From NCBI GenBank assembly GCA_947169685.1, contig CAMVQS010000001.1, forward strand, positions 62,001-126,000: a stretch of 64,000 nucleotides of DNA, written 5' to 3'. Below, one piece after another: positions 1 to 64,000 of the stretch. The stretch is from an uncultured Prevotella sp. Lineage in GTDB: Bacteria; Bacteroidota; Bacteroidia; Bacteroidales; Bacteroidaceae. The position numbers and the translations under genes were made by a program. Within the stretch, counting starts at the first letter, position 1, and every line of letters begins with the position of its first letter. The notes under the pieces are model-generated. The model did not search any database. It worked only from the letters and a program-made list of their open reading frames with translations, and had not been told where the DNA came from.

Positions 1-195
1 ACTGACCGTGTTCTCTACGTGTATATTATGCTCTGACATGAGTCGCCAGGTGTGATAAGCATCCACCGTATCGTTGTGGAAAGAATAGTCAAGAATCTGT
101 TCTACAATTTCCTTATCGTATAATTCCGTCTCACATGATGATAAACTATACCCCAATATAAAGACAAAAGATATTAAAACGGTGAATTTTTTCAT
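1..195 (-). CDS. partial lipoprotein of unknown function (N-terminal part only; runs off the window start)
   Basis: Reverse complement reads MKKFTVLISFVFILGYSLSSCETELYDKEIVEQ..., a lipoprotein signal peptide with Cys; open to the window edge. Confidence 0.6.
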   Translation of the reverse strand, partial: MKKFTVLISFVFILGYSLSSCETELYDKEIVEQILDYSFHNDTVDAYHTWRLMSEHNIHVENTVS

Positions 196-220
196 ATTTT
201 ACTCTAAAAACAGTATAACA

Positions 221-2980
221 CTATTTAGACATCACGTATTGCTTCGGATATTTATACCAATGGGGCGCCTCATCGGTGGTGGTAGCGAACGTTCCGAAGC
301 TTTGGTCGTCCTCTTCCGTATTCGTACTGCTATACGCTGTCATAATGTTAACATACTCCTTCGGCCACTTCCAATTGCCAGGAATAACAATTCCGAAGGG
401 CGGCTCTCCAGTATGTGAGAGGCGCATCTCCCCATTTTCTTCAGAGTAGATGGCCAATGGTAAAGCAGCAGGATCATAATCTCCCTTGTCGATAGTAATA
501 ACAGCAGGTAAAGCGTCGCCTCCAGTATTATCTGTAACACCTGTGTTCAGCATGATGCAACTCGATGCCCAAGGATCACGAGGTGCGCCCATCATGGCAT
601 GTACCTCTGTTTCCTGACGCTCATCGTCGCAGAGTACGGTGTACTGGCCTTCGTAGTGGGCTACCTCTCCGTTAACAGGCGAAGCTGCAGGATAGAGGTG
701 GAGGTACAATTGAAGTGTAGCACCAGATGCCACAACAGTCAGCTGAATTTTGTCTCCTGCAATCTCCTGTGCGCGAATCACCACGTCGTTCATGTCATAG
801 TCACCGCCGTTGGTATCCTCAAAGGCGTAGCTATAGACGGGGTAGGTATCTTCAATCACAGGAATTTCTTCTATTTCAATCGGTGTAATACCAGGGGAAC
901 ATTCACTTTCCTCAATCTCTGCTACGTTATAAGCTCCCTTTTGAACTAATACGGCATTACCGTTACCTACTTGAGAGTAGAGCACAGCACCAGCCTGTGC
1001 ATTGGGGTCAGCCATCTTCTTGTTGTATTCATACGTATTGGTACCATTCAACATGTTGATGACCTTCTCACAAGCCGTCAAACTATATGCATTGTCTGTG
1101 ACATTGAGGTTGTCAATGCTCAGATAGATATTGTTGCTGATAGCTGTCACCATTGTTTCGTCAGTAACAGTGTAGTTGGTTGCTGTTGACAGATTATGAG
1201 CTTCGTATGCACCTTCCACACTGCCAAACTGCAAGAATGCGTAATCACTCTCGGTAGGACCGACGATATTAACATTGTTTAGAGCTACGGCACCTGTCAC
1301 TTCCATCAGTGAATTGTTCATAGCATAAATATAAGATGGATCAGACGTAGCATCCTCCGAACAACTCATCTCCAGATTGCCAGCTTTGAAATAGGCATTC
1401 TCTCCCTGTACAATACAACGACCAGCGTAGGTATTGGTGCACTCAAACCAACAGTTGTTGTAAAGGCGCAAGTTAGCAGTACCCGAACTCTTTGGTGCCT
1501 GGGTAACCAGCATCTTCTTGTGGTTGATATACAGACTGTTTGTCGAGGGACCTTCCAGCGTGCCAACGGTCATATTACCGTAGTTGAAGAAAGCTCCGAA
1601 GTTGTTGCAGAACGTACCAATGTTAATGGTTCCGCCATTGTAGCCGTAGCCGTCCTCTGCAGTACCGTTGGTGATGGCTATCTTACCTGCACCTGTAATC
1701 TTACCACCTGGCATGACAACAATGCGGGCTTGATTCACAAAAGTCATATAGGCATTGGCCGGAATATTCAACTCGCCACCGTTAGCAATAAGGATATAGG
1801 CATTGCCACCGATGCGCTGTTCTCCCTCGGGAAGCGTCCACTTACCTGTTACAGTCATCCAGCGGTGAGCACGGTGCCATTCACCATTCTCGTAATAATC
1901 CTCACTGGCCATTACAGGAATCATCTTGTTATAATTGCCAGTAATCTTGAAGTTGAGCACCCAGTTGGGGTCAGTTACCCACTGGCCTTCTGTACCTTCT
2001 TCCCAGTGCTTTATTTCTTCTGTGGTGATAACGCCACCCTTTACACCCTCTGTAGTAATCGTCAACCAATCTCCACGACCAGTTGCCTGACATTTAGCGT
2101 AAACTTCGTTTAAAAGATCAATCAGGTTATTCGCATAATTTACACTGTAATCACCATAGTCGTAACTAGCCAAAGGTCTGCAATTTTCCTCAAACCAAGC
2201 TACATCCTCAGGGGAAGGAGAACCCCAATTGTACAGAATTTGAGAAGCAGTACTGCCCCATTGGAACTGTGGCCATGTAGCTTGAACGGTTGTAGTTGTT
2301 GCTTCCTGGTCAATTACCCAGTGTCCTTCACTACCGCCTTCGTAATGAGAGCCGTCATAGTTATGATTAATGTTGTCATCATTCGGCTCCGTAGCTGTTG
2401 TCAGGTAGTCGGCAATCTGCTGTGTGGTAACAGGAGTCCCCACGACATAGGGAATGACGAAGTCATCAGCCTCTGAGCCACGGGTAACGAAGCCGCGTGT
2501 CATGAACTTCGTGAAGAAACTTGGTGCGGAAGCTGCTTGGGTACTACCGAATGAAGTCTCCAATTTGTTGTCGGCAATGGCAACTGGTTTTACATAGGAA
2601 TAACCCTTCGAGTCCTTGATGGCTACGTATGCCAGATATGTTGCCTTAGGAGCCGTAAACGAGAAAGTTGTCTTTTTGCCATTCTCAGCAGTCGCCTGCC
2701 CCAACACCACACCAGTATTGTTGACAAAGGGATTGTCCTGATAAACAGTAATAGCGTAGGTCTCACCATAATCCTTGTTTATGGTAACACTTGCTTCAAC
2801 ATTAGTAGTCATTGACCACGACTTGTTGGGGTCAATAGTAATGCCCAATTTCTCCTCAGCATTGAGGATAGCATCTTCAGGAGACAAGATGGTCCCAAGT
2901 TCGGAATCCGTGGAACAACCAACCATAGCTATCGCAAATGCGGTAGCAGCAAAAGTTCTCATCAAATACTTATTCTTCAT
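221..2980 (-). CDS. LruC domain-containing lipoprotein
   Basis: 919 aa ORF; signal peptide with lipobox-like MVGCS; C-terminal YSYAFEDTNGGDYDMNDVVIRAQ motif typical of LruC/DUF4842. Confidence 0.8.
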   Translation of the reverse strand: MKNKYLMRTFAATAFAIAMVGCSTDSELGTILSPEDAILNAEEKLGITIDPNKSWSMTTNVEASVTINKDYGETYAITVYQDNPFVNNTGVVLGQATAENGKKTTFSFTAPKATYLAYVAIKDSKGYSYVKPVAIADNKLETSFGSTQAASAPSFFTKFMTRGFVTRGSEADDFVIPYVVGTPVTTQQIADYLTTATEPNDDNINHNYDGSHYEGGSEGHWVIDQEATTTTVQATWPQFQWGSTASQILYNWGSPSPEDVAWFEENCRPLASYDYGDYSVNYANNLIDLLNEVYAKCQATGRGDWLTITTEGVKGGVITTEEIKHWEEGTEGQWVTDPNWVLNFKITGNYNKMIPVMASEDYYENGEWHRAHRWMTVTGKWTLPEGEQRIGGNAYILIANGGELNIPANAYMTFVNQARIVVMPGGKITGAGKIAITNGTAEDGYGYNGGTINIGTFCNNFGAFFNYGNMTVGTLEGPSTNSLYINHKKMLVTQAPKSSGTANLRLYNNCWFECTNTYAGRCIVQGENAYFKAGNLEMSCSEDATSDPSYIYAMNNSLMEVTGAVALNNVNIVGPTESDYAFLQFGSVEGAYEAHNLSTATNYTVTDETMVTAISNNIYLSIDNLNVTDNAYSLTACEKVINMLNGTNTYEYNKKMADPNAQAGAVLYSQVGNGNAVLVQKGAYNVAEIEESECSPGITPIEIEEIPVIEDTYPVYSYAFEDTNGGDYDMNDVVIRAQEIAGDKIQLTVVASGATLQLYLHLYPAASPVNGEVAHYEGQYTVLCDDERQETEVHAMMGAPRDPWASSCIMLNTGVTDNTGGDALPAVITIDKGDYDPAALPLAIYSEENGEMRLSHTGEPPFGIVIPGNWKWPKEYVNIMTAYSSTNTEEDDQSFGTFATTTDEAPHWYKYPKQYVMSK

Positions 2981-3095
2981 TTTTGCAAAAATTTTATCAG
3001 TTCATGCCCATAGGTTATATATCTATAGATTTTGCAAAGGTACGGAAAATCAAGGAAATAACCAAATATTTTAGAAAAAAAACGACAAAAGGGTC

Positions 3096-4061
3096 TTATT
3101 TTTCCTGTTTACGGTACTGCCACAGTTCCAGCGAATTAATAATATTCTGCCATAACACATAGCAGCCGGCACCGATGGAGGAGACAGGATTCAGATACAT
3201 ATAAGACACCCAAATGCTAAGCGCTGTGTTCTTTTGGAATAACGCCTGTCCGCCGTTTATTTCCTCACCCAGACGACGACCTACGGCTCGTCCGATGAAG
3301 AACTGCACAAAACATAGTACGAAACTGGCTACAGCAATCCATAACAACAGTGACAGCGAGGCGTCGCTATGTACAATGTTTTTTACTGTAATGCCTGTCG
3401 TGATGCTTAACGATACGCTCCAAAGGTAGAAACTCAGGTTAGGCATTGAGACAATCCAACGGCAGAATGCTTGTAAATAATGCTGTACCAGCCATCCCAA
3501 TACCAGCGGCAGCAACAAGACGATGGCTACTTTTTGCAGGATGATTAGGAATGCTGACAGGAATTCCACATGGACAGTCTGTTCCAGGACAGGGAATACG
3601 GCAGGAATCATCAGTGCCGAAGCCAATGAAGAAACCAATGTGTAGGTTGTCATTGTACTGATGTTACCTCCTAATTTGCCCACTACAACAGGTGCTGCTG
3701 CAGCCGAAGGACCGATGATGCAGGTAAGCATGGCCTCCCACAGCAATTTTTGTTCTACGTCGGCCTCCACCCAGAAGATAATACCAATGTTGGCAGCCAC
3801 CAAAAGCAGCTGGGCTAGCAGTATTCCAACATGCCAACGATGGGGGCGCATCTGGTGGAAATCTACTTTGCAGAACGTAACGAAGAGCGTCAGGAACAGC
3901 GTGATAGGAAAGAGTAGGTCAAAAACAGGACCTAGCAGGTTTCCCGTCTCGTCAAGGGCTGGCACCATGTTGAACACCAAGTAACTCACCGTTCCTATGG
4001 CAATTGCCACAGGTAACGTCCAGTCTTTCAAAAACCTGACAAGTCCTTTACCTTTTTCCAT
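3096..4061 (-). CDS. bile acid:sodium symporter/AEC-like membrane permease
   Basis: Multi-TM protein (LPVAIAIGTVSYLVF..., IIGPSAAAAPVVVGKLGG). Start set at MEKGKG because the 11 upstream codons of the ORF cover a TACCTTTG promoter. Confidence 0.6.
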   Translation of the reverse strand: MEKGKGLVRFLKDWTLPVAIAIGTVSYLVFNMVPALDETGNLLGPVFDLLFPITLFLTLFVTFCKVDFHQMRPHRWHVGILLAQLLLVAANIGIIFWVEADVEQKLLWEAMLTCIIGPSAAAAPVVVGKLGGNISTMTTYTLVSSLASALMIPAVFPVLEQTVHVEFLSAFLIILQKVAIVLLLPLVLGWLVQHYLQAFCRWIVSMPNLSFYLWSVSLSITTGITVKNIVHSDASLSLLLWIAVASFVLCFVQFFIGRAVGRRLGEEINGGQALFQKNTALSIWVSYMYLNPVSSIGAGCYVLWQNIINSLELWQYRKQEK

Positions 4062-4210
4062 TTCGTCTGCAAAGGTACGAATAAGTGAGAACATAACAAA
4101 AAAAATAAAAAACTTTCAACATTAAACGTGATACTCTTATTTTTTTTGTATCTTTGCAGTCCATAACAAGAAAACTTGTTTTTGATACGCTAACTAAAAT
4201 ATCAACATAT

Positions 4211-6541
4211 ATGAGAAAACTGACAACAATCTTGATGGGGCTGCTGGCGTGGACAGCGGCCAAAGCACAGGAAGTCAAAGTGGAATTCCTGACACCTTCC
4301 ATTGTTCACATTGTCAAAGGACAGCCAACGAAGAGTCTGGTGGTAACAGCTCAACCAGAGGCGGTGACCGTTACGCATCAGGGTAACACTTTCAAAAGCA
4401 GTATGCTAACCGTAAAGCAGGACCCCAAGACTGGTGTTTTGACTTTTCTTACTGCAAAAGGGCAGGTGTTGCTGCGCGAGAAGTGCTGTGACATCGGTAA
4501 GGTTAAGCAAGTCTTCATGTTAGATAGGGATGAGGCTATCTATGGCTTAGGCACCATCCAAAATGGTAAGCTAAACCGTCGTGGTGAGCATAAGCGTATG
4601 GAACAGTCGAACCTGGAGGACTTCCAGAATGTGCTGCAAAGTATCAAGGGCTGGGGTATTTACTGGGAGAACTATTCGCCCACACAGTTTGATGACGATC
4701 AGAACGGTATGTCATTTGCGTCAGAATGTGGAGAAGGCATTGACTATTATTTTATGTATGGTGGTTCTGCCGATGGTGTCATCAGCCAGATGCGTTGGCT
4801 GACAGGCAATGTGCCGATGTTCCCACTATGGACATACGGTTTTTGGCAGTCGAAAGAGCGCTATAAGAGTGCAGCAGAGACAGAAAGTGTTGTCGATAAG
4901 TACCGTGAGTTGCAGGTTCCTTTGGACGGCATTATCCAGGACTGGCAATATTGGGGATCTAACTATCTGTGGAACGCTATGGATTTCCTGTCGGAAGACT
5001 TTGCCAACGGAAAACAGCTGATTAAGAATGTTCACCAGAAGCATGCACATTTTATGATAAGCATCTGGGCGAGCTTCGGACCGCAGACACAGCAGTTCCG
5101 TGAGCTCAATGAGAAGGGACTGCTGTTGCCCTTCGAGACATGGCCGCAGAGCGGCATCTCACATATCTGGCCACCTGTCATGGCTTATCCGTCAGGCGTG
5201 AAGGTTTATGATGCGTTCCATCCGGAGGCTCGTGACATCTACTGGAAATATCTGAAGACACTCTTCGACTATGGTACGGATGCGTGGTGGATGGATTCAA
5301 CTGACCCGGATTTCTTCAATCCCAGAGAAAGTGACTATGCTCACCCTGTGTATGGTGGAACCTGGCGCTCTCAGCGCAATGCCTTCCCACTGGAAACGGT
5401 GCGTGGTGTCTATGAGAAGCAGCGCAAGGAGTCAGATCAGAAACGAGTGTTTATCATGACACGCTCGTCGTATGCCGGCCAGCAACACTATAGCTCCAAC
5501 ATGTGGAGTGGTGACGTGAACTCTTCGTGGGATATGCTGCGAAAACAGGTGCCGGCAGGACTGAGCTACTCGCTGACAGGTAATCCCAACTTCAATACAG
5601 ATATTGGAGGTTTCTTCTGCAATGCCTACAATACTCGTGGTCCAGGATCTGCACCGCAAAACCCTCAGTTCCAAGAACTCTATGTGCGCTGGATGCAGTA
5701 CGGCTTGTTCTGCCCTGTCTTCCGTAGTCATGGTGCTGACGCGCCGCGTGAAATCTGGCAGTTCGGAAAGAAAGGCGAACCCGTTTATGATGCGATAGAA
5801 AAGATGATTCGTCTGCGTTATCGCTTTATACCTTATTTATATAGTATCGCTTGGCAGGCAACCAGTTCTGACAACAGCTACCTACGTCCGTTGTTCAGTG
5901 ATTTTGCGCAAGACAAACGTGTCTGGAATATGACTGATGAGTTTATGTTCGGACGTTTGGTTTTGGCTGCTCCCATTCTCGATCCGCAATATACTGAGGA
6001 GAAAATTGTCCGCACTGATGCCATGACAGGATGGGACAGAAAGGATGTTGGTAGTCTGAATGAGGATGTAAGAGGCGTTGAGTGGACGGCGAAGAAAAGC
6101 GCCACGAAGTATCTGCCGAAAGGTGCTGAGTGGTACGACTTCTGGACGAGCAAGAAGTATAAGGGAGGACAAGATGTTAAGCTGGAGACAACACTTGACC
6201 GTGTTCCCATGTTCGTTCGTGCGGGTAGCATCCTGCCCTTGGCACCAGAGATGCAGTATGTCGGTGAGAAAACATGGGATAATCTTGAGGTGCGCCTCTA
6301 TCCTGGTGCTGACGGCACGTTTGTGCTCTATGAGGACGAAGGTGACAACTATAACTATGAGAAGGGTAACTTTACTACTATCAGCTTTGTGTGGAACGAT
6401 AAAGCACGCACATTGACCATTGGTGCGCGACAGGGTAGCTACAAGGGTATGATTCTGCAACGCCAGTTCACCATTGTTCTGCCTGACGGCCAGACCAGAC
6501 AGGTTGCCTATGACGGAAATGAAATCACAATAAAACTATAG
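4211..6541 (+). CDS. GH31 family glycoside hydrolase (alpha-glucosidase/alpha-xylosidase type)
   Basis: GH31 hallmarks: YGLGTIQNGKLNRRG, TYGFWQSKERY, DAWWMDSTDPD, RSHGADAPREIW; signal peptide. Confidence 0.88.
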   Translation: MRKLTTILMGLLAWTAAKAQEVKVEFLTPSIVHIVKGQPTKSLVVTAQPEAVTVTHQGNTFKSSMLTVKQDPKTGVLTFLTAKGQVLLREKCCDIGKVKQVFMLDRDEAIYGLGTIQNGKLNRRGEHKRMEQSNLEDFQNVLQSIKGWGIYWENYSPTQFDDDQNGMSFASECGEGIDYYFMYGGSADGVISQMRWLTGNVPMFPLWTYGFWQSKERYKSAAETESVVDKYRELQVPLDGIIQDWQYWGSNYLWNAMDFLSEDFANGKQLIKNVHQKHAHFMISIWASFGPQTQQFRELNEKGLLLPFETWPQSGISHIWPPVMAYPSGVKVYDAFHPEARDIYWKYLKTLFDYGTDAWWMDSTDPDFFNPRESDYAHPVYGGTWRSQRNAFPLETVRGVYEKQRKESDQKRVFIMTRSSYAGQQHYSSNMWSGDVNSSWDMLRKQVPAGLSYSLTGNPNFNTDIGGFFCNAYNTRGPGSAPQNPQFQELYVRWMQYGLFCPVFRSHGADAPREIWQFGKKGEPVYDAIEKMIRLRYRFIPYLYSIAWQATSSDNSYLRPLFSDFAQDKRVWNMTDEFMFGRLVLAAPILDPQYTEEKIVRTDAMTGWDRKDVGSLNEDVRGVEWTAKKSATKYLPKGAEWYDFWTSKKYKGGQDVKLETTLDRVPMFVRAGSILPLAPEMQYVGEKTWDNLEVRLYPGADGTFVLYEDEGDNYNYEKGNFTTISFVWNDKARTLTIGARQGSYKGMILQRQFTIVLPDGQTRQVAYDGNEITIKL

Positions 6542-6546
6542 AATAT

Positions 6547-8487
6547 ATGAGAAGAATCATGATGACAAGTGCTTTGTTGTTGGCCTTTCTGGGTACAACA
6601 TTTGCACAAAATAAAAGTGTCTTTTGCAGTCCTGATGGAAAGCTGAAGGTAACAGTGAGCAACACGAACGGACAAGCTGCCTATCAGGTGAGCCAAGAAG
6701 ATGTGGTATGTATAGCGTCATCACCTTTGGGTGTAAAAACCAACTTCGCTGACCTGACACAGGGGTTGGTGATGAAAGACTGTAAAACAAGCAAGGTAAC
6801 GGATAGCTATACGCTTAACACCATCAAGCAGAGCCACGTTAGTTACGAAGCAACGGAGGCGGTATGCACCTTCGAAAAAGAGGGACAGCTCGCAATGGAT
6901 ATCATCTTCCGTGTAAGTAACCGCGATGTGGCTTTCCGCTATAAGATTTATCCCAAGAAGGATACTCGTGTCGCTGTCATAGAGAACGAGGCCAGCGGTT
7001 TTATGCTGCCAGAGGGAACGACAACCTTCCTGTGTCCGCAGTCTGACCCGATGGGTGGATTTGCCCGTACGTCACCCAGCTATGAGACACCTTATACGCT
7101 TGATGCACCTATGGGTACCAATGGATGGGGACAAGGTTTTACTTTCCCCTGCCTGTTTAAGAATGCTGACAAGGGGTGGATTCTCATCAGCGAAACAGGA
7201 ACCGACGGCAGTTATGTGGGATGTCGCCTGTTGAATGAGCACGACGGACTTTATCGCATTGGCTTCCCCCAGCCAGGCGAGATGAATGGTATCGGTTCGA
7301 CGACACCTTCCATCGCACTTCCAGGAGAAACGCCTTGGCGTACAATCACCATTGGTACTACGCTGAAAGAGATTGTGGAAACTACTGTTCCTTGGGATCT
7401 TGTGAAGCCTAAATATTCTGCCAGCCGCGATTACACCTATGGCAAGGGCTCTTGGTCGTGGATTATCAAGATGGATCCCAGTTGTAACTTCGACGAACAG
7501 AAGAACTATATCGACTTCTCTGCTGCCATGGGCTATCGGTCGGTGCTGATTGATGCCCTTTGGGACGTTCAGATAGGCTATGATAAGATAGAAGAACTGG
7601 CACGCTACGGACGTGAGAAAGGGGTAGGTATCTTCCTTTGGTACAACTCCAATGGCTCCTGGAATGATGCTCCACAGTCTCCGCTGGGGAAGATGGATCG
7701 TTCTGGCGTTCGTCGGAAGGAAATGGCGTGGATGCAGCAGGCAGGTATTCTAGGTATTAAGGTTGACTTCTTCGGAGGCGACAAACAACCCATGATGCAG
7801 CTTTATGAGGATATCTTGACAGATGCCAACGACTTTGGTCTGCAGGTGATCTTTCACGGTTGTACCCTGCCCAGAGGATGGGAACGCATGTATCCCAACT
7901 ATGTAGCTTCCGAGGCTGTGCTGGCTTCTGAGAACCTACACTTCGGACAGGGAGCCTGTGATGCTGAAGCACGTAATGGCTGTACCCATCCTTTCATCCG
8001 CAACGTGGTGGGCTCCATGGACTTTGGTGGGTCCACACTGAACAAACGTTACAGCGCAGACAACCAACATGGTACCACCCGTCGTACTAGTGATGTCTAT
8101 GCATTGGCAACGGCTGTACTGTTCCAAAGCAGTGTACAGCATTTTGCCTTGGCTCCCAACAATCTGACTGATGCACCGGCATGGGCCATTGACTTCATGA
8201 AACAGGTACCAACCACGTGGGACGAGGTGCGTTTCATTGACGGTTATCCTGGTAAGTACGTCGTTCTGGCTCGTCGTGCAGGCGACAGGTGGTACGTTGC
8301 AGGCATCAATGCTGATGAGCAGCCCTTGAAGAAAACAGTTACCCTGTCAATGTTCGACAAAGGCCAGCAACTGACTGTCTATAGTGATAACCCACAGCTT
8401 GAAGGCAGTGTGAAGACCGTCAAACAGAACAAGAAACAACAGGTTACCATCACTATCCCCCCAAACGGAGGTGTGGTCATCTTATAA
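6547..8487 (+). CDS. GH97 family glycoside hydrolase (SusB-like alpha-glucosidase/alpha-galactosidase)
   Basis: SusB-like N-terminus SPDGKLKVTVS, GIKVDFFGGDKQ, FHGCTLPRGWERMYPNYVASEAV; signal peptide. Confidence 0.88.
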   Translation: MRRIMMTSALLLAFLGTTFAQNKSVFCSPDGKLKVTVSNTNGQAAYQVSQEDVVCIASSPLGVKTNFADLTQGLVMKDCKTSKVTDSYTLNTIKQSHVSYEATEAVCTFEKEGQLAMDIIFRVSNRDVAFRYKIYPKKDTRVAVIENEASGFMLPEGTTTFLCPQSDPMGGFARTSPSYETPYTLDAPMGTNGWGQGFTFPCLFKNADKGWILISETGTDGSYVGCRLLNEHDGLYRIGFPQPGEMNGIGSTTPSIALPGETPWRTITIGTTLKEIVETTVPWDLVKPKYSASRDYTYGKGSWSWIIKMDPSCNFDEQKNYIDFSAAMGYRSVLIDALWDVQIGYDKIEELARYGREKGVGIFLWYNSNGSWNDAPQSPLGKMDRSGVRRKEMAWMQQAGILGIKVDFFGGDKQPMMQLYEDILTDANDFGLQVIFHGCTLPRGWERMYPNYVASEAVLASENLHFGQGACDAEARNGCTHPFIRNVVGSMDFGGSTLNKRYSADNQHGTTRRTSDVYALATAVLFQSSVQHFALAPNNLTDAPAWAIDFMKQVPTTWDEVRFIDGYPGKYVVLARRAGDRWYVAGINADEQPLKKTVTLSMFDKGQQLTVYSDNPQLEGSVKTVKQNKKQQVTITIPPNGGVVIL

Positions 8488-8603
8488 ACGTCGCAAAATG
8501 TGCGTTATTTTGTGGAATTATTTGGCTGTTCGACATTATTTTCGTACTTTTGTCGCAGAATTTGCGACGTTATGTGTCATATTATGTCGTATAAAGGACA
8601 AGA

Positions 8604-9899
8604 ATGATGTATATACACGAAAGAGACAATTGGACAGACTTCCGTTGGGATGCCTCGCAGGTTTCACTTCTTCTGGAAGTCGTATTCCGTAAGCAAGGAC
8701 TGCTTTATGGAAGGTTGGGGTCGCTTGGTTTTGACAGTAAACTCAGGGCAATGGCAGAGAACCTGACTCACGACGTAGTGTATTCTTCGGAGATAGAGGG
8801 AATCAAGTTGAACGTGGACCAGGTACGATCTTCCATTGCCAGAAGACTTGGGATAGAGAACGTGAAATATACAGCCCCGTCGCACTATGTTGACTCAGTG
8901 GTGGGCGTAATGCTTGATGCAGTACAGCACTATGTCCAGCCTCTCAGTAAAGAGAAACTATGTGGCTGGCAGGCCGCTTTCTTTCCAACAGGCTTTAGCG
9001 AAGGAAGCCAGATAGAGATAGGCAAATACCGCACCAACGAGGAGCATATTGTCAGTGGAATGTTCGGACGTGAGAAAATCCATTATATTGCGCCATCTCC
9101 TGACCGTGTAGAAGAGGAGATGCAAAAGTTCCTCACTTGGTTCGATGGTGAAGAGTCTGTAAACAGCGTCATTCGTTCTGCCATCGCTCATTTCTGGTTT
9201 GTGAGCATTCATCCCTTTGAGGATGGCAATGGCCGGTTGGCTCGCATCCTGTCCGACATGCTTTTGGCTCGGGGAGAGAAGAGTGAGTTCCGTTTCTACA
9301 ATGTCTCGTCTCAGATAAACAAGGATAAGAATCACTATTATGACATTTTGGAGCGAATGCAGCATGGTGATGGTGATATCACAGAGTGGCTGATATGGTA
9401 TTTGCAGAAATTAGTTGATGCACTCGACGAGGCAGAAACCATTGTCACCACAATCCTGAACAAAAGTTTCTTCTGGCAGAAGGCAACATCTGTACCAATG
9501 ACAGAGCGGCAGACACAGATGTTGAACCTCTTCCTTGACGGCTATGAGGCAAAGATAACATCCAAGACGTGGGCTTCGCTGGCAAAATGTTCGAAGGACA
9601 CAGCCATACGTGACATACAGGACCTTGTAGATAAGAACATCTTGATAGAGGATATCCCTGGAGCAAAGCGTCCCAGTTACTCTATCGTGTACGATGCAGA
9701 AGACCTGTCGCAATTCTTCACAGATGTAAACATTGCTGAGGAGAACGGCATTCCGTATCTCAAAGCCATGTACAAGGGACGAAAGCCTGTAAGTGAAAGA
9801 ATACTGAAGTTTGATGCTGAACGTTACCTGAAAGGAGATCTTCCTCTCTCCAATCTGCTCAATAAGTACTGTTCATATGTAGCTAACTCCAATCCATGA
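8604..9899 (+). CDS. Fic family protein (DUF4172-like N-terminus, C-terminal winged helix)
   Basis: HPFEDGNGRLAR Fic motif; N-terminal MYIHERDNWTDFRWD typical of DUF4172; C-terminal HTH-like segment. Confidence 0.9.
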   Translation: MMYIHERDNWTDFRWDASQVSLLLEVVFRKQGLLYGRLGSLGFDSKLRAMAENLTHDVVYSSEIEGIKLNVDQVRSSIARRLGIENVKYTAPSHYVDSVVGVMLDAVQHYVQPLSKEKLCGWQAAFFPTGFSEGSQIEIGKYRTNEEHIVSGMFGREKIHYIAPSPDRVEEEMQKFLTWFDGEESVNSVIRSAIAHFWFVSIHPFEDGNGRLARILSDMLLARGEKSEFRFYNVSSQINKDKNHYYDILERMQHGDGDITEWLIWYLQKLVDALDEAETIVTTILNKSFFWQKATSVPMTERQTQMLNLFLDGYEAKITSKTWASLAKCSKDTAIRDIQDLVDKNILIEDIPGAKRPSYSIVYDAEDLSQFFTDVNIAEENGIPYLKAMYKGRKPVSERILKFDAERYLKGDLPLSNLLNKYCSYVANSNP

Positions 9900-10045
9900 T
9901 TCCGTTCAAGGAGATCACGGAGACGGTTCTTTGATCCGTTCTATGTAGAAGGTAACATAACTCCCCCACCATTCTGAAGTAACTAACTATAGGTTTAGGG
10001 GTTGTAAACTATATGTTTATCCCTCATTAAGTATATGTTTATTAA

Positions 10046-10137
10046 TGACAGATGACGGATGATATAATTAAGAATACGCGTACGTGCGCGCGTACGCGTA
10101 CTCTCCCTGAAAAACATCTGTCATCCGTCATCCGTCA
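10046..10137. repeat. composite inverted repeat with Z-DNA-like centre (element I)
   Basis: Left arm TGACAGATGACGGATGA, right arm CATCTGTCATCCGTCATCCGTCA; 26-bp centre TACGCGTACGTGCGCGCGTACGCGTA alternates pyrimidine/purine perfectly. Confidence 0.75.
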
Positions 10138-10152
10138 CTTTTCATCGTTTTC

Positions 10153-10233
10153 TTACTCGCCATGTAACGTGCCTTTACTCGGTATGTAAGCAGTCGTTAC
10201 TCGCCATGTAAAGGTCCTTTATTCGGTATGTAT
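10153..10233. repeat. 22-bp-period palindromic-core array, TTACTCG[CC/GT]ATGTAA type, 4 units
   Basis: Core starts at 10153, 10175, 10197, 10219 (exact 22-bp spacing). Confidence 0.85.
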
Positions 10234-10246
10234 TTTTTTTCTATTT

Positions 10247-10355
10247 GGACAGTATGGACAGTAGGACAGTATAATGTATAAATATTTCACGCGTACGTGT
10301 GCGTACGTACGCATGGGACTTTTAGGAATTTTACTGTCCTACTGTCCTACTGTCC
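10247..10355. repeat. composite inverted repeat with Z-DNA-like centre (element II)
   Basis: Left arm GGACAGTA(T) x3, right arm TACTGTCC x3 (10332-10355); 28-bp alternating pyrimidine/purine centre CACGCGTACGTGTGCGTACGTACGCATG at 10288-10315. Confidence 0.75.
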
Positions 10356-10540
10356 TTGGGATGATGCAAAGATACAAAATTTTTAGCCCGATTCCAAATT
10401 TTTCGGCAATTATTTTTCATTTTTCCTGAAAATATTATTCTTTTTTCGTTTTAGCGAGATGGGCTGTCTGTAGTTTTACGAAGTGGCAAAAAGAAGACAA
10501 TAGATTACACAATAATATGATGAAAAATGTCTGATGGTGA

Positions 10541-11668
10541 TTAAGCCAGTCGCCTAAGCCACATGCCGAAGAAACGGTCATAGACGACATAGCCGTCATG
10601 GTATTGGTAGATAAACTGACTTTCAGAGAGATTGGCCAACGCCATCTTAACACTGCTGAGTGCAGGTAGCCGGTATTTGCTGATGAAAGACTGCGACATT
10701 GGAGACTTGACATGCTGCTCATGGGCAATGGCCAGAATCAAGGCTGCCTGATTATTTGTTAAAGACGAATAGTAATTCTCGAATGCAACTTCTTCCTCAT
10801 CAATCAGTTCTCTGACAGCCTGGTCAACATCGATATCGGCGATTTCACCTGTCTGGTTGCTGTATATGCGATTCAATATCGCCTGAACGTACCAAGTCTG
10901 TCCGTCAACCCTATCATACAGATAGTGGAAAACAGATTCAGGCAACAGCTGTCCCCGTTTTTGGAACATGGCGTTAGAGAACCTGTAATACACCTCTTCG
11001 TCGATTTCCTTGATGTTGACAATCTGGGCGCCTTGATAGAATGGGCGTTCAGGGGATAGGAACATGTCTGACATCATGTGTTGCTTGCTGCCAGCAAAGA
11101 TGAAATACACATTTGGCACAAACTGGATGAACGAGCGTAACAGTGCCTCGGTGTCTGTATCAGGGTATTTTGTTATCTGCTGAAATTCGTCGATGGCAAT
11201 ATAACAACGCTTCTTCGATTCTTTGAGATATTCGAAGATGCGTTTCAAGGACTGTTCTTTCTGACTCTTCACAATGTCAAGTGAGAATGTCGGCATACCA
11301 GTGTTTGCATCAAAAGTCATCGTGGGACGGAAGGCACTGAAAAAATCCTGTACCTTGTGCAAAGCCGTCTGGGAAGGTGTATCAAGCCTGCCAAGCACAT
11401 TCCTGGCCATCAACTGTATGAACTGTTCAAGTGTCTTCGTAGCCAGAATATCAAAATAGATACAGCAGATGTCAGGCTGTTGTTCCTTAATATTGGCAAA
11501 CACGTGGTGTATTAGTCCCGTCTTGCCTATTCTTCTGGGAGCAATGAGTGTGATGTTTCGCTCATTGCTCAAGCCTTTTATGATTCTTTCTGTTTCATTT
11601 GCTCTGTCGCAGAAGTATGGTGCACCTTTGTATCCATACACTACAAATGGGTTGTTCAGTTCCTTCAT
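10541..11668 (-). CDS. AAA family ATP-binding protein (archaeal-type ATPase, P-loop)
   Basis: Walker A region LIAPRRIGKTGLIHH, Walker B CYIAIDEFQQI; C-terminal winged helix-like segment. Confidence 0.8.
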   Translation of the reverse strand: MKELNNPFVVYGYKGAPYFCDRANETERIIKGLSNERNITLIAPRRIGKTGLIHHVFANIKEQQPDICCIYFDILATKTLEQFIQLMARNVLGRLDTPSQTALHKVQDFFSAFRPTMTFDANTGMPTFSLDIVKSQKEQSLKRIFEYLKESKKRCYIAIDEFQQITKYPDTDTEALLRSFIQFVPNVYFIFAGSKQHMMSDMFLSPERPFYQGAQIVNIKEIDEEVYYRFSNAMFQKRGQLLPESVFHYLYDRVDGQTWYVQAILNRIYSNQTGEIADIDVDQAVRELIDEEEVAFENYYSSLTNNQAALILAIAHEQHVKSPMSQSFISKYRLPALSSVKMALANLSESQFIYQYHDGYVVYDRFFGMWLRRLA

Positions 11669-11750
11669 ATTTAACGCTTCATATTTTATGCAGCGCAAAT
11701 TACGTCATTTATTCTGAAACCACCAAATATTTTGTGTTTTTTTTAGTAAA

Positions 11751-11873
11751 TATTTTGCATTTCGCTCAATTTGCACTACCCTTGACGCTTTGCGTCGAAG
11801 GTAGGATGCACCTCGGAAATGAAAATAAATTTAATTTTATTTTGCATTTCGCTCGGTTTTCACTACCTTTGTC
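11751..11873 (+). repeat. promoter-bearing repeat in three copies (+,-,+)
   Basis: TATTTTGCATTTCGCTCAATTTGCACTACCCTT (11751-11783); inverted CGAAGGTAGGATGCACCTCGGAAATGAAAATA (11796-11827); TATTTTGCATTTCGCTCGGTTTTCACTACCTTTGTC (11838-11873). Confidence 0.65.
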
Positions 11874-11891
11874 CCCCGATTTGCAAAATGC

Positions 11892-11972
11892 ATATCAAGG
11901 GGTGTTCGCTGTTGCGGGCTGAGATGATACCCTTCAGAACCTGATGCGGATAATGCCGACGTAGGAATGATA
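11892..11972 (+). ncRNA. TPP (thiamine pyrophosphate) riboswitch / THI element
   Basis: GGGGTGTTC...GGGCTGAGATGATACCCTTCAGAACCTGATGCGGATAATGCCGACGTAGGAATG is the conserved THI box, just upstream of a TonB receptor and PnuT-like gene. Confidence 0.93.
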
Positions 11973-12029
11973 GTCGTAAATCAAGATGTTCCCCTTTTTT
12001 AAATTCATTTATTAAAAAGGTAAAAAAAA

Positions 12030-14435
12030 ATGATTGTGAGAAAGAAAAGTGTAATGCTGCTCTTGGTCCTTGGACTGGCAACTGGGGCAGATGCCCAGAC
12101 AGGAAGTCAGTATGATGACTCAATGCGTGTGGAGTATTTGCAGGATGTAGTAGTGAAAGCTGTCCGCGGACAGCGTAATGCGCCGTTTGCCACGTATAAC
12201 CTTCGCAAGAAGGACCTGCAGGAGTTCTCCAAGACAGGACGCGAACTGCCGATGTTGTTCGCCCAGACACCGGGTGTGCTGGCGTGGAGCGAGAACGGAT
12301 TAGGTACGGGTACCACTTATATGCGCATACGTGGTGCTGCCGGTTCACGCATCAACGTGACATTAGACGGCGTGCCCCTGAACTCACCCGAGGACCAGAC
12401 GGTGTTCTGGGCCAACATGAACTCCTACGGCTCGCTGCTCGGCTCGGTACAGATACAGCGCGGCGTGGGCTCATCGACCAACGGCGACGGCGCCTTCGGA
12501 GGAACCATTGCCCTGGGGACGGCACTGCCCCGCGAGACGTTTGGTGCAGAGGTGAACTTCTCCTACGGCTCGTACAACACCATGAACGTGGGCGGACAGT
12601 TCTCCAGCGGTGCCATACCCCTCGGCGTGGGACGCCTGATGATTGAGGGGGCCTACCACCAGACAACGACCGACGGATTCATCCACGGCACCCGCGGACG
12701 CTCCGGCAGCTACTACGGCGCCCTGACGTGGCTGAAGGACAAACTGCAGCTGAGCTACAAGAACATCGGCAACTTCGAGCGTACCGGACAGGCATGGAAC
12801 GGCGTGACGGCAGGCGACAACGACCTGAGCCTCATGGACGGCACCTACGGCGCAAAGACGGGCATCAAGACCTACAAGGACCTGTGGAACGTGGGACTGG
12901 GACGCTACAACACACTCTACGAGACGCTGACCTACGACGCTGACGGCAACTTTGCCAAGGATGCCGACGGCAACTACATCGCCGAGCGCTACCGGATGAG
13001 CGACGGCAGCTACTGGGACCGCACTACCGACAACTTCTGGCAGAACCACAACCTGCTGACCGCAACAGGACAGTGGGCTGAACACTGGACGGCAACCGCC
13101 ACGCTGCACTACACCTACGGCTACGGCTACTACGAGGAGTTCCGGCCGAACAACAAACTGTCGAAATACGGACTCTCCACCTTCACCGATGCCAGCGGCA
13201 AGACGGTGAAGCGCACCGACTTCGTGCGTAAGAAGGGACTGCGTCAGGACGTGGCAGGCATAGTGGGCAACGTCAACTACAAGGACGAGCTGTGGGACAT
13301 CATCGGCGGCCTGTCGGCACAGTATTTCTGGGGCGACCACTTCGGCTACCTTACCTATACGGCACGCCCCGAGCTGCGGGGAAAGGACGGCGGCTACATC
13401 CATAAATACTACGACTCCAAGGCCGAGAAGCTCGATGCCAGCGCCTTCATCAAGGCCCAGCTGCACCTCAGCAGGCAGTTCGACATCTTCGGCGACCTGC
13501 AGCTGCGCCAGGTAAACTACAAGACCGACGGCAAGAACGACAAGTTCTACGAGGAGGGCAGCGGCTACTTCAACCAGCTGCTCGACATCGACAAGCACTA
13601 CACGTTCTTCAATCCCAAGGCAGGATTCTCGTGGCAGCCCACTCCGCAGAACCGCATCTACGGCTCGGTAGCCATGAGTCATCGCGAACCCGAGCGCAAC
13701 AACTTCACCGACAACGGCTCCTACCCCGCACCTACGGCAGAGCGCCTGCTGGACTACGAACTGGGCTACACCTTCAACGGCGACTTCCTTCGCTTCGGCG
13801 CAAACTTCTACTACATGGACTACAAGGACCAGTTCGTGCAGACAGGCGCACAAAGCGACATCGGCGAGAACCTCACCACCAACATCCCCAAGTCGTACCG
13901 CATGGGCGTGGAACTGCAGCTCGGCATCGACGTCACACCCTGGCTCACGCTGGCTGCCAACACCGCCATCAGCCGTAACAAACTGAAGGACTTCGACGAG
14001 GTGGTCGAGGACTGGGACAACGGTTCGCAGACCATACACTACGACAATGCCACGCTGGCTTTCTCGCCATCCTACATCACCAATGCCTTCGCCAACTTCC
14101 ACTATCGGGGACTGCAGGCCACATGGCACACCGGACTGGTCAGCCGCCAGTATCTGGACAACACCGGCAACCGCGACCGCTCGCTGCCCTCCTACGACGT
14201 GTCGAACGTGAACCTGAGCTACACGCTGCCCTGTCAGCGCACGTTAGGACTGCGTGAGGCAGTGTTCTCGCTGTCGCTGAACAACATCTTCAACCGTCGC
14301 TACGCACAGAGCGGCTGGGTCTATTCCGCCATCTACGAGAGCGGCGGCCATCCCAACGACAACCGCTACTACCAGATAGGTTTCATCCCCATGGCAGGAT
14401 TCACCATTCAGGGAGGAATAACGGTGAGATTCTAA
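12030..14435 (+). CDS. TonB-dependent outer membrane receptor, predicted thiamine uptake
   Basis: Plug and barrel motifs (YMRIRGAAGSRINVTLDGVPLNSPEDQ; C-terminal aromatic-rich strand ending TVRF); downstream of TPP riboswitch. Confidence 0.9.
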   Translation: MIVRKKSVMLLLVLGLATGADAQTGSQYDDSMRVEYLQDVVVKAVRGQRNAPFATYNLRKKDLQEFSKTGRELPMLFAQTPGVLAWSENGLGTGTTYMRIRGAAGSRINVTLDGVPLNSPEDQTVFWANMNSYGSLLGSVQIQRGVGSSTNGDGAFGGTIALGTALPRETFGAEVNFSYGSYNTMNVGGQFSSGAIPLGVGRLMIEGAYHQTTTDGFIHGTRGRSGSYYGALTWLKDKLQLSYKNIGNFERTGQAWNGVTAGDNDLSLMDGTYGAKTGIKTYKDLWNVGLGRYNTLYETLTYDADGNFAKDADGNYIAERYRMSDGSYWDRTTDNFWQNHNLLTATGQWAEHWTATATLHYTYGYGYYEEFRPNNKLSKYGLSTFTDASGKTVKRTDFVRKKGLRQDVAGIVGNVNYKDELWDIIGGLSAQYFWGDHFGYLTYTARPELRGKDGGYIHKYYDSKAEKLDASAFIKAQLHLSRQFDIFGDLQLRQVNYKTDGKNDKFYEEGSGYFNQLLDIDKHYTFFNPKAGFSWQPTPQNRIYGSVAMSHREPERNNFTDNGSYPAPTAERLLDYELGYTFNGDFLRFGANFYYMDYKDQFVQTGAQSDIGENLTTNIPKSYRMGVELQLGIDVTPWLTLAANTAISRNKLKDFDEVVEDWDNGSQTIHYDNATLAFSPSYITNAFANFHYRGLQATWHTGLVSRQYLDNTGNRDRSLPSYDVSNVNLSYTLPCQRTLGLREAVFSLSLNNIFNRRYAQSGWVYSAIYESGGHPNDNRYYQIGFIPMAGFTIQGGITVRF

Positions 14436-14441
14436 GAAGAT

Positions 14442-15020
14442 ATGAGTTTTAATCTACTTGACATCGTGACCACTGTACTCGGGCTGGCTTACATCCTGCT
14501 CGAGTACAGGGCTTCGGTGTGGATGTGGGTGGTGGGCTTCATCATGCAGGCCCTCGGCATCGTGCTTTACTATGACAAAGGCCTGTACGCCGACTGCGCT
14601 ATGGAGTTCTACTATCTGGCAATGACCATATACGGCTTCTGGAGATGGATAAGAAAGCCCTTGACTCTCGACTCTAAACCTTCAGCTCTCGCTATTACCT
14701 CTTTCCCTCGTCGCCTCATTCTTCCTTGGCTCATAGGGACTGTTGCCTTGTGGATGCTCATCTATTGGCTGCTTACGACATTCACCGATTCTACCGTTCC
14801 GTTGGCAGACAGTTTTACCACTGCCCTCAGCCTACTTGGTATCTGGGCGCTCGCCCACAAGTATCTGGAGCAGTGGTTTATCTGGATTGCCGTCGATGTG
14901 GTGACCTGTGTGCTCTATGCCTATAAAGGGCTACCTTTCAAATCATCCCTCTATGCTCTTTACGTCATCATCGCTGTCTTTGGCTACTTCCGCTGGCGAC
15001 GACAGATGAGTAAAGGATAG
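14442..15020 (+). CDS. pnuT: PnuC-family transporter, predicted thiamine transporter PnuT
   Basis: PnuC-like protein (W-M-W-V-V-G-F pattern, multiple TM); same operon as a TPP-riboswitch-controlled receptor. Confidence 0.85.
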   Translation: MSFNLLDIVTTVLGLAYILLEYRASVWMWVVGFIMQALGIVLYYDKGLYADCAMEFYYLAMTIYGFWRWIRKPLTLDSKPSALAITSFPRRLILPWLIGTVALWMLIYWLLTTFTDSTVPLADSFTTALSLLGIWALAHKYLEQWFIWIAVDVVTCVLYAYKGLPFKSSLYALYVIIAVFGYFRWRRQMSKG

Positions 15021-15033
15021 AAGACTTCACTGG

Positions 15034-15507
15034 TTACAATTGAATGCTCTCTATGCGGAGCTTCATCATGCCAGCAGGCACTCGAACCTCAACGACGTCG
15101 CCTGCTTTCTTGTTCAACAATGCCTGACCAATAGGCGATTTGATGGATATTTTTCCTTCACGGAGATTGGCTTCGTGTGGGTTGACGATGGTATAGGTCA
15201 TGTGCATGTTGTTGTTTAGATTGGTCATCTCCACCTTACTGAGCAAACCGACGCTGTCGCTGTCGAGTCGTGATGTGTCAATGACACGAGCAAACTCCAA
15301 TACTCGCTGCTTGAAACGTATGCGGCTTAGCAGCTTCGCCTGTTCACGCTTGGCAGCATGGTACTCGAAATTCTCGCTGAGGTCGCCCTTGTCGCGAGCC
15401 TCAGCAATAGCCTCTCTTACCTGAGGAAGTTCCACGCTCTCCAACTGATGGAGTTCGGCTACAAGCTTGTCGTAGCCTTCCTGAGACATATATTCAATAT
15501 TTGCCAT
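15034..15507 (-). CDS. greA: transcription elongation factor GreA
   Basis: 157 aa; MSQEGYDKLVAELHQLE, EARDKGDLSENFEYHAAKREQ, SPIGQALLNKKAGD. Confidence 0.95.
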   Translation of the reverse strand: MANIEYMSQEGYDKLVAELHQLESVELPQVREAIAEARDKGDLSENFEYHAAKREQAKLLSRIRFKQRVLEFARVIDTSRLDSDSVGLLSKVEMTNLNNNMHMTYTIVNPHEANLREGKISIKSPIGQALLNKKAGDVVEVRVPAGMMKLRIESIQL

Positions 15508-15510
15508 TTC

Positions 15511-17079
15511 TTATCTTCTTTGACTTTCCGTTTCTGCACGTTTCCACTGGTAGTAACGGTCCACAAAGTCTATCTGTTCACGGTTGGGAACCATGATGAG
15601 CGAAGCACCATTGCTGAACTGCATCGTTGTGGGTTTATCCTTGTCAAACTTCGGCCAATAGGGAAGGCCTTTACCGTTGGGGTTACCAGTCTTGGCAAAG
15701 TTCACCCAATACTGCTGGATAATCTCTGCCACAGCAGCCTCGTTGGGGAATTCGTTAGGCTTGGTCAGGAACTCACCGTTGAGGTACATAATGTCATCGG
15801 CATGGGCAACACCGCGACGACGTGGGTCTTGAGCAAAGCTGCGTGTGGAGGGCTGGGCGAGGTAGGCACTGTAGGCCGGACTCTGGCCCGTCTTGTTCTG
15901 CAGGCTGGCCCAAGCGAAGGAAGGCCATGCGAATCCCATATCACGGAAGGCATCGCCGTAAGCGTGGTATGCCTCATCGTCAGTATTGCCAGGATAGACC
16001 TTCTTGGCTTCGTCGGCAAAGGAGCCGAAAATACTCTCCACGGACTTTTGATAGTCCTCAGCCTTGATGTTACCAGGTGTGAAGAGGGCGCCCTCGTCGC
16101 TGTTGGTCATGACAATAACAGGAACGTCATTGTATTCACCTCTCTCGTAAAGACGATACTGATCATCGCAGATGACGTAGCCATCCACACAGGGCCAAAA
16201 GCCTGCAAAGCCAACGTTGCCGTCACAAAGCTCCATGGCTGACATCTTGCGCATCTGCTTGATGTTCTTCTTCTTCAGGTGTTTCTGGAAGGCGAGACCT
16301 TGCTGTTCTGCACCTTTCTGTGAGGCGTCAAGACCCAGCGAGCGAGGCTTGTCGCTCCAGGGTGCAAAGGAACCGCCACTATGACTGATGGCAGCACGGA
16401 AAAGTCCCTTGGCTAAAGGTGAAGCACAGAGCATGCTGCAACTGATGGCACCTGCCGACTCGCCGAAGATGGTCACCTTTGTGGGGTCGCCGCCAAAGTT
16501 CGTAATGTTACGCTGTACCCATTGTAATGCAAATATCTGGTCGAGCAGACCATAGTTGCCGGAGTGGCCATCAGGCGATTCCTTGGTGAGTTCCGGATGA
16601 GCCATAAAGCCTAGGGCACCAGTGCGGTACTCAATGCTAACGATAACCACACCACGACGAGCTAATGTCGTCCAGAGATCACCACCATACCATTCAGTCT
16701 GGAAGCCACCGCCATGAATCCATACCATCACGGGCAGACGGTCGTTTACAGAAATGGCGGGTGTCGCAATGCCCAAATAAAGGCAATCCTCGCTCATCAT
16801 GTCTGCCGTACGTCCAGGACGTGTAGGCTGTGGTGGCAATGGTCCGTACTCATCACATACTCTCACTCCTTCCCAGGCCTTTGCCGGTTGTGGAGCACGC
16901 CAACGAAGGTCTCCGACGGGTGGGGCTGCGTAAGGAATAGCTTTATAGACTGCCAGGTCGCTGCCGTCGAGGACACCTTCCACGTCACCGGTTTCTACAT
17001 GGGTTTTCAACAGGGGCTGCTGTGCTGAGGCTGTCAGACTAAGTAGCGCAATGACAACGGTAAATAGATATTTCTTCAT
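15511..17079 (-). CDS. type B carboxylesterase family protein
   Basis: GESAGAISCSM nucleophile elbow, EDCLYLGI, VMVWIHGGGF; signal peptide. Confidence 0.9.
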   Translation of the reverse strand: MKKYLFTVVIALLSLTASAQQPLLKTHVETGDVEGVLDGSDLAVYKAIPYAAPPVGDLRWRAPQPAKAWEGVRVCDEYGPLPPQPTRPGRTADMMSEDCLYLGIATPAISVNDRLPVMVWIHGGGFQTEWYGGDLWTTLARRGVVIVSIEYRTGALGFMAHPELTKESPDGHSGNYGLLDQIFALQWVQRNITNFGGDPTKVTIFGESAGAISCSMLCASPLAKGLFRAAISHSGGSFAPWSDKPRSLGLDASQKGAEQQGLAFQKHLKKKNIKQMRKMSAMELCDGNVGFAGFWPCVDGYVICDDQYRLYERGEYNDVPVIVMTNSDEGALFTPGNIKAEDYQKSVESIFGSFADEAKKVYPGNTDDEAYHAYGDAFRDMGFAWPSFAWASLQNKTGQSPAYSAYLAQPSTRSFAQDPRRRGVAHADDIMYLNGEFLTKPNEFPNEAAVAEIIQQYWVNFAKTGNPNGKGLPYWPKFDKDKPTTMQFSNGASLIMVPNREQIDFVDRYYQWKRAETESQRR

Positions 17080-17203
17080 TTTTTTGATTATTATAGGTGA
17101 TTACTTGCTTTGTATGGGCACAAAGATACGAACTTTTTACGAAATACTTGCAAGATACGAATAATATTTGTACTTTTGCACGCATAAATGAACTTAAGAC
17201 TAT

Positions 17204-18304
17204 ATGAAAAGAATGTTTTTTGCTGTCGTTGCATTGCTGACGACCCTCGTAGGCCAAGCCTCAACCACTCTTCCCATTCAGGGAAAGGTCATTCCTGCTG
17301 ATAATCCGTATATACAGTATGTGGGACGAATTTGTTTCCAAGACCCCCAATCCCCGCGCTTCACTTTCCCAGGTGTGCAAATCAATGCACGTTTCACGGG
17401 ATGCTCCCTTAAGATGTGGGCCAAGCCCAAGAGCGGCTACTTCATGGCACAGATAGACAAGGCAGAGCCCTTCAAGGTCTCCTTCATGGGTGAGCGTGAC
17501 TCTGTGGTGACACTGGCTACGGCACTGCCCCAAGGTCCTCACGAGGTACGACTGATGTATGTGGTGGAGGGCTATGAACTGAAGCCAGTATTCAAAGGTT
17601 TTGTGCTCGACAAGGACGGCATGATGCTCGAAGCGCCTGCCTTGCCCGAACGTACTATAGAGTTTATAGGTAATTCTATTACTTGTGGCTACGGCAACGA
17701 GAGCATTGAGATGACCGACCCCTTCGAATATGAGACGGAGAACCATTATTTCACTTACGGACAGATGACGGCACGTGCCCTTGGCGCAGTGGCTCACGTG
17801 GTGGCCCGCAGTGGCATCGGCGTCTATCGCACCTATGGCGGTCCGAAGACGGGTACACCTGAGAATGTGATGACGACGGAGTACGAATACACCAACTTAT
17901 ATGACCGCTCGGAGAAGTGGGACTTCAGCCGCTACCAGCCACAGCTGGTATGCATCAACCTGGGAACCAACGACCTCTCTACTAACAACTATGACGTCAA
18001 GCTGTTCCAGCAGGCTTTCTATCGGTTTGTCAGTCAGGTGCGCGGCCATAACCCCAAGGCAAAGATAGTGCTGCTCACTGGTTCTATGATGAACGGCAAG
18101 GAACTGGAGATTGCCAAGAAGGTGCTCAACGAAATCATGGAGGATGCGCACAAGAACGGCGACAACGAGGTGTATCGCTTCGACTTCACACCCCAGAACG
18201 GCGATCTCTATTACGGAGCCTCGTGGCATCCATCCCTGTGGCAGCACCAGAAAATGGCCGGTGAGTTGACGGCATATCTCAGAACGCTGATGCACTGGTT
18301 TTGA
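17204..18304 (+). CDS. SGNH/GDSL esterase with N-terminal jelly roll, CE2-like (acetylxylan esterase type)
   Basis: N-terminal jelly-roll then EFIGNSITCGYGNE and INLGTNDLS SGNH blocks; ASWHPS catalytic His. Confidence 0.83.
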   Translation: MKRMFFAVVALLTTLVGQASTTLPIQGKVIPADNPYIQYVGRICFQDPQSPRFTFPGVQINARFTGCSLKMWAKPKSGYFMAQIDKAEPFKVSFMGERDSVVTLATALPQGPHEVRLMYVVEGYELKPVFKGFVLDKDGMMLEAPALPERTIEFIGNSITCGYGNESIEMTDPFEYETENHYFTYGQMTARALGAVAHVVARSGIGVYRTYGGPKTGTPENVMTTEYEYTNLYDRSEKWDFSRYQPQLVCINLGTNDLSTNNYDVKLFQQAFYRFVSQVRGHNPKAKIVLLTGSMMNGKELEIAKKVLNEIMEDAHKNGDNEVYRFDFTPQNGDLYYGASWHPSLWQHQKMAGELTAYLRTLMHWF

Positions 18305-18432
18305 GAAAGGTAAAAAGGTAAAAAAGTAAAAAGGTAAGAAGATAAATTGGAAAAAAAGTAAAAATCTCTCAACTCTCAACCCTCAACTCTCAACTTTTTC
18401 TTACCTTTGCAGCGTTTAAAAGGAAAAAAGAT

Positions 18433-19146
18433 ATGAAAATAGCATTAATCGGCTATGGCAAGATGGGCAAGATGATTGAGCAGATAGCCCGTGAGCGTGG
18501 CCATGAGATTGTGAGTATCATCGACATTGACAACCAGCAGGACTTTGATTCACCGGAGTTCGCCTCTGCTGATGTTGCCATTGAGTTTACGGCACCGCAG
18601 GCAGCCTACGCCAACTACCTTAAGGCATGGGCCAAGGGTGTGAAGGTGGTTAGCGGCTCGACGGGCTGGATGAAGGAGCATGGCAATGACGTGCGCCAGG
18701 CCTGTGCCAATGGCAAGACCCTTTTCTGGGCCTCGAACTTCTCTATCGGTGTGGCCATCTTCTCTGCTGTCAACCGTTATCTGGCCAAGATTATGAACGA
18801 GTTTCCGCAGTACGACGTGGAGATGGAAGAGACGCACCACGTGCATAAGCTCGACCATCCCAGTGGAACGGCCATCACACTGGCAGAGGAAATTGTGGAG
18901 CGTATTGACCGTAAGACGGCTTGGGCTGAGGACACAACCGATCCTTCGCTGTTGCGAGTAGATAATATCCGTCGTGGTGAGGTGCCAGGCATACATACCG
19001 TGCGCTATGACAGCGATGCCGATCTCATTACTATTACACACGACGCCCACAGCCGTAAGGGCTTTGCCTTAGGCGCTGTGCTGGCTGCTGAATATACAGC
19101 TCAGCATCAGGGATTGCTGACCATCAGTGATATGTTTAAATTCTAA
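18433..19146 (+). CDS. dapB: 4-hydroxy-tetrahydrodipicolinate reductase
   Basis: MKIALIGYGKMGKMIE, EETHHVHKLDHPSGTA, SRKGFALGA. Confidence 0.95.
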   Translation: MKIALIGYGKMGKMIEQIARERGHEIVSIIDIDNQQDFDSPEFASADVAIEFTAPQAAYANYLKAWAKGVKVVSGSTGWMKEHGNDVRQACANGKTLFWASNFSIGVAIFSAVNRYLAKIMNEFPQYDVEMEETHHVHKLDHPSGTAITLAEEIVERIDRKTAWAEDTTDPSLLRVDNIRRGEVPGIHTVRYDSDADLITITHDAHSRKGFALGAVLAAEYTAQHQGLLTISDMFKF

Positions 19147-19149
19147 GTT

Positions 19150-20589
19150 ATGGAAAGAAGAGAGAAACAACAACTGAACATGAAGAAACAGTGGGTGAAG
19201 TTCATCGTCGTCCTCGTACTTTATCTGCTGTTCTTGTATTGGGTAGAGTCATGGTGGGGTCTGCTGGCCGTACCTTTCATCTTCGACATCTACATCACGA
19301 AGAAGATTAAGTGGCAGTGGTGGCGCGAGAGCGAAGGTCCCGTGCGCTTCATCATGTCGTGGGTTGACGCCCTGGTGTTTGCCCTCGTAGCCGTTTATTT
19401 CATCAACCTGTTCTTCTTTCAGAACTACGTCATCCCGTCATCGTCGCTGGAGAAGTCACTGTTGACGGGTGACTATCTGTTTGTCAGCAAGGTCTCATAC
19501 GGTCCCCGCATCCCTGAGACCCCGCTTACCATGCCGCTCACACAGCATACACTGCCTGTTATCGAGTGCAAGTCATATATTGAGTGGCCCCACTGGGACT
19601 ATCGTCGTGTAAAAGGCTTAGGTAAGGTGGAGCTGAACGACATCGTGGTGTTCAACTACCCGTCAGGCGATACGCTTTGCTCAGATATCCACTATCAGGC
19701 AGACGACTTCTATCGTCTGTGTTACGGTCTAGGCTATCAGGCATGGCCTAACCGTCCGAATCCCGATTCCCTTTCACTTGCACAGCGTCTGCAGTTCTTC
19801 CAGCAGGTTTATCAGACGGGACGTAAGGTTGTCGAGTCAAATGCCGGGGAGTATGGAGAGATTATGACACGTCCCACCGACCGTCGTGAGAATTATGTTA
19901 AGCGTTGTGTAGGTCTGCCAGGCCAGACACTTGAGATTAAGAATCGCATTGTTTATCTGGATGGCAAGCCCAATAAGGAGCCGGATAATGTGCAATACAC
20001 CTACTGGGTGAAGCCACAGAATGTACAGTTCCCTGAGGATTTGATTGAGGAACTGGGCATCACCAACGAGGAAATCAGCATTCTGAGAGCAACAGGTTAC
20101 ATGCCCATGACCAAGCGCACGGTGGCAGAACTGTCGAAGCGTAAGGATTTGATAGAGAGTATCGAGGTGAATACTGATGCCGACGAGTGGGACATCTATC
20201 CCCTGAACGGCAACAAACACTGGACACGCGACAACTACGGTCCCGTATGGATTCCCAACAAGGGCGAGACGCTCATACTCAACCTCGACATCCTGCCTAT
20301 TTATGAGCGTTGCATCCGTACCTACGAAGGAAACAAGCTTGAGGTGAAGAACGGCAAGATCTACATCAACGACAAGCAGACCGACCGTTACACGTTCAAG
20401 ATGGACTACTACTGGATGATGGGTGACAACCGTCATAACTCTGCTGACTCCCGCTACTGGGGCTTCGTTCCTGAGGACCACATCGTGGGCAAGCCCATCT
20501 TCATCTGGTGGAGCTCCGACCCCGACCGCGGAGGCTTCGGTGGCATCCGTTGGAGTCGCCTGTTCCGCATTGTTGACAATATTAAATAA
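19150..20589 (+). CDS. lepB: signal peptidase I (long Bacteroidetes form)
   Basis: S26 motifs VIPSSSLEKSLLTGD, NYVKRCVGLPGQ, YYWMMGDNRHNSADSRYWG; an alternative start is at 19189. Confidence 0.92.
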   Translation: MERREKQQLNMKKQWVKFIVVLVLYLLFLYWVESWWGLLAVPFIFDIYITKKIKWQWWRESEGPVRFIMSWVDALVFALVAVYFINLFFFQNYVIPSSSLEKSLLTGDYLFVSKVSYGPRIPETPLTMPLTQHTLPVIECKSYIEWPHWDYRRVKGLGKVELNDIVVFNYPSGDTLCSDIHYQADDFYRLCYGLGYQAWPNRPNPDSLSLAQRLQFFQQVYQTGRKVVESNAGEYGEIMTRPTDRRENYVKRCVGLPGQTLEIKNRIVYLDGKPNKEPDNVQYTYWVKPQNVQFPEDLIEELGITNEEISILRATGYMPMTKRTVAELSKRKDLIESIEVNTDADEWDIYPLNGNKHWTRDNYGPVWIPNKGETLILNLDILPIYERCIRTYEGNKLEVKNGKIYINDKQTDRYTFKMDYYWMMGDNRHNSADSRYWGFVPEDHIVGKPIFIWWSSDPDRGGFGGIRWSRLFRIVDNIK

Positions 20590-21135
20590 GTGCGCAATAC
20601 AGTCAAAACGCTCCTTGCCTTGGCCATTGCCATTGTGGTGATGCTGTTGGTCAGGGCGGCTGTGGTTACCATCTGCTGTGTCGAAGGCGAGGCCTTGCAG
20701 CCAACGTTCCTTGCTGGCGACCGTGTGGTGGTAAACCGCTGGAGCTATGGACTGCGTATTGGAGGCAACCGCTTCCTGCACTATAACCGTCTGTGGCGAC
20801 GTCCAGTGGAACGTGGCGACATTGTGGCCCTGAACGACCCCACAGACTCTACGCTTTCCATCGACGACCGTCAGTTGCTCTTTCTGCGTTGCAAGCATGT
20901 TCCAGGCGATAGAGTCAGGGTGGGAGCCAACATGCTCATCGTGCCCGGACGTGCTTCGTGTGCCGATCAGGACTATTACGTGATGGTACCTCTTTCTGAA
21001 AAGGGATTAGAGAAGAGTATTATGGTTCCTGAGGATCATATTATCGGACGTGTCGCGCTTATCATTTTCAGCCACAATCCAGCCCAACCTCTGTGGGAGG
21101 GATGGCGCACCAACCGCACTTTTGTTTGCCCATGA
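20590..21135 (+). CDS. S26 signal peptidase paralogue, predicted catalytically inactive
   Basis: CCVEGEALQPTFLAGDRVVV and LLFLRCKHVPGDRVRV align to S26 boxes but lack the Ser and Lys; GTG start abuts the lepB stop. Confidence 0.8.
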   Translation: MRNTVKTLLALAIAIVVMLLVRAAVVTICCVEGEALQPTFLAGDRVVVNRWSYGLRIGGNRFLHYNRLWRRPVERGDIVALNDPTDSTLSIDDRQLLFLRCKHVPGDRVRVGANMLIVPGRASCADQDYYVMVPLSEKGLEKSIMVPEDHIIGRVALIIFSHNPAQPLWEGWRTNRTFVCP

Positions 21136-21698
21136 CGCTTTCCACTACCTACTTTGGTCCAATAGAGTGGTATCAGCAGTTGTGTCGTGCCGATCTCGTC
21201 TATCTGGAAGCCTGCGAGTCATTCATCAAGCAGACCTACCGCAATCGCTGTACCATAGCGACAGCCAATGGGGTTCAGAATTTGACGGTGCCTGTGGAAC
21301 ATGGAGGTAGTCGGCTCATTCGCGATGTCCGTATCAGCAATCACGGCTCGTGGCGTCGTGTCCATTGGAATGCCTTGCAGTCCGCCTACAGCGAAAGCCC
21401 TTTTTTTGAGTATTATGCTGATGACCTGCGTCCTTTCTTCGAGCAGGACTATGAGTTCCTCTATGACTACAACTACGAAATCATGCAGAAGATGTTTGAA
21501 CTTCTCGACATACATCCCCATGTGGAGCATACCGTTGAGTTCAGCATGGAAAACAACTTCTGCCCTCAGTCTTCAGCCTTCAGCTCCCGTCTATATTATC
21601 AGGTTTTTGCCCGCAAGCACGGCTTTCTGCCCAACCTGAGCATTCTCGACCTGTTGTTTAATATGGGACCCGAGGCTATTTTCTACCTTGTCAAATAA
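21132..21698 (+). CDS. WbqC-like family protein
   Basis: TTYFGPIEWYQQLCRAD, CTIATANGVQNLTVPVE, KHGFLPNLSILDLLFNMGPEA. Confidence 0.85.
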   Translation: MTLSTTYFGPIEWYQQLCRADLVYLEACESFIKQTYRNRCTIATANGVQNLTVPVEHGGSRLIRDVRISNHGSWRRVHWNALQSAYSESPFFEYYADDLRPFFEQDYEFLYDYNYEIMQKMFELLDIHPHVEHTVEFSMENNFCPQSSAFSSRLYYQVFARKHGFLPNLSILDLLFNMGPEAIFYLVK

Positions 21699-21714
21699 TA
21701 AACAAGCATCGTAT

Positions 21715-22206
21715 ATGAAGAAAATTGTTTTTCTCCTATTGGTTATAATGACCACCGCAGTAAAGGCACAGAGTGTCCGCGAACTGCGTAGTTTCTTCAC
21801 GGAACGTCACGTGCAGAACTTGTTTTATTACGCTCACCCGAATGCTGGAGAGTTTAATGGTGTGGAAATTAAGCAGATTACAAGCGACGAGGTTATACTC
21901 AGGGCTTCTTTTGAATCAGACTCATGGCTTTTTAGCAGTACTTACAGATGTACCATCCGCATAGAGGTGGATGGTGATAGGCACTTTACCAAAATGACTA
22001 CCCGTTGCGAATCCAACAGCAGTAGCCGATGGCCTTGTTTCAAGTGGGCCACTGAGGAGCTGCAGAAGAAATGCAGGGATGCCGACCACAACCGTCGCCC
22101 CCTCAGTTTCATGGAAGATCATTTTGGCAAGCGCCTTCGTGACTTCACGGGTGAAGAAGCCATGTGTACCCTGCTAACCATTGCTTTGTATAATTACGAT
22201 TATTAA
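21715..22206 (+). CDS. secreted protein of unknown function
   Basis: Signal peptide MKKIVFLLLVIMTTAVKAQ; 163 aa. Confidence 0.6.
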   Translation: MKKIVFLLLVIMTTAVKAQSVRELRSFFTERHVQNLFYYAHPNAGEFNGVEIKQITSDEVILRASFESDSWLFSSTYRCTIRIEVDGDRHFTKMTTRCESNSSSRWPCFKWATEELQKKCRDADHNRRPLSFMEDHFGKRLRDFTGEEAMCTLLTIALYNYDY

Positions 22207-22268
22207 AAAGAGGTAACACCTTGTGTATACCTGGGTTTAGGGAGCAAAGTGGAATGCTCACACCCCAG

Positions 22269-22850
22269 TTAACGCACTTCCAGTTCCTTTACGAAGCGGC
22301 CGTTGGTGGTGAAGAGCTGCAGGACGGTGAAGCGGCCACCGACTTCGGGGTCAGGGTTGTAGCGGTACGACTGCATGACGATGTAGGTCTCGTCCTCACC
22401 ACAGAAGCCCACAAGGCCGGAATTGGAGGACAGTTGGCTGGCTTTTTTCGTGTTCAGGTCAATGAGGTATGACCACACGTTGCGTGCATCGGGAACACCC
22501 TCGACGATAACTTTGTTTTCACCAGGAACGAAGCGTGCCTTGTAGGCTGCGGCAATCTGCGTCAGAGGTATGCTGACCGCGTTACGGTCTTGCATGCGGT
22601 CCCAAACACTCTGTGCTGCAGGGTTGGTAACCAGCAGCCGCGTGGCCGTTTGCTGTTGCTTGTTGACAATCCAGGCGGACACGATGTCTGGCTCGTCATC
22701 TTCGTTGCCAGCGACGTCATAATTCAGATAAACCTGTTGGAAGCCGTTGTCGTCGGCTAACTGTGCAGTGGAAGGCAGGCTGTTTTGTGCCGTTGACGGC
22801 AGAACAGTCCATAGCATGAGTGCTACAAATGCAGATTTCAAGTATTTCAT
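22269..22850 (-). CDS. secreted protein of unknown function
   Basis: Signal peptide MKYLKSAFVALMLWTVLPSTAQ; 193 aa. Confidence 0.6.
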   Translation of the reverse strand: MKYLKSAFVALMLWTVLPSTAQNSLPSTAQLADDNGFQQVYLNYDVAGNEDDEPDIVSAWIVNKQQQTATRLLVTNPAAQSVWDRMQDRNAVSIPLTQIAAAYKARFVPGENKVIVEGVPDARNVWSYLIDLNTKKASQLSSNSGLVGFCGEDETYIVMQSYRYNPDPEVGGRFTVLQLFTTNGRFVKELEVR

Positions 22851-23003
22851 ATTGTTCTTGTATTATGATTGTGGGTACAAAGGTAATAAAAAGTTGAGAG
22901 TTGAGTGTTGAGTGTTGAGAGATTTTTGTTTTTTTAGTACGGCGGCAGCAAATAATTTAATCTTTAATGTTTAATGTTTAATCTTTTTATTACCTTTGTC
23001 CCC

Positions 23004-24299
23004 ATGGAACAGTTACTGCATTACGTATGGAAGCATAAGATGTACCCGCTGGGGGAGCTCACCACAACGGACGGTAGGACGGTGGAGGTGATTGACCCAG
23101 GGCTGCATAACCACAACGCAGGGCCGGACTTCTTCAACGCGAAGGTGAAGATTGACGGCACGCTGTGGGTGGGTAATGTGGAGATACACGACAAGTCGAG
23201 CGACTGGTACAAGCATGGGCACGACCACGATTCGGCCTACGACAACGTGGTGCTCCACGTGGCAGGCGTCATCGACTCGGAGGTGCAGACAACGAGTGGA
23301 CAGATTCTGCCGCAGCTGCAACTGGACGTGCCAGCCAAGGTGCAGGAGCACTATGACGAGCTGCTGGAGACGGACCAGTATCCACCTTGCTACGAGATTA
23401 TTCCAGAACTGTCGATGCTGACGGTTCACGCGTGGATGGCGGCCTTGCAGACAGAACGTTTGGAGCGCAAGACGGAGGACATTCGTCGTCGTGCCGAGTG
23501 CTGCAACGGCAGTTGGGAGGATGCTTACTTTGTGACGTTGGCCCGTAACTACGGCTTCGGCATCAATGGTGAGGCTTTCGAAGAGTGGGCGTACCACATT
23601 CCCTTGTCGGCTGTAGGAAAGCATCGTGATGACCTGTTCCAGATAGAGGCTATCTTCTTGGGACAGGCAGGATTACTGGAGTTGGACACCGTGCCTGCCC
23701 ACTACCAGAAGGATGCGCTGAACGAAGGCTATTTCGCGAAGCTGCGTAATGAGTACCAATATTTGGCGCATAAATTCTCCCTGCAGCCTATGGATAGGAA
23801 ATTGTGGCGGTTCCTGCGTCTGCGTCCGCAGAACTTCCCACATATCCGTATTGCACAGCTGGCCAACCTGTACTACGAACGTAAGGCGAACCTGTCACGG
23901 CTCATTGAGTGTAAGACTGTCAGCGAGTTGCAGGAGATGATGCGAACGCATGTCACACCTTATTGGGAGACCCATTACACTTTTGGTTCGGAGAGTGCAT
24001 CGAACGGTAAGAACCTGTCGCCCTTCTCACTGAATCTGCTGATGATCAATACGGCCATCCCCATGCTCTTTGCCTATGGGCGCCATGCATCGAAGGAAGA
24101 GCTTTGTGACCGTGCCTTTGACCTCTTGGAGCAGTTGCGAGCTGAGGAAAACTACATCATCCGCATGTGGCGTAAGTGTGGCTTGGAGGTCAGGAATGCG
24201 GGTGATTCGCAGGCGCTGATACAACTGAAGAAAGAATATTGCGACCGCAAGGATTGCCTACGCTGTCGTTTTGGTTATGAATATCTGAAAAGGAAATGA
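23004..24299 (+). CDS. DUF2851 family protein
   Basis: MEQLLHYVWKHKMYP, DPGLHNHNAGPDFFNAKVKIDGTLWVGNVEIH. Confidence 0.88.
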   Translation: MEQLLHYVWKHKMYPLGELTTTDGRTVEVIDPGLHNHNAGPDFFNAKVKIDGTLWVGNVEIHDKSSDWYKHGHDHDSAYDNVVLHVAGVIDSEVQTTSGQILPQLQLDVPAKVQEHYDELLETDQYPPCYEIIPELSMLTVHAWMAALQTERLERKTEDIRRRAECCNGSWEDAYFVTLARNYGFGINGEAFEEWAYHIPLSAVGKHRDDLFQIEAIFLGQAGLLELDTVPAHYQKDALNEGYFAKLRNEYQYLAHKFSLQPMDRKLWRFLRLRPQNFPHIRIAQLANLYYERKANLSRLIECKTVSELQEMMRTHVTPYWETHYTFGSESASNGKNLSPFSLNLLMINTAIPMLFAYGRHASKEELCDRAFDLLEQLRAEENYIIRMWRKCGLEVRNAGDSQALIQLKKEYCDRKDCLRCRFGYEYLKRK

Positions 24300-24703
24300 A
24301 CTACATTTTTGAAACACGCATGGAAGTGCGTGACTATGAGTGTGATATTGAGGGTATTGTGAACAATGCCAACTATGTGCATTACTGTGAGCATACGCGT
24401 CACTTGTTCCTGCAGCAATGCGGACTAAGCTTTGCCGACATGCATGCGAAGGGTGTGGATGCTGTGGTGGCCCGTATGCAGCTGCAATACAAGGTGCCGC
24501 TGCGTCCAGACGACGTGTTCTGGTCGCGGCTGAACCTTAAGAAGGAAGGCATCAAGTACGTGTTCTATCAGGACATCTACCGTGCTGCCGACGAGAAGCT
24601 CTGTTTCCGTGCGCAGATAGAACTGGTATGTCTGGTGAACGGACGACTCGGCAATAGTGAGGATTACGACAAGGCGTTTGAAAAGTATATCAATCATGAG
24701 TGA
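24296..24703 (+). CDS. acyl-CoA thioesterase (4HBT/YbgC-like hotdog)
   Basis: ETRMEVRDYECDIEGIVNNANYVHYCEHTRH. Confidence 0.87.
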   Translation: MNYIFETRMEVRDYECDIEGIVNNANYVHYCEHTRHLFLQQCGLSFADMHAKGVDAVVARMQLQYKVPLRPDDVFWSRLNLKKEGIKYVFYQDIYRAADEKLCFRAQIELVCLVNGRLGNSEDYDKAFEKYINHE

Positions 24704-25817
24704 CAGTTTAGGAGAGCAACTATATGCTATGGCGCTGACGCGCTTGAGCGGATTCAGCGGACAGCAGGCTCTGCAGCTATACCGTGAGCTGGGGTCTGCC
24801 ACTGCCATCTATGAGCATCGTAACGACATTCGCGATGTGCTTGATGACTGCTCGCCGCGACTGGTGGCTGCCCTGAAGAACTGGGGCGACGCGCTGCGAC
24901 GTGCTGAGGTGGAACAGACGTTCTGCCAGCAGCACAAAATCAAGGTGCTGACCCCTAACGATGCCGACTATCCGCAGCGGCTCAACGAGTGTCAGGATGC
25001 ACCCCTTGTGCTCTACTACATGGGTTCGGCCGATCTCAACCAGTTGCATGTTATTAATATAATAGGTACGCGACGCTGCACCCAGTACGGACAAGACCTG
25101 ATAGCTCGTTTTGTACGTGACCTGCATCAGCTGTGTCCGCAAGTGCTCATTGTCAGTGGTTTGGCTTACGGTATTGACATTTGTGCCCATCGCCATGCGC
25201 TGGAGCAAGGCTTTGAGACGGTGGGTGTGCTGGCACATGGGCTGGATCAGATTTATCCCACACGCCATAAGGAGACGGCCAAAAAGATGTTGGAACAGGG
25301 TGGATTGCTGACGGAATACATGACACAGATGGAACCGCTGCCAGGCAACTTTGTCAGTCGCAACCGCATCGTGGCTGGCATGAGTGATGCTACGATTCTG
25401 GTTGAAAGTGCAGCAAAGGGTGGGGGACTCATCACCTGTAGCATAGCCCGCAGCTATAGCCGCGACGTGTTTGCCTTCCCTGGAGCCGTAGGGGCACCTT
25501 ACAGCGAGGGCTGCAACCGTTTGATTCGTGACAACGGTGCAGGGCTCATTACCTCGGCAGATGATTTTGTGAAGGCGATGGGCTGGCAGACAATCGAAGA
25601 TAAATCCGAGCCTGTGGAGCGTCAGTTGTTTGTTGACCTCACGCCAGAAGAGCAGCAGGTGGTCAACATTTTGCAACAGAATAACGATCTGCAGCTGAAC
25701 ATGCTCTCCGTTCAGGCAAATATCCCTATCGGTCAGCTTACGGCCTTGCTCTTCCAAATGGAGATGAAGGGCATCGTCAAGGCGTTGGCAGGAGGAACGT
25801 ACCATTTGTTTAGTTGA
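24696..25817 (+). CDS. dprA: DNA processing protein DprA
   Basis: NIIGTRRCTQYGQDL, SGLAYGIDICAHRHAL, GNFVSRNRIVAGMSDATILVESAAKGGGLIT. Confidence 0.95.
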   Translation: MSDSLGEQLYAMALTRLSGFSGQQALQLYRELGSATAIYEHRNDIRDVLDDCSPRLVAALKNWGDALRRAEVEQTFCQQHKIKVLTPNDADYPQRLNECQDAPLVLYYMGSADLNQLHVINIIGTRRCTQYGQDLIARFVRDLHQLCPQVLIVSGLAYGIDICAHRHALEQGFETVGVLAHGLDQIYPTRHKETAKKMLEQGGLLTEYMTQMEPLPGNFVSRNRIVAGMSDATILVESAAKGGGLITCSIARSYSRDVFAFPGAVGAPYSEGCNRLIRDNGAGLITSADDFVKAMGWQTIEDKSEPVERQLFVDLTPEEQQVVNILQQNNDLQLNMLSVQANIPIGQLTALLFQMEMKGIVKALAGGTYHLFS

Positions 25818-25848
25818 GAGTTGAAAGTTTAGAGTTGAGAGATAAGAG

Positions 25849-26802
25849 ATGAAGATAGGGAATATTGACTTGGGTGAACGCCCGTTGTTTCTGGCTCCGA
25901 TGGAGGATGTGACGGACATTGGGTTCCGCCTGTTGTGCAAGCGTTATGGCGCAGCGATGGTCTATACGGAATTCGTGTCGGCAGAGGCATTGGTGCGTAA
26001 CGTGAACAGCACAGTGAAGAAGCTCACTATCAGCGACGAGGAGCGGCCGGTAGGTATTCAGATCTATGGACGTGATACTGCCTCGATGGTGGAGGCTGCC
26101 CGCATCGTGGAGGAGGCGCATCCTGACGTTATCGATCTGAACTTCGGCTGTCCGGTGAAGAAGGTGGCCGGCAAGGGTGCAGGAGCAGGTATGTTGCAGA
26201 ACATCCCATTGCTGCTGGAGATAACACGTGAGGTGGTGAAGGCTGTCAACGTGCCTGTCACTGTGAAGACACGTCTGGGTTGGAATCAGGAACAGCTGAT
26301 AATTACCGAACTGGCAGAGCAACTGCAGGATTGTGGCATTCAGGCGCTGACCATTCACGGACGTACACGCTCGCAAATGTACACAGGCGAGGCCGACTGG
26401 ACGCTGATAGGCGAAGTAAAACGCAATCCGCGCATCCATATCCCCATCATTGGTAATGGTGACATCCATTCGCTGGCAGAGGCCGATGCTGCCTTCGAGC
26501 AATATGGTGTGGATGCTGTGATGATTGGCCGCGCCACATTTGGCTGTCCGTGGATATTCTCACGTCGTGAGCTGTCGCTTGACGAGAAAATCAATGTTCT
26601 CAAAGAGCAGCTACGCATCAATGTGGAGCGTATTGACGAGTACCGTGGCATCCTGCATACGCGCCGCCATCTGGCTGCCAGTCCCGTCTTCAAGGGCATT
26701 CCAGACTTCCGCCAGACACGTATCGCCATGCTCCGTGCCACCAAGGTTGATGAGCTACTGGCTATCATTGATGAGGCTCATGAACGGTTGCTTGCAAAAT
26801 GA
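25849..26802 (+). CDS. dusB: tRNA dihydrouridine synthase (DusB type)
   Basis: LAPMEDVTDIGFR, DLNFGCPVKKVAGKGAGAGML, TIHGRTRSQMYTGEADW, GNGDI. Confidence 0.92.
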   Translation: MKIGNIDLGERPLFLAPMEDVTDIGFRLLCKRYGAAMVYTEFVSAEALVRNVNSTVKKLTISDEERPVGIQIYGRDTASMVEAARIVEEAHPDVIDLNFGCPVKKVAGKGAGAGMLQNIPLLLEITREVVKAVNVPVTVKTRLGWNQEQLIITELAEQLQDCGIQALTIHGRTRSQMYTGEADWTLIGEVKRNPRIHIPIIGNGDIHSLAEADAAFEQYGVDAVMIGRATFGCPWIFSRRELSLDEKINVLKEQLRINVERIDEYRGILHTRRHLAASPVFKGIPDFRQTRIAMLRATKVDELLAIIDEAHERLLAK

Positions 26803-26905
26803 AGGATATAGCCCCTTTTAAGCAGAAAACTTGGAAATCATTTGGTTATTCGCTTACTAATTTGTATATTTGTACCCAAATATGTAAAAACTAAAAAATT
26901 CTATT

Positions 26906-27547
26906 ATGAAAGCATCAGGATTCTTGAACATTATCTTAGGCGCCGCACTCATAGGTGTGGGAGTTTTGTATATCAATAGTCAGAAAGATACGACAATAAA
27001 CGAGGAAAAAACTGTGGTGACAAGCGAATCGGCAGATGCCGTACTGAAAAATATTGCCACGCGTACCTCTGTGCGTGTCTTTAAGAAAGATGCCGTACCC
27101 GATGAACTTATTACAAAACTTCTGCATGCCGGAATGGCGGCTCCCACAGCGCTTAATGCTCAACCTTGGCATTTTATTGTCATCCGTGACCAGGGTTTGT
27201 TGAGTTCACTCTCTGTGGCCAGCCCATACATGGGCCTACTGTCTGATGCTCCGCTGGCCATTGCTGTTTGTGGTAACCTTCAGAAGAAGGCACAAGCAGA
27301 GGAAGGAATCTACTGGGTTCACGATGCCTGTGCTGCTACAGAGAATATTCTCCTAGCTGCACATGCCTTGGGATTAGGTGCCACATGGACAGGCTCCTAT
27401 CCTGTTGAGGGTCGTTACAAGTTGGCACAGAAGGTGCTTTCGTTGCCTGAAAGCCTGATACCCGTCAGCATCATTGCCATAGGCTATCCTGCTCTGCCTG
27501 TAGAACCAAAGGACAAGTGGAATCCACAGAACGTTTCGTATCAGTAA
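26906..27547 (+). CDS. nitroreductase family protein
   Basis: RTSVRVFKKDAVP, GMAAPTALNAQPWHFIV, LGLGATWTG; N-terminal membrane anchor. Confidence 0.88.
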   Translation: MKASGFLNIILGAALIGVGVLYINSQKDTTINEEKTVVTSESADAVLKNIATRTSVRVFKKDAVPDELITKLLHAGMAAPTALNAQPWHFIVIRDQGLLSSLSVASPYMGLLSDAPLAIAVCGNLQKKAQAEEGIYWVHDACAATENILLAAHALGLGATWTGSYPVEGRYKLAQKVLSLPESLIPVSIIAIGYPALPVEPKDKWNPQNVSYQ

Positions 27548-27560
27548 AGATCAGTAACTC

Positions 27561-29522
27561 TTATTGACGGACAAAACTGCCGAAGTAGCCAAGGCAAACG
27601 TCACGCCATTCGCGGGCATCGCGTACCTGCTGCTGTAGGCGTTCATCGACTTCACGCCAACGTTGCTCATCAACGTAGGGCTTCATCTGCTGCCATACGG
27701 ACTGAATAAGTAATACCTGCTTCACGCCCGTATTATATCTCTCCTGCATGAGCTCCCATAGGGTTATGGAGTCGTACACCTCGTAGTTCCAGGGCACGTG
27801 GTGGAACCACAACAGGTAATCCTTCGGACAGCTCTCGATGTTTTCGAACATTCTGGCGACGTCTGGACGATACTGCGCAGTAGCACCTGTTCCTGTGGCG
27901 ACGGTGCGGTCGAAACCTACGCCTAGCGAATCAGCCTTGTGATAATAGACGGGGCACCACTCCAACGGGTAATTCGCCTTGAAACCATCAGGCTCAGGAC
28001 CCATATGGTGGTCAAACTTAAAGATATGGTGCAGACCGATTGGCATCATATAGTTCACACATGCCTCACGGCTTATTAACATGGAAGTCATCATTTTGCT
28101 GTTAAGTACTTCGTCCATGTCGAACGTCTGCTCAAGCCACTCCAAGGCGATACCGTCCGAGGTCTGGTGTGGGTTCCATGCTAATCGACCGAAAGCATAC
28201 CAGTTGGCTTGCGAGAAGTGATGGCCGCACCAGTTGCGGTCCAGTCCGATGTTGGCTACGCCGGCAATGCCTTTCAGCTTTTCCGGTTGCACGAATGTGA
28301 AGAACTCATGCCACATCTCGCCGAGATATACCAAGTGCTTCGACTGGCCTGTATATTCTTGCGTAATCTGCAACTCCACCATGTTGGGAGTGCGGATTAT
28401 CTGGTCGAAAATGGGACTATACGGCTCACGCGGCTGGAAGTCGAGCGGACCGTTCTTTGTCTGCAAAATGACATTCTCACGGAACAGTCCGTCCAAAGGC
28501 TTGAACTCGGAAACGGCCTGTTTCACACGGTCCTCGCCCTTGTGGTTGGCACCATAAACAAAGCAGCGCCACATGACAATGCCGCCATGAGGCTTCAGGG
28601 CGTCAGCCAGCATGTTGGCACCCTCGGCGTGGGTACGGTGATAGTCGCCAGGTCCAGGCTGTCCTTCGCTGTTTGCTTTCACGAGGAAACCGCCGAAGTC
28701 AGGAACCAATTTGTAAATCTCATTTGCCTTTTTCTGCCACCAGGCAGCCACCTCCGGCGCCAGCGGGTCTGCGGTCTCGGTGTCGCCGAGTGCCATAGGC
28801 GAGGCGAAGTTGATGGAGAGATAGACGCGGATGCCGTAAGGTCGCAGGATGTCTGCAATCTGTTTTACTAACTGCAGGTAAGGAGCGGTGAGCATCTTCG
28901 GTGAGGCATTCACATTATTCAGTACCGAGCCGTTGATGCCTATAGAGGCGTTTGCACGCGCGTATTCCTCTATTAATTGAGAATTGACAATTGATAATTG
29001 AGAGTTATCATCGTTCCAGAAGATGCTCTTGCCGGCATAGCCGCGCTCAATGCTTCCGTCGAGGTTGTCCCAATGGTTCAGCAGGCGTAGCTTGTAGAAG
29101 GGAGCCTGATGTCCATTTTCATCGGTTTGTTCTGCATTTATACCTGTCAATGTCTCGCTGTACTGCATGGCCAGTAGGCGGTAAACACCATAGAGCAGTC
29201 CGATGTCATGGTGTGCACGAATGGTGGTGCTGCCCTGTTCGTCAGTTTGCAGCGTAAATCCCTCGTCATCAGGCAGCGACTTGTCAATGCGTAGTGTCAC
29301 CTCCTGGCTTTTGGAGAACATCCGCAACTCACGCACGGCAATGTCGATGGTGGGGGTGGTGACGTTCTCATGGCCTCCACGTACGGCAGGTGGGATGATG
29401 ACATTCACTTTCGCCGTGTTTAGCGTGTCGTAACGTAGCCATAGACGGTGTCCGTCCTCAGCCGATGTGGAAAGAAAGGGGAAAAGGGAAACAACGAATA
29501 ACAGTCCTATTATTTTCTTCAT
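27561..29522 (-). CDS. GH67 alpha-glucuronidase
   Basis: LWLRYDTL, WDNLDGSIERGYAGKSIFW, GFLVKANSEGQPGPGDY, MWRCFVYG, WHHVPWNYEVYDSITLWE. Confidence 0.92.
   Translation of the reverse strand: MKKIIGLLFVVSLFPFLSTSAEDGHRLWLRYDTLNTAKVNVIIPPAVRGGHENVTTPTIDIAVRELRMFSKSQEVTLRIDKSLPDDEGFTLQTDEQGSTTIRAHHDIGLLYGVYRLLAMQYSETLTGINAEQTDENGHQAPFYKLRLLNHWDNLDGSIERGYAGKSIFWNDDNSQLSIVNSQLIEEYARANASIGINGSVLNNVNASPKMLTAPYLQLVKQIADILRPYGIRVYLSINFASPMALGDTETADPLAPEVAAWWQKKANEIYKLVPDFGGFLVKANSEGQPGPGDYHRTHAEGANMLADALKPHGGIVMWRCFVYGANHKGEDRVKQAVSEFKPLDGLFRENVILQTKNGPLDFQPREPYSPIFDQIIRTPNMVELQITQEYTGQSKHLVYLGEMWHEFFTFVQPEKLKGIAGVANIGLDRNWCGHHFSQANWYAFGRLAWNPHQTSDGIALEWLEQTFDMDEVLNSKMMTSMLISREACVNYMMPIGLHHIFKFDHHMGPEPDGFKANYPLEWCPVYYHKADSLGVGFDRTVATGTGATAQYRPDVARMFENIESCPKDYLLWFHHVPWNYEVYDSITLWELMQERYNTGVKQVLLIQSVWQQMKPYVDEQRWREVDERLQQQVRDAREWRDVCLGYFGSFVRQ
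28975..29009. repeat. 7-bp repeat AATTGA[G/C/T] inside the GH67 CDS
   Basis: AATTGAG AATTGAC AATTGAT AATTGAG AGTTATC; encodes DNSQLSIVNSQL on the minus strand. Confidence 0.8.
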
Positions 29523-29658
29523 ATTTACTCTTTTTGTTTTCGGGTTAGTAAAAAGATGGTGCAAAAATACAAAAATTAATTATCTTTGCAAGCAAAAAAG
29601 TGAATAATATCAGATTATTATGTATATTTGCAGCAGAATTCTGCTAATCTGAAGGAAG

Positions 29659-30543
29659 ATGAAGAAAATAATCTTGCTGATGAAGTGCCTGTCGTGGATA
29701 TTGCCCGCGCTTTGTCTGCTGACAATGGGCTGCCAGCAGCAGGAGCAGATGCCAGAGGAGAATGCAGTCTATTACTGGCGTACGGAGTGGGGGCTTGACT
29801 CTGTGGAGTCTGACTTTCTGGCCCGATATGATATTCAAAAGGTGTATTGCCGCTACTTCGATGTGGTGATGGCTGACGGCAACCCTATGCCGAATGCGAC
29901 GATGGCGTTTGAAGCGAAGGTTCCAGAAGCGCTCTGCATTGTGCCTACTGTCTATATCACGGAAGACTGCATGCATCAGCCGCATGAAGGACTTGCACGG
30001 AAACTGGTAAACAGGATTGTGCAGATGAACGAAACGAATGACGTCAAGAACGTCAACGAGATACAGATAGACTGTGACTATACGTCAAAGAGCCGCCAGA
30101 CGTACTACGATTTTCTGGCGGAGGTGAGGGAAGAGACCCGAAACCACGGTATGCGCCTTTCCACAACCATTCGTCTGCATCAGCTCTCGATGAAGGAGCC
30201 ACTGGCAGACTATGGGGTGCTGATGATCTACAACACGGGCGACCCACGGAAGTTTGCAGAGCGAAACCCCATTCTCGACATGCGCGACGTGGAGCCTTAC
30301 CTGCGTTACCTGCACGAATACCCCCTGCCATTAGCTGCGGCTTATCCAGTCTTTCTATGGCAGCGCACTGTTCACGGAGTGCATATTGAGCACATGGTGA
30401 CTGCCGACGAAATACTGCGTGTGAAGGAGGCCGTTGAAGAGAGACGTCCAGAGCTGCGCCGCACCATACTTACTTATCATTTAGACAACGAAAATATAAA
30501 AAGATATAAACCTGAAACTTATGAAGCGATTTATCATCATTAG
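29659..30543 (+). CDS. lipoprotein of unknown function (possible TIM-barrel fold)
   Basis: Lipobox LLTMGCQQ; EIQIDCDYTSKSRQTYYDFL and barrel-like alternation; no family recognised. Confidence 0.6.
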   Translation: MKKIILLMKCLSWILPALCLLTMGCQQQEQMPEENAVYYWRTEWGLDSVESDFLARYDIQKVYCRYFDVVMADGNPMPNATMAFEAKVPEALCIVPTVYITEDCMHQPHEGLARKLVNRIVQMNETNDVKNVNEIQIDCDYTSKSRQTYYDFLAEVREETRNHGMRLSTTIRLHQLSMKEPLADYGVLMIYNTGDPRKFAERNPILDMRDVEPYLRYLHEYPLPLAAAYPVFLWQRTVHGVHIEHMVTADEILRVKEAVEERRPELRRTILTYHLDNENIKRYKPETYEAIYHH

Positions 30544-32530
30544 CTTATTAGCTGTTTTAACGGTACCATCGTTTGGCTGCCTGTGGATAGACACCGACAA
30601 CTATTATCTGTTCAATATCTGCAACGGAGAAAATTTTGCAGAGCGTGCAGACAAGATAACCCGAGATAACTGGAAGGCCTATCTCGGCATTGATGAATTC
30701 TGGTGGTTCGATGCCGACAAGATCATCAAGTTTGCTCAGGAAAAGAACGACGCGCTGATGGTCAGTTATGTGCAGAACCTTGTCAAGTATATTGACTGTG
30801 CTAATTCTGTGAAACAGGAGCGTTGGGAATACCCCACCAAGGCAGAGTTGGCCAAGCGCAAACAGACGCTCATGGCGATAAGGACCTATGCACAAAGTAA
30901 GCTGAAGACCCGACTACGCAGTCAGCACGCCCTGCTCTTCATGCGCTGTAATATGCTGCTGGGACGTCATGCCGAGAATGTGACTTTTTGGGTCAATACG
31001 GCTAGCCAGTACATAGAGAGTATCTATCGTGATATGATGAGGAACATCTATGCAGGTGCTTTGCTGAAGACGGGCAGCCCTGAAATAGCCGGACAGATCT
31101 TTGCCGAGCAGAATGACTGGAGTAGTCTGATGACGCAATACTATAAGAAGCGTACGTATGCAGACATCCGTAAGGAATATCTGCGTGACCCCAACTCCGC
31201 CGTGCTACCTTTCTTGTTGCAGGACTTTGTAAACAATGCCCAGGAAGCATTTGACGGAGGTTTTCCTGGCAAGCTTTTCGTTCGTACCATCGAACAGGTT
31301 GAAGCCCGTCAGATGATGCAGTTTGCAGGTCAGGTGACCCGTGAGGGTAAGACACAGAATCCTGCTCTCTGGAAGAGTGTTCAGGCTTGGCTGGAATATC
31401 TTTTTGGAAGTAAGCAGCAGGCACTGGCTGAGGTGAACGAGGCTGTCACGCTTGATGGTACAGACCGTATCAAGGATAATGCCCGTGCGCTGCGGTTTTA
31501 CATTGCTTCTGCTCAGACCCCGCTAAGCGGTCAGTTCGATGACTATGTAGCAGGTGAGCTGGATTGGCTGATGAGCATGAGAGGAGACGACTATTACGGA
31601 CGTGTGATGAACCGTGTGGTAAAGCAGGTCTTAGTTGAAAAATACGGCAATGCCGGACGTCAGCAGACGACTCTGGCTTTGTTAAAGTCTATTGGTTCCT
31701 ATGAGTTCCAGTATTATATGGATACGGTAAGGGTAGAAGGCTTACAGGCATATATGGACTACGTCAAAACACCTGCTACGACTAAGCTCGACCGTTTCCT
31801 GAAAGCAAATCAAGACGTCAGCGAAGATACCATGAATGACCTCATGGGAACGAAATACTTGCGTCTCTGTCAGTGGGAGAAGGCATTGCCTTGGCTTGAG
31901 CGCGTTCCTTTGTCTTATTATAATGAGCGGGGTTACAAGCTTTATGCCGCTTTGAGAAACTACAATGTGGAGCCGTGGGTGAAGCGTCAGTGGCTTCCGG
32001 AATACATAGATGGTGGTTCCGATATTCGTCTGCAATCGAATCCGAAGGTAGCGTTTGCCCGTGAGATGTTACAGATGGAAGGTGAGCTCAATGTCCTTTC
32101 TGCCCAGTCACGTCAGCAGCGTTACTATGATTTGGCTGTACGTTATGCCCAGGCCAGCTTTACGGGTGACTGCTGGTTCCTGATGCGTGACGGAAAGAGT
32201 GCCTATGACGAGGTGCGCGCCAATGAGGTTGACCTTGCTGCTAAGGCGAAAGACTATCTGCAGCAGGCATTGCCGACGAAGGACCGTCAGCTGAAGGAGC
32301 GTGTGCTCTTTGCCTTGTCTTATGTTTATTTGAACCCTGACCGTTGGTGCTCCTTTGAGTGGAACAGTGAAACAGCCGACCTTGTCCGCATATCTCAGCC
32401 GGAGACAGCACAATACAAGGCTTTTGCTTCTTTAGCAGATTTTGAACGGACGAATGGCTCACGTCCCAGTGAGTATGTTTCGCGTTGCGATGAGTACATT
32501 CAGTTTGAAAAACAGTATAAAAGCCGTTGA
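30521..32530 (+). CDS. large secreted helical protein of unknown function
   Basis: Signal peptide; 669 aa, mainly helical, TPR/solenoid-like; start overlaps the previous CDS. Confidence 0.6.
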   Translation: MKRFIIISLLAVLTVPSFGCLWIDTDNYYLFNICNGENFAERADKITRDNWKAYLGIDEFWWFDADKIIKFAQEKNDALMVSYVQNLVKYIDCANSVKQERWEYPTKAELAKRKQTLMAIRTYAQSKLKTRLRSQHALLFMRCNMLLGRHAENVTFWVNTASQYIESIYRDMMRNIYAGALLKTGSPEIAGQIFAEQNDWSSLMTQYYKKRTYADIRKEYLRDPNSAVLPFLLQDFVNNAQEAFDGGFPGKLFVRTIEQVEARQMMQFAGQVTREGKTQNPALWKSVQAWLEYLFGSKQQALAEVNEAVTLDGTDRIKDNARALRFYIASAQTPLSGQFDDYVAGELDWLMSMRGDDYYGRVMNRVVKQVLVEKYGNAGRQQTTLALLKSIGSYEFQYYMDTVRVEGLQAYMDYVKTPATTKLDRFLKANQDVSEDTMNDLMGTKYLRLCQWEKALPWLERVPLSYYNERGYKLYAALRNYNVEPWVKRQWLPEYIDGGSDIRLQSNPKVAFAREMLQMEGELNVLSAQSRQQRYYDLAVRYAQASFTGDCWFLMRDGKSAYDEVRANEVDLAAKAKDYLQQALPTKDRQLKERVLFALSYVYLNPDRWCSFEWNSETADLVRISQPETAQYKAFASLADFERTNGSRPSEYVSRCDEYIQFEKQYKSR

Positions 32531-33753
32531 ACGAGGTAACCCAGGAGTTTATTCGTCAGCATCGTGAAGACGACGTGCGTCAGCTGGCGTTGAAAGGAAA
32601 GAGTAGGGGGGAGGTTGACCTTCCCCTTGCCTTGCAACAGATAGCAGGTTGGCAAACAGCCCGTCGTAAGCTGCCGTTGTGGGCAGCTTGCGACGGGTTG
32701 TTATATCCGCCACACCTGAACATGGAGCAATGCTCCAGCGAACAGACGGCACGTTATAAGGCAGGGCTGGCTGGTGGGGGGAGGTGTTTCGTTGATCTGA
32801 CAGGCGGTTTGGGCGTTGACTTCTATTTCATGTCACAGGGTTTTAAACAGCGTATTTATGTCGAGCAGCAGGAACATCTATGTGACATTGTCCGTCACAA
32901 CTTTGCCCTTTTAGGTCTTGACTGTTCTGTAGTCTGTGGTTTGGCCGCAGATGTCCTGACTCAGTTCGACCACGCCTCTGTCATTTTTCTGGACCCAGCC
33001 CGCCGTGACCAACATGGGGCACGTACTTACTCCATACAAGACTGCACGCCTAATGTGCTAGAACTGCGCGACTTGCTTTTACAGAAAGCAGACCGCATTA
33101 TCCTTAAACTGTCGCCTATGCTTGACTGGCACAAGGCGGTTGAGGATCTCGGAAATGTCAGCGAGGTACATATTGTCAGTGTGCAGAACGAGTGTAAGGA
33201 ACTGCTGCTGGTGCTTCAACGTGTGCAGTCTGCCCCTTTGCGTCTGGTTTGCGTCAACGATAACTCCGTTTTCGAGCCGAGTCCTACCGTAGGACCAAAA
33301 CGGTCCTACCGTGGGACCAAAACGGTCCTGCCGTGGGACCAAAACGGTCCTACCGTAGGACTCTTGGAGGGGAGAGAGGGTTCTGTTGCCTTTTCATACC
33401 TCTACGAGCCGAATGCCAGCATCATGAAGGCTGGATGTTTCGATGAAGTTGCTGATTTTTATCATGTTTGCGAACTCTCAGCTAACTCTCACCTCTTTAC
33501 TTCCGACCATGAGATAACAGACTTTCCTGGTCGTGGTTTCCGTGTTGAGGCTGTTTCTTCCATGAATAAGCGTGAATTAAAGACTGTCTTACAGGAGGTT
33601 GATCGTGCCAATATTACCGTACGGAACTTCCCGATGAGTGTGGCGGAGTTGCGTAAACGTCTTCGTTTAAAAGAGGGTGGGGATGTGTATATTTTTGCTA
33701 CAACCGTGTCGGACGGGGCTCATCTGCTTTTCATTTGTCGCAAAATAGTTTAA
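32527..33753 (+). CDS. class I SAM-dependent methyltransferase with THUMP-like C-terminal domain
   Basis: FVDLTGGLGVDFYFMSQGF SAM motif, VIFLDPARRD, KLSPMLDW, C-terminal FPMSVAELRKRLRLKEGGDVYIFATT; TTG start overlapping upstream stop. Confidence 0.82.
   Translation: MNEVTQEFIRQHREDDVRQLALKGKSRGEVDLPLALQQIAGWQTARRKLPLWAACDGLLYPPHLNMEQCSSEQTARYKAGLAGGGRCFVDLTGGLGVDFYFMSQGFKQRIYVEQQEHLCDIVRHNFALLGLDCSVVCGLAADVLTQFDHASVIFLDPARRDQHGARTYSIQDCTPNVLELRDLLLQKADRIILKLSPMLDWHKAVEDLGNVSEVHIVSVQNECKELLLVLQRVQSAPLRLVCVNDNSVFEPSPTVGPKRSYRGTKTVLPWDQNGPTVGLLEGREGSVAFSYLYEPNASIMKAGCFDEVADFYHVCELSANSHLFTSDHEITDFPGRGFRVEAVSSMNKRELKTVLQEVDRANITVRNFPMSVAELRKRLRLKEGGDVYIFATTVSDGAHLLFICRKIV
33281..33361. repeat. 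22-bp-period palindromic-core array, GTCCTACCGTAGGAC type, 4 units, inside the methyltransferase CDS
   Basis: Core starts at 33281, 33303, 33325, 33347; inter-core spacer CAAAACG; ORF stays open. Confidence 0.92.
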
Positions 33754-33824
33754 AAAAACGACAGTTTATTTTGTGTTTCCCCCTATTTTTATTATTTTTG
33801 CATCGTTTTATAAGCTTATAATGC

Positions 33825-34979
33825 ATGTCATCAGTAGAAATCAGAAAAGTTACAGATAAGAAGAGTCTTGAGGCTTTTATACAGTTTCATTACGATTTAT
33901 ATAGGGGGAATCAGTATGATGCTCCCAATTTGCATAGTGACGAAATCCATACACTCAGCAAAGACAAGAATGCTGCTTTTGAGTTTTGCGAGGCAGAATA
34001 TTTTCTGGCTTATCGCGACAACAAGGTGGTTGGTCGTGTCGCCGGCATCATCAACCACCGTGCCAACGAGCGTTGGGAACGTAAGAGCGTTCGTTTCGGA
34101 TGGATTGACTTCATTGACGACATTGAGGTGTCGCGTGCCTTGTTTGATGCAGTGATTGAATGGGGTCGCAGCAAGGGTATGACGGAGATTGTGGGACCGT
34201 TGGGTTTCACCGACATGGACCCAGAGGGAATGCTGATAGAGGGCTTTGACCAGTTGGGTACGATGGCTACCATCTATAATTATCCGTACTATCCCCAGCA
34301 CATGGAACAGTTGGGTGGCTGGATGAAGGACAATGACTATGTGGAGTACAAGCTCATTGTGCCCAAGGAGGGCATGCCGGAGAAGTTTCGCAAGGTAGCT
34401 GAGATGGTCATGAAACGCTACAACCTGCATCCCATGCACCCCAAGCGCAGCCAGGTGTTTGGTAAGGAGCAATATGGCCGTAAGGTGCTTGACGTGGTTA
34501 ACAAGTCGTTTGGCCATCTGTATGGTTATTCGCAGATGACGGAGCGTCAGATTGACGAATATCTGAAGATGTACTTCCCCATGCTTGACATGGATATGCT
34601 TTGCCTGATTGAAGACTGGAACACGCCCAATCATGAGGTGATAGGTGTGGGTATCAGCATTACCAACATGACCCGTGCCCTGCAGAAGTGCAAGAACGGA
34701 CGGCTTTGGCCTTTCGGCTGGTGGCACTGTATGAGGGCGCTGAAATTTCACAAGGCGGAGTGTCTGGACCTGATGCTCATCGGCATCCTGCCTGAATACC
34801 AACAGAAGGGTGCCAATGCCCTGCTGTTCTATGATCTCATCCCTTGGTATCAGAAGTTTGGGTTTAAGTGGGGCGAGACCAATGTTGAAATGGAAACCAA
34901 TGAGAAGGTGCAGAGTCAATGGCAGTACTTGGAGCACGAACAACACAAGCGCCGCCGTTGTTATAAGAAGAATCTTTGA
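33825..34979 (+). CDS. GNAT-like N-acetyltransferase family protein
   Basis: [55 protein letters not shown]. Confidence 0.7.
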
Positions 34980-34984
34980 AGACT

Positions 34985-36919
34985 ATGAGTGAAGAAGCTA
35001 CTATCCTGAAAGAGAACGAAACTGTAAGATATGAAGACGACAATATCCGACACTTGTCGGATATGGAGCATGTGCGTACCCGTCCCGGCATGTATATTGG
35101 TCGTCTGGGCGACGGATCATTGCCCGAGGACGGTATCTATGTGTTGCTGAAAGAAGTCATTGACAACAGTATTGACGAATTCAAGATGAAAGCAGGCGAC
35201 CGTATTGAGATTACGGTTGATGAGCAGTTGCGTGTATCGGTACGTGACTACGGCCGAGGCATTCCGCAGGGCAAGCTCATTGAGGCTGTTAGCGTACTGA
35301 ATACGGGTGGTAAGTATGATTCAAAGGCATTTAAGAAGAGTGTCGGACTGAATGGCGTAGGTGTGAAGGCCGTCAATGCCTTGAGCTCTCATTTTGAGGT
35401 ACGTAGTTTCCGTGACGGCAAGGTGCGCAAGGCTACTTTCGAGTGTGGCGTCCTAACCAGTGACATGACCATCGACACCCAGGACGAGAACGGCACCTAT
35501 ATCTACTTCGAGCCGGACAATACATTGTTCCTGAACTATCAGTTCCATGACGACATCGTGGAGAACATGTTGCGCAATTATACCTATCTGAACACAGGAT
35601 TGACCATCATGTATAATGGACGTCGCATCTTGTCACGACACGGACTGGAAGACCTGCTCAGCGACCGCATGACCAATGATGCCCTCTATCCTATTGTCCA
35701 CCTGAAAGGGGAAGACATAGAGATTGCCTTTACTCACGCCAATCAGTATGGTGAGGAATACTACTCGTTCGTCAACGGACAGCATACCACGCAGGGCGGT
35801 ACTCACCAGAGTGCTTTCAAGGAACATATTGCCAAGACTATTAAGGACTTCTTTGGCAAGTATGAGTATGGCGACATCCGTACTGGTATCGTGGCAGCCA
35901 TTGCCATCAATGTGGAAGAGCCAGTCTTTGAGAGTCAGACCAAGATTAAGCTGGGTTCTACGCTGATGGCTCCCGATGGTGAGACCATCAATAAATATGT
36001 GGGTGATTTCATCAAGCAGCAAGTGGATAACTACCTGCATATTCATAGTGACGTGGCAGAGGTCATTGAGCAGAAAGTCAAGGAGAGTGAACGCGAACGC
36101 AAGGCGATGGCTGGTGTGACAAAGCTGGCTCGTGAACGTGCGAAGAAGGCGAATCTGCATAACCGCAAGTTACGTGACTGTCGCATCCATTTCAGCGATG
36201 TGAAGAACGAGCGCAAGGAAGAGTCGAGCATCTTTATTACCGAGGGTGACTCTGCCAGCGGAAGTATCACCAAGAGCCGTGATGTCAACACGCAGGCCGT
36301 CTTCTCGTTAAGGGGTAAACCCCTGAACACTTTCGGACTGACCAAAAAAGTGGTCTATGAGAATGAGGAGTTCAATCTGCTGCAGGCAGCCCTTGATATT
36401 GAAGAAGGCCTTGACACCTTGCGTTATAACAAGGTGATTGTGGCTACCGATGCCGATGTTGACGGAATGCACATCCGTCTGCTCATTATCACGTTCTTCC
36501 TGCAGTTCTTCCCTGACCTCATCAAGAAAGGACACGTCTATGTGCTGCAGACCCCTCTGTTCCGTGTACGCAACCGTCGTACCAAGATCAAAGGCGCCAA
36601 GGCCAAGGACAAGGGAGCGAAGGGCGACTTCGTCACCCGTTACTGTTATAGCGAGGAAGAGCGTTTGGCAGCCATCAAGGAGCTGGGTCCTGATCCTGAG
36701 ATTACACGATTCAAGGGACTGGGTGAGATTTCACCTGAAGAGTTTGCCGGCTTCATAGGTCCTGATATGCGTTTGGAGCAGGTGACGTTGCACAAGACCG
36801 ATCAGGTGCAGAAACTCCTGGAGTACTATATGGGTAAGAACACGATGGAACGGCAGAACTTCATCATTGACAACCTCGTCATTGAGGAAGATCGCCCAGA
36901 GGAAGATATTTATGACTAA
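34985..36919 (+). CDS. parE: DNA topoisomerase IV subunit B (GyrB/ParE family)
   Basis: [57 protein letters not shown]. Confidence 0.92.
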
Positions 36920-36935
36920 TCTGAACACAAGCTAT

Positions 36936-38501
36936 ATGAAGACCAAGTTATTCGTGGTGGTATTGCTGCTTGTTGCCATGAGCAGTACCGCACAGGTAAA
37001 AGTGAATCGGAACAGGAATACCCCGATACAGAAGTTGCTCAATGTTGAGATGGCTATCAATCAGCTATATGTTGATAGTGTGGATGAAGGGAAACTGGTG
37101 GAAGACGCCATCCGTGGCATGTTGAAAAGTCTTGACCCCCATTCGTCGTATGCCACAAAGGAGGAGGTGAAAGCCCTGCAGGAACCGCTCAATGGTAATT
37201 TCGAGGGTATTGGCGTAGAGTTCAACATGATTGAAGATACGTTGCTGGTTATTCAGCCTGTGGTTGATGGTCCTTCTGAGAAGGCTGGTATTCTTGCTGG
37301 TGACCGCATCGTCAGTGTCGATGGCACTTCCATTGCTGGTGTAAAGATGTCGAAGGAGGAGATTATGCGTCGTTTGCGTGGCCCCAAGGGTACAAAGGTT
37401 CGTTTGGGTATTCGTCGTCAGGGATTTAACGAGGAGCTGATGTTTACTGTTAAGCGCGACAAGATTCCTCTGAAGTCTGTCATTGCTTCTTATATGCTTC
37501 GACCTGGTGTGGGTTATATTCGTATTGGCAATTTTGGTGCTACAACGTATGATGAGTTTATGGAGAGCCTGCAGAAGTTGCAGAAAGACGGCATGAAGAG
37601 TCTGGTGCTCGACTTGCAGGAGAATGGCGGAGGATATATGAAGGCTGCCGTTGATGTGGCTAATGAATTCTTGCAAAGCCGTGACCTTATTGTTTATACC
37701 GATGGTCGCGAGCGCTCTGAATACCGCGCTAAGGGCAATGGTCGTTTCCGTACGGGGACACTCATTGTATTGGTCGATGAATATACAGCCTCGGCAGCAG
37801 AGATTGTCACTGGTGCCATTCAGGATCAGGATCGTGGACTCGTGGTAGGCCGACGTACGTTTGGAAAGGGATTGGTGCAGCGTCAGATAACGTTGCCAGA
37901 CACCTCGATGATTCGTCTCACCATTGCCCATTACTATACGCCTGCTGGTCGTTGTATCCAAAAGCCTTATGTAAAAGGACAGGGTGAAGACTATGCCCAG
38001 GACATGCAGAACCGTCTGCGTCGTGGTGAGTTGATGAATGCAGACAGTATTCATTTCGCCGACTCTTTGCGTTACTATACTTTGCGTCAGCATCGCATAG
38101 TATATGGTGGCGGTGGTATCATGCCCGACCACTTTGTGCCGCTTGACACCACTATTTATACCCGTTTCCATCGGGCTTTGCAAGCGCGAAATCTTGTCAT
38201 CAACGCCAATCTGCGTTATGTAGATGATCATCGTCGTGAGCTCAAGAAGCAGTATGGCAGTTTTGACGTTTTCCGCAAGACGTTTGAGATTCCACAGTCT
38301 GTCGTTGACGGTATTCTGGAGGAAGGCGAGAAGCTTGACATCAAACCGCAAAACAAGAAGGAACTGCAACAGACACTCCGTTACATGAAACTACAACAGA
38401 AAGCACTCGTAGCACGTGACCTTTGGGGTATGGACGAGTACTTTGCCATCATGAATGAAAGCAGCCCAATTGTACAAGAAGCTGTCAAGTTGTTAGAGTA
38501 A
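36936..38501 (+). CDS. S41 family C-terminal processing peptidase
   Basis: DPHSSYATKEE, PDZ GIGVEFNM, DEYTASAAEIVTGAIQD, GRRTFGKGLVQ. Confidence 0.93.
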   Translation: MKTKLFVVVLLLVAMSSTAQVKVNRNRNTPIQKLLNVEMAINQLYVDSVDEGKLVEDAIRGMLKSLDPHSSYATKEEVKALQEPLNGNFEGIGVEFNMIEDTLLVIQPVVDGPSEKAGILAGDRIVSVDGTSIAGVKMSKEEIMRRLRGPKGTKVRLGIRRQGFNEELMFTVKRDKIPLKSVIASYMLRPGVGYIRIGNFGATTYDEFMESLQKLQKDGMKSLVLDLQENGGGYMKAAVDVANEFLQSRDLIVYTDGRERSEYRAKGNGRFRTGTLIVLVDEYTASAAEIVTGAIQDQDRGLVVGRRTFGKGLVQRQITLPDTSMIRLTIAHYYTPAGRCIQKPYVKGQGEDYAQDMQNRLRRGELMNADSIHFADSLRYYTLRQHRIVYGGGGIMPDHFVPLDTTIYTRFHRALQARNLVINANLRYVDDHRRELKKQYGSFDVFRKTFEIPQSVVDGILEEGEKLDIKPQNKKELQQTLRYMKLQQKALVARDLWGMDEYFAIMNESSPIVQEAVKLLE

Positions 38502-38505
38502 GAGT

Positions 38506-40212
38506 TTACAACTGTTCCTGCTCCACAAATTCACAGGGAATCCAGTGAATAAAGGTGCTACCGATGCCCGTCTCAGTTTCAAGGCGCATGTTTCCTTTGG
38601 CTGCATGAACAATAGCTGCGCAAATGCTCAGGCCAAGGCCAGGAACGTCACTTTGCAGGAAGGTGTTTTTCTCTTGTAGCAGGGCAAAAATGTTTTCCCG
38701 CAATTCAAGTGGCACACCACTTCCTGTATCTATGACATCGATGCGCAGTCCGTCCCGTTCCTTGCCATCGGTGTCATAGTTTGTTTCCCGCCGATAGCTG
38801 AGTGTGATGAAACCACGTTCCGTATGTTGCGCAGCATTCCGAAGTTTATGCATAACAACGGTACGCATTTGGTTAGGGTCGAGTACGGGATGCAGATTGG
38901 CAGGTCCTTTTACCACAATCTCAACGCCTTCCCTAATGCTGGGTTTAATGGCGTCGGCGAACTCTTCCATCAGTTTGCGTAAGTCAAGTGTAACACGGTC
39001 AAAGTGAATGTTGTTACCCTCAATGGCCGAAAGTTGTATCAGCTCGTTGATAAAGTAAAGCAGCTGCTCGCCGTTCTGATGTATGGATTCCAACAGTTGC
39101 TTTTTATCTTCTTCTTCCAATAAACTGGAAGAATCTGTACGCATAAGGTCAGAAAAGCCGATAATGGCATTGAGTGGTGTGCGTAGTGCGTGGCTTACGT
39201 TTTGTAGGAAGACCGTTTTGATTTGCTCGCTGCGTCGGGCGGCCTGTTCTGCTTTTTCTGCTTTCATACGACTGCGAATAGCAGTCTGTTCGCTCTCCAG
39301 TGCGCGCTGTTCGTTGCGTTGAGCCTCCATCTCACTCTGCTGTGCCCGTTCTATTTCCTGTTTTAGTTTCCTTCGACTCTGTATCTGCAAGAAGATGACA
39401 ACGAGTAGGAATGACACGACGGTAAGGCCTACAAGGACCTTTGCCCAACGTGGAACATGAAATGCGTTGAAAGGAGTCGTCACATCATGGCCATAGACTT
39501 CGTCAATAATACCCTCAGATTCCATTTTAATCAGCTCAGCATTGATGAGGTCAATAAGCGGTTTAGAGTGGCTGACGTAACAATACTCACGAGGAGCAAG
39601 TGTCATATTTTCGGCTGTCAGGTTGTTCAGCTGATTATTTTCTATGAGAAAATGTGCTTGATAACGAAAACAGATGATGGCATCGTACTTTCCTTTTGAC
39701 AACTCATTGAAGGCCTGTGGCAAATCCTCAACGACATGCATGATGGCACCGGCATTGGTAAGCGTGTCCGTCACAGGTCTTGATTCCATGTATGCAATAT
39801 GTTTTCCCTTGAGACTACTACGCGCACCTATTTTGTTACTGTCATCCTTACGAAAAACAATCTGGTAATATAAGCGAAATACTGCTCGCGAATAGTTTGT
39901 AATGTTTTTGCGATAGGGTGAATAGACCATCATGCCCAAGTCAACGCGTCCTTGTAGGACGTCTTCAGCAATGTTATGCCAAGTGTTTGGGCTATAGGAA
40001 AAGGGAATGTCGAGGCGTTCCATCAGCTTTTGTGTGAACTCGACGTCAAGACCTTGTGGAATACCATCCTTGCTGACATATTCCAGCGGGGCATAGTCCA
40101 TGTCAACGCCAAAAATCAGCGGGTGAGACTTCGAATACCCAAGATTGTCAGCAGAGGAATTCGTCGTTATTGCAATAATCAGCAATAGGGTTGCAAAGAA
40201 TTTACGTCTCAT
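38506..40212 (-). CDS. sensor histidine kinase with periplasmic solute-binding (PBPb-like) domain
   Basis: N-terminal GVDMDYAPLEYVSKDGIPQGLDVEFTQKLMERL; NVSHALRTPLNAIIGFSDLM; DTGSGVP; no receiver domain seen. Confidence 0.85.
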   Translation of the reverse strand: MRRKFFATLLLIIAITTNSSADNLGYSKSHPLIFGVDMDYAPLEYVSKDGIPQGLDVEFTQKLMERLDIPFSYSPNTWHNIAEDVLQGRVDLGMMVYSPYRKNITNYSRAVFRLYYQIVFRKDDSNKIGARSSLKGKHIAYMESRPVTDTLTNAGAIMHVVEDLPQAFNELSKGKYDAIICFRYQAHFLIENNQLNNLTAENMTLAPREYCYVSHSKPLIDLINAELIKMESEGIIDEVYGHDVTTPFNAFHVPRWAKVLVGLTVVSFLLVVIFLQIQSRRKLKQEIERAQQSEMEAQRNEQRALESEQTAIRSRMKAEKAEQAARRSEQIKTVFLQNVSHALRTPLNAIIGFSDLMRTDSSSLLEEEDKKQLLESIHQNGEQLLYFINELIQLSAIEGNNIHFDRVTLDLRKLMEEFADAIKPSIREGVEIVVKGPANLHPVLDPNQMRTVVMHKLRNAAQHTERGFITLSYRRETNYDTDGKERDGLRIDVIDTGSGVPLELRENIFALLQEKNTFLQSDVPGLGLSICAAIVHAAKGNMRLETETGIGSTFIHWIPCEFVEQEQL

Positions 40213-40243
40213 AGGCAAAAGCTCTGTTATGGTTGTTTTGTTA

Positions 40244-40693
40244 TCAGCCGAGAATCTGCTCGGCATGCTCTTTGGTCTTCACCTGTTTACCTGCAAAAAT
40301 CTGTTCAATAACACCTTCTCCATTGATGATAAAGGTGGTGCGGATAGTTCCCATGTTTTTCTTGCCATACATATTTTTCTCGCCCCACGCACCCATAGCT
40401 TCCAACAGTGTGTGATCTACATCTGCAATCAAGGGGAAAGGAAGTTCATACTTCTCTTTGAACTTTTGATGTGAGGTAGCGGAGTCCTTGCTGACACCCA
40501 CCACCTCATAGCCTGCTCCTTGTAACGCTACATAATGGTCGCGTAGGCTGCAAGCTTCAGCAGTGCAGCCGCTTGTGTTGTCTTTTGGATAGAAGTACAG
40601 CACCAGTTTTCTACCTTTGTAGTCACTCAGACGGATATCCCGTCCCTGTTCGTCCTTGCCCAGTATCTCGGGCGCTCTGTCACCAATGTTCAT
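40244..40693 (-). CDS. bcp: thioredoxin-dependent thiol peroxidase (Bcp/PrxQ)
   Basis: LYFYPKDNTSGCTAEACSLRDHY. Confidence 0.93.
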   Translation of the reverse strand: MNIGDRAPEILGKDEQGRDIRLSDYKGRKLVLYFYPKDNTSGCTAEACSLRDHYVALQGAGYEVVGVSKDSATSHQKFKEKYELPFPLIADVDHTLLEAMGAWGEKNMYGKKNMGTIRTTFIINGEGVIEQIFAGKQVKTKEHAEQILG

Positions 40694-40699
40694 AATCAA

Positions 40700-43600
40700 T
40701 TAGCTTTTTCGTTGGCTATGCTCGCGCATATAGTCACGTGGTGACAGACCGTAGAATCGTTTAAAGATGGTGGAGAATGATGCGGAATTATTGAATCCAC
40801 AGGCATACATCACCTCGGTAATATTCATGTTTTGGTTCGCCAACAGATGCGCAGCTTGTTTCAGTCGGATGTTACGGATAAAGTCATGAGGTGTCTGGCC
40901 TGTAAGCTCCTTCATTTTTCGATGCAGGTGAACACGGCTGATACCAACTTCGTCGGCAATGCCATCGACGCTGAGGTCAGAGTTGCTCAGATTCTTGTTG
41001 ATGACTGTCATCACACGTTCTAACAGCTTATCGTCAGGTGACTTAAGTTGTACGTCTTCCACTTGCTCCTCTAGTTGGTCGTTGCGGCCGAACTTCAGTT
41101 TCAGCATACGGTGTGTATGGATGAGGTTAATGATGGTGCGGCGAAGGATGTCCATATTGAATGGTTTGACAATATAGGCATCGGCGCCAGTCTCCAGACC
41201 TTCTAACTGATCCTCATCACGGTTTTTGGCTGTTAGCAAGATAACAGGAATATGACTTGTTCCTGAGTTTGCTTTAACCTTCGAACAGAGGGTCTTACCA
41301 TCCATCTCAGGCATCATAATGTCAGAGATAATCAAATCAGGATGACGCTTCAGCACTTCCGTCAGTCCTTCTCGGCCGTTGCTGCATCTGGTTATGTCGT
41401 AGTCAGCAGAGAGCGTCGTTGTAAGATAGTCAAGAATTTCTTGGTCATCCTCGACAATAACAAGATGTTGACGACGGCTGGTCTTCTGGGGTGCTTCCGT
41501 CTCAGGTGTCTCTGTCACGGTTTCTTCTTCCATCAGATTTGCATTATGTACAGGTTCCTGCTGTTCCACAATCATTTCTTCTGGTTTCAGATGTGCGTTT
41601 CCTAACGGGATGGTAACCACGAATGTACATCCTTTGTCGTCATTATTACGGGCTTCAATCGTTCCGTGATGCAATTCTACCAGTGAACGGGTCAGGTCAA
41701 GACCAATGCCCGTACCAACGTTACGATCGTTTGCTGTTGAAGGGCTTTGATAGAATCGCTCGAAGATTCGTTCCAGTTTGTCGGAAGGTATGCCTTCTCC
41801 ATTGTCACGGATGGAGATTGTTGCGTGATGATCAGTCTTCGCAATACTGATACGGATTTCGCCACCGGCAGGTGTGAACTTAAATGCATTAGAGAGAAGG
41901 TTTACGATTACCTTGTCAAAATTGCCGCGATCAATCCATACAGGAAGTTCCTCCATGTCATGCTCAAAGTGGAATTGTACGTTCTTTGCCTGCGCTTGCT
42001 GGGCAAAGAGGGTATATATATCACTCACGAAACCAACGAGGTCTGTTTCGCACATGCGCATTTGCATCTGTCCTTTGTCAATTTTCCGCAAGTCCATCAT
42101 CTGGTTGATGAGTCCCAGAATACGCTCGGCATTGCGACGAATCGTCTCATAAGTACTGCGACGCTGTGGGTCATCATCTTGTTTGATAAGTGAGAGCAGT
42201 GGAGAAACGATGAGCGTCATAGGTGTACGTATCTCGTGGCTGATATTCATGAAGAAACGCAGTTTGGCGTCGGCCATTTCCTCCGCGTGAATATGTTCTT
42301 GCAGTCGCAGGTGGTCCTGCTCTTTACGGTGTCGGTAATTCAGGTAGAACCATCCGGCAGCTAATAATCCTAATATATAAATAATGTACGCGAGCGTGGA
42401 GCGATACCACGGGGCGTGAATGACAACCTCGAAGCAACGTTCTGGCGTTTGAACTCCATTGCGTTCTGCTTTTACACAGAAGCGATACGTGCCAGGTGGC
42501 ATGTGTGTCAGGGTAATTTCGTTGACGCCAGGTTGTAGGCGGGAGAATGTTTCGCCATTGATACTATATAGATAGGTGATATGTTCGGGATTGTCGAATG
42601 TCAGTGTTGAAAACTGTATGGCAAATGTGTTGTCGTGGTAGTCCAACTCGAAACGATTGGCTGCAATAATTGTAGTATCACAAATCTGATAGCTACCAGA
42701 CATGCTCCTACTGTTAATGGATTCACGATTTAAGATAAAGGATACCAAACTGACTTTTGCGTCCCACTTAACCTGTTTGATGCGTTCTGGATGGAACCAT
42801 GTGATGCCGCCGACACCACCAAAGAGCAGTATTTCTCCTGCACCTAAGTCGATAGTCCATGATGCACCATCACTGAATTCGTTGGATTGTAATCCGTTGT
42901 CAACAAAGAAACTGTGCTTCTGACCAGTCTTTGGGTCGTAACTGCATAAACCGTGGTCTGTCGAAACCCAGAGACATCCATTCCTTTCTTGTTCAATGGA
43001 GGCAATGCCGTTGTCGGCCAATCCCTGTTCCATGTCATAGTGCTGGAATTGTTTACTATGCAGGTCATAGCTGTATAGTCCGTCGTTGGTTCCAATCCAT
43101 AATAGTCCAGCGTATTCCTTGACAATACGGCATGGCGTACCGTAGTTCAGACAGTTTTTGCCAAATACAGTTGTCCAACTTTCCTTGTTAATATCCAGAC
43201 AGCATGTTCCCATAGTGGTTGCCACATAGACACGCTTTTCGTCTGGCGAAAGCGACATCTTTGAGATATAGTCGTTAGTAATACTGTTCATCTCCGGATG
43301 GTCAGGGGCGTTTTCTTTCATGGTATAGGCCCTTTTTAGTTGTAGGTTGCTGAGGTCTATGCGTAACAGGCCTTGTCCCATGGTTGCTACCCAGAGGTCA
43401 CCCTGACGGGAGGATTTGATGGCAAAAGCACTTGAATATTGGTATTGCGGATACTTGTGGTAGGCATTACCGTTGGCGTCAATGTATCCAAATCCCTCGG
43501 ACCAGGAACCCACCCAGATACGTCCATCGTTGTCCTCTGCCATGCTCATTACGGTAGAAGGGACACCCTCTGTGTAGTGTTTGATAAGCTTCTGATGAGA

Positions 43601-44707
43601 TCCAAGGCAATAAATACCGTCCTTGTCTGTTCCTACCCAGCAACGTCCCTTGCTGTCAATGATTGTGCTAATGACACAAGCTTGACCAATCACATTGCGT
43701 GAGCCGAGCTTGTAGCCCATGTATTCAAAACCCGACTCTTTGCCAGGCTGCATGAAGACGCCTTTCTGGAGCATTCCTAACCAGATGTTTCCACTGTCGT
43801 CTTCTACAATAGAGTAAATCTTACTTCTGCTTAAGTCAACTTCTTGGCTGAAGTAGGGGTTGTCGATGATTTCCTCCGTCCGCGGGTTATAAATGGCTAA
43901 GCCTTGGCCGTCGCAGCCTATCATGATACGGCCATCGCGGAGACAATACAGTGCAGATATATGTTTATTGGAAGTCACGTCAAGGTGCTGGAATTCTCCT
44001 TTGTTTCCTTTGCGAACAAAAAGTCCATTCATGGAAGTGCCTACATACAGGTTGCCCATCTTGTCTTCACAAAGCCTGCGGAGAGTGCCAATCTCTTCTA
44101 GAGAAGTAAAAAAGCTGCGGGTGGTTTTCCCGTTATATTCTATCAGACCTTTTCCGTCGGTAATCATCCACACATTTCCTTTATTGTCTTCCAACAGGTC
44201 TTGGATGGTATGAATATCTTTCAAGGGGCCACCAATCTGGTGGGCATGGCCTTGGTCGCTAATCAGCAGCAGTCCGTGTCCAGACGTACCGGCCATGACC
44301 TCATTGTTCTTTCTAAGCAGAAAGCATGTTACATAGCAGGATACGGCATGGTTGTTCAGGTCTTTTACCTCAATGTTGGTAAAATGGCTGCCATCAAAGG
44401 CTTGTAGGGCTCCATACATACCAAGATAGAACAAACCGTTGCGGTCCTGGGTGATACAATTGACGTAATTGCTCGCCATGCCGTTGTTCACATGGTTCTC
44501 TTTCTTGATAAACAACGTTTTATAACCGTCATATTTGTTCAATCCATTTCGCGTGGCAGCCCAGATAAAACCGTCGCGATCTTGAAAGACTTGGCTAGTG
44601 TAACTGCTTGATAATTGGTTGTCAGCATCGAATAGCTTACCCATTTGAGCATTTATACTCTGATAGGTAAAAATAGTCAGTAAAAAGAGTAGAACTTTAC
44701 GCTTCAT
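40700..44707 (-). CDS. hybrid two-component system regulator (HTCS): Reg_prop/Y_Y_Y sensor, histidine kinase, receiver, AraC HTH
   Basis: NISHEIRTPMTLIVSPL; IVEDDQEILDYL...ISDIMMPEMDG; C-terminal AraC GFNNSASFSTIFKRFYGLSPRDY; divergent from SusC. Confidence 0.95.
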   Translation of the reverse strand: MKRKVLLFLLTIFTYQSINAQMGKLFDADNQLSSSYTSQVFQDRDGFIWAATRNGLNKYDGYKTLFIKKENHVNNGMASNYVNCITQDRNGLFYLGMYGALQAFDGSHFTNIEVKDLNNHAVSCYVTCFLLRKNNEVMAGTSGHGLLLISDQGHAHQIGGPLKDIHTIQDLLEDNKGNVWMITDGKGLIEYNGKTTRSFFTSLEEIGTLRRLCEDKMGNLYVGTSMNGLFVRKGNKGEFQHLDVTSNKHISALYCLRDGRIMIGCDGQGLAIYNPRTEEIIDNPYFSQEVDLSRSKIYSIVEDDSGNIWLGMLQKGVFMQPGKESGFEYMGYKLGSRNVIGQACVISTIIDSKGRCWVGTDKDGIYCLGSHQKLIKHYTEGVPSTVMSMAEDNDGRIWVGSWSEGFGYIDANGNAYHKYPQYQYSSAFAIKSSRQGDLWVATMGQGLLRIDLSNLQLKRAYTMKENAPDHPEMNSITNDYISKMSLSPDEKRVYVATTMGTCCLDINKESWTTVFGKNCLNYGTPCRIVKEYAGLLWIGTNDGLYSYDLHSKQFQHYDMEQGLADNGIASIEQERNGCLWVSTDHGLCSYDPKTGQKHSFFVDNGLQSNEFSDGASWTIDLGAGEILLFGGVGGITWFHPERIKQVKWDAKVSLVSFILNRESINSRSMSGSYQICDTTIIAANRFELDYHDNTFAIQFSTLTFDNPEHITYLYSINGETFSRLQPGVNEITLTHMPPGTYRFCVKAERNGVQTPERCFEVVIHAPWYRSTLAYIIYILGLLAAGWFYLNYRHRKEQDHLRLQEHIHAEEMADAKLRFFMNISHEIRTPMTLIVSPLLSLIKQDDDPQRRSTYETIRRNAERILGLINQMMDLRKIDKGQMQMRMCETDLVGFVSDIYTLFAQQAQAKNVQFHFEHDMEELPVWIDRGNFDKVIVNLLSNAFKFTPAGGEIRISIAKTDHHATISIRDNGEGIPSDKLERIFERFYQSPSTANDRNVGTGIGLDLTRSLVELHHGTIEARNNDDKGCTFVVTIPLGNAHLKPEEMIVEQQEPVHNANLMEEETVTETPETEAPQKTSRRQHLVIVEDDQEILDYLTTTLSADYDITRCSNGREGLTEVLKRHPDLIISDIMMPEMDGKTLCSKVKANSGTSHIPVILLTAKNRDEDQLEGLETGADAYIVKPFNMDILRRTIINLIHTHRMLKLKFGRNDQLEEQVEDVQLKSPDDKLLERVMTVINKNLSNSDLSVDGIADEVGISRVHLHRKMKELTGQTPHDFIRNIRLKQAAHLLANQNMNITEVMYACGFNNSASFSTIFKRFYGLSPRDYMREHSQRKS

Positions 44708-44768
44708 TTTGTTTTAGGTTACAAACACTTTGCAAAAGTAGTACATTCCCCCCACATGACCAAACATT

Positions 44769-44834
44769 TGTTACAAATAATTAAGTCTATGTTACACTTT
44801 TTTTTGCTTTTATACCTTATTTATTATACTTTTG
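44769..44834 (+). promoter_or_regulatory. candidate HTCS-type promoter P1: TGTTACAA-21bp-TGTTACAC, -7 TACTTTTG
   Basis: Half-sites at 44769 and 44790; -7 at 44827-44834, 30 bp after the second half-site end. Confidence 0.6.
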
Positions 44835-44888
44835 CACTCGTAATTTGTTTGTTTAGGTTAAATATAGTTAGTAGTTTTGGTATGAACA

Positions 44889-44918
44889 GGGGGCTGACGA
44901 GAGTCACCCCCCTTTTCT
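44889..44918 (+). terminator. stem-loop with GAGA tetraloop followed by U-rich tract
   Basis: GGGGGCTGAC GAGA GTCACCCCCC TTTTCTTT; lies between P1 and the SusC gene. Confidence 0.7.
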
Positions 44919-45112
44919 TTCCCCAAGTTAAATGACAATTGTTAAGAAACCAAATCTTTAAAAAGCATCATGTAAATTTCTAATAATATAATATGGTAAC
45001 TTAATACAAAAACAAGTATCTATTGTGGATACATACCAGATGGGCTGTAGTGGCGTTGGAGACAGCGTTACCGCATGGCGTAGCAGGGGAAAATCCATCA
45101 ATAATTAAAGAT

Positions 45113-45178
45113 TGTTACAAAATACAAAAACCGTGTTACAATCTAAAAAAGGTATAATAATATAATGTAGTACCTTTG
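45113..45178 (+). promoter_or_regulatory. candidate HTCS-type promoter P2 of the xus operon: TGTTACAA-21bp-TGTTACAA, -7 TACCTTTG
   Basis: Half-sites at 45113 and 45134; -7 at 45171-45178, same 30-bp spacing as P1. Confidence 0.7.
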
Positions 45179-45229
45179 CACCCAGAATTTAAAATAACAA
45201 AATAAACTTATGAATCAAAATCTGTTAAA

Positions 45230-48200
45230 ATGAAAAATCTAAAGCAGTTGATTAGACAGACCATTCCCGCGATTCTGATGCTCTTTGCATTCAGCACCAT
45301 GCTGCATGCACAAGAGGGTATCACCGTCAAAGGAACGGTTGTCGACTCTAGTGGAGAACCGTTAATCGGTGCCACGGTCGCTGTGAAGGGAAAACCTTCA
45401 GTGGTTACAGTTACAGACATTGACGGTAACTTCACTTTGGCGAAGGTCCCCTCACAGTCTTCTACGCTTGTCTTCTCCTACGTTGGTATGAGTTCCAAGG
45501 AGGTGAAGGTGGGCAATCAGCGTCACTTCAACATTACGCTGGCAGAAGACGCCATGATTGAAGAGGTCGTTGTTGTCGGTTACGGTCAGCAGAGGAAAGC
45601 CTCTGTTGTCGGTGCGATTACCCAGACCACGGGTGAGGTGCTTGAGCGTGCCGCAGGTATTGGTAGTGTAGGTGCAGCCCTCACGGGTAACCTGCCAGGT
45701 GTAGCAACTATCGCTTCTACCGGTCGCCCCGGTGAGGAAGATCCCCGAATCTATATTCGTGGTGCAGCAGCTTGGGGTGGTGTAGATTGCCAGCCGCTGA
45801 TCCTCGTCGATGGTGTTAAGCGTGATATCCAGTCCGTTGATGTCACATCAGTAGCAACGATCTCGGTGTTAAAGGACGCTTCTGCTACTGCCGTTTACGG
45901 TGTGGAAGGTGCTAACGGTGTCGTACTGATTACCACCAAGCGTGGTCAGGAAGGTAAGGCAAGAATTGATGTAGGTTTCAACGCCACTTTGAAAGCTGTG
46001 TCCAAGCTTCCGCGTAAGTATGACTCTTATGATGGTTACATGTTGCGTAACGAGGCCATTGAGCACGAACTTGCCATTGGCGGTTCTGCTGCCTGGGAGT
46101 TCTATCGTCCGCAGACTTTCATCAATCTCTTCCGCAATCAGGATTATACCGTTAAGCCAAACTTCTCTGCTGACGGTACCTATCTTGGTGACTACAGTCA
46201 GGCAGAGCGCTATGCAAACATTGATTGGCAGGATGAAATGTTCAAACAATTTGCTTTGTCTTATAATACGAACCTCAACATCTCTGGTGGTTCGCAGTTG
46301 GTAAAGTATTTCGTGGCATTCGACTTCCAGAACGAAGGTGATATGACCAAGTTATGGGATAACCGCCAGGGTTATGAAGGTGGTTATACCTATAATCGTT
46401 TGAATGTACGTTCAAATCTGGACTTCCAGATTACGAAGACCACACAGTTCAAGGTCAATCTGGCAGGTTCTAATGCACAGAAGAAATCTCCGCGTTTCTA
46501 TTATAATAATGATGGTGAGTTCTTCCAGCAGCAGAAATGGGCCGGTGCATACGGCATGGCGCCCAACCTCTTCCCCGTCCAGTTCTCTGATGGTGCTTGG
46601 GGTTACTATCCTTTGACATCAAACATCGAAAACTCTCCACAGAGTGTGGCAACGTCAGGTTATGAACTGAATACGATTACACGTATCTTTACTGACTTTG
46701 CGCTCGAACAGAAGCTCGACTTCATTACAAAGGGTCTTGTTGCACGCGGAACCATCTCTTGGGATAACAACTTCACTGAGGGTTCACGTGGTATCAGCGA
46801 CCAGCATGAAGTAAAGAGAGCATATATTCTTCCTGAGGATGGTCAGTTAATTCGTGCTAAGGACATTGACACCACAACAGGTTTCGACTTCTATGAGAGT
46901 CGTGACTGGAGAACAGAAGCTGGTAGCATCAGTTCTACAAGCCGTGCTACGGAAATGTCTCTTCAGCTCTACTGGGCTCGTCAGTTCGGTGACCACAACC
47001 TATCTTTGATGGGTAACTGGAAGCGTCGTACCACGCAATACGGTTCAGACCTTGAGAACCGCCGTGAGGACTGGGTGTTCCGTACTACCTATGACTATAA
47101 GGGAAAGTATTTTGCAGAGTTCAACGGTGCCTACAACGGTTCGCAGAAATTCTCTCCAGACAACCGCTTCGTGTTCTTCTGCTCAGGAGCTATCGGTTGG
47201 ATGATGTCAGAAGAGCCCTTCATGAAGAAGCTGAAGGACAAGGGAATTATTGACATGTTCAAGCTTCGTGCTTCTCTCGGTGAAATCGGTGATGATAATG
47301 CTGGTGAACGCTGGGCATATCTGACACGCTGGGAAGTAACGAACAACGGTAATGGTTTTAGAATGGCTTTGGACGGTTCTAACAGTCCATTCGTTGGATA
47401 TAAGGAAGCTGCTGTTGCTGTTCCTGACCTTCGTTGGGCAACCGTATCAAAAAAGAACATCGGTTTCGACTATGCATTCCTCCATGGTATGTTCGCAGGT
47501 AGCTTCGACTGGTTCCGTGATGATCGTTATGATATCTTTATTTCCGGTGGTGAGCGTTCCGTTCCTTCTTTCTATGGTGCTGCCAAGACCCCTGATATCA
47601 ATAAGGGTAAGATGAAGAACTACGGTTTTGAGTTTGATATTCGCTTCAATAAGGTGCTGCATAATGGTATGCGTTTCTGGGCAAACGCTAACTATACATA
47701 CGCGCATAATGAGATTATCTTAAAGGATGACCCGGCGCTGATTCCAAGCTACCGCAAGAAGGAAGGTTATTCACAGGGTCAATACACCTCATTCATTGAT
47801 AATGGCTTTATTGGCACCTACGATGAGCTCTACAGCTCGCCAGAGCGTCAGAGCAACGACGCACAGGTGCTCATCGGTGACCATTACATTGTTGACTTCA
47901 ATGGTGATGGTATCGTTGACGAGACAAACGATATTGCTCCTTATGGTTACACCGGTAACCCCGAGCACACCTATAATGCCACCATCGGCTGGGAGTGGAA
48001 AGGCTGGAGTATGTTCGCACAGTTCTATGGTGTAACAGGTGTTACACGTGATGTTGGCCTCTCCTCTTTTAATAATAAGTTATTGACTGTATATGATAAC
48101 GGTCAGTGGTGGAATCCCATTGATAATTATGGTGCGGTAGTCGTACCACGCTTTACCACTCAGGTTTCCTATAACGACGGTACACAGTACCTCTTCGACG

Positions 48201-48424
48201 GTTCCTATTTCCGTCTGAAGAACGTGGAAGTCGCCTACACATGGACAAAGGGTTGGATCAAGAAGCTTGGCTTTACAAGCCTGAAGATTTACCTCAATGG
48301 TAACAATCTTTTGCTGATTACTAAGATGCCTGACGACCGTGAGAGTAACTTCGGATATAGCGGTGGCGGCGGTGCTTACCCGACCGTAAGACGTTATAAC
48401 TTTGGCATTAAGCTTAACATTTAA
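45230..48424 (+). CDS. xusA: SusC/RagA family TonB-linked outer membrane protein (XusA-like)
   Basis: Carboxypeptidase-like N-domain GTVVDSSGEPLIGATVAVKG, IEEVVVVGYGQQRKASVVGA, DASATAVYGVEGANGVVLITTKRG. Confidence 0.93.
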   Translation: MKNLKQLIRQTIPAILMLFAFSTMLHAQEGITVKGTVVDSSGEPLIGATVAVKGKPSVVTVTDIDGNFTLAKVPSQSSTLVFSYVGMSSKEVKVGNQRHFNITLAEDAMIEEVVVVGYGQQRKASVVGAITQTTGEVLERAAGIGSVGAALTGNLPGVATIASTGRPGEEDPRIYIRGAAAWGGVDCQPLILVDGVKRDIQSVDVTSVATISVLKDASATAVYGVEGANGVVLITTKRGQEGKARIDVGFNATLKAVSKLPRKYDSYDGYMLRNEAIEHELAIGGSAAWEFYRPQTFINLFRNQDYTVKPNFSADGTYLGDYSQAERYANIDWQDEMFKQFALSYNTNLNISGGSQLVKYFVAFDFQNEGDMTKLWDNRQGYEGGYTYNRLNVRSNLDFQITKTTQFKVNLAGSNAQKKSPRFYYNNDGEFFQQQKWAGAYGMAPNLFPVQFSDGAWGYYPLTSNIENSPQSVATSGYELNTITRIFTDFALEQKLDFITKGLVARGTISWDNNFTEGSRGISDQHEVKRAYILPEDGQLIRAKDIDTTTGFDFYESRDWRTEAGSISSTSRATEMSLQLYWARQFGDHNLSLMGNWKRRTTQYGSDLENRREDWVFRTTYDYKGKYFAEFNGAYNGSQKFSPDNRFVFFCSGAIGWMMSEEPFMKKLKDKGIIDMFKLRASLGEIGDDNAGERWAYLTRWEVTNNGNGFRMALDGSNSPFVGYKEAAVAVPDLRWATVSKKNIGFDYAFLHGMFAGSFDWFRDDRYDIFISGGERSVPSFYGAAKTPDINKGKMKNYGFEFDIRFNKVLHNGMRFWANANYTYAHNEIILKDDPALIPSYRKKEGYSQGQYTSFIDNGFIGTYDELYSSPERQSNDAQVLIGDHYIVDFNGDGIVDETNDIAPYGYTGNPEHTYNATIGWEWKGWSMFAQFYGVTGVTRDVGLSSFNNKLLTVYDNGQWWNPIDNYGAVVVPRFTTQVSYNDGTQYLFDGSYFRLKNVEVAYTWTKGWIKKLGFTSLKIYLNGNNLLLITKMPDDRESNFGYSGGGGAYPTVRRYNFGIKLNI

Positions 48425-48437
48425 TTGTATATCTATT

Positions 48438-50498
48438 ATGAAATATATAAATAATATCAAATCCCTGTTGTGCGGTTCGCTGCTTTTGTTAGCTGGCGGT
48501 GCTTCCTTTACGTCCTGCACCGACTGGCTTGACAAGGACCCTGAGTCTATCGTGGCTGAGGATGAAGCATTCAAGAACTTCCGCAATTTCCAGGGATATA
48601 TTGAGGAAATTTATGATTGTATTCCCGATAAGCAGAAAGTCAACTACTGTACTTCCTGGAACTGGGGTGATGACGCGCTTCACAACCCCGAAGGTTATGC
48701 ACACATGGACCATCAGGTCGATCTCGGTAACTATCGTAATATCTGGAAAAACAGTCAACAATGGCTGAACGGCTCTGGTGCTGACGGGTCTTGGGGAGCC
48801 AAGTATTCCCTTTGGAAGGGTGCTTGGTACTGCATCCGTAAGTGTAACAAGGGTATTGCGAATATCAAGTCACTCGTCGGAACGGATGAAGAGCGCAACC
48901 TGTTGCTCGGACAGATGTATTTCTTCCGTGCATGGTGGCATTTTGAGCTGATGTGCTACTTCGGTGGTCTGCCCTATGTTGACGAGGCTTTCCCTGCTGA
49001 TGCCATCCCCGAGTTGCCCCGCCTTTCTTTCCAGGAATGTGCAGACCGCTGTGCAGAGGATTTCGAGAGAGCATACGACCTTCTTCCTTGGGATTGGGAT
49101 GAGACGCTTGCCGGTATGCAGACTTCAGGAAAGAACGACCTGCGTATCGATAAGTTCATGGCTCTTTGCTACCTTGGCAAGGTCTATCTCTGGGCAGGTT
49201 CTCCCCTCATGAAGGAGTTTGAGAAGACCAAGAATGGTGGTGTAGCCCAGCTGTTAGGTGCCAGTTCCAATGGTAAGACCTACGACTATGACATTGATTA
49301 TTGTAAGAAGGCTGCTGAGACTTTCGGCAAGGCGCTCGACATGGTTGCCAAAGGATCTGTTAAGTACAAGCTTGTGGGCTTTAAGTATTCTGATATCTAC
49401 AACCATACCATGGATGAGAAAGCCGATAACTGTTACTCAGACATTTTCTATACCATCAAGCAGAGTTGGAAGATGCCAGGTTCTACCGAGGCTATCTTCC
49501 GCGGTGCATGTCCGGGTGTAAACAGTGCTCCCTGGAACTGTGCCAAGCTCTTTGGTCCTAAGGTTGACGGCCTCGTGGAGCACGACAACATCATTCATCA
49601 CCCCACAGCCAACCTCGTTGACCAGTACGGTATGGCTAACGGACAGCCCATCTATCTGGTTCGTAATGGCCAGTATGTGCTGAACGAGGCTTCCGGTTGG
49701 GATCCTGAGCATCCTTTCCAGAATCGTGACCCACGTTTCTATCACGACATCGTGTTCGACGGTTTCCACTATGTCATCAACAGAGAAGGTATGACTGAAG
49801 CTCAGAAGTCTCATAACCTTGATTACTGTTCTCTTTACACAGGTGGTGCCATGCGTGAGATTGACCATGGTAGTGCCTCTGGCTATTTCATCCAGAAGCT
49901 GATTCCCCACCAGTGTAACATAGGAGATAAGTGGTACGACTGGGATTACGCCATCCAGACCTATATCCCTTACATGCGTCTTGCTGATGTCTATCTGATG
50001 TATGCAGAGGCCCGGACAGCCATTGCAACGAGCGTGGCCGATATCAAGGAAAGACCTACGTATTGCCCGACGCTGTCTGCTGTGGAGGCTATCAACGTGC
50101 TTCGCGACCGTGTCAATACCGACGATTATCCCATGGAGCATGTACAGCCCAACCTCATGGATACTAGGGAGCACTTTATGGATGAAGTACGCCGTGAGCG
50201 TACCGTGGAGCTTTCTTTTGAAGGTTTCCGCTGGTGTGACCTGCAGCGTTGGCTGCTCCTGACGGAGCCTCCTTATACGGTGAAATACTCTCATGAGTTC
50301 GAACGCCTGGAAAAGGATGATTGGTACTATAATAGTAAGACTTTCGAGCCGCAGCACGATCCGAAGGATGCTAGGGTTGGTAATTTCCATAAGGCAGACA
50401 TTATTACCCGTCGTTTGGAATCAAAACATTACTGGTTCCCGCTTCCTGACGCTGATACCTATCTTTATGAAGGATTCCCCCAGAATCCGGGTTGGTAA
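48438..50498 (+). CDS. xusB: SusD/RagB family glycan-binding lipoprotein (XusB-like)
   Basis: Lipobox SFTSCTDWLDKDPES; RAWWHFELMCYFGGLPYVDE; C-terminal FRWCDLQRW. Confidence 0.93.
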   Translation: MKYINNIKSLLCGSLLLLAGGASFTSCTDWLDKDPESIVAEDEAFKNFRNFQGYIEEIYDCIPDKQKVNYCTSWNWGDDALHNPEGYAHMDHQVDLGNYRNIWKNSQQWLNGSGADGSWGAKYSLWKGAWYCIRKCNKGIANIKSLVGTDEERNLLLGQMYFFRAWWHFELMCYFGGLPYVDEAFPADAIPELPRLSFQECADRCAEDFERAYDLLPWDWDETLAGMQTSGKNDLRIDKFMALCYLGKVYLWAGSPLMKEFEKTKNGGVAQLLGASSNGKTYDYDIDYCKKAAETFGKALDMVAKGSVKYKLVGFKYSDIYNHTMDEKADNCYSDIFYTIKQSWKMPGSTEAIFRGACPGVNSAPWNCAKLFGPKVDGLVEHDNIIHHPTANLVDQYGMANGQPIYLVRNGQYVLNEASGWDPEHPFQNRDPRFYHDIVFDGFHYVINREGMTEAQKSHNLDYCSLYTGGAMREIDHGSASGYFIQKLIPHQCNIGDKWYDWDYAIQTYIPYMRLADVYLMYAEARTAIATSVADIKERPTYCPTLSAVEAINVLRDRVNTDDYPMEHVQPNLMDTREHFMDEVRRERTVELSFEGFRWCDLQRWLLLTEPPYTVKYSHEFERLEKDDWYYNSKTFEPQHDPKDARVGNFHKADIITRRLESKHYWFPLPDADTYLYEGFPQNPGW

Positions 50499-50504
50499 TC
50501 GGTT

Positions 50505-50537
50505 AATTGATAATTGATAATTGATAATTAGATTATG
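50505..50537. repeat. 7-bp repeat AATTGAT leading to a start codon
   Basis: AATTGAT x3 then AATTAGATTATG; ATG of the second SusC at 50535. Confidence 0.85.
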
Positions 50538-53513
50538 AAACATATAAAAAGAAACGTATTTCTCTTTGCCATGCTTGCAGCATCGCCACTGACAATCAGT
50601 GCACAGACCGCTGATGATGCTGATTCTGCCGTGGTGAAAAAGAAAGTCCATGTTGCTTTCCGTGACAAGGATGCCGATCATCTTCTCGGAGGTGTTTCCT
50701 ATGTTGATATGGAAGAGTTGCAGAAGAAGGATTATACCATGGGCAGTCTCGAAGACATGCTCGGACTTGTCAGTGGATGGAACGGCAACAACCTTTGGGG
50801 AATGGACAATGAACGTCTGGATAATAATGACAACAGCAATCTCCCGCTTGTTATCATTGATGGCGTAAAGCGTCCGTCCAACAACGTGCTACCCTCTGAG
50901 ATTGAACAGATTACCTTCCTGAAGGGTGCACAGGCTGTTGTGCTCTATGGTGCCAAGGGTGCCAAGGGTGCCATCTTGATTACTACTAAGCGTGGCAAGA
51001 TAGATGGTCTTCAGATTACAGCCAACGCCAACACGGGCTGGCACTTCGCCAAGGAGTTTCCAGAGTATCTGGGCTCTGCAGAGTACATGACACTCTATAA
51101 TGAAGCATGTCTTAATGATCATCTTTCCACTGGAGCAAAGTATTCCCAGCAGGACATCTACAACCATGCTTCTGGCTTGAATCCTTATCGTTATCCCAAC
51201 GTCAACTATTATTCAGATGAGTATATCCGCAAGGCCTATAACCGTTCTGAAGCAACGTTGGAGATTCAGGGTGGTGGTACACGTGCTCACTTCTACACGA
51301 ACATCAACTACTACCGCAGTGAAGACCTCCTGAACTTCGGTCCCGCAAAGGATAACTATACCGATCGTTTCAGTGTACGTGGTAACGTCGATCTCGTTGT
51401 CAACAAGGTCATCAAGGGCTTTGCCAATGCCAGTGCTACCTTCTACAATGAGAACAAGAACAAGGGTAACTTCTGGGGTGAGGCAGCTACCATGCGTCCT
51501 AACTTCCCAGAGAACGCAGCACCGCTGATTCCTATCGATATGGTCGATCCCAATGCTTCCAAGGCTCTTGCTATCCTTGGTAAGTCGCTCAACCTGCTCG
51601 ATGGAAAGTATTTCCCCGGTGGTACGAAAGCCAATCAGACCAATGCCATTGCAGACTGCTACTTCGGTGGTAAGACAACAGGCGTTAGCCGTCAGTTCCA
51701 GTTCGATGCCGGCATCATCTACGATATGAACAAGTTTGTGAATGGCTTGTCGTTCAAGACGTTGTTCTCCATCGACTATGCTGCCAGCTATAATCTTTCA
51801 TACAACAACACGTATGCGGTATTTATCCCGACATGGAGTAACTACAACTCCGTAGATGCTATTGTGGCTCTTACTCAGCAGAACGATGAGTTGGTCACTG
51901 GTCACATGTCTCAGTCAGATAGTAAGTATCGTCAGACCATCAGTTGGAATGGTCATTTCGACTACGACCATACCTTTGCTGGTAAGCATCACGTAACAGG
52001 TATGTTGCTGGCCAATATGTACACAACCACAGCCAGTGGTACATACCATCGCTATGCTAATGCCAACTTAGGTCTGCAGGCAGGTTATGACTATATGGGT
52101 CGTTACTTTGCAGAGATGTCGTTGGCAGGTGTTCATTCTGCTCGTCTTGCAGAAGGTCATCGTGAGGCCATCTCGCCTTCTCTCACCATTGGTTGGAATA
52201 TCGCCAAGGAGTCTTTCATGCAGGGTAGCTTCGTTGACGACCTGCTGATCAGTGCATCCTACAGCAATCTGAACGAGGATATTGATGTATATATGACAAG
52301 AGATGGTAAAGAAGTTTACTATTATCTGTATGATGCCCTATGGTCAACGGCCGGTAGCGGCTTTTCGTGGAACGAGGGTTCTACTTCTAACCTGACTTAT
52401 TCTACAACGGGTAACAACCCCGAGCTAGACTTCATCCATCGCAAGGAATTTTCGGTCAGCCTTCGTGGTTCATTCTTCAAGAAACTGATTAGTGCTGAGC
52501 TCACCTTCTTCAATACGGATATGGACGGCTATATCATCCAGAACCCGACCACGTTCCCCTCACATCTGGCAGGTGGTCTTTCTGGTAGTTCCTTCAAGCC
52601 GACCATCAACAACAATATTCAGAACCGCAAGGGCCTTGACTTCAGCATCACTGCTCAGAAGCAGTTTGGTAAGGTTCACGCACAGCTTGGAGTTGTCGGT
52701 ACCTATCTCAAGACAGAATGGAAAAAGTTCGATGAAATCATAGATGAAAACGCACCCGAGAAATATACAGCAGGACGTGCTCTTGATGTTATTTGGGGTT
52801 ACAAATGTCAGGGATTCTACACGGCAAACGACTTCGACTACAACTCAGAGACAGGTACATACAAGCTCAAGGAAGGTCTCCCGACTTCAAAGCTGAGTGG
52901 TAGCAGTAACCTTCAGCCTGGTGACCTGAAGTACGAGGACGTTAATGGCGACGGTTTCATCGATAAAAAAGACTTGGTTGACCTTGGCAGATCTGGTACC
53001 GTTACTTATCTGGACCCCAATGGTAATCCTTACACCAATGCTTTAGGTAGCATTGGTACTCCTTGGAACATTGGTGTGAACCTTACGCTCAAGTATAAAA
53101 ACTGGACACTCTTCGTGCTGGGCAATGGTAACTTTGGTGGCAAGGGCATGATGAACGGCAGTTACTATTTCATGAGTGGTGACGCCAAGTACTCGGTCAA
53201 TGCCCGTAACCGTTGGACACCCGAGACTGCTACTACGGCTACACACCCGCGTCTGACCACATTGGCAACGGCTAACGGCGAGGCATCCACCTTCTGGCTT
53301 TACAGCACCGACCGTTTCAACCTTCGTAAGGTACAGCTGACCTACGACTTCCCGGAGGAATGGTTCGACGGAAAGATTGTCAAGGCGCTCTCAATTTATC
53401 TAAATGGAAACGACCTCCTCACCTTCTCGAAGCATCGTAAGATGATGGAGACCAGCGTAGGCTGGGCACCCCAGACTCGTTTCTATAATCTCGGTGTTAA
53501 GGTAACCCTCTAA
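50535..53513 (+). CDS. xusC: SusC/RagA family TonB-linked outer membrane protein (XusC-like)
   Basis: GAQAVVLYGAKGAKGAILITTKRG plug motif; C-terminal YNLGVKVTL. Confidence 0.92.
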   Translation: MKHIKRNVFLFAMLAASPLTISAQTADDADSAVVKKKVHVAFRDKDADHLLGGVSYVDMEELQKKDYTMGSLEDMLGLVSGWNGNNLWGMDNERLDNNDNSNLPLVIIDGVKRPSNNVLPSEIEQITFLKGAQAVVLYGAKGAKGAILITTKRGKIDGLQITANANTGWHFAKEFPEYLGSAEYMTLYNEACLNDHLSTGAKYSQQDIYNHASGLNPYRYPNVNYYSDEYIRKAYNRSEATLEIQGGGTRAHFYTNINYYRSEDLLNFGPAKDNYTDRFSVRGNVDLVVNKVIKGFANASATFYNENKNKGNFWGEAATMRPNFPENAAPLIPIDMVDPNASKALAILGKSLNLLDGKYFPGGTKANQTNAIADCYFGGKTTGVSRQFQFDAGIIYDMNKFVNGLSFKTLFSIDYAASYNLSYNNTYAVFIPTWSNYNSVDAIVALTQQNDELVTGHMSQSDSKYRQTISWNGHFDYDHTFAGKHHVTGMLLANMYTTTASGTYHRYANANLGLQAGYDYMGRYFAEMSLAGVHSARLAEGHREAISPSLTIGWNIAKESFMQGSFVDDLLISASYSNLNEDIDVYMTRDGKEVYYYLYDALWSTAGSGFSWNEGSTSNLTYSTTGNNPELDFIHRKEFSVSLRGSFFKKLISAELTFFNTDMDGYIIQNPTTFPSHLAGGLSGSSFKPTINNNIQNRKGLDFSITAQKQFGKVHAQLGVVGTYLKTEWKKFDEIIDENAPEKYTAGRALDVIWGYKCQGFYTANDFDYNSETGTYKLKEGLPTSKLSGSSNLQPGDLKYEDVNGDGFIDKKDLVDLGRSGTVTYLDPNGNPYTNALGSIGTPWNIGVNLTLKYKNWTLFVLGNGNFGGKGMMNGSYYFMSGDAKYSVNARNRWTPETATTATHPRLTTLATANGEASTFWLYSTDRFNLRKVQLTYDFPEEWFDGKIVKALSIYLNGNDLLTFSKHRKMMETSVGWAPQTRFYNLGVKVTL

Positions 53514-53516
53514 TAG

Positions 53517-53544
53517 AATTGACAATTGATAATTGAAAATTATG
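53517..53544. repeat. 7-bp repeat AATTGAN ending in a start codon
   Basis: AATTGAC AATTGAT AATTGAA AATTATG; ATG at 53542. Confidence 0.85.
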
Positions 53545-55371
53545 AAGACAAGAAATATTATATTGTATTTTATCGGTCTCCTCGCCTTCTGCTCATGCCA
53601 AGATATGTTTGAGCCGGCAGACGAAAACAACCGACAGGAGGATGCCATGTACGAGGAGTCAAAGTATGCAGACGGACTGCTGATGTACGGCTATGGTCGT
53701 CTTCCCTATCTGACGACCACCCAGACGGACATTGCTACGGATGACGCTGTGACCAACAACCAAACCAATAGTTATAAGCTCATGGCGGAGGGAGCATGGC
53801 AATCAGATAACAACCCGATGTCTCAGTGGGACAACTGTAAGGATGGTATCCAGTATATCAACCTCTTTCTCACAAAGGTGGAGAAGGTGAAGTGGGCTCC
53901 CAGTGCCGTTTCTAAGCAGCAGATGTTCATTGACCGTCTGAAGGGCGAAGCCTTCGGTCTCCGTGCCATCCTCTATTACTATTTGCTACAAGCACATGGT
54001 GGCTATGCAGACGATGGCGTGCTCTATGGTGTGCCCTTGCTGACAACCCCCGAGGACGGTAGTTCCGACTTCAACCAGCCGCGTGCCACGTTTGCTGAGT
54101 GTGTTCAACAGATCTTTGCCGACTGCGACAGTGCTATGGCACTGCTTCCATACGATTATGAGAATATCTCCACTGATGCGGAGATACCTGCCAAGTATAA
54201 GGAGCTTGGTGCTTATCTGACCAGTTACAACCTCGTGTTCGGTAGCAAGGCTTCTGGTCTCCTGTCTGCCAAGGTGGCTGAAGCAACGAAGGCACAGGTC
54301 GCCCTGCTCGCAGCAAGTCCTGCCTTCCGCGACCAGAGCGGTGTCACTTCTGCTGAGGCTGCAACGCTTTGTGCCAATGTTCTCAAGCGCATTGGCGGAA
54401 TGGAAGGTTTCGACAAGACGGGTAATAAGGACTGGTTCCAGTCTGCTTTTAAATCAATGATTGAGACAGTGGCCAATCCTGAAATCCTCTGGCGTGAAGA
54501 CCGTCAGAAGAATGCCTCTCAGGAGCGCGAGAACTTCCCGCCGACGCTGTATGGCAACGGCCGTGTCAATCCGTCGCAGAACCTCGTTGACGCTTTCCCT
54601 ATGCGTAGCGGTCGTCCTATCACGGATCCTGCTTCTGGTTACAACCCCAATGACCCATACGCCAATCGTGACCCGCGTCTTGCTGATAATATTCTCTATA
54701 ATGGCAGAACATTACGAAAGAGCGAAATCATCACAGGTACCTATCCTAAAATAAATGATAAGGGTATAGCCGAGTATGACGATAACTTAAACTATCGTAG
54801 CACTTCAACGCGTACGGGCTATTATCTGCTGAAACTGCTTCGCGACGATGTCAGCCCGCTGTCAAGTTCAATCATCGAGCAGCAGCACATCTATCCGCGT
54901 ATCCGTTACACGGAAATCTTCTTGGCATATGCTGAAGCAGCCAACGATGCCTGGGGACCTAAGGCTGACCCGATGGGTGTAGGTTTCACGGCTTACGACG
55001 TCATCAAGGCCATTCGCGAGCGTGCAGGACTTGCAACTGATGAGATTGGAATGCCACTTCCAGAAGGCGATACTTATCTTGAGGAGTGTGCTAATGATCA
55101 GGCTAAGATGACAACGCTGATCCGTAACGAGCGTCGTCTTGAACTCTGCTTCGAGAACAAACGTTTCTGGGATCTCCGTCGTTGGATGATGCCGCTCAAT
55201 GAAACGGTGAAGGGTATGAAGATTGACCGCAACGAAGAAACCGGTGAACTGACTTATACCGTCATTAACGTTGAGGAGCGTAAATACGATAACTCTTATC
55301 AGTGCTACGGCCCCATTCCAAAGGGCGAAGTGCTCAAATGGAGTAACCTCAAGCAAAATAAGGGATGGTAA
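53542..55371 (+). CDS. xusD: SusD/RagB family glycan-binding lipoprotein (XusD-like)
   Basis: Lipobox AFCSCQDMFEP; GLRAILYYYLLQAHGGYADDGVLYGVPL; LCFENKRFWDLRRW. Confidence 0.92.
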   Translation: MKTRNIILYFIGLLAFCSCQDMFEPADENNRQEDAMYEESKYADGLLMYGYGRLPYLTTTQTDIATDDAVTNNQTNSYKLMAEGAWQSDNNPMSQWDNCKDGIQYINLFLTKVEKVKWAPSAVSKQQMFIDRLKGEAFGLRAILYYYLLQAHGGYADDGVLYGVPLLTTPEDGSSDFNQPRATFAECVQQIFADCDSAMALLPYDYENISTDAEIPAKYKELGAYLTSYNLVFGSKASGLLSAKVAEATKAQVALLAASPAFRDQSGVTSAEAATLCANVLKRIGGMEGFDKTGNKDWFQSAFKSMIETVANPEILWREDRQKNASQERENFPPTLYGNGRVNPSQNLVDAFPMRSGRPITDPASGYNPNDPYANRDPRLADNILYNGRTLRKSEIITGTYPKINDKGIAEYDDNLNYRSTSTRTGYYLLKLLRDDVSPLSSSIIEQQHIYPRIRYTEIFLAYAEAANDAWGPKADPMGVGFTAYDVIKAIRERAGLATDEIGMPLPEGDTYLEECANDQAKMTTLIRNERRLELCFENKRFWDLRRWMMPLNETVKGMKIDRNEETGELTYTVINVEERKYDNSYQCYGPIPKGEVLKWSNLKQNKGW

Positions 55372-55373
55372 TC

Positions 55374-55401
55374 AATTGAAAATTGAAAATTGAAAATTAT
55401 G
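55374..55401. repeat. 7-bp repeat AATTGAA ending in a start codon
   Basis: AATTGAA x3 AATTATG; ATG at 55399. Confidence 0.85.
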
Positions 55402-56520
55402 AAACTGAAGAAATATATATATGGAATAGCCTTGGGAGTATTTTCGCTCACCTTTGCATCATGTTATAATGCAGACAGAGAGTTCCCTGACTATGAAGGA
55501 GGCACAACGGCCTACTTCGCATATCAGTTCCCGGTGCGTACGCTCATACTTGGTAACGACATCTACGACAACACACTTGATAACGAGCATAAGTGTCGTA
55601 TCTGGTCAACCATGGGCGGAGCATACGGTGGACGTGACGCATACGTAGATATTGTTGTTGATGAGACACTCTGCGATAATCTCTACTTTATGGATGTAAA
55701 CGGAAATGCAGCAGAACCTGTACGTCCGATGCCATCAAACTATTATACGCTGCTTTCCAGCAAGATTCCTTACAATGGCAATCAGCGCGGCTATGTAGAA
55801 GTACAGTTTACTGATGAGTTTTTTGCCAATGAACATGCCATTGAGAACTACTATGTCATTCCTCTGCGCATGATGAACCCAACAGGCATTGACCATATTC
55901 TCACGGGTACACCGCGCGAAGGTCTCGATCCCTCTCGTACGAATACAGAGGATTGGGATGTGCTGGCCAAGGACTATGTGCTTTACTGTGTGAAGTATAT
56001 CAACCCGTGGCATGCAAAGTATATCCGCCGTGGTGTTGACAAAGTGACGGAAAAAGGAACTACTACGGAAGTAATCCGTAAGGACTTCTCACTGGTTAAT
56101 ACTGATACCGAGCGTTACACGGAGAACCCTGTGAATGCGAACGATGAGGTATGCAAGATTACCACCAAGAACATGACACAGGCCATCTTCCCAGTATCGT
56201 TCAAGACTTCTGGCGCTTCCATCTCTTGTAACCTGATTCTTACCTTCAATGGTAATCAGTGTACGGTATCTACCGACGATGAGAATGTCACAGCCACCGG
56301 CTCCGGTGAATTCATCGCCAAGGGAACCGAGCGTGCAGAATACAAGGACTACCAGTGGGGAAGCATGAACGGACAGCCTGTCCAGCGTGACATCCTCCGT
56401 CTGGCTTACGAAGTAAACTTCGGTGACAAGAATATTCAGGTATCTACTGCCGACACGCTGGTCGTTCAGACACGTGAGTCAAACCAGAAGGACTTCTTCT
56501 CAACCAAATACATTAAATAA
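55399..56520 (+). CDS. xusE: XusE-like surface lipoprotein (DUF1735/DUF4361-type)
   Basis: Lipobox FASCYNADREFPDYEGGTTAYFAYQFPVRTL typical of DUF1735 proteins; sits directly after a SusC/SusD pair. Confidence 0.8.
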   Translation: MKLKKYIYGIALGVFSLTFASCYNADREFPDYEGGTTAYFAYQFPVRTLILGNDIYDNTLDNEHKCRIWSTMGGAYGGRDAYVDIVVDETLCDNLYFMDVNGNAAEPVRPMPSNYYTLLSSKIPYNGNQRGYVEVQFTDEFFANEHAIENYYVIPLRMMNPTGIDHILTGTPREGLDPSRTNTEDWDVLAKDYVLYCVKYINPWHAKYIRRGVDKVTEKGTTTEVIRKDFSLVNTDTERYTENPVNANDEVCKITTKNMTQAIFPVSFKTSGASISCNLILTFNGNQCTVSTDDENVTATGSGEFIAKGTERAEYKDYQWGSMNGQPVQRDILRLAYEVNFGDKNIQVSTADTLVVQTRESNQKDFFSTKYIK

Positions 56521-56538
56521 AAATAGGAGGCTAAGAAT

Positions 56539-58209
56539 ATGAATAAGATTTTCAGAAACTTATCTCTGATGTTGGTTGCAGGGGCGCTTGCTGTTTCCTG
56601 TGCCGACTATAATGTGACAGACGATTTCACGGCAGAGCCCGATCCCTCTGTTGTCGTGCCTTACAAGGACTTGGCTCCAGTCAAATCATATATTGACAGA
56701 GAAAAAAATCCGAACTTTGTGCTTGGCGCTCAGCTCAAGGTGGCTGACTTCAACAAGCAGGAACTGGCTCATGCTGCGGCAGTGACCAACTTCGATGATG
56801 TTACCTTCGGTACTACCCTGATGGCTGGTTCCATTGTTAACGCCAAGGGTGTGATGAACTTCCTCGACATGAAGGACCTGCTTGACCATGTGGAGGAAAT
56901 AGATGGTACGGTATTCGGCAGTCCGCTCTTTGCCAATGCTAATCAGGCTGACGATTGGCTGGCCACGCTGACCGCTCCTATCGAGATTGTTGTCGAGTAT
57001 GTAGAGGGTAAAGTTGTTAACTACAACGACTCAACTTCGTTTCATGGTACTATAGATAATGCCAAGGGTAAAGCCTCTATTGTCAACTATGATAATCAGA
57101 AAGTGCTTCAGATTGGTTCTACCTCTAATGTTCGTATCATTGAAGGCTTTGAGGTAGATCCGCTTGCTAAATATACCACTACGTTCTGGGCAAGATCAGA
57201 CAAAGAACTTACTTTCACAATTACCTTCTCAGGTCAACAAGTCGAAGGAAACGGTACTAATGGAAAGTGGGTTCTTAAACCTGGTAAATGGACAAAGTTC
57301 GTGATTGAGAGCCAGAGTGCACCTGACGCTACGGAGGGTTATCTGAGAATAGAGAACGGTAAGAATGGTACCATGAATATTCAGAAGGTGCAGGTAGGTT
57401 ACTACCCTGACAACCATCGCCCGCAGACAGATCAAGAGAAGAAAGACACTATTAACTATGCTGTCAAGGCATGGTGTGAAGGTGTGATGAAGATCAACGA
57501 AGGTCGTATCACCTCCTTCGACCTCATTGACGAGCCCATCGATACAAAGTCAGTATTGGAGAACGGCATGTTTGACCTCAAGCACGCTACTACAGACAAG
57601 ATCTTCTGGCAAGACATTCTCGGCAGTGAGCAGTATGCTCCTGTTGTGGCAAGAGAAGCCCGCAAGGCATTCGAAGAGAATGGCGGTGAGGCGAATGCGC
57701 TGAAGCTCTTTATCAGTGAGAAAGGTCTTGAAGACCAGAAGGTATATGAGAGCCTGAAATACTGGATTGGCATCTGGGATGCAAACGGTGCCAAGATTGA
57801 TGGTATCAATGCCAAGTTGAATCTCAGCTATAGCGAGGATGCTGCCACGCAGGAGGCTAACAAGGCAACACTGAACACGCTGCTTGACAACCTTGCTGCT
57901 ACTGGCAAACTCATCCGTCTCTCTAACTTCGACATTACCTATAAGGATGCTACGGGTGCCAACGTGACAGCAAAAGACATCAAAAGTGCTCAGCGCCAGC
58001 AGTTAGCTGACTACTATGCTTACGTCATCAAGGCTTATATGAGCAAGATTCCAAGCGACAAGCAGGCTGGTATCTGTAAGGGTAATATGCTTGACACGAA
58101 TGATCCTGTAGGCCTCTGGGCTTATGAAACGATTGATGCCAAGGGTACCAAGGACTGGGTGCGCACTGCTACTTACAAGGCATTCTGTGATGCGCTTGCT
58201 GGACAGTAA
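56539..58209 (+). CDS. GH10-fold lipoprotein with inserted CBM-like domain, predicted non-catalytic (surface glycan-binding)
   Basis: Lipobox VSCADYN; GH10 scaffold readable (FVLGAQLKV..., ITSFDLIDEPI, KIDGINAKLNLS, LIRLSNFDITY) but with catalytic residues replaced. Confidence 0.85.
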   Translation: MNKIFRNLSLMLVAGALAVSCADYNVTDDFTAEPDPSVVVPYKDLAPVKSYIDREKNPNFVLGAQLKVADFNKQELAHAAAVTNFDDVTFGTTLMAGSIVNAKGVMNFLDMKDLLDHVEEIDGTVFGSPLFANANQADDWLATLTAPIEIVVEYVEGKVVNYNDSTSFHGTIDNAKGKASIVNYDNQKVLQIGSTSNVRIIEGFEVDPLAKYTTTFWARSDKELTFTITFSGQQVEGNGTNGKWVLKPGKWTKFVIESQSAPDATEGYLRIENGKNGTMNIQKVQVGYYPDNHRPQTDQEKKDTINYAVKAWCEGVMKINEGRITSFDLIDEPIDTKSVLENGMFDLKHATTDKIFWQDILGSEQYAPVVAREARKAFEENGGEANALKLFISEKGLEDQKVYESLKYWIGIWDANGAKIDGINAKLNLSYSEDAATQEANKATLNTLLDNLAATGKLIRLSNFDITYKDATGANVTAKDIKSAQRQQLADYYAYVIKAYMSKIPSDKQAGICKGNMLDTNDPVGLWAYETIDAKGTKDWVRTATYKAFCDALAGQ

Positions 58210-58218
58210 TGAACTCAT

Positions 58219-58261
58219 AATTGTTCAGGAAGACAAGATAAGTCTCGTCTTCCTGGCAATT
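58219..58261 (+). promoter_or_regulatory. intra-operon stem-loop between GH10-like and multi-CBM genes
   Basis: AATTG-tt-CAGGAAGAC ... GTCTTCCTG-g-CAATT; no U-tract. Confidence 0.55.
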
Positions 58262-58331
58262 ATTACTCTGAATAATTATTATTAATCTTTTATTAATTCA
58301 TTTTATTTATTAATCTAAAATTATTTCTATT

Positions 58332-60644
58332 ATGAAGAAATTATTTACACTTCTTGTTCTCTTGACATGTTTCTTGGGAGCAAAGGCAGAGTGGGTACAA
58401 GATTACAGTATCGACTACTCTACGAAGAACAATTTCCCATTCTTCGTCATGGGTTATGTACCCGAGTGGGTTGATGGTGTCATGACCGACTATGGTGCAG
58501 ACTACAGGTATGCGACTCAGGCAGATCTTGACGGTGACGGTGACGCTAAATGGAAAGATGGAGAGTCTTCTGTTGGTACCGCTATGGCTGGTTCTACAGA
58601 GTATCAAAAGGTAACAGGTGCTGGCCCATATTGGCACCAGTATTTCATTGCTGATGGTGTTCCTATGGAACTTGATGGTACTTATACCATTAAGGCAATG
58701 GTTAAGTCTTCTGCTGCAGTCACCGCAAATCTTCAGTTTGGAAACTGGGGAAAACTCAAAGAGACACAGGTTACTATCCCTCAAAGTAATGATTTCCAGG
58801 AAGTAGAATGGGAAGTTACGGGTTGCTTAAATGCAGGTAATGGCTTTATCTGTATCCAGCCTGGTACCTCTACTGCTACTATCGAATGGAAGTCGCTGAA
58901 GGTTTTCCACAATCAGAAGGCACAGCGCCCGACAGTATGGCAGCAGTGGCTCACCAACGATGGTAATTCTATCATACCTGATGTAGCACATACTAACAAG
59001 TATGTTGGTGATGCAGAAACTGCATGGCCGGCATGGGCACTTGAGACAACCGATGGCATCAACGCCAACTGGAGAGGTGAACAACCTAACTTAATTTGTG
59101 CATGGGCTTTGACCATGGGTAGGAACTTTGATGATCAGTGCCCCGCTGAGGTTAGTAAAGATAGCTATCGCGCTCGTCCTTTCCCTGCTGACATCGAGTT
59201 AGAGCCAGGAACTACCAACCACGTATTCGCTGTTCATGTAACGCAGATTGATGTTATTGATGCTCCAGAACCCGATGTGAACTCTGTCGCATGGTCTAAC
59301 CAGTTCTGGATTGAGTCTCCTAAAGGTTGGAAAGAAGGCGAACAGGTTAAGATTAAGTTCCGCTATAAGGCAGAGCATGCATGTAAGGTAGGTACTCAGA
59401 TCCACAAGCAGCGTCCTTCTGACTATCTCCATTGGCAAGCTGTTGATGATGTTTCGTTCACTACGGAGTGGCAGGAATTCGAGAAGGTTGTTACCTTCAG
59501 CTCTGCTCAAGCAGGCGGTTTCTCTCTGGCATTCAACCTGTGCAGTGATGCGGACAATGGCCGCACTCCTAATGTATTCTACTTCGACGACCTTTCTTGG
59601 GAGACAATGAAGCTTGACGAGGGCTTCTTCGTTGCAGGTTCTAACACTACTACAGGTCTCCAATATGACTTTGACAATGCCACCCAGTTCGAGGAACATG
59701 CATATGATGATGACTACGATTACGTAGCTACTATTGGTGAGAAGGACGCTTATGTCAATGAAATTATGATTTCTACCGTTCGCGGTAACGATACTCAATT
59801 CAAGAGTAATACGCTGAAGCCCAAATCCGTTATCACTTCAAGCGATCCTGATAACTGGATTGAATATACTGCAGCAAGTCTTGCTAAAGTGACACTTCCT
59901 GCTGCTGGTATTTGGAGGGTTTACATTGATACTCATTACACATCTATGGCATTCGAGCAGATTGAAGGTGATGAAATTGTAGAGAAGGAACCCGTTGATA
60001 TCGTTACTAACCCAACCGAGAATGTTATTAACGGACAGGAAAGACAGCCGACAGCTGCTGAGCAGCCCGCAGATGAGGAGGCAGGAACCCCGGCAGGTAC
60101 TGGCCAGCCTTGGGATAACCAGTTCTTCATTGTTGCTAACCGTGCGCTTGAGAAGGGCGAAGTTACGGTTGTCAAGTTCAAGTATAAGGCTTCTCGTGAG
60201 GCAAAGTCTTCTACACAGTGCCACGGTGAACCAGGTGCCTACAAGCACTGGGCAGCTATCGGTGATGTAAACTTCACGACTGAATGGCAGGACTTTGAGA
60301 CAGAACTTACTGTTGCTAATGAGGCAGACGGCATGAAGTCTATTGCCTTCAACTTGGCTGAAATCAAGGATGCTTGCATTTATGAGATTAAGGACGTTCA
60401 GTGGTATCTGAAAGACGAGACTCTTGATGAGGGTAAGACTTGGGAGAACCTGATTGACGCAACTGGTGGTGCAAACTTCCTCAAGAAGGAAGGTGCAGGT
60501 AATGCTATTGAACCCACAGGTATCAACGGTGTCATTTATACCACAACTGGTTCTGACGTAATCTATAACCTCTCTGGCCAGCGTGTGTCTAAGGACTACA
60601 AAGGCGTTGTGATTAAGAACGGTCGCAAGGTCGTGATTAAGTAA
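58332..60644 (+). CDS. secreted multi-CBM (CBM4/22-like modules) protein with C-terminal sorting-like tail
   Basis: Two homologous modules (AWSNQFWIESPKGWKEGEQVKIKFRYKAEH...; PWDNQFFIVANRALEKGEVTVVKFKYKASRE...); tail VIYNLSGQRVSKDYKGVVIKNGRKVVIK. Confidence 0.8.
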   Translation: MKKLFTLLVLLTCFLGAKAEWVQDYSIDYSTKNNFPFFVMGYVPEWVDGVMTDYGADYRYATQADLDGDGDAKWKDGESSVGTAMAGSTEYQKVTGAGPYWHQYFIADGVPMELDGTYTIKAMVKSSAAVTANLQFGNWGKLKETQVTIPQSNDFQEVEWEVTGCLNAGNGFICIQPGTSTATIEWKSLKVFHNQKAQRPTVWQQWLTNDGNSIIPDVAHTNKYVGDAETAWPAWALETTDGINANWRGEQPNLICAWALTMGRNFDDQCPAEVSKDSYRARPFPADIELEPGTTNHVFAVHVTQIDVIDAPEPDVNSVAWSNQFWIESPKGWKEGEQVKIKFRYKAEHACKVGTQIHKQRPSDYLHWQAVDDVSFTTEWQEFEKVVTFSSAQAGGFSLAFNLCSDADNGRTPNVFYFDDLSWETMKLDEGFFVAGSNTTTGLQYDFDNATQFEEHAYDDDYDYVATIGEKDAYVNEIMISTVRGNDTQFKSNTLKPKSVITSSDPDNWIEYTAASLAKVTLPAAGIWRVYIDTHYTSMAFEQIEGDEIVEKEPVDIVTNPTENVINGQERQPTAAEQPADEEAGTPAGTGQPWDNQFFIVANRALEKGEVTVVKFKYKASREAKSSTQCHGEPGAYKHWAAIGDVNFTTEWQDFETELTVANEADGMKSIAFNLAEIKDACIYEIKDVQWYLKDETLDEGKTWENLIDATGGANFLKKEGAGNAIEPTGINGVIYTTTGSDVIYNLSGQRVSKDYKGVVIKNGRKVVIK

Positions 60645-60706
60645 GAGACAAGGTTATCGTGAAGTAAGATTTTATCTTAAAGATAAATATTAGAACTTTA
60701 CATTTG

Positions 60707-60742
60707 AAGGCTCTGGGCTTGTGAAAGTCCAGAGCTTTTTTA
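60707..60742 (+). terminator. Rho-independent terminator after the xus operon
   Basis: AAGGCTCTGGGCTT gtga AAGTCCAGAGCTTTTTT. Confidence 0.85.
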
Positions 60743-60784
60743 ATATATGCAGATTGTAAGACCTCTTTGATAGATGTGTACACA

Positions 60785-60833
60785 AAAAAGTACGCATACT
60801 TTTTGGATATTTGAAATAATAGCACTATATTTG
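60785..60833 (+). promoter_or_regulatory. toxin-antitoxin promoter with operator palindrome
   Basis: AAAAAGTA CGCA TACTTTTT (60785-60804) upstream of -7 TATATTTG (60826-60833). Confidence 0.7.
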
Positions 60834-60859
60834 CACCCAGATTGTAAAATAATTGAGTT

Positions 60860-61111
60860 ATGACACAGTTAACAGTAAGAGATTTCAGAAGTCAGATGGC
60901 AAGTTCATTTGATCTTGTAGATGCAGGAGAGCGTGTGTTTATCCGCAGGAAGAACCAACTCTACACTATCGTACCTGTCTCAGAGGATGACTTGACCATC
61001 ACACCAAAACTGGCCACGAAGATAGAGAAGGCCCGTCAGGAGTATCGTGAGGGAAAGACTATCAGTTTGAAAACCCATGATGATATAGACAGCTACTTTG
61101 AATCCATGTGA
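60860..61111 (+). CDS. type II antitoxin, Phd/YefM-like
   Basis: 83 aa; MTQLTVRDFRSQMASSFDLVDAGERVFIRRKNQLYTIVPV; overlaps downstream toxin ORF. Confidence 0.82.
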   Translation: MTQLTVRDFRSQMASSFDLVDAGERVFIRRKNQLYTIVPVSEDDLTITPKLATKIEKARQEYREGKTISLKTHDDIDSYFESM

Positions 61112-61113
61112 CC

Positions 61114-61386
61114 ATGTATGAGGTAAAGGTTTCCACGGAGGCAGATAGGGTCCTCAAGAAGTGGAAGAAGTCCAATCCGCAGCTTTGGAAGAAATATCAG
61201 AAGATTTATCATGAACTGATAGACCATCCGCGTACAGGACTTGGACACCCTGAAGCACTAAAGGGTGGTAATGATATTACGTATTCCCGTCACATTACTG
61301 CCCATGACCGTATTATCTACGATATTTATGATGAAGTTCTTGTGGTGTTGGTAATCGAAGCCGAGGGTCACTACAACGATAAGTAA
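61114..61386 (+). CDS. type II toxin, Txe/YoeB-like mRNA interferase
   Basis: LKKWKKSNPQLWKKYQKI, HPRTGLGHPEALKGG, YSRHITAHDRIIYDIYDEVLVVLVIEAEGHY. Confidence 0.9.
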   Translation: MYEVKVSTEADRVLKKWKKSNPQLWKKYQKIYHELIDHPRTGLGHPEALKGGNDITYSRHITAHDRIIYDIYDEVLVVLVIEAEGHYNDK

Positions 61387-61403
61387 CTCAACATACATTA
61401 GCT

Positions 61404-61510
61404 GGAAAAACGGCGTTTTGGTGCGCTTGAGACGGCGTTTCAGCACCCTTAAAACGCCGTTTTAACGTGGTCAGAACGCCGTTTTGACACCCTGTAAACG
61501 CCGTTTATAC
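61404..61510. repeat. 22-bp-period palindromic-core array, AAAACG[G/C]CGTTTT type, 5 units
   Basis: ACGSCGT cores start at 61410, 61432, 61454, 61476, 61498. Confidence 0.9.
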
Positions 61511-61524
61511 GTAGGGTAGGGTGT

Positions 61525-61605
61525 TTACTCGCCATGTAACGACCCTTTACTCGCCATGTAACGATGGCTTACTCGCCGAGTAACGACCCGTTACATACCG
61601 AGTAA
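61525..61605. repeat. 22-bp-period palindromic-core array, TTACTCGCCATGTAA type, 4 units (last unit inverted)
   Basis: Core starts at 61525, 61547, 61569, 61591; same core as the 10153 array. Confidence 0.9.
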
Positions 61606-61684
61606 TGAGTTGATGGAAGCCCATCAGGTAACATACGGAAAAGTATTTGAGATTTCCAGCGTATGATAATTCAGGAGTTTTTAA

Positions 61685-61692
61685 TACCTTTG
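61685..61692 (+). promoter_or_regulatory. -7 promoter element TACCTTTG of the xylanase gene
   Basis: AATACCTTTGCACGC about 50 bp upstream of the GH10 start. Confidence 0.7.
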
Positions 61693-61737
61693 CACGCAAA
61701 AAAAATAATATACTAAAATAAGACAATAAGAATAGCT

Positions 61738-64000
<2,263 letters not shown>

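Follow-up and report, generated by a model that had tools for sequence, protein, structure and literature searches.

A GH10-fold lipoprotein with a replaced catalytic site occupies the xylanase slot of the Xus operon in rumen Prevotella and probably serves xylan binding

In the Xus layout, the gene that follows xusE normally encodes Xyn10C, a GH10 xylanase in which one or more carbohydrate-binding modules (CBMs) are inserted between β3 and α3 (PMC7848910). Xyn10C-type proteins such as BACOVA_04390, BiXyn10A and Pm25 are lipoproteins and active endo-xylanases carrying both catalytic Glu residues (PMC4491172, PMC7848910). BACOVA_03431, encoded in PUL-XylL of B. ovatus, is a surface-located GH10-like protein that is inactive, with its nucleophile lost and its −2 subsite disrupted, and that binds xylans (PMC4491172). 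It was the sole inactive GH10 protein known in 2015 (Rogowski et al. 2015, PMC4491172), and a search of open-licence papers for others returned that report as the only relevant one.

We analysed a 64,000-nucleotide stretch of DNA from an uncultured Prevotella (the window; coordinates count from its first letter), in which the gene directly after susC-susD-xusE encodes a lipoprotein with a CBM in its GH10 barrel. This slot and architecture are those of the Xyn10C-type xylanases, but the catalytic site is replaced, and we refer to the protein as pseudo-GH10. It also resembles BACOVA_03431: both are lipoproteins with a GH10 fold and an inserted CBM region, both have lost the nucleophile and the −2 subsite (the features described in PMC4491172), and both are encoded in the slot after a SusC-SusD-DUF5627 series in a xylan PUL. 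BACOVA_03431 is larger (about 750 amino acids with a longer insert, against 556 with one CBM here) and is followed by GH30 and GH98 genes, whereas a CBM protein follows here. Pseudo-GH10 shares with SusE/SusF-type surface glycan-binding proteins (SGBPs) such as BACOVA_04391 (PDB 3ORJ) a presumed role in non-catalytic surface capture of the PUL glycan; those are β-sandwiches, whereas this is an enzyme barrel, and the operon has its own XusE gene as well. Chitin-binding lectins of the GH18 type offer a further parallel of a glycosidase fold turned binding protein, a comparison drawn in PMC4491172, although fold family and ligand differ.

In about 100 loci, and within the limits of their contigs, the genes invariably follow the order SusC-SusD-SusC-SusD-SusE-pseudoGH10-CBM protein. 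Esterase and GH43 genes lie downstream of the operon, and a GH3/GH10-esterase/GH43 cluster lies further upstream on the same contig; together with the regulator and the GH10 genes nearby, this setting fits a xylan PUL. The CBM protein after pseudo-GH10 evolves fast. Its CBMs are related to those inserted in a Bacteroides GH10 (PDB 4mgs and 4qpw, E about 5e-6), and most copies end in YNLAGQRV..YKGIVVKNGKK, a tail also found on the GH10 protein at 61.7 kb.

The initial annotation had stated that the slot after xusE elsewhere holds Xyn10C, which is borne out, and had supposed that the active GH10 was here displaced to 61.7 kb. The protein at that position is a secreted, uninterrupted GH10-Big_7-CBM6/35 protein that has neither an inserted CBM nor a lipobox, and the idea of a displaced Xyn10C was rejected on this difference in architecture.

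Pseudo-GH10 orthologs are present in over a hundred genomes. Within the genus, copies with an identity of about 52% or higher occur in 71 of 399 genomes; one of the 71 is the window's own genome, a metagenome-assembled genome (MAG) with a completeness of 82%. When the GTDB species genomes were scanned, 80 loci were kept, nearly all from ruminant-gut Prevotella MAGs and two from isolates (Prevotella sp. P5-92 and Prevotellaceae bacterium MN60), and more orthologs occur in two related genera. For comparison, 101 distinct orthologs, the most divergent at about 48% identity, were aligned with 76 relatives from Bacteroidales whose catalytic site is intact.

Table 1. The operon, its neighbours and the parts of the pseudo-GH10 gene, in window coordinates.
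Feature	Position	Strand	Remarks
Hybrid two-component regulator, HTCS type (Reg_prop-HisKA-RR-AraC)	40700..44707	-	upstream of and divergent from operon
SusC-like (XusA position)	45230..48424	+	
SusD-like (XusB position)	48402..50498	+	assigned by position and gene order
SusC-like (XusC position)	50535..53513	+	
SusD-like (XusD position)	53533..55371	+	
XusE-like lipoprotein	55390..56520	+	BT_3987-like_N + DUF5627; PDB 3n91 relative
Pseudo-GH10 lipoprotein: GH10 barrel, one inserted CBM, catalytic site replaced	56539..58209	+	556 aa, ATG start
Lipoprotein signal peptide, lipobox LAVSC, Cys21	56539..56601	+	from sequence; Cys21 invariant in 45 orthologs
GH10 barrel part one, residues 42-147	56662..56979	+	
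Met95 at the GH10 −2 subsite Lys position	56821..56823	+	Met in 101/101 orthologs; Lys in 73/73 intact relatives with a residue there
GSPLFAN block: Ser128, Ala132, Asn133 replacing subsite His, Trp, His	56920..56937	+	100, 99 and 100 of 101 orthologs
Inserted CBM, residues 148-290	56980..57408	+	profile match to CBM of intact single-CBM relatives
GH10 barrel part two, residues 291-553	57409..58197	+	Pfam GH10 at 299-503, and alignment
Asp331-Glu332 replacing Asn-Glu (acid/base)	57529..57534	+	codons GAC GAG
Lys426 replacing Gln205; charge-complementary partner of Glu332	57814..57816	+	332/426 pair counts
Asn463 (AAC) replacing the nucleophile Glu	57925..57927	+	Asn 100, Asp 1 of 101 orthologs; Glu in 75/75 intact relatives with a residue there
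Secreted protein with several CBMs	58332..60644	+	follows pseudo-GH10 in every locus checked
Separate GH10-Big_7-CBM6/35 protein, not Xyn10C-type	61738..63855	+	both catalytic Glu (VVNEA, VTEYD)

Pseudo-GH10 belongs to the GH10 family by fold and descent. Specifically, Pfam PF00331 matches it with 48.3 bits (E = 1e-12) against a curated cut-off of 22.1, and the AlphaFold model (pLDDT 88.6, pTM 0.75) has GH10 xylanases as its best PDB matches by fold, with TM values of up to 0.82 on the target. At the sequence level, NCBIfam gave no match for the protein, a PDB sequence search with it alone gave no relative, and a PDB search with an ortholog profile gave weak GH10 matches only (E 0.07). In the model, strands 4 and 7 end at residues 331 and 462, and residues 332 and 463 thus occupy the places of the GH10 acid/base and nucleophile. 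The structure-prediction check proposed in the initial annotation therefore returned a GH10 fold with Glu at the former position and Asn at the latter.

The insertion of a CBM into the barrel was likewise recognized correctly; there is one such module, placed as in Xyn10C and present in 101 of 101 orthologs. Pfam matches it only weakly to CBM_4_9 (E = 0.013, below the curated cut-off), and a PDB search with the module alone gave no solved relative, but profile comparison relates it to the module found in intact enzymes with a single CBM (hhalign probability 97%, E 8.6e-11). Modules of about 50% identity recur elsewhere as C-terminal domains (locus L282, 3756-4205, in a protein of about 1030 amino acids; locus L284, 725-1174), a recurrence that suggests module exchange.

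Residue numbers such as H81 and E236 follow what we take to be the usual GH10 numbering; the assignment itself comes from alignment with the intact relatives. Because nearly all 76 of these hold H, W, H, N-E, Q, H, E and W at the same columns, the site assignment is not an alignment guess. Where an active GH10 has a Glu nucleophile after strand 7, pseudo-GH10 has Asn463, and the orthologs have Asn in all cases except a single Asp. The Asn-Glu motif after strand 4 reads Asp-Glu, and its Glu is gone in 11 orthologs. The His, Trp, Lys and Gln residues of the −1 and −2 subsites are replaced by Ser, Ala, Met and Lys: His81 has become Ser (100/101), Trp85 Ala (99/101), His86 Asn (100/101), Lys48 Met (101/101) and Gln205 Lys or Glu (91 and 9 of 101, respectively). 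Furthermore, His207 is Asn in 83 and Trp266 Gly in 90 of the 101 orthologs, and the Trp-Arg loop after Trp266 is deleted. Gln136 is the only subsite residue kept throughout, of those examined. Replacements this close to invariant, over orthologs of such low identity, are far beyond chance.

These observations agree with the motifs quoted in the initial annotation, all of which are present in the sequence (GSPLFANANQADDWL for the HTLVWH-type block, FDLIDEPI, INAKLN, RLSNFD and KGNMLDTND), and the comparison with syntenic genes reveals that the replacements are common to the 101 orthologs. Its view that essentially all catalytic residues had been lost holds for the nucleophile and the subsites; Glu332 still stands at the acid/base position, as it had itself recorded.

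We consider it likely that pseudo-GH10 is a dead Xyn10C that, without leaving its operon slot, became a non-enzymatic protein of the cell surface and helps to hold xylan. There is good support for regarding it as a non-catalytic surface protein; within this reading, we infer both the loss of all xylanase activity and, from the lipobox and the family, a location on the outer surface. In the proposed course of events, a Xyn10C-type surface GH10 of the Xus operon would have lost catalysis in place, and its descendant would be exported, carry its lipid at Cys21 and, most likely, sit on the surface next to XusE and the two SusC/SusD pairs, helping to retain xylan chains that are then imported or passed to other enzymes at the surface. 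Judged from descent, operon and the BACOVA_03431 precedent, xylan binding is its probable function. Of the non-catalytic binding protein that the initial annotation had proposed, a non-catalytic GH10-fold lipoprotein in the xus slot is retained, surface glycan binding is probable and xylan is the presumed ligand. Several features count against our explanation, among them the divergence of the inserted CBM, the persistence of a Glu at the acid/base position and the destruction of the xylan-gripping subsites.

The −2 and −1 subsites, which grip xylan in GH10 enzymes, are destroyed in pseudo-GH10, and thus its barrel cleft need not bind xylan. The main rival explanation, which we regard as unlikely, is that the protein is a scaffold rather than a binder, filling the enzyme's place as a structural subunit of the SusCD complex (utilisome). 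In levan and dextran systems, a surface enzyme and an SGBP form stoichiometric complexes with SusCD (PMC7618045). A scaffold would suit the loss of the xylan-gripping subsites, the charge pair at the cleft centre described below and the lower conservation of the inserted CBM compared with the barrel (1.41 versus 0.84 bits). However, BACOVA_03431 has also lost its nucleophile and −2 subsite and does bind xylan (PMC4491172), and the complete retention of the CBM among orthologs counts against a scaffold.

In a tree of GH10 cores without the CBM, the window lineage is monophyletic (100/100) and branches from within the intact Xyn10C-type proteins. Of these, L065 is the closest to it, with 36% identity across the second half of the barrel, and the L065 gene occupies the same slot, in a series SusD-SusE-GH10-CBM protein. 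Most likely, therefore, an enzyme once stood in this slot and its catalytic function was lost there. The competing idea of a single loss of catalysis, in an ancestor shared with BACOVA_03431, is already disfavoured and seems quite improbable to us. Both proteins follow a DUF5627 SusE-like gene, and a joint clade with two long-branch members of the BACOVA_03431 type was not rejected at first (AU p = 0.144). Once GH98-linked loci were added, bringing that type to six members, the joint clade was rejected (AU p = 0.006), and the window lineage nests among intact Prevotella enzymes. Under this broad sampling, the window lineage thus appears to have arisen separately from BACOVA_03431 in the same operon slot. 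The residues also differ: the nucleophile position is Asn here and Asp or Gly there, and one BACOVA_03431-type protein (L281) still has Glu. The GH10 protein presumed by gene order to be BACOVA_03431 itself (L279, in a SusC-SusD-DUF5627-GH10-GH30-GH98 neighbourhood as at that gene) is degenerate at the same sites as the window protein but with other residues: its nucleophile position holds Asp and its acid/base position Asn, where the window protein has Asn and Glu, respectively.

Within the BACOVA_03431 type, the L281 protein (7236-9530) combines its nucleophile Glu with a degenerate subsite His/Trp block and is a possible intermediate. In another locus (L277), the gene is split into two frames beside GH30 and GH98 genes (6579-7457 and 7753-8793), possibly by a frameshift or an assembly error.

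Glu332 raises the alternative of a protein that is still an enzyme with a changed mechanism or substrate, acting through this residue and another such as the invariant Glu394; we judge this very improbable. Glu332 is kept in 90 of the 101 orthologs and Glu394 in all of them. Residue 332 is otherwise Lys (8), Arg (1), Asp (1) or Gly (1), and it varies as a charge pair with residue 426, with combinations E/K 90, K/E 8, R/E 1, D/K 1 and G/Q 1. The nine orthologs with Lys or Arg at 332 are deep-branching and form one clade, which indicates one charge swap rather than nine. Because of this swap with the old Gln205 position, and because the Glu is not invariant, Glu332 looks like a residue now engaged in a structural salt bridge with residue 426, and retention of partial catalysis by Glu332 was set aside on the same charge swap. 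Moreover, Glu394 replaces an Asp that is conserved in intact enzymes and thus does not represent a new site, and no carboxylate occupies the nucleophile position after strand 7, save the Asp of one ortholog. Both the 332-426 salt bridge and the lack of a carboxylate pair are judged from sequence and strand positions.

The gene is maintained, as its invariant gene order and its low dN/dS indicate (0.13-0.17 when the window protein is compared with the five relatives closest to it). Median dN/dS values are 0.16 for the barrel and 0.18 for the CBM, and conservation at the eleven former catalytic and subsite columns exceeds that of randomly drawn barrel columns (0.45 versus 0.84 bits), a modest effect given that 852 of 20,000 random draws were as low. 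A decaying pseudogene, which only the loss of catalytic residues would favour, is refuted by the frame open in 101 of 101 orthologs, a dN/dS of about 0.15 and the fixed operon position.

Other Bacteroidales carry further degenerate GH10 proteins in the same slot (L200/L218, L233, L234, L245, L182 and, in part, L084). On the tree, the starred branches require the intact label to change two to three times; as several degenerate rows have long branches, how many separate losses took place is uncertain. Three of these genes lie at 7359-10061 (L233), 6470-9142 (L234) and 6611-8896 (L245) of their loci, the first two directly followed by an intact GH10.

Judged by profile score and not by residue-by-residue reading, an intact-looking Xyn10C-type gene is present in 34 of the 71 pseudo-GH10 genomes; of the 29 near-complete carriers, 13 have one and none was found in 16. 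It lies just downstream of the CBM protein in four loci (L127, L129, L132 and L161, the last from the isolate Prevotella sp. P5-92) and elsewhere in the genome in other relatives. No intact CBM-inserted GH10 was found in the window's 82% complete MAG. We tentatively propose, with slightly less than even confidence, that the slot after xusE is a hotspot at which Xyn10C has repeatedly been converted into a binding protein in Bacteroidales, with one conversion fixed in the rumen Prevotella Xus operon; given that an intact Xyn10C was not found in about half of the near-complete carriers, such a Xus system may serve capture and import, leaving cutting to other enzymes.

One inactive GH10 binder was already known in a human gut Bacteroides, and the lineage described here is a separate one in rumen bacteria. 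It adds a second GH10, of separate evolutionary origin, that has become a presumed binding protein, and it can be compared with intact sister genes from the same slot. Unforeseen by the initial annotation, pseudo-GH10 is an old lineage of over a hundred genomes and not a peculiarity of the window's genome. For the human gut, Xyn10C has been put forward as a functional marker of the breakdown of xylan (PMC7848910), and its structure and PUL place have been called invariable (PMC7815789). With a dead copy in the Xyn10C slot of so widespread a lineage, gene order or a GH10 match taken by itself gives too high an estimate of xylanase capacity, above all for genomes from the ruminant gut.
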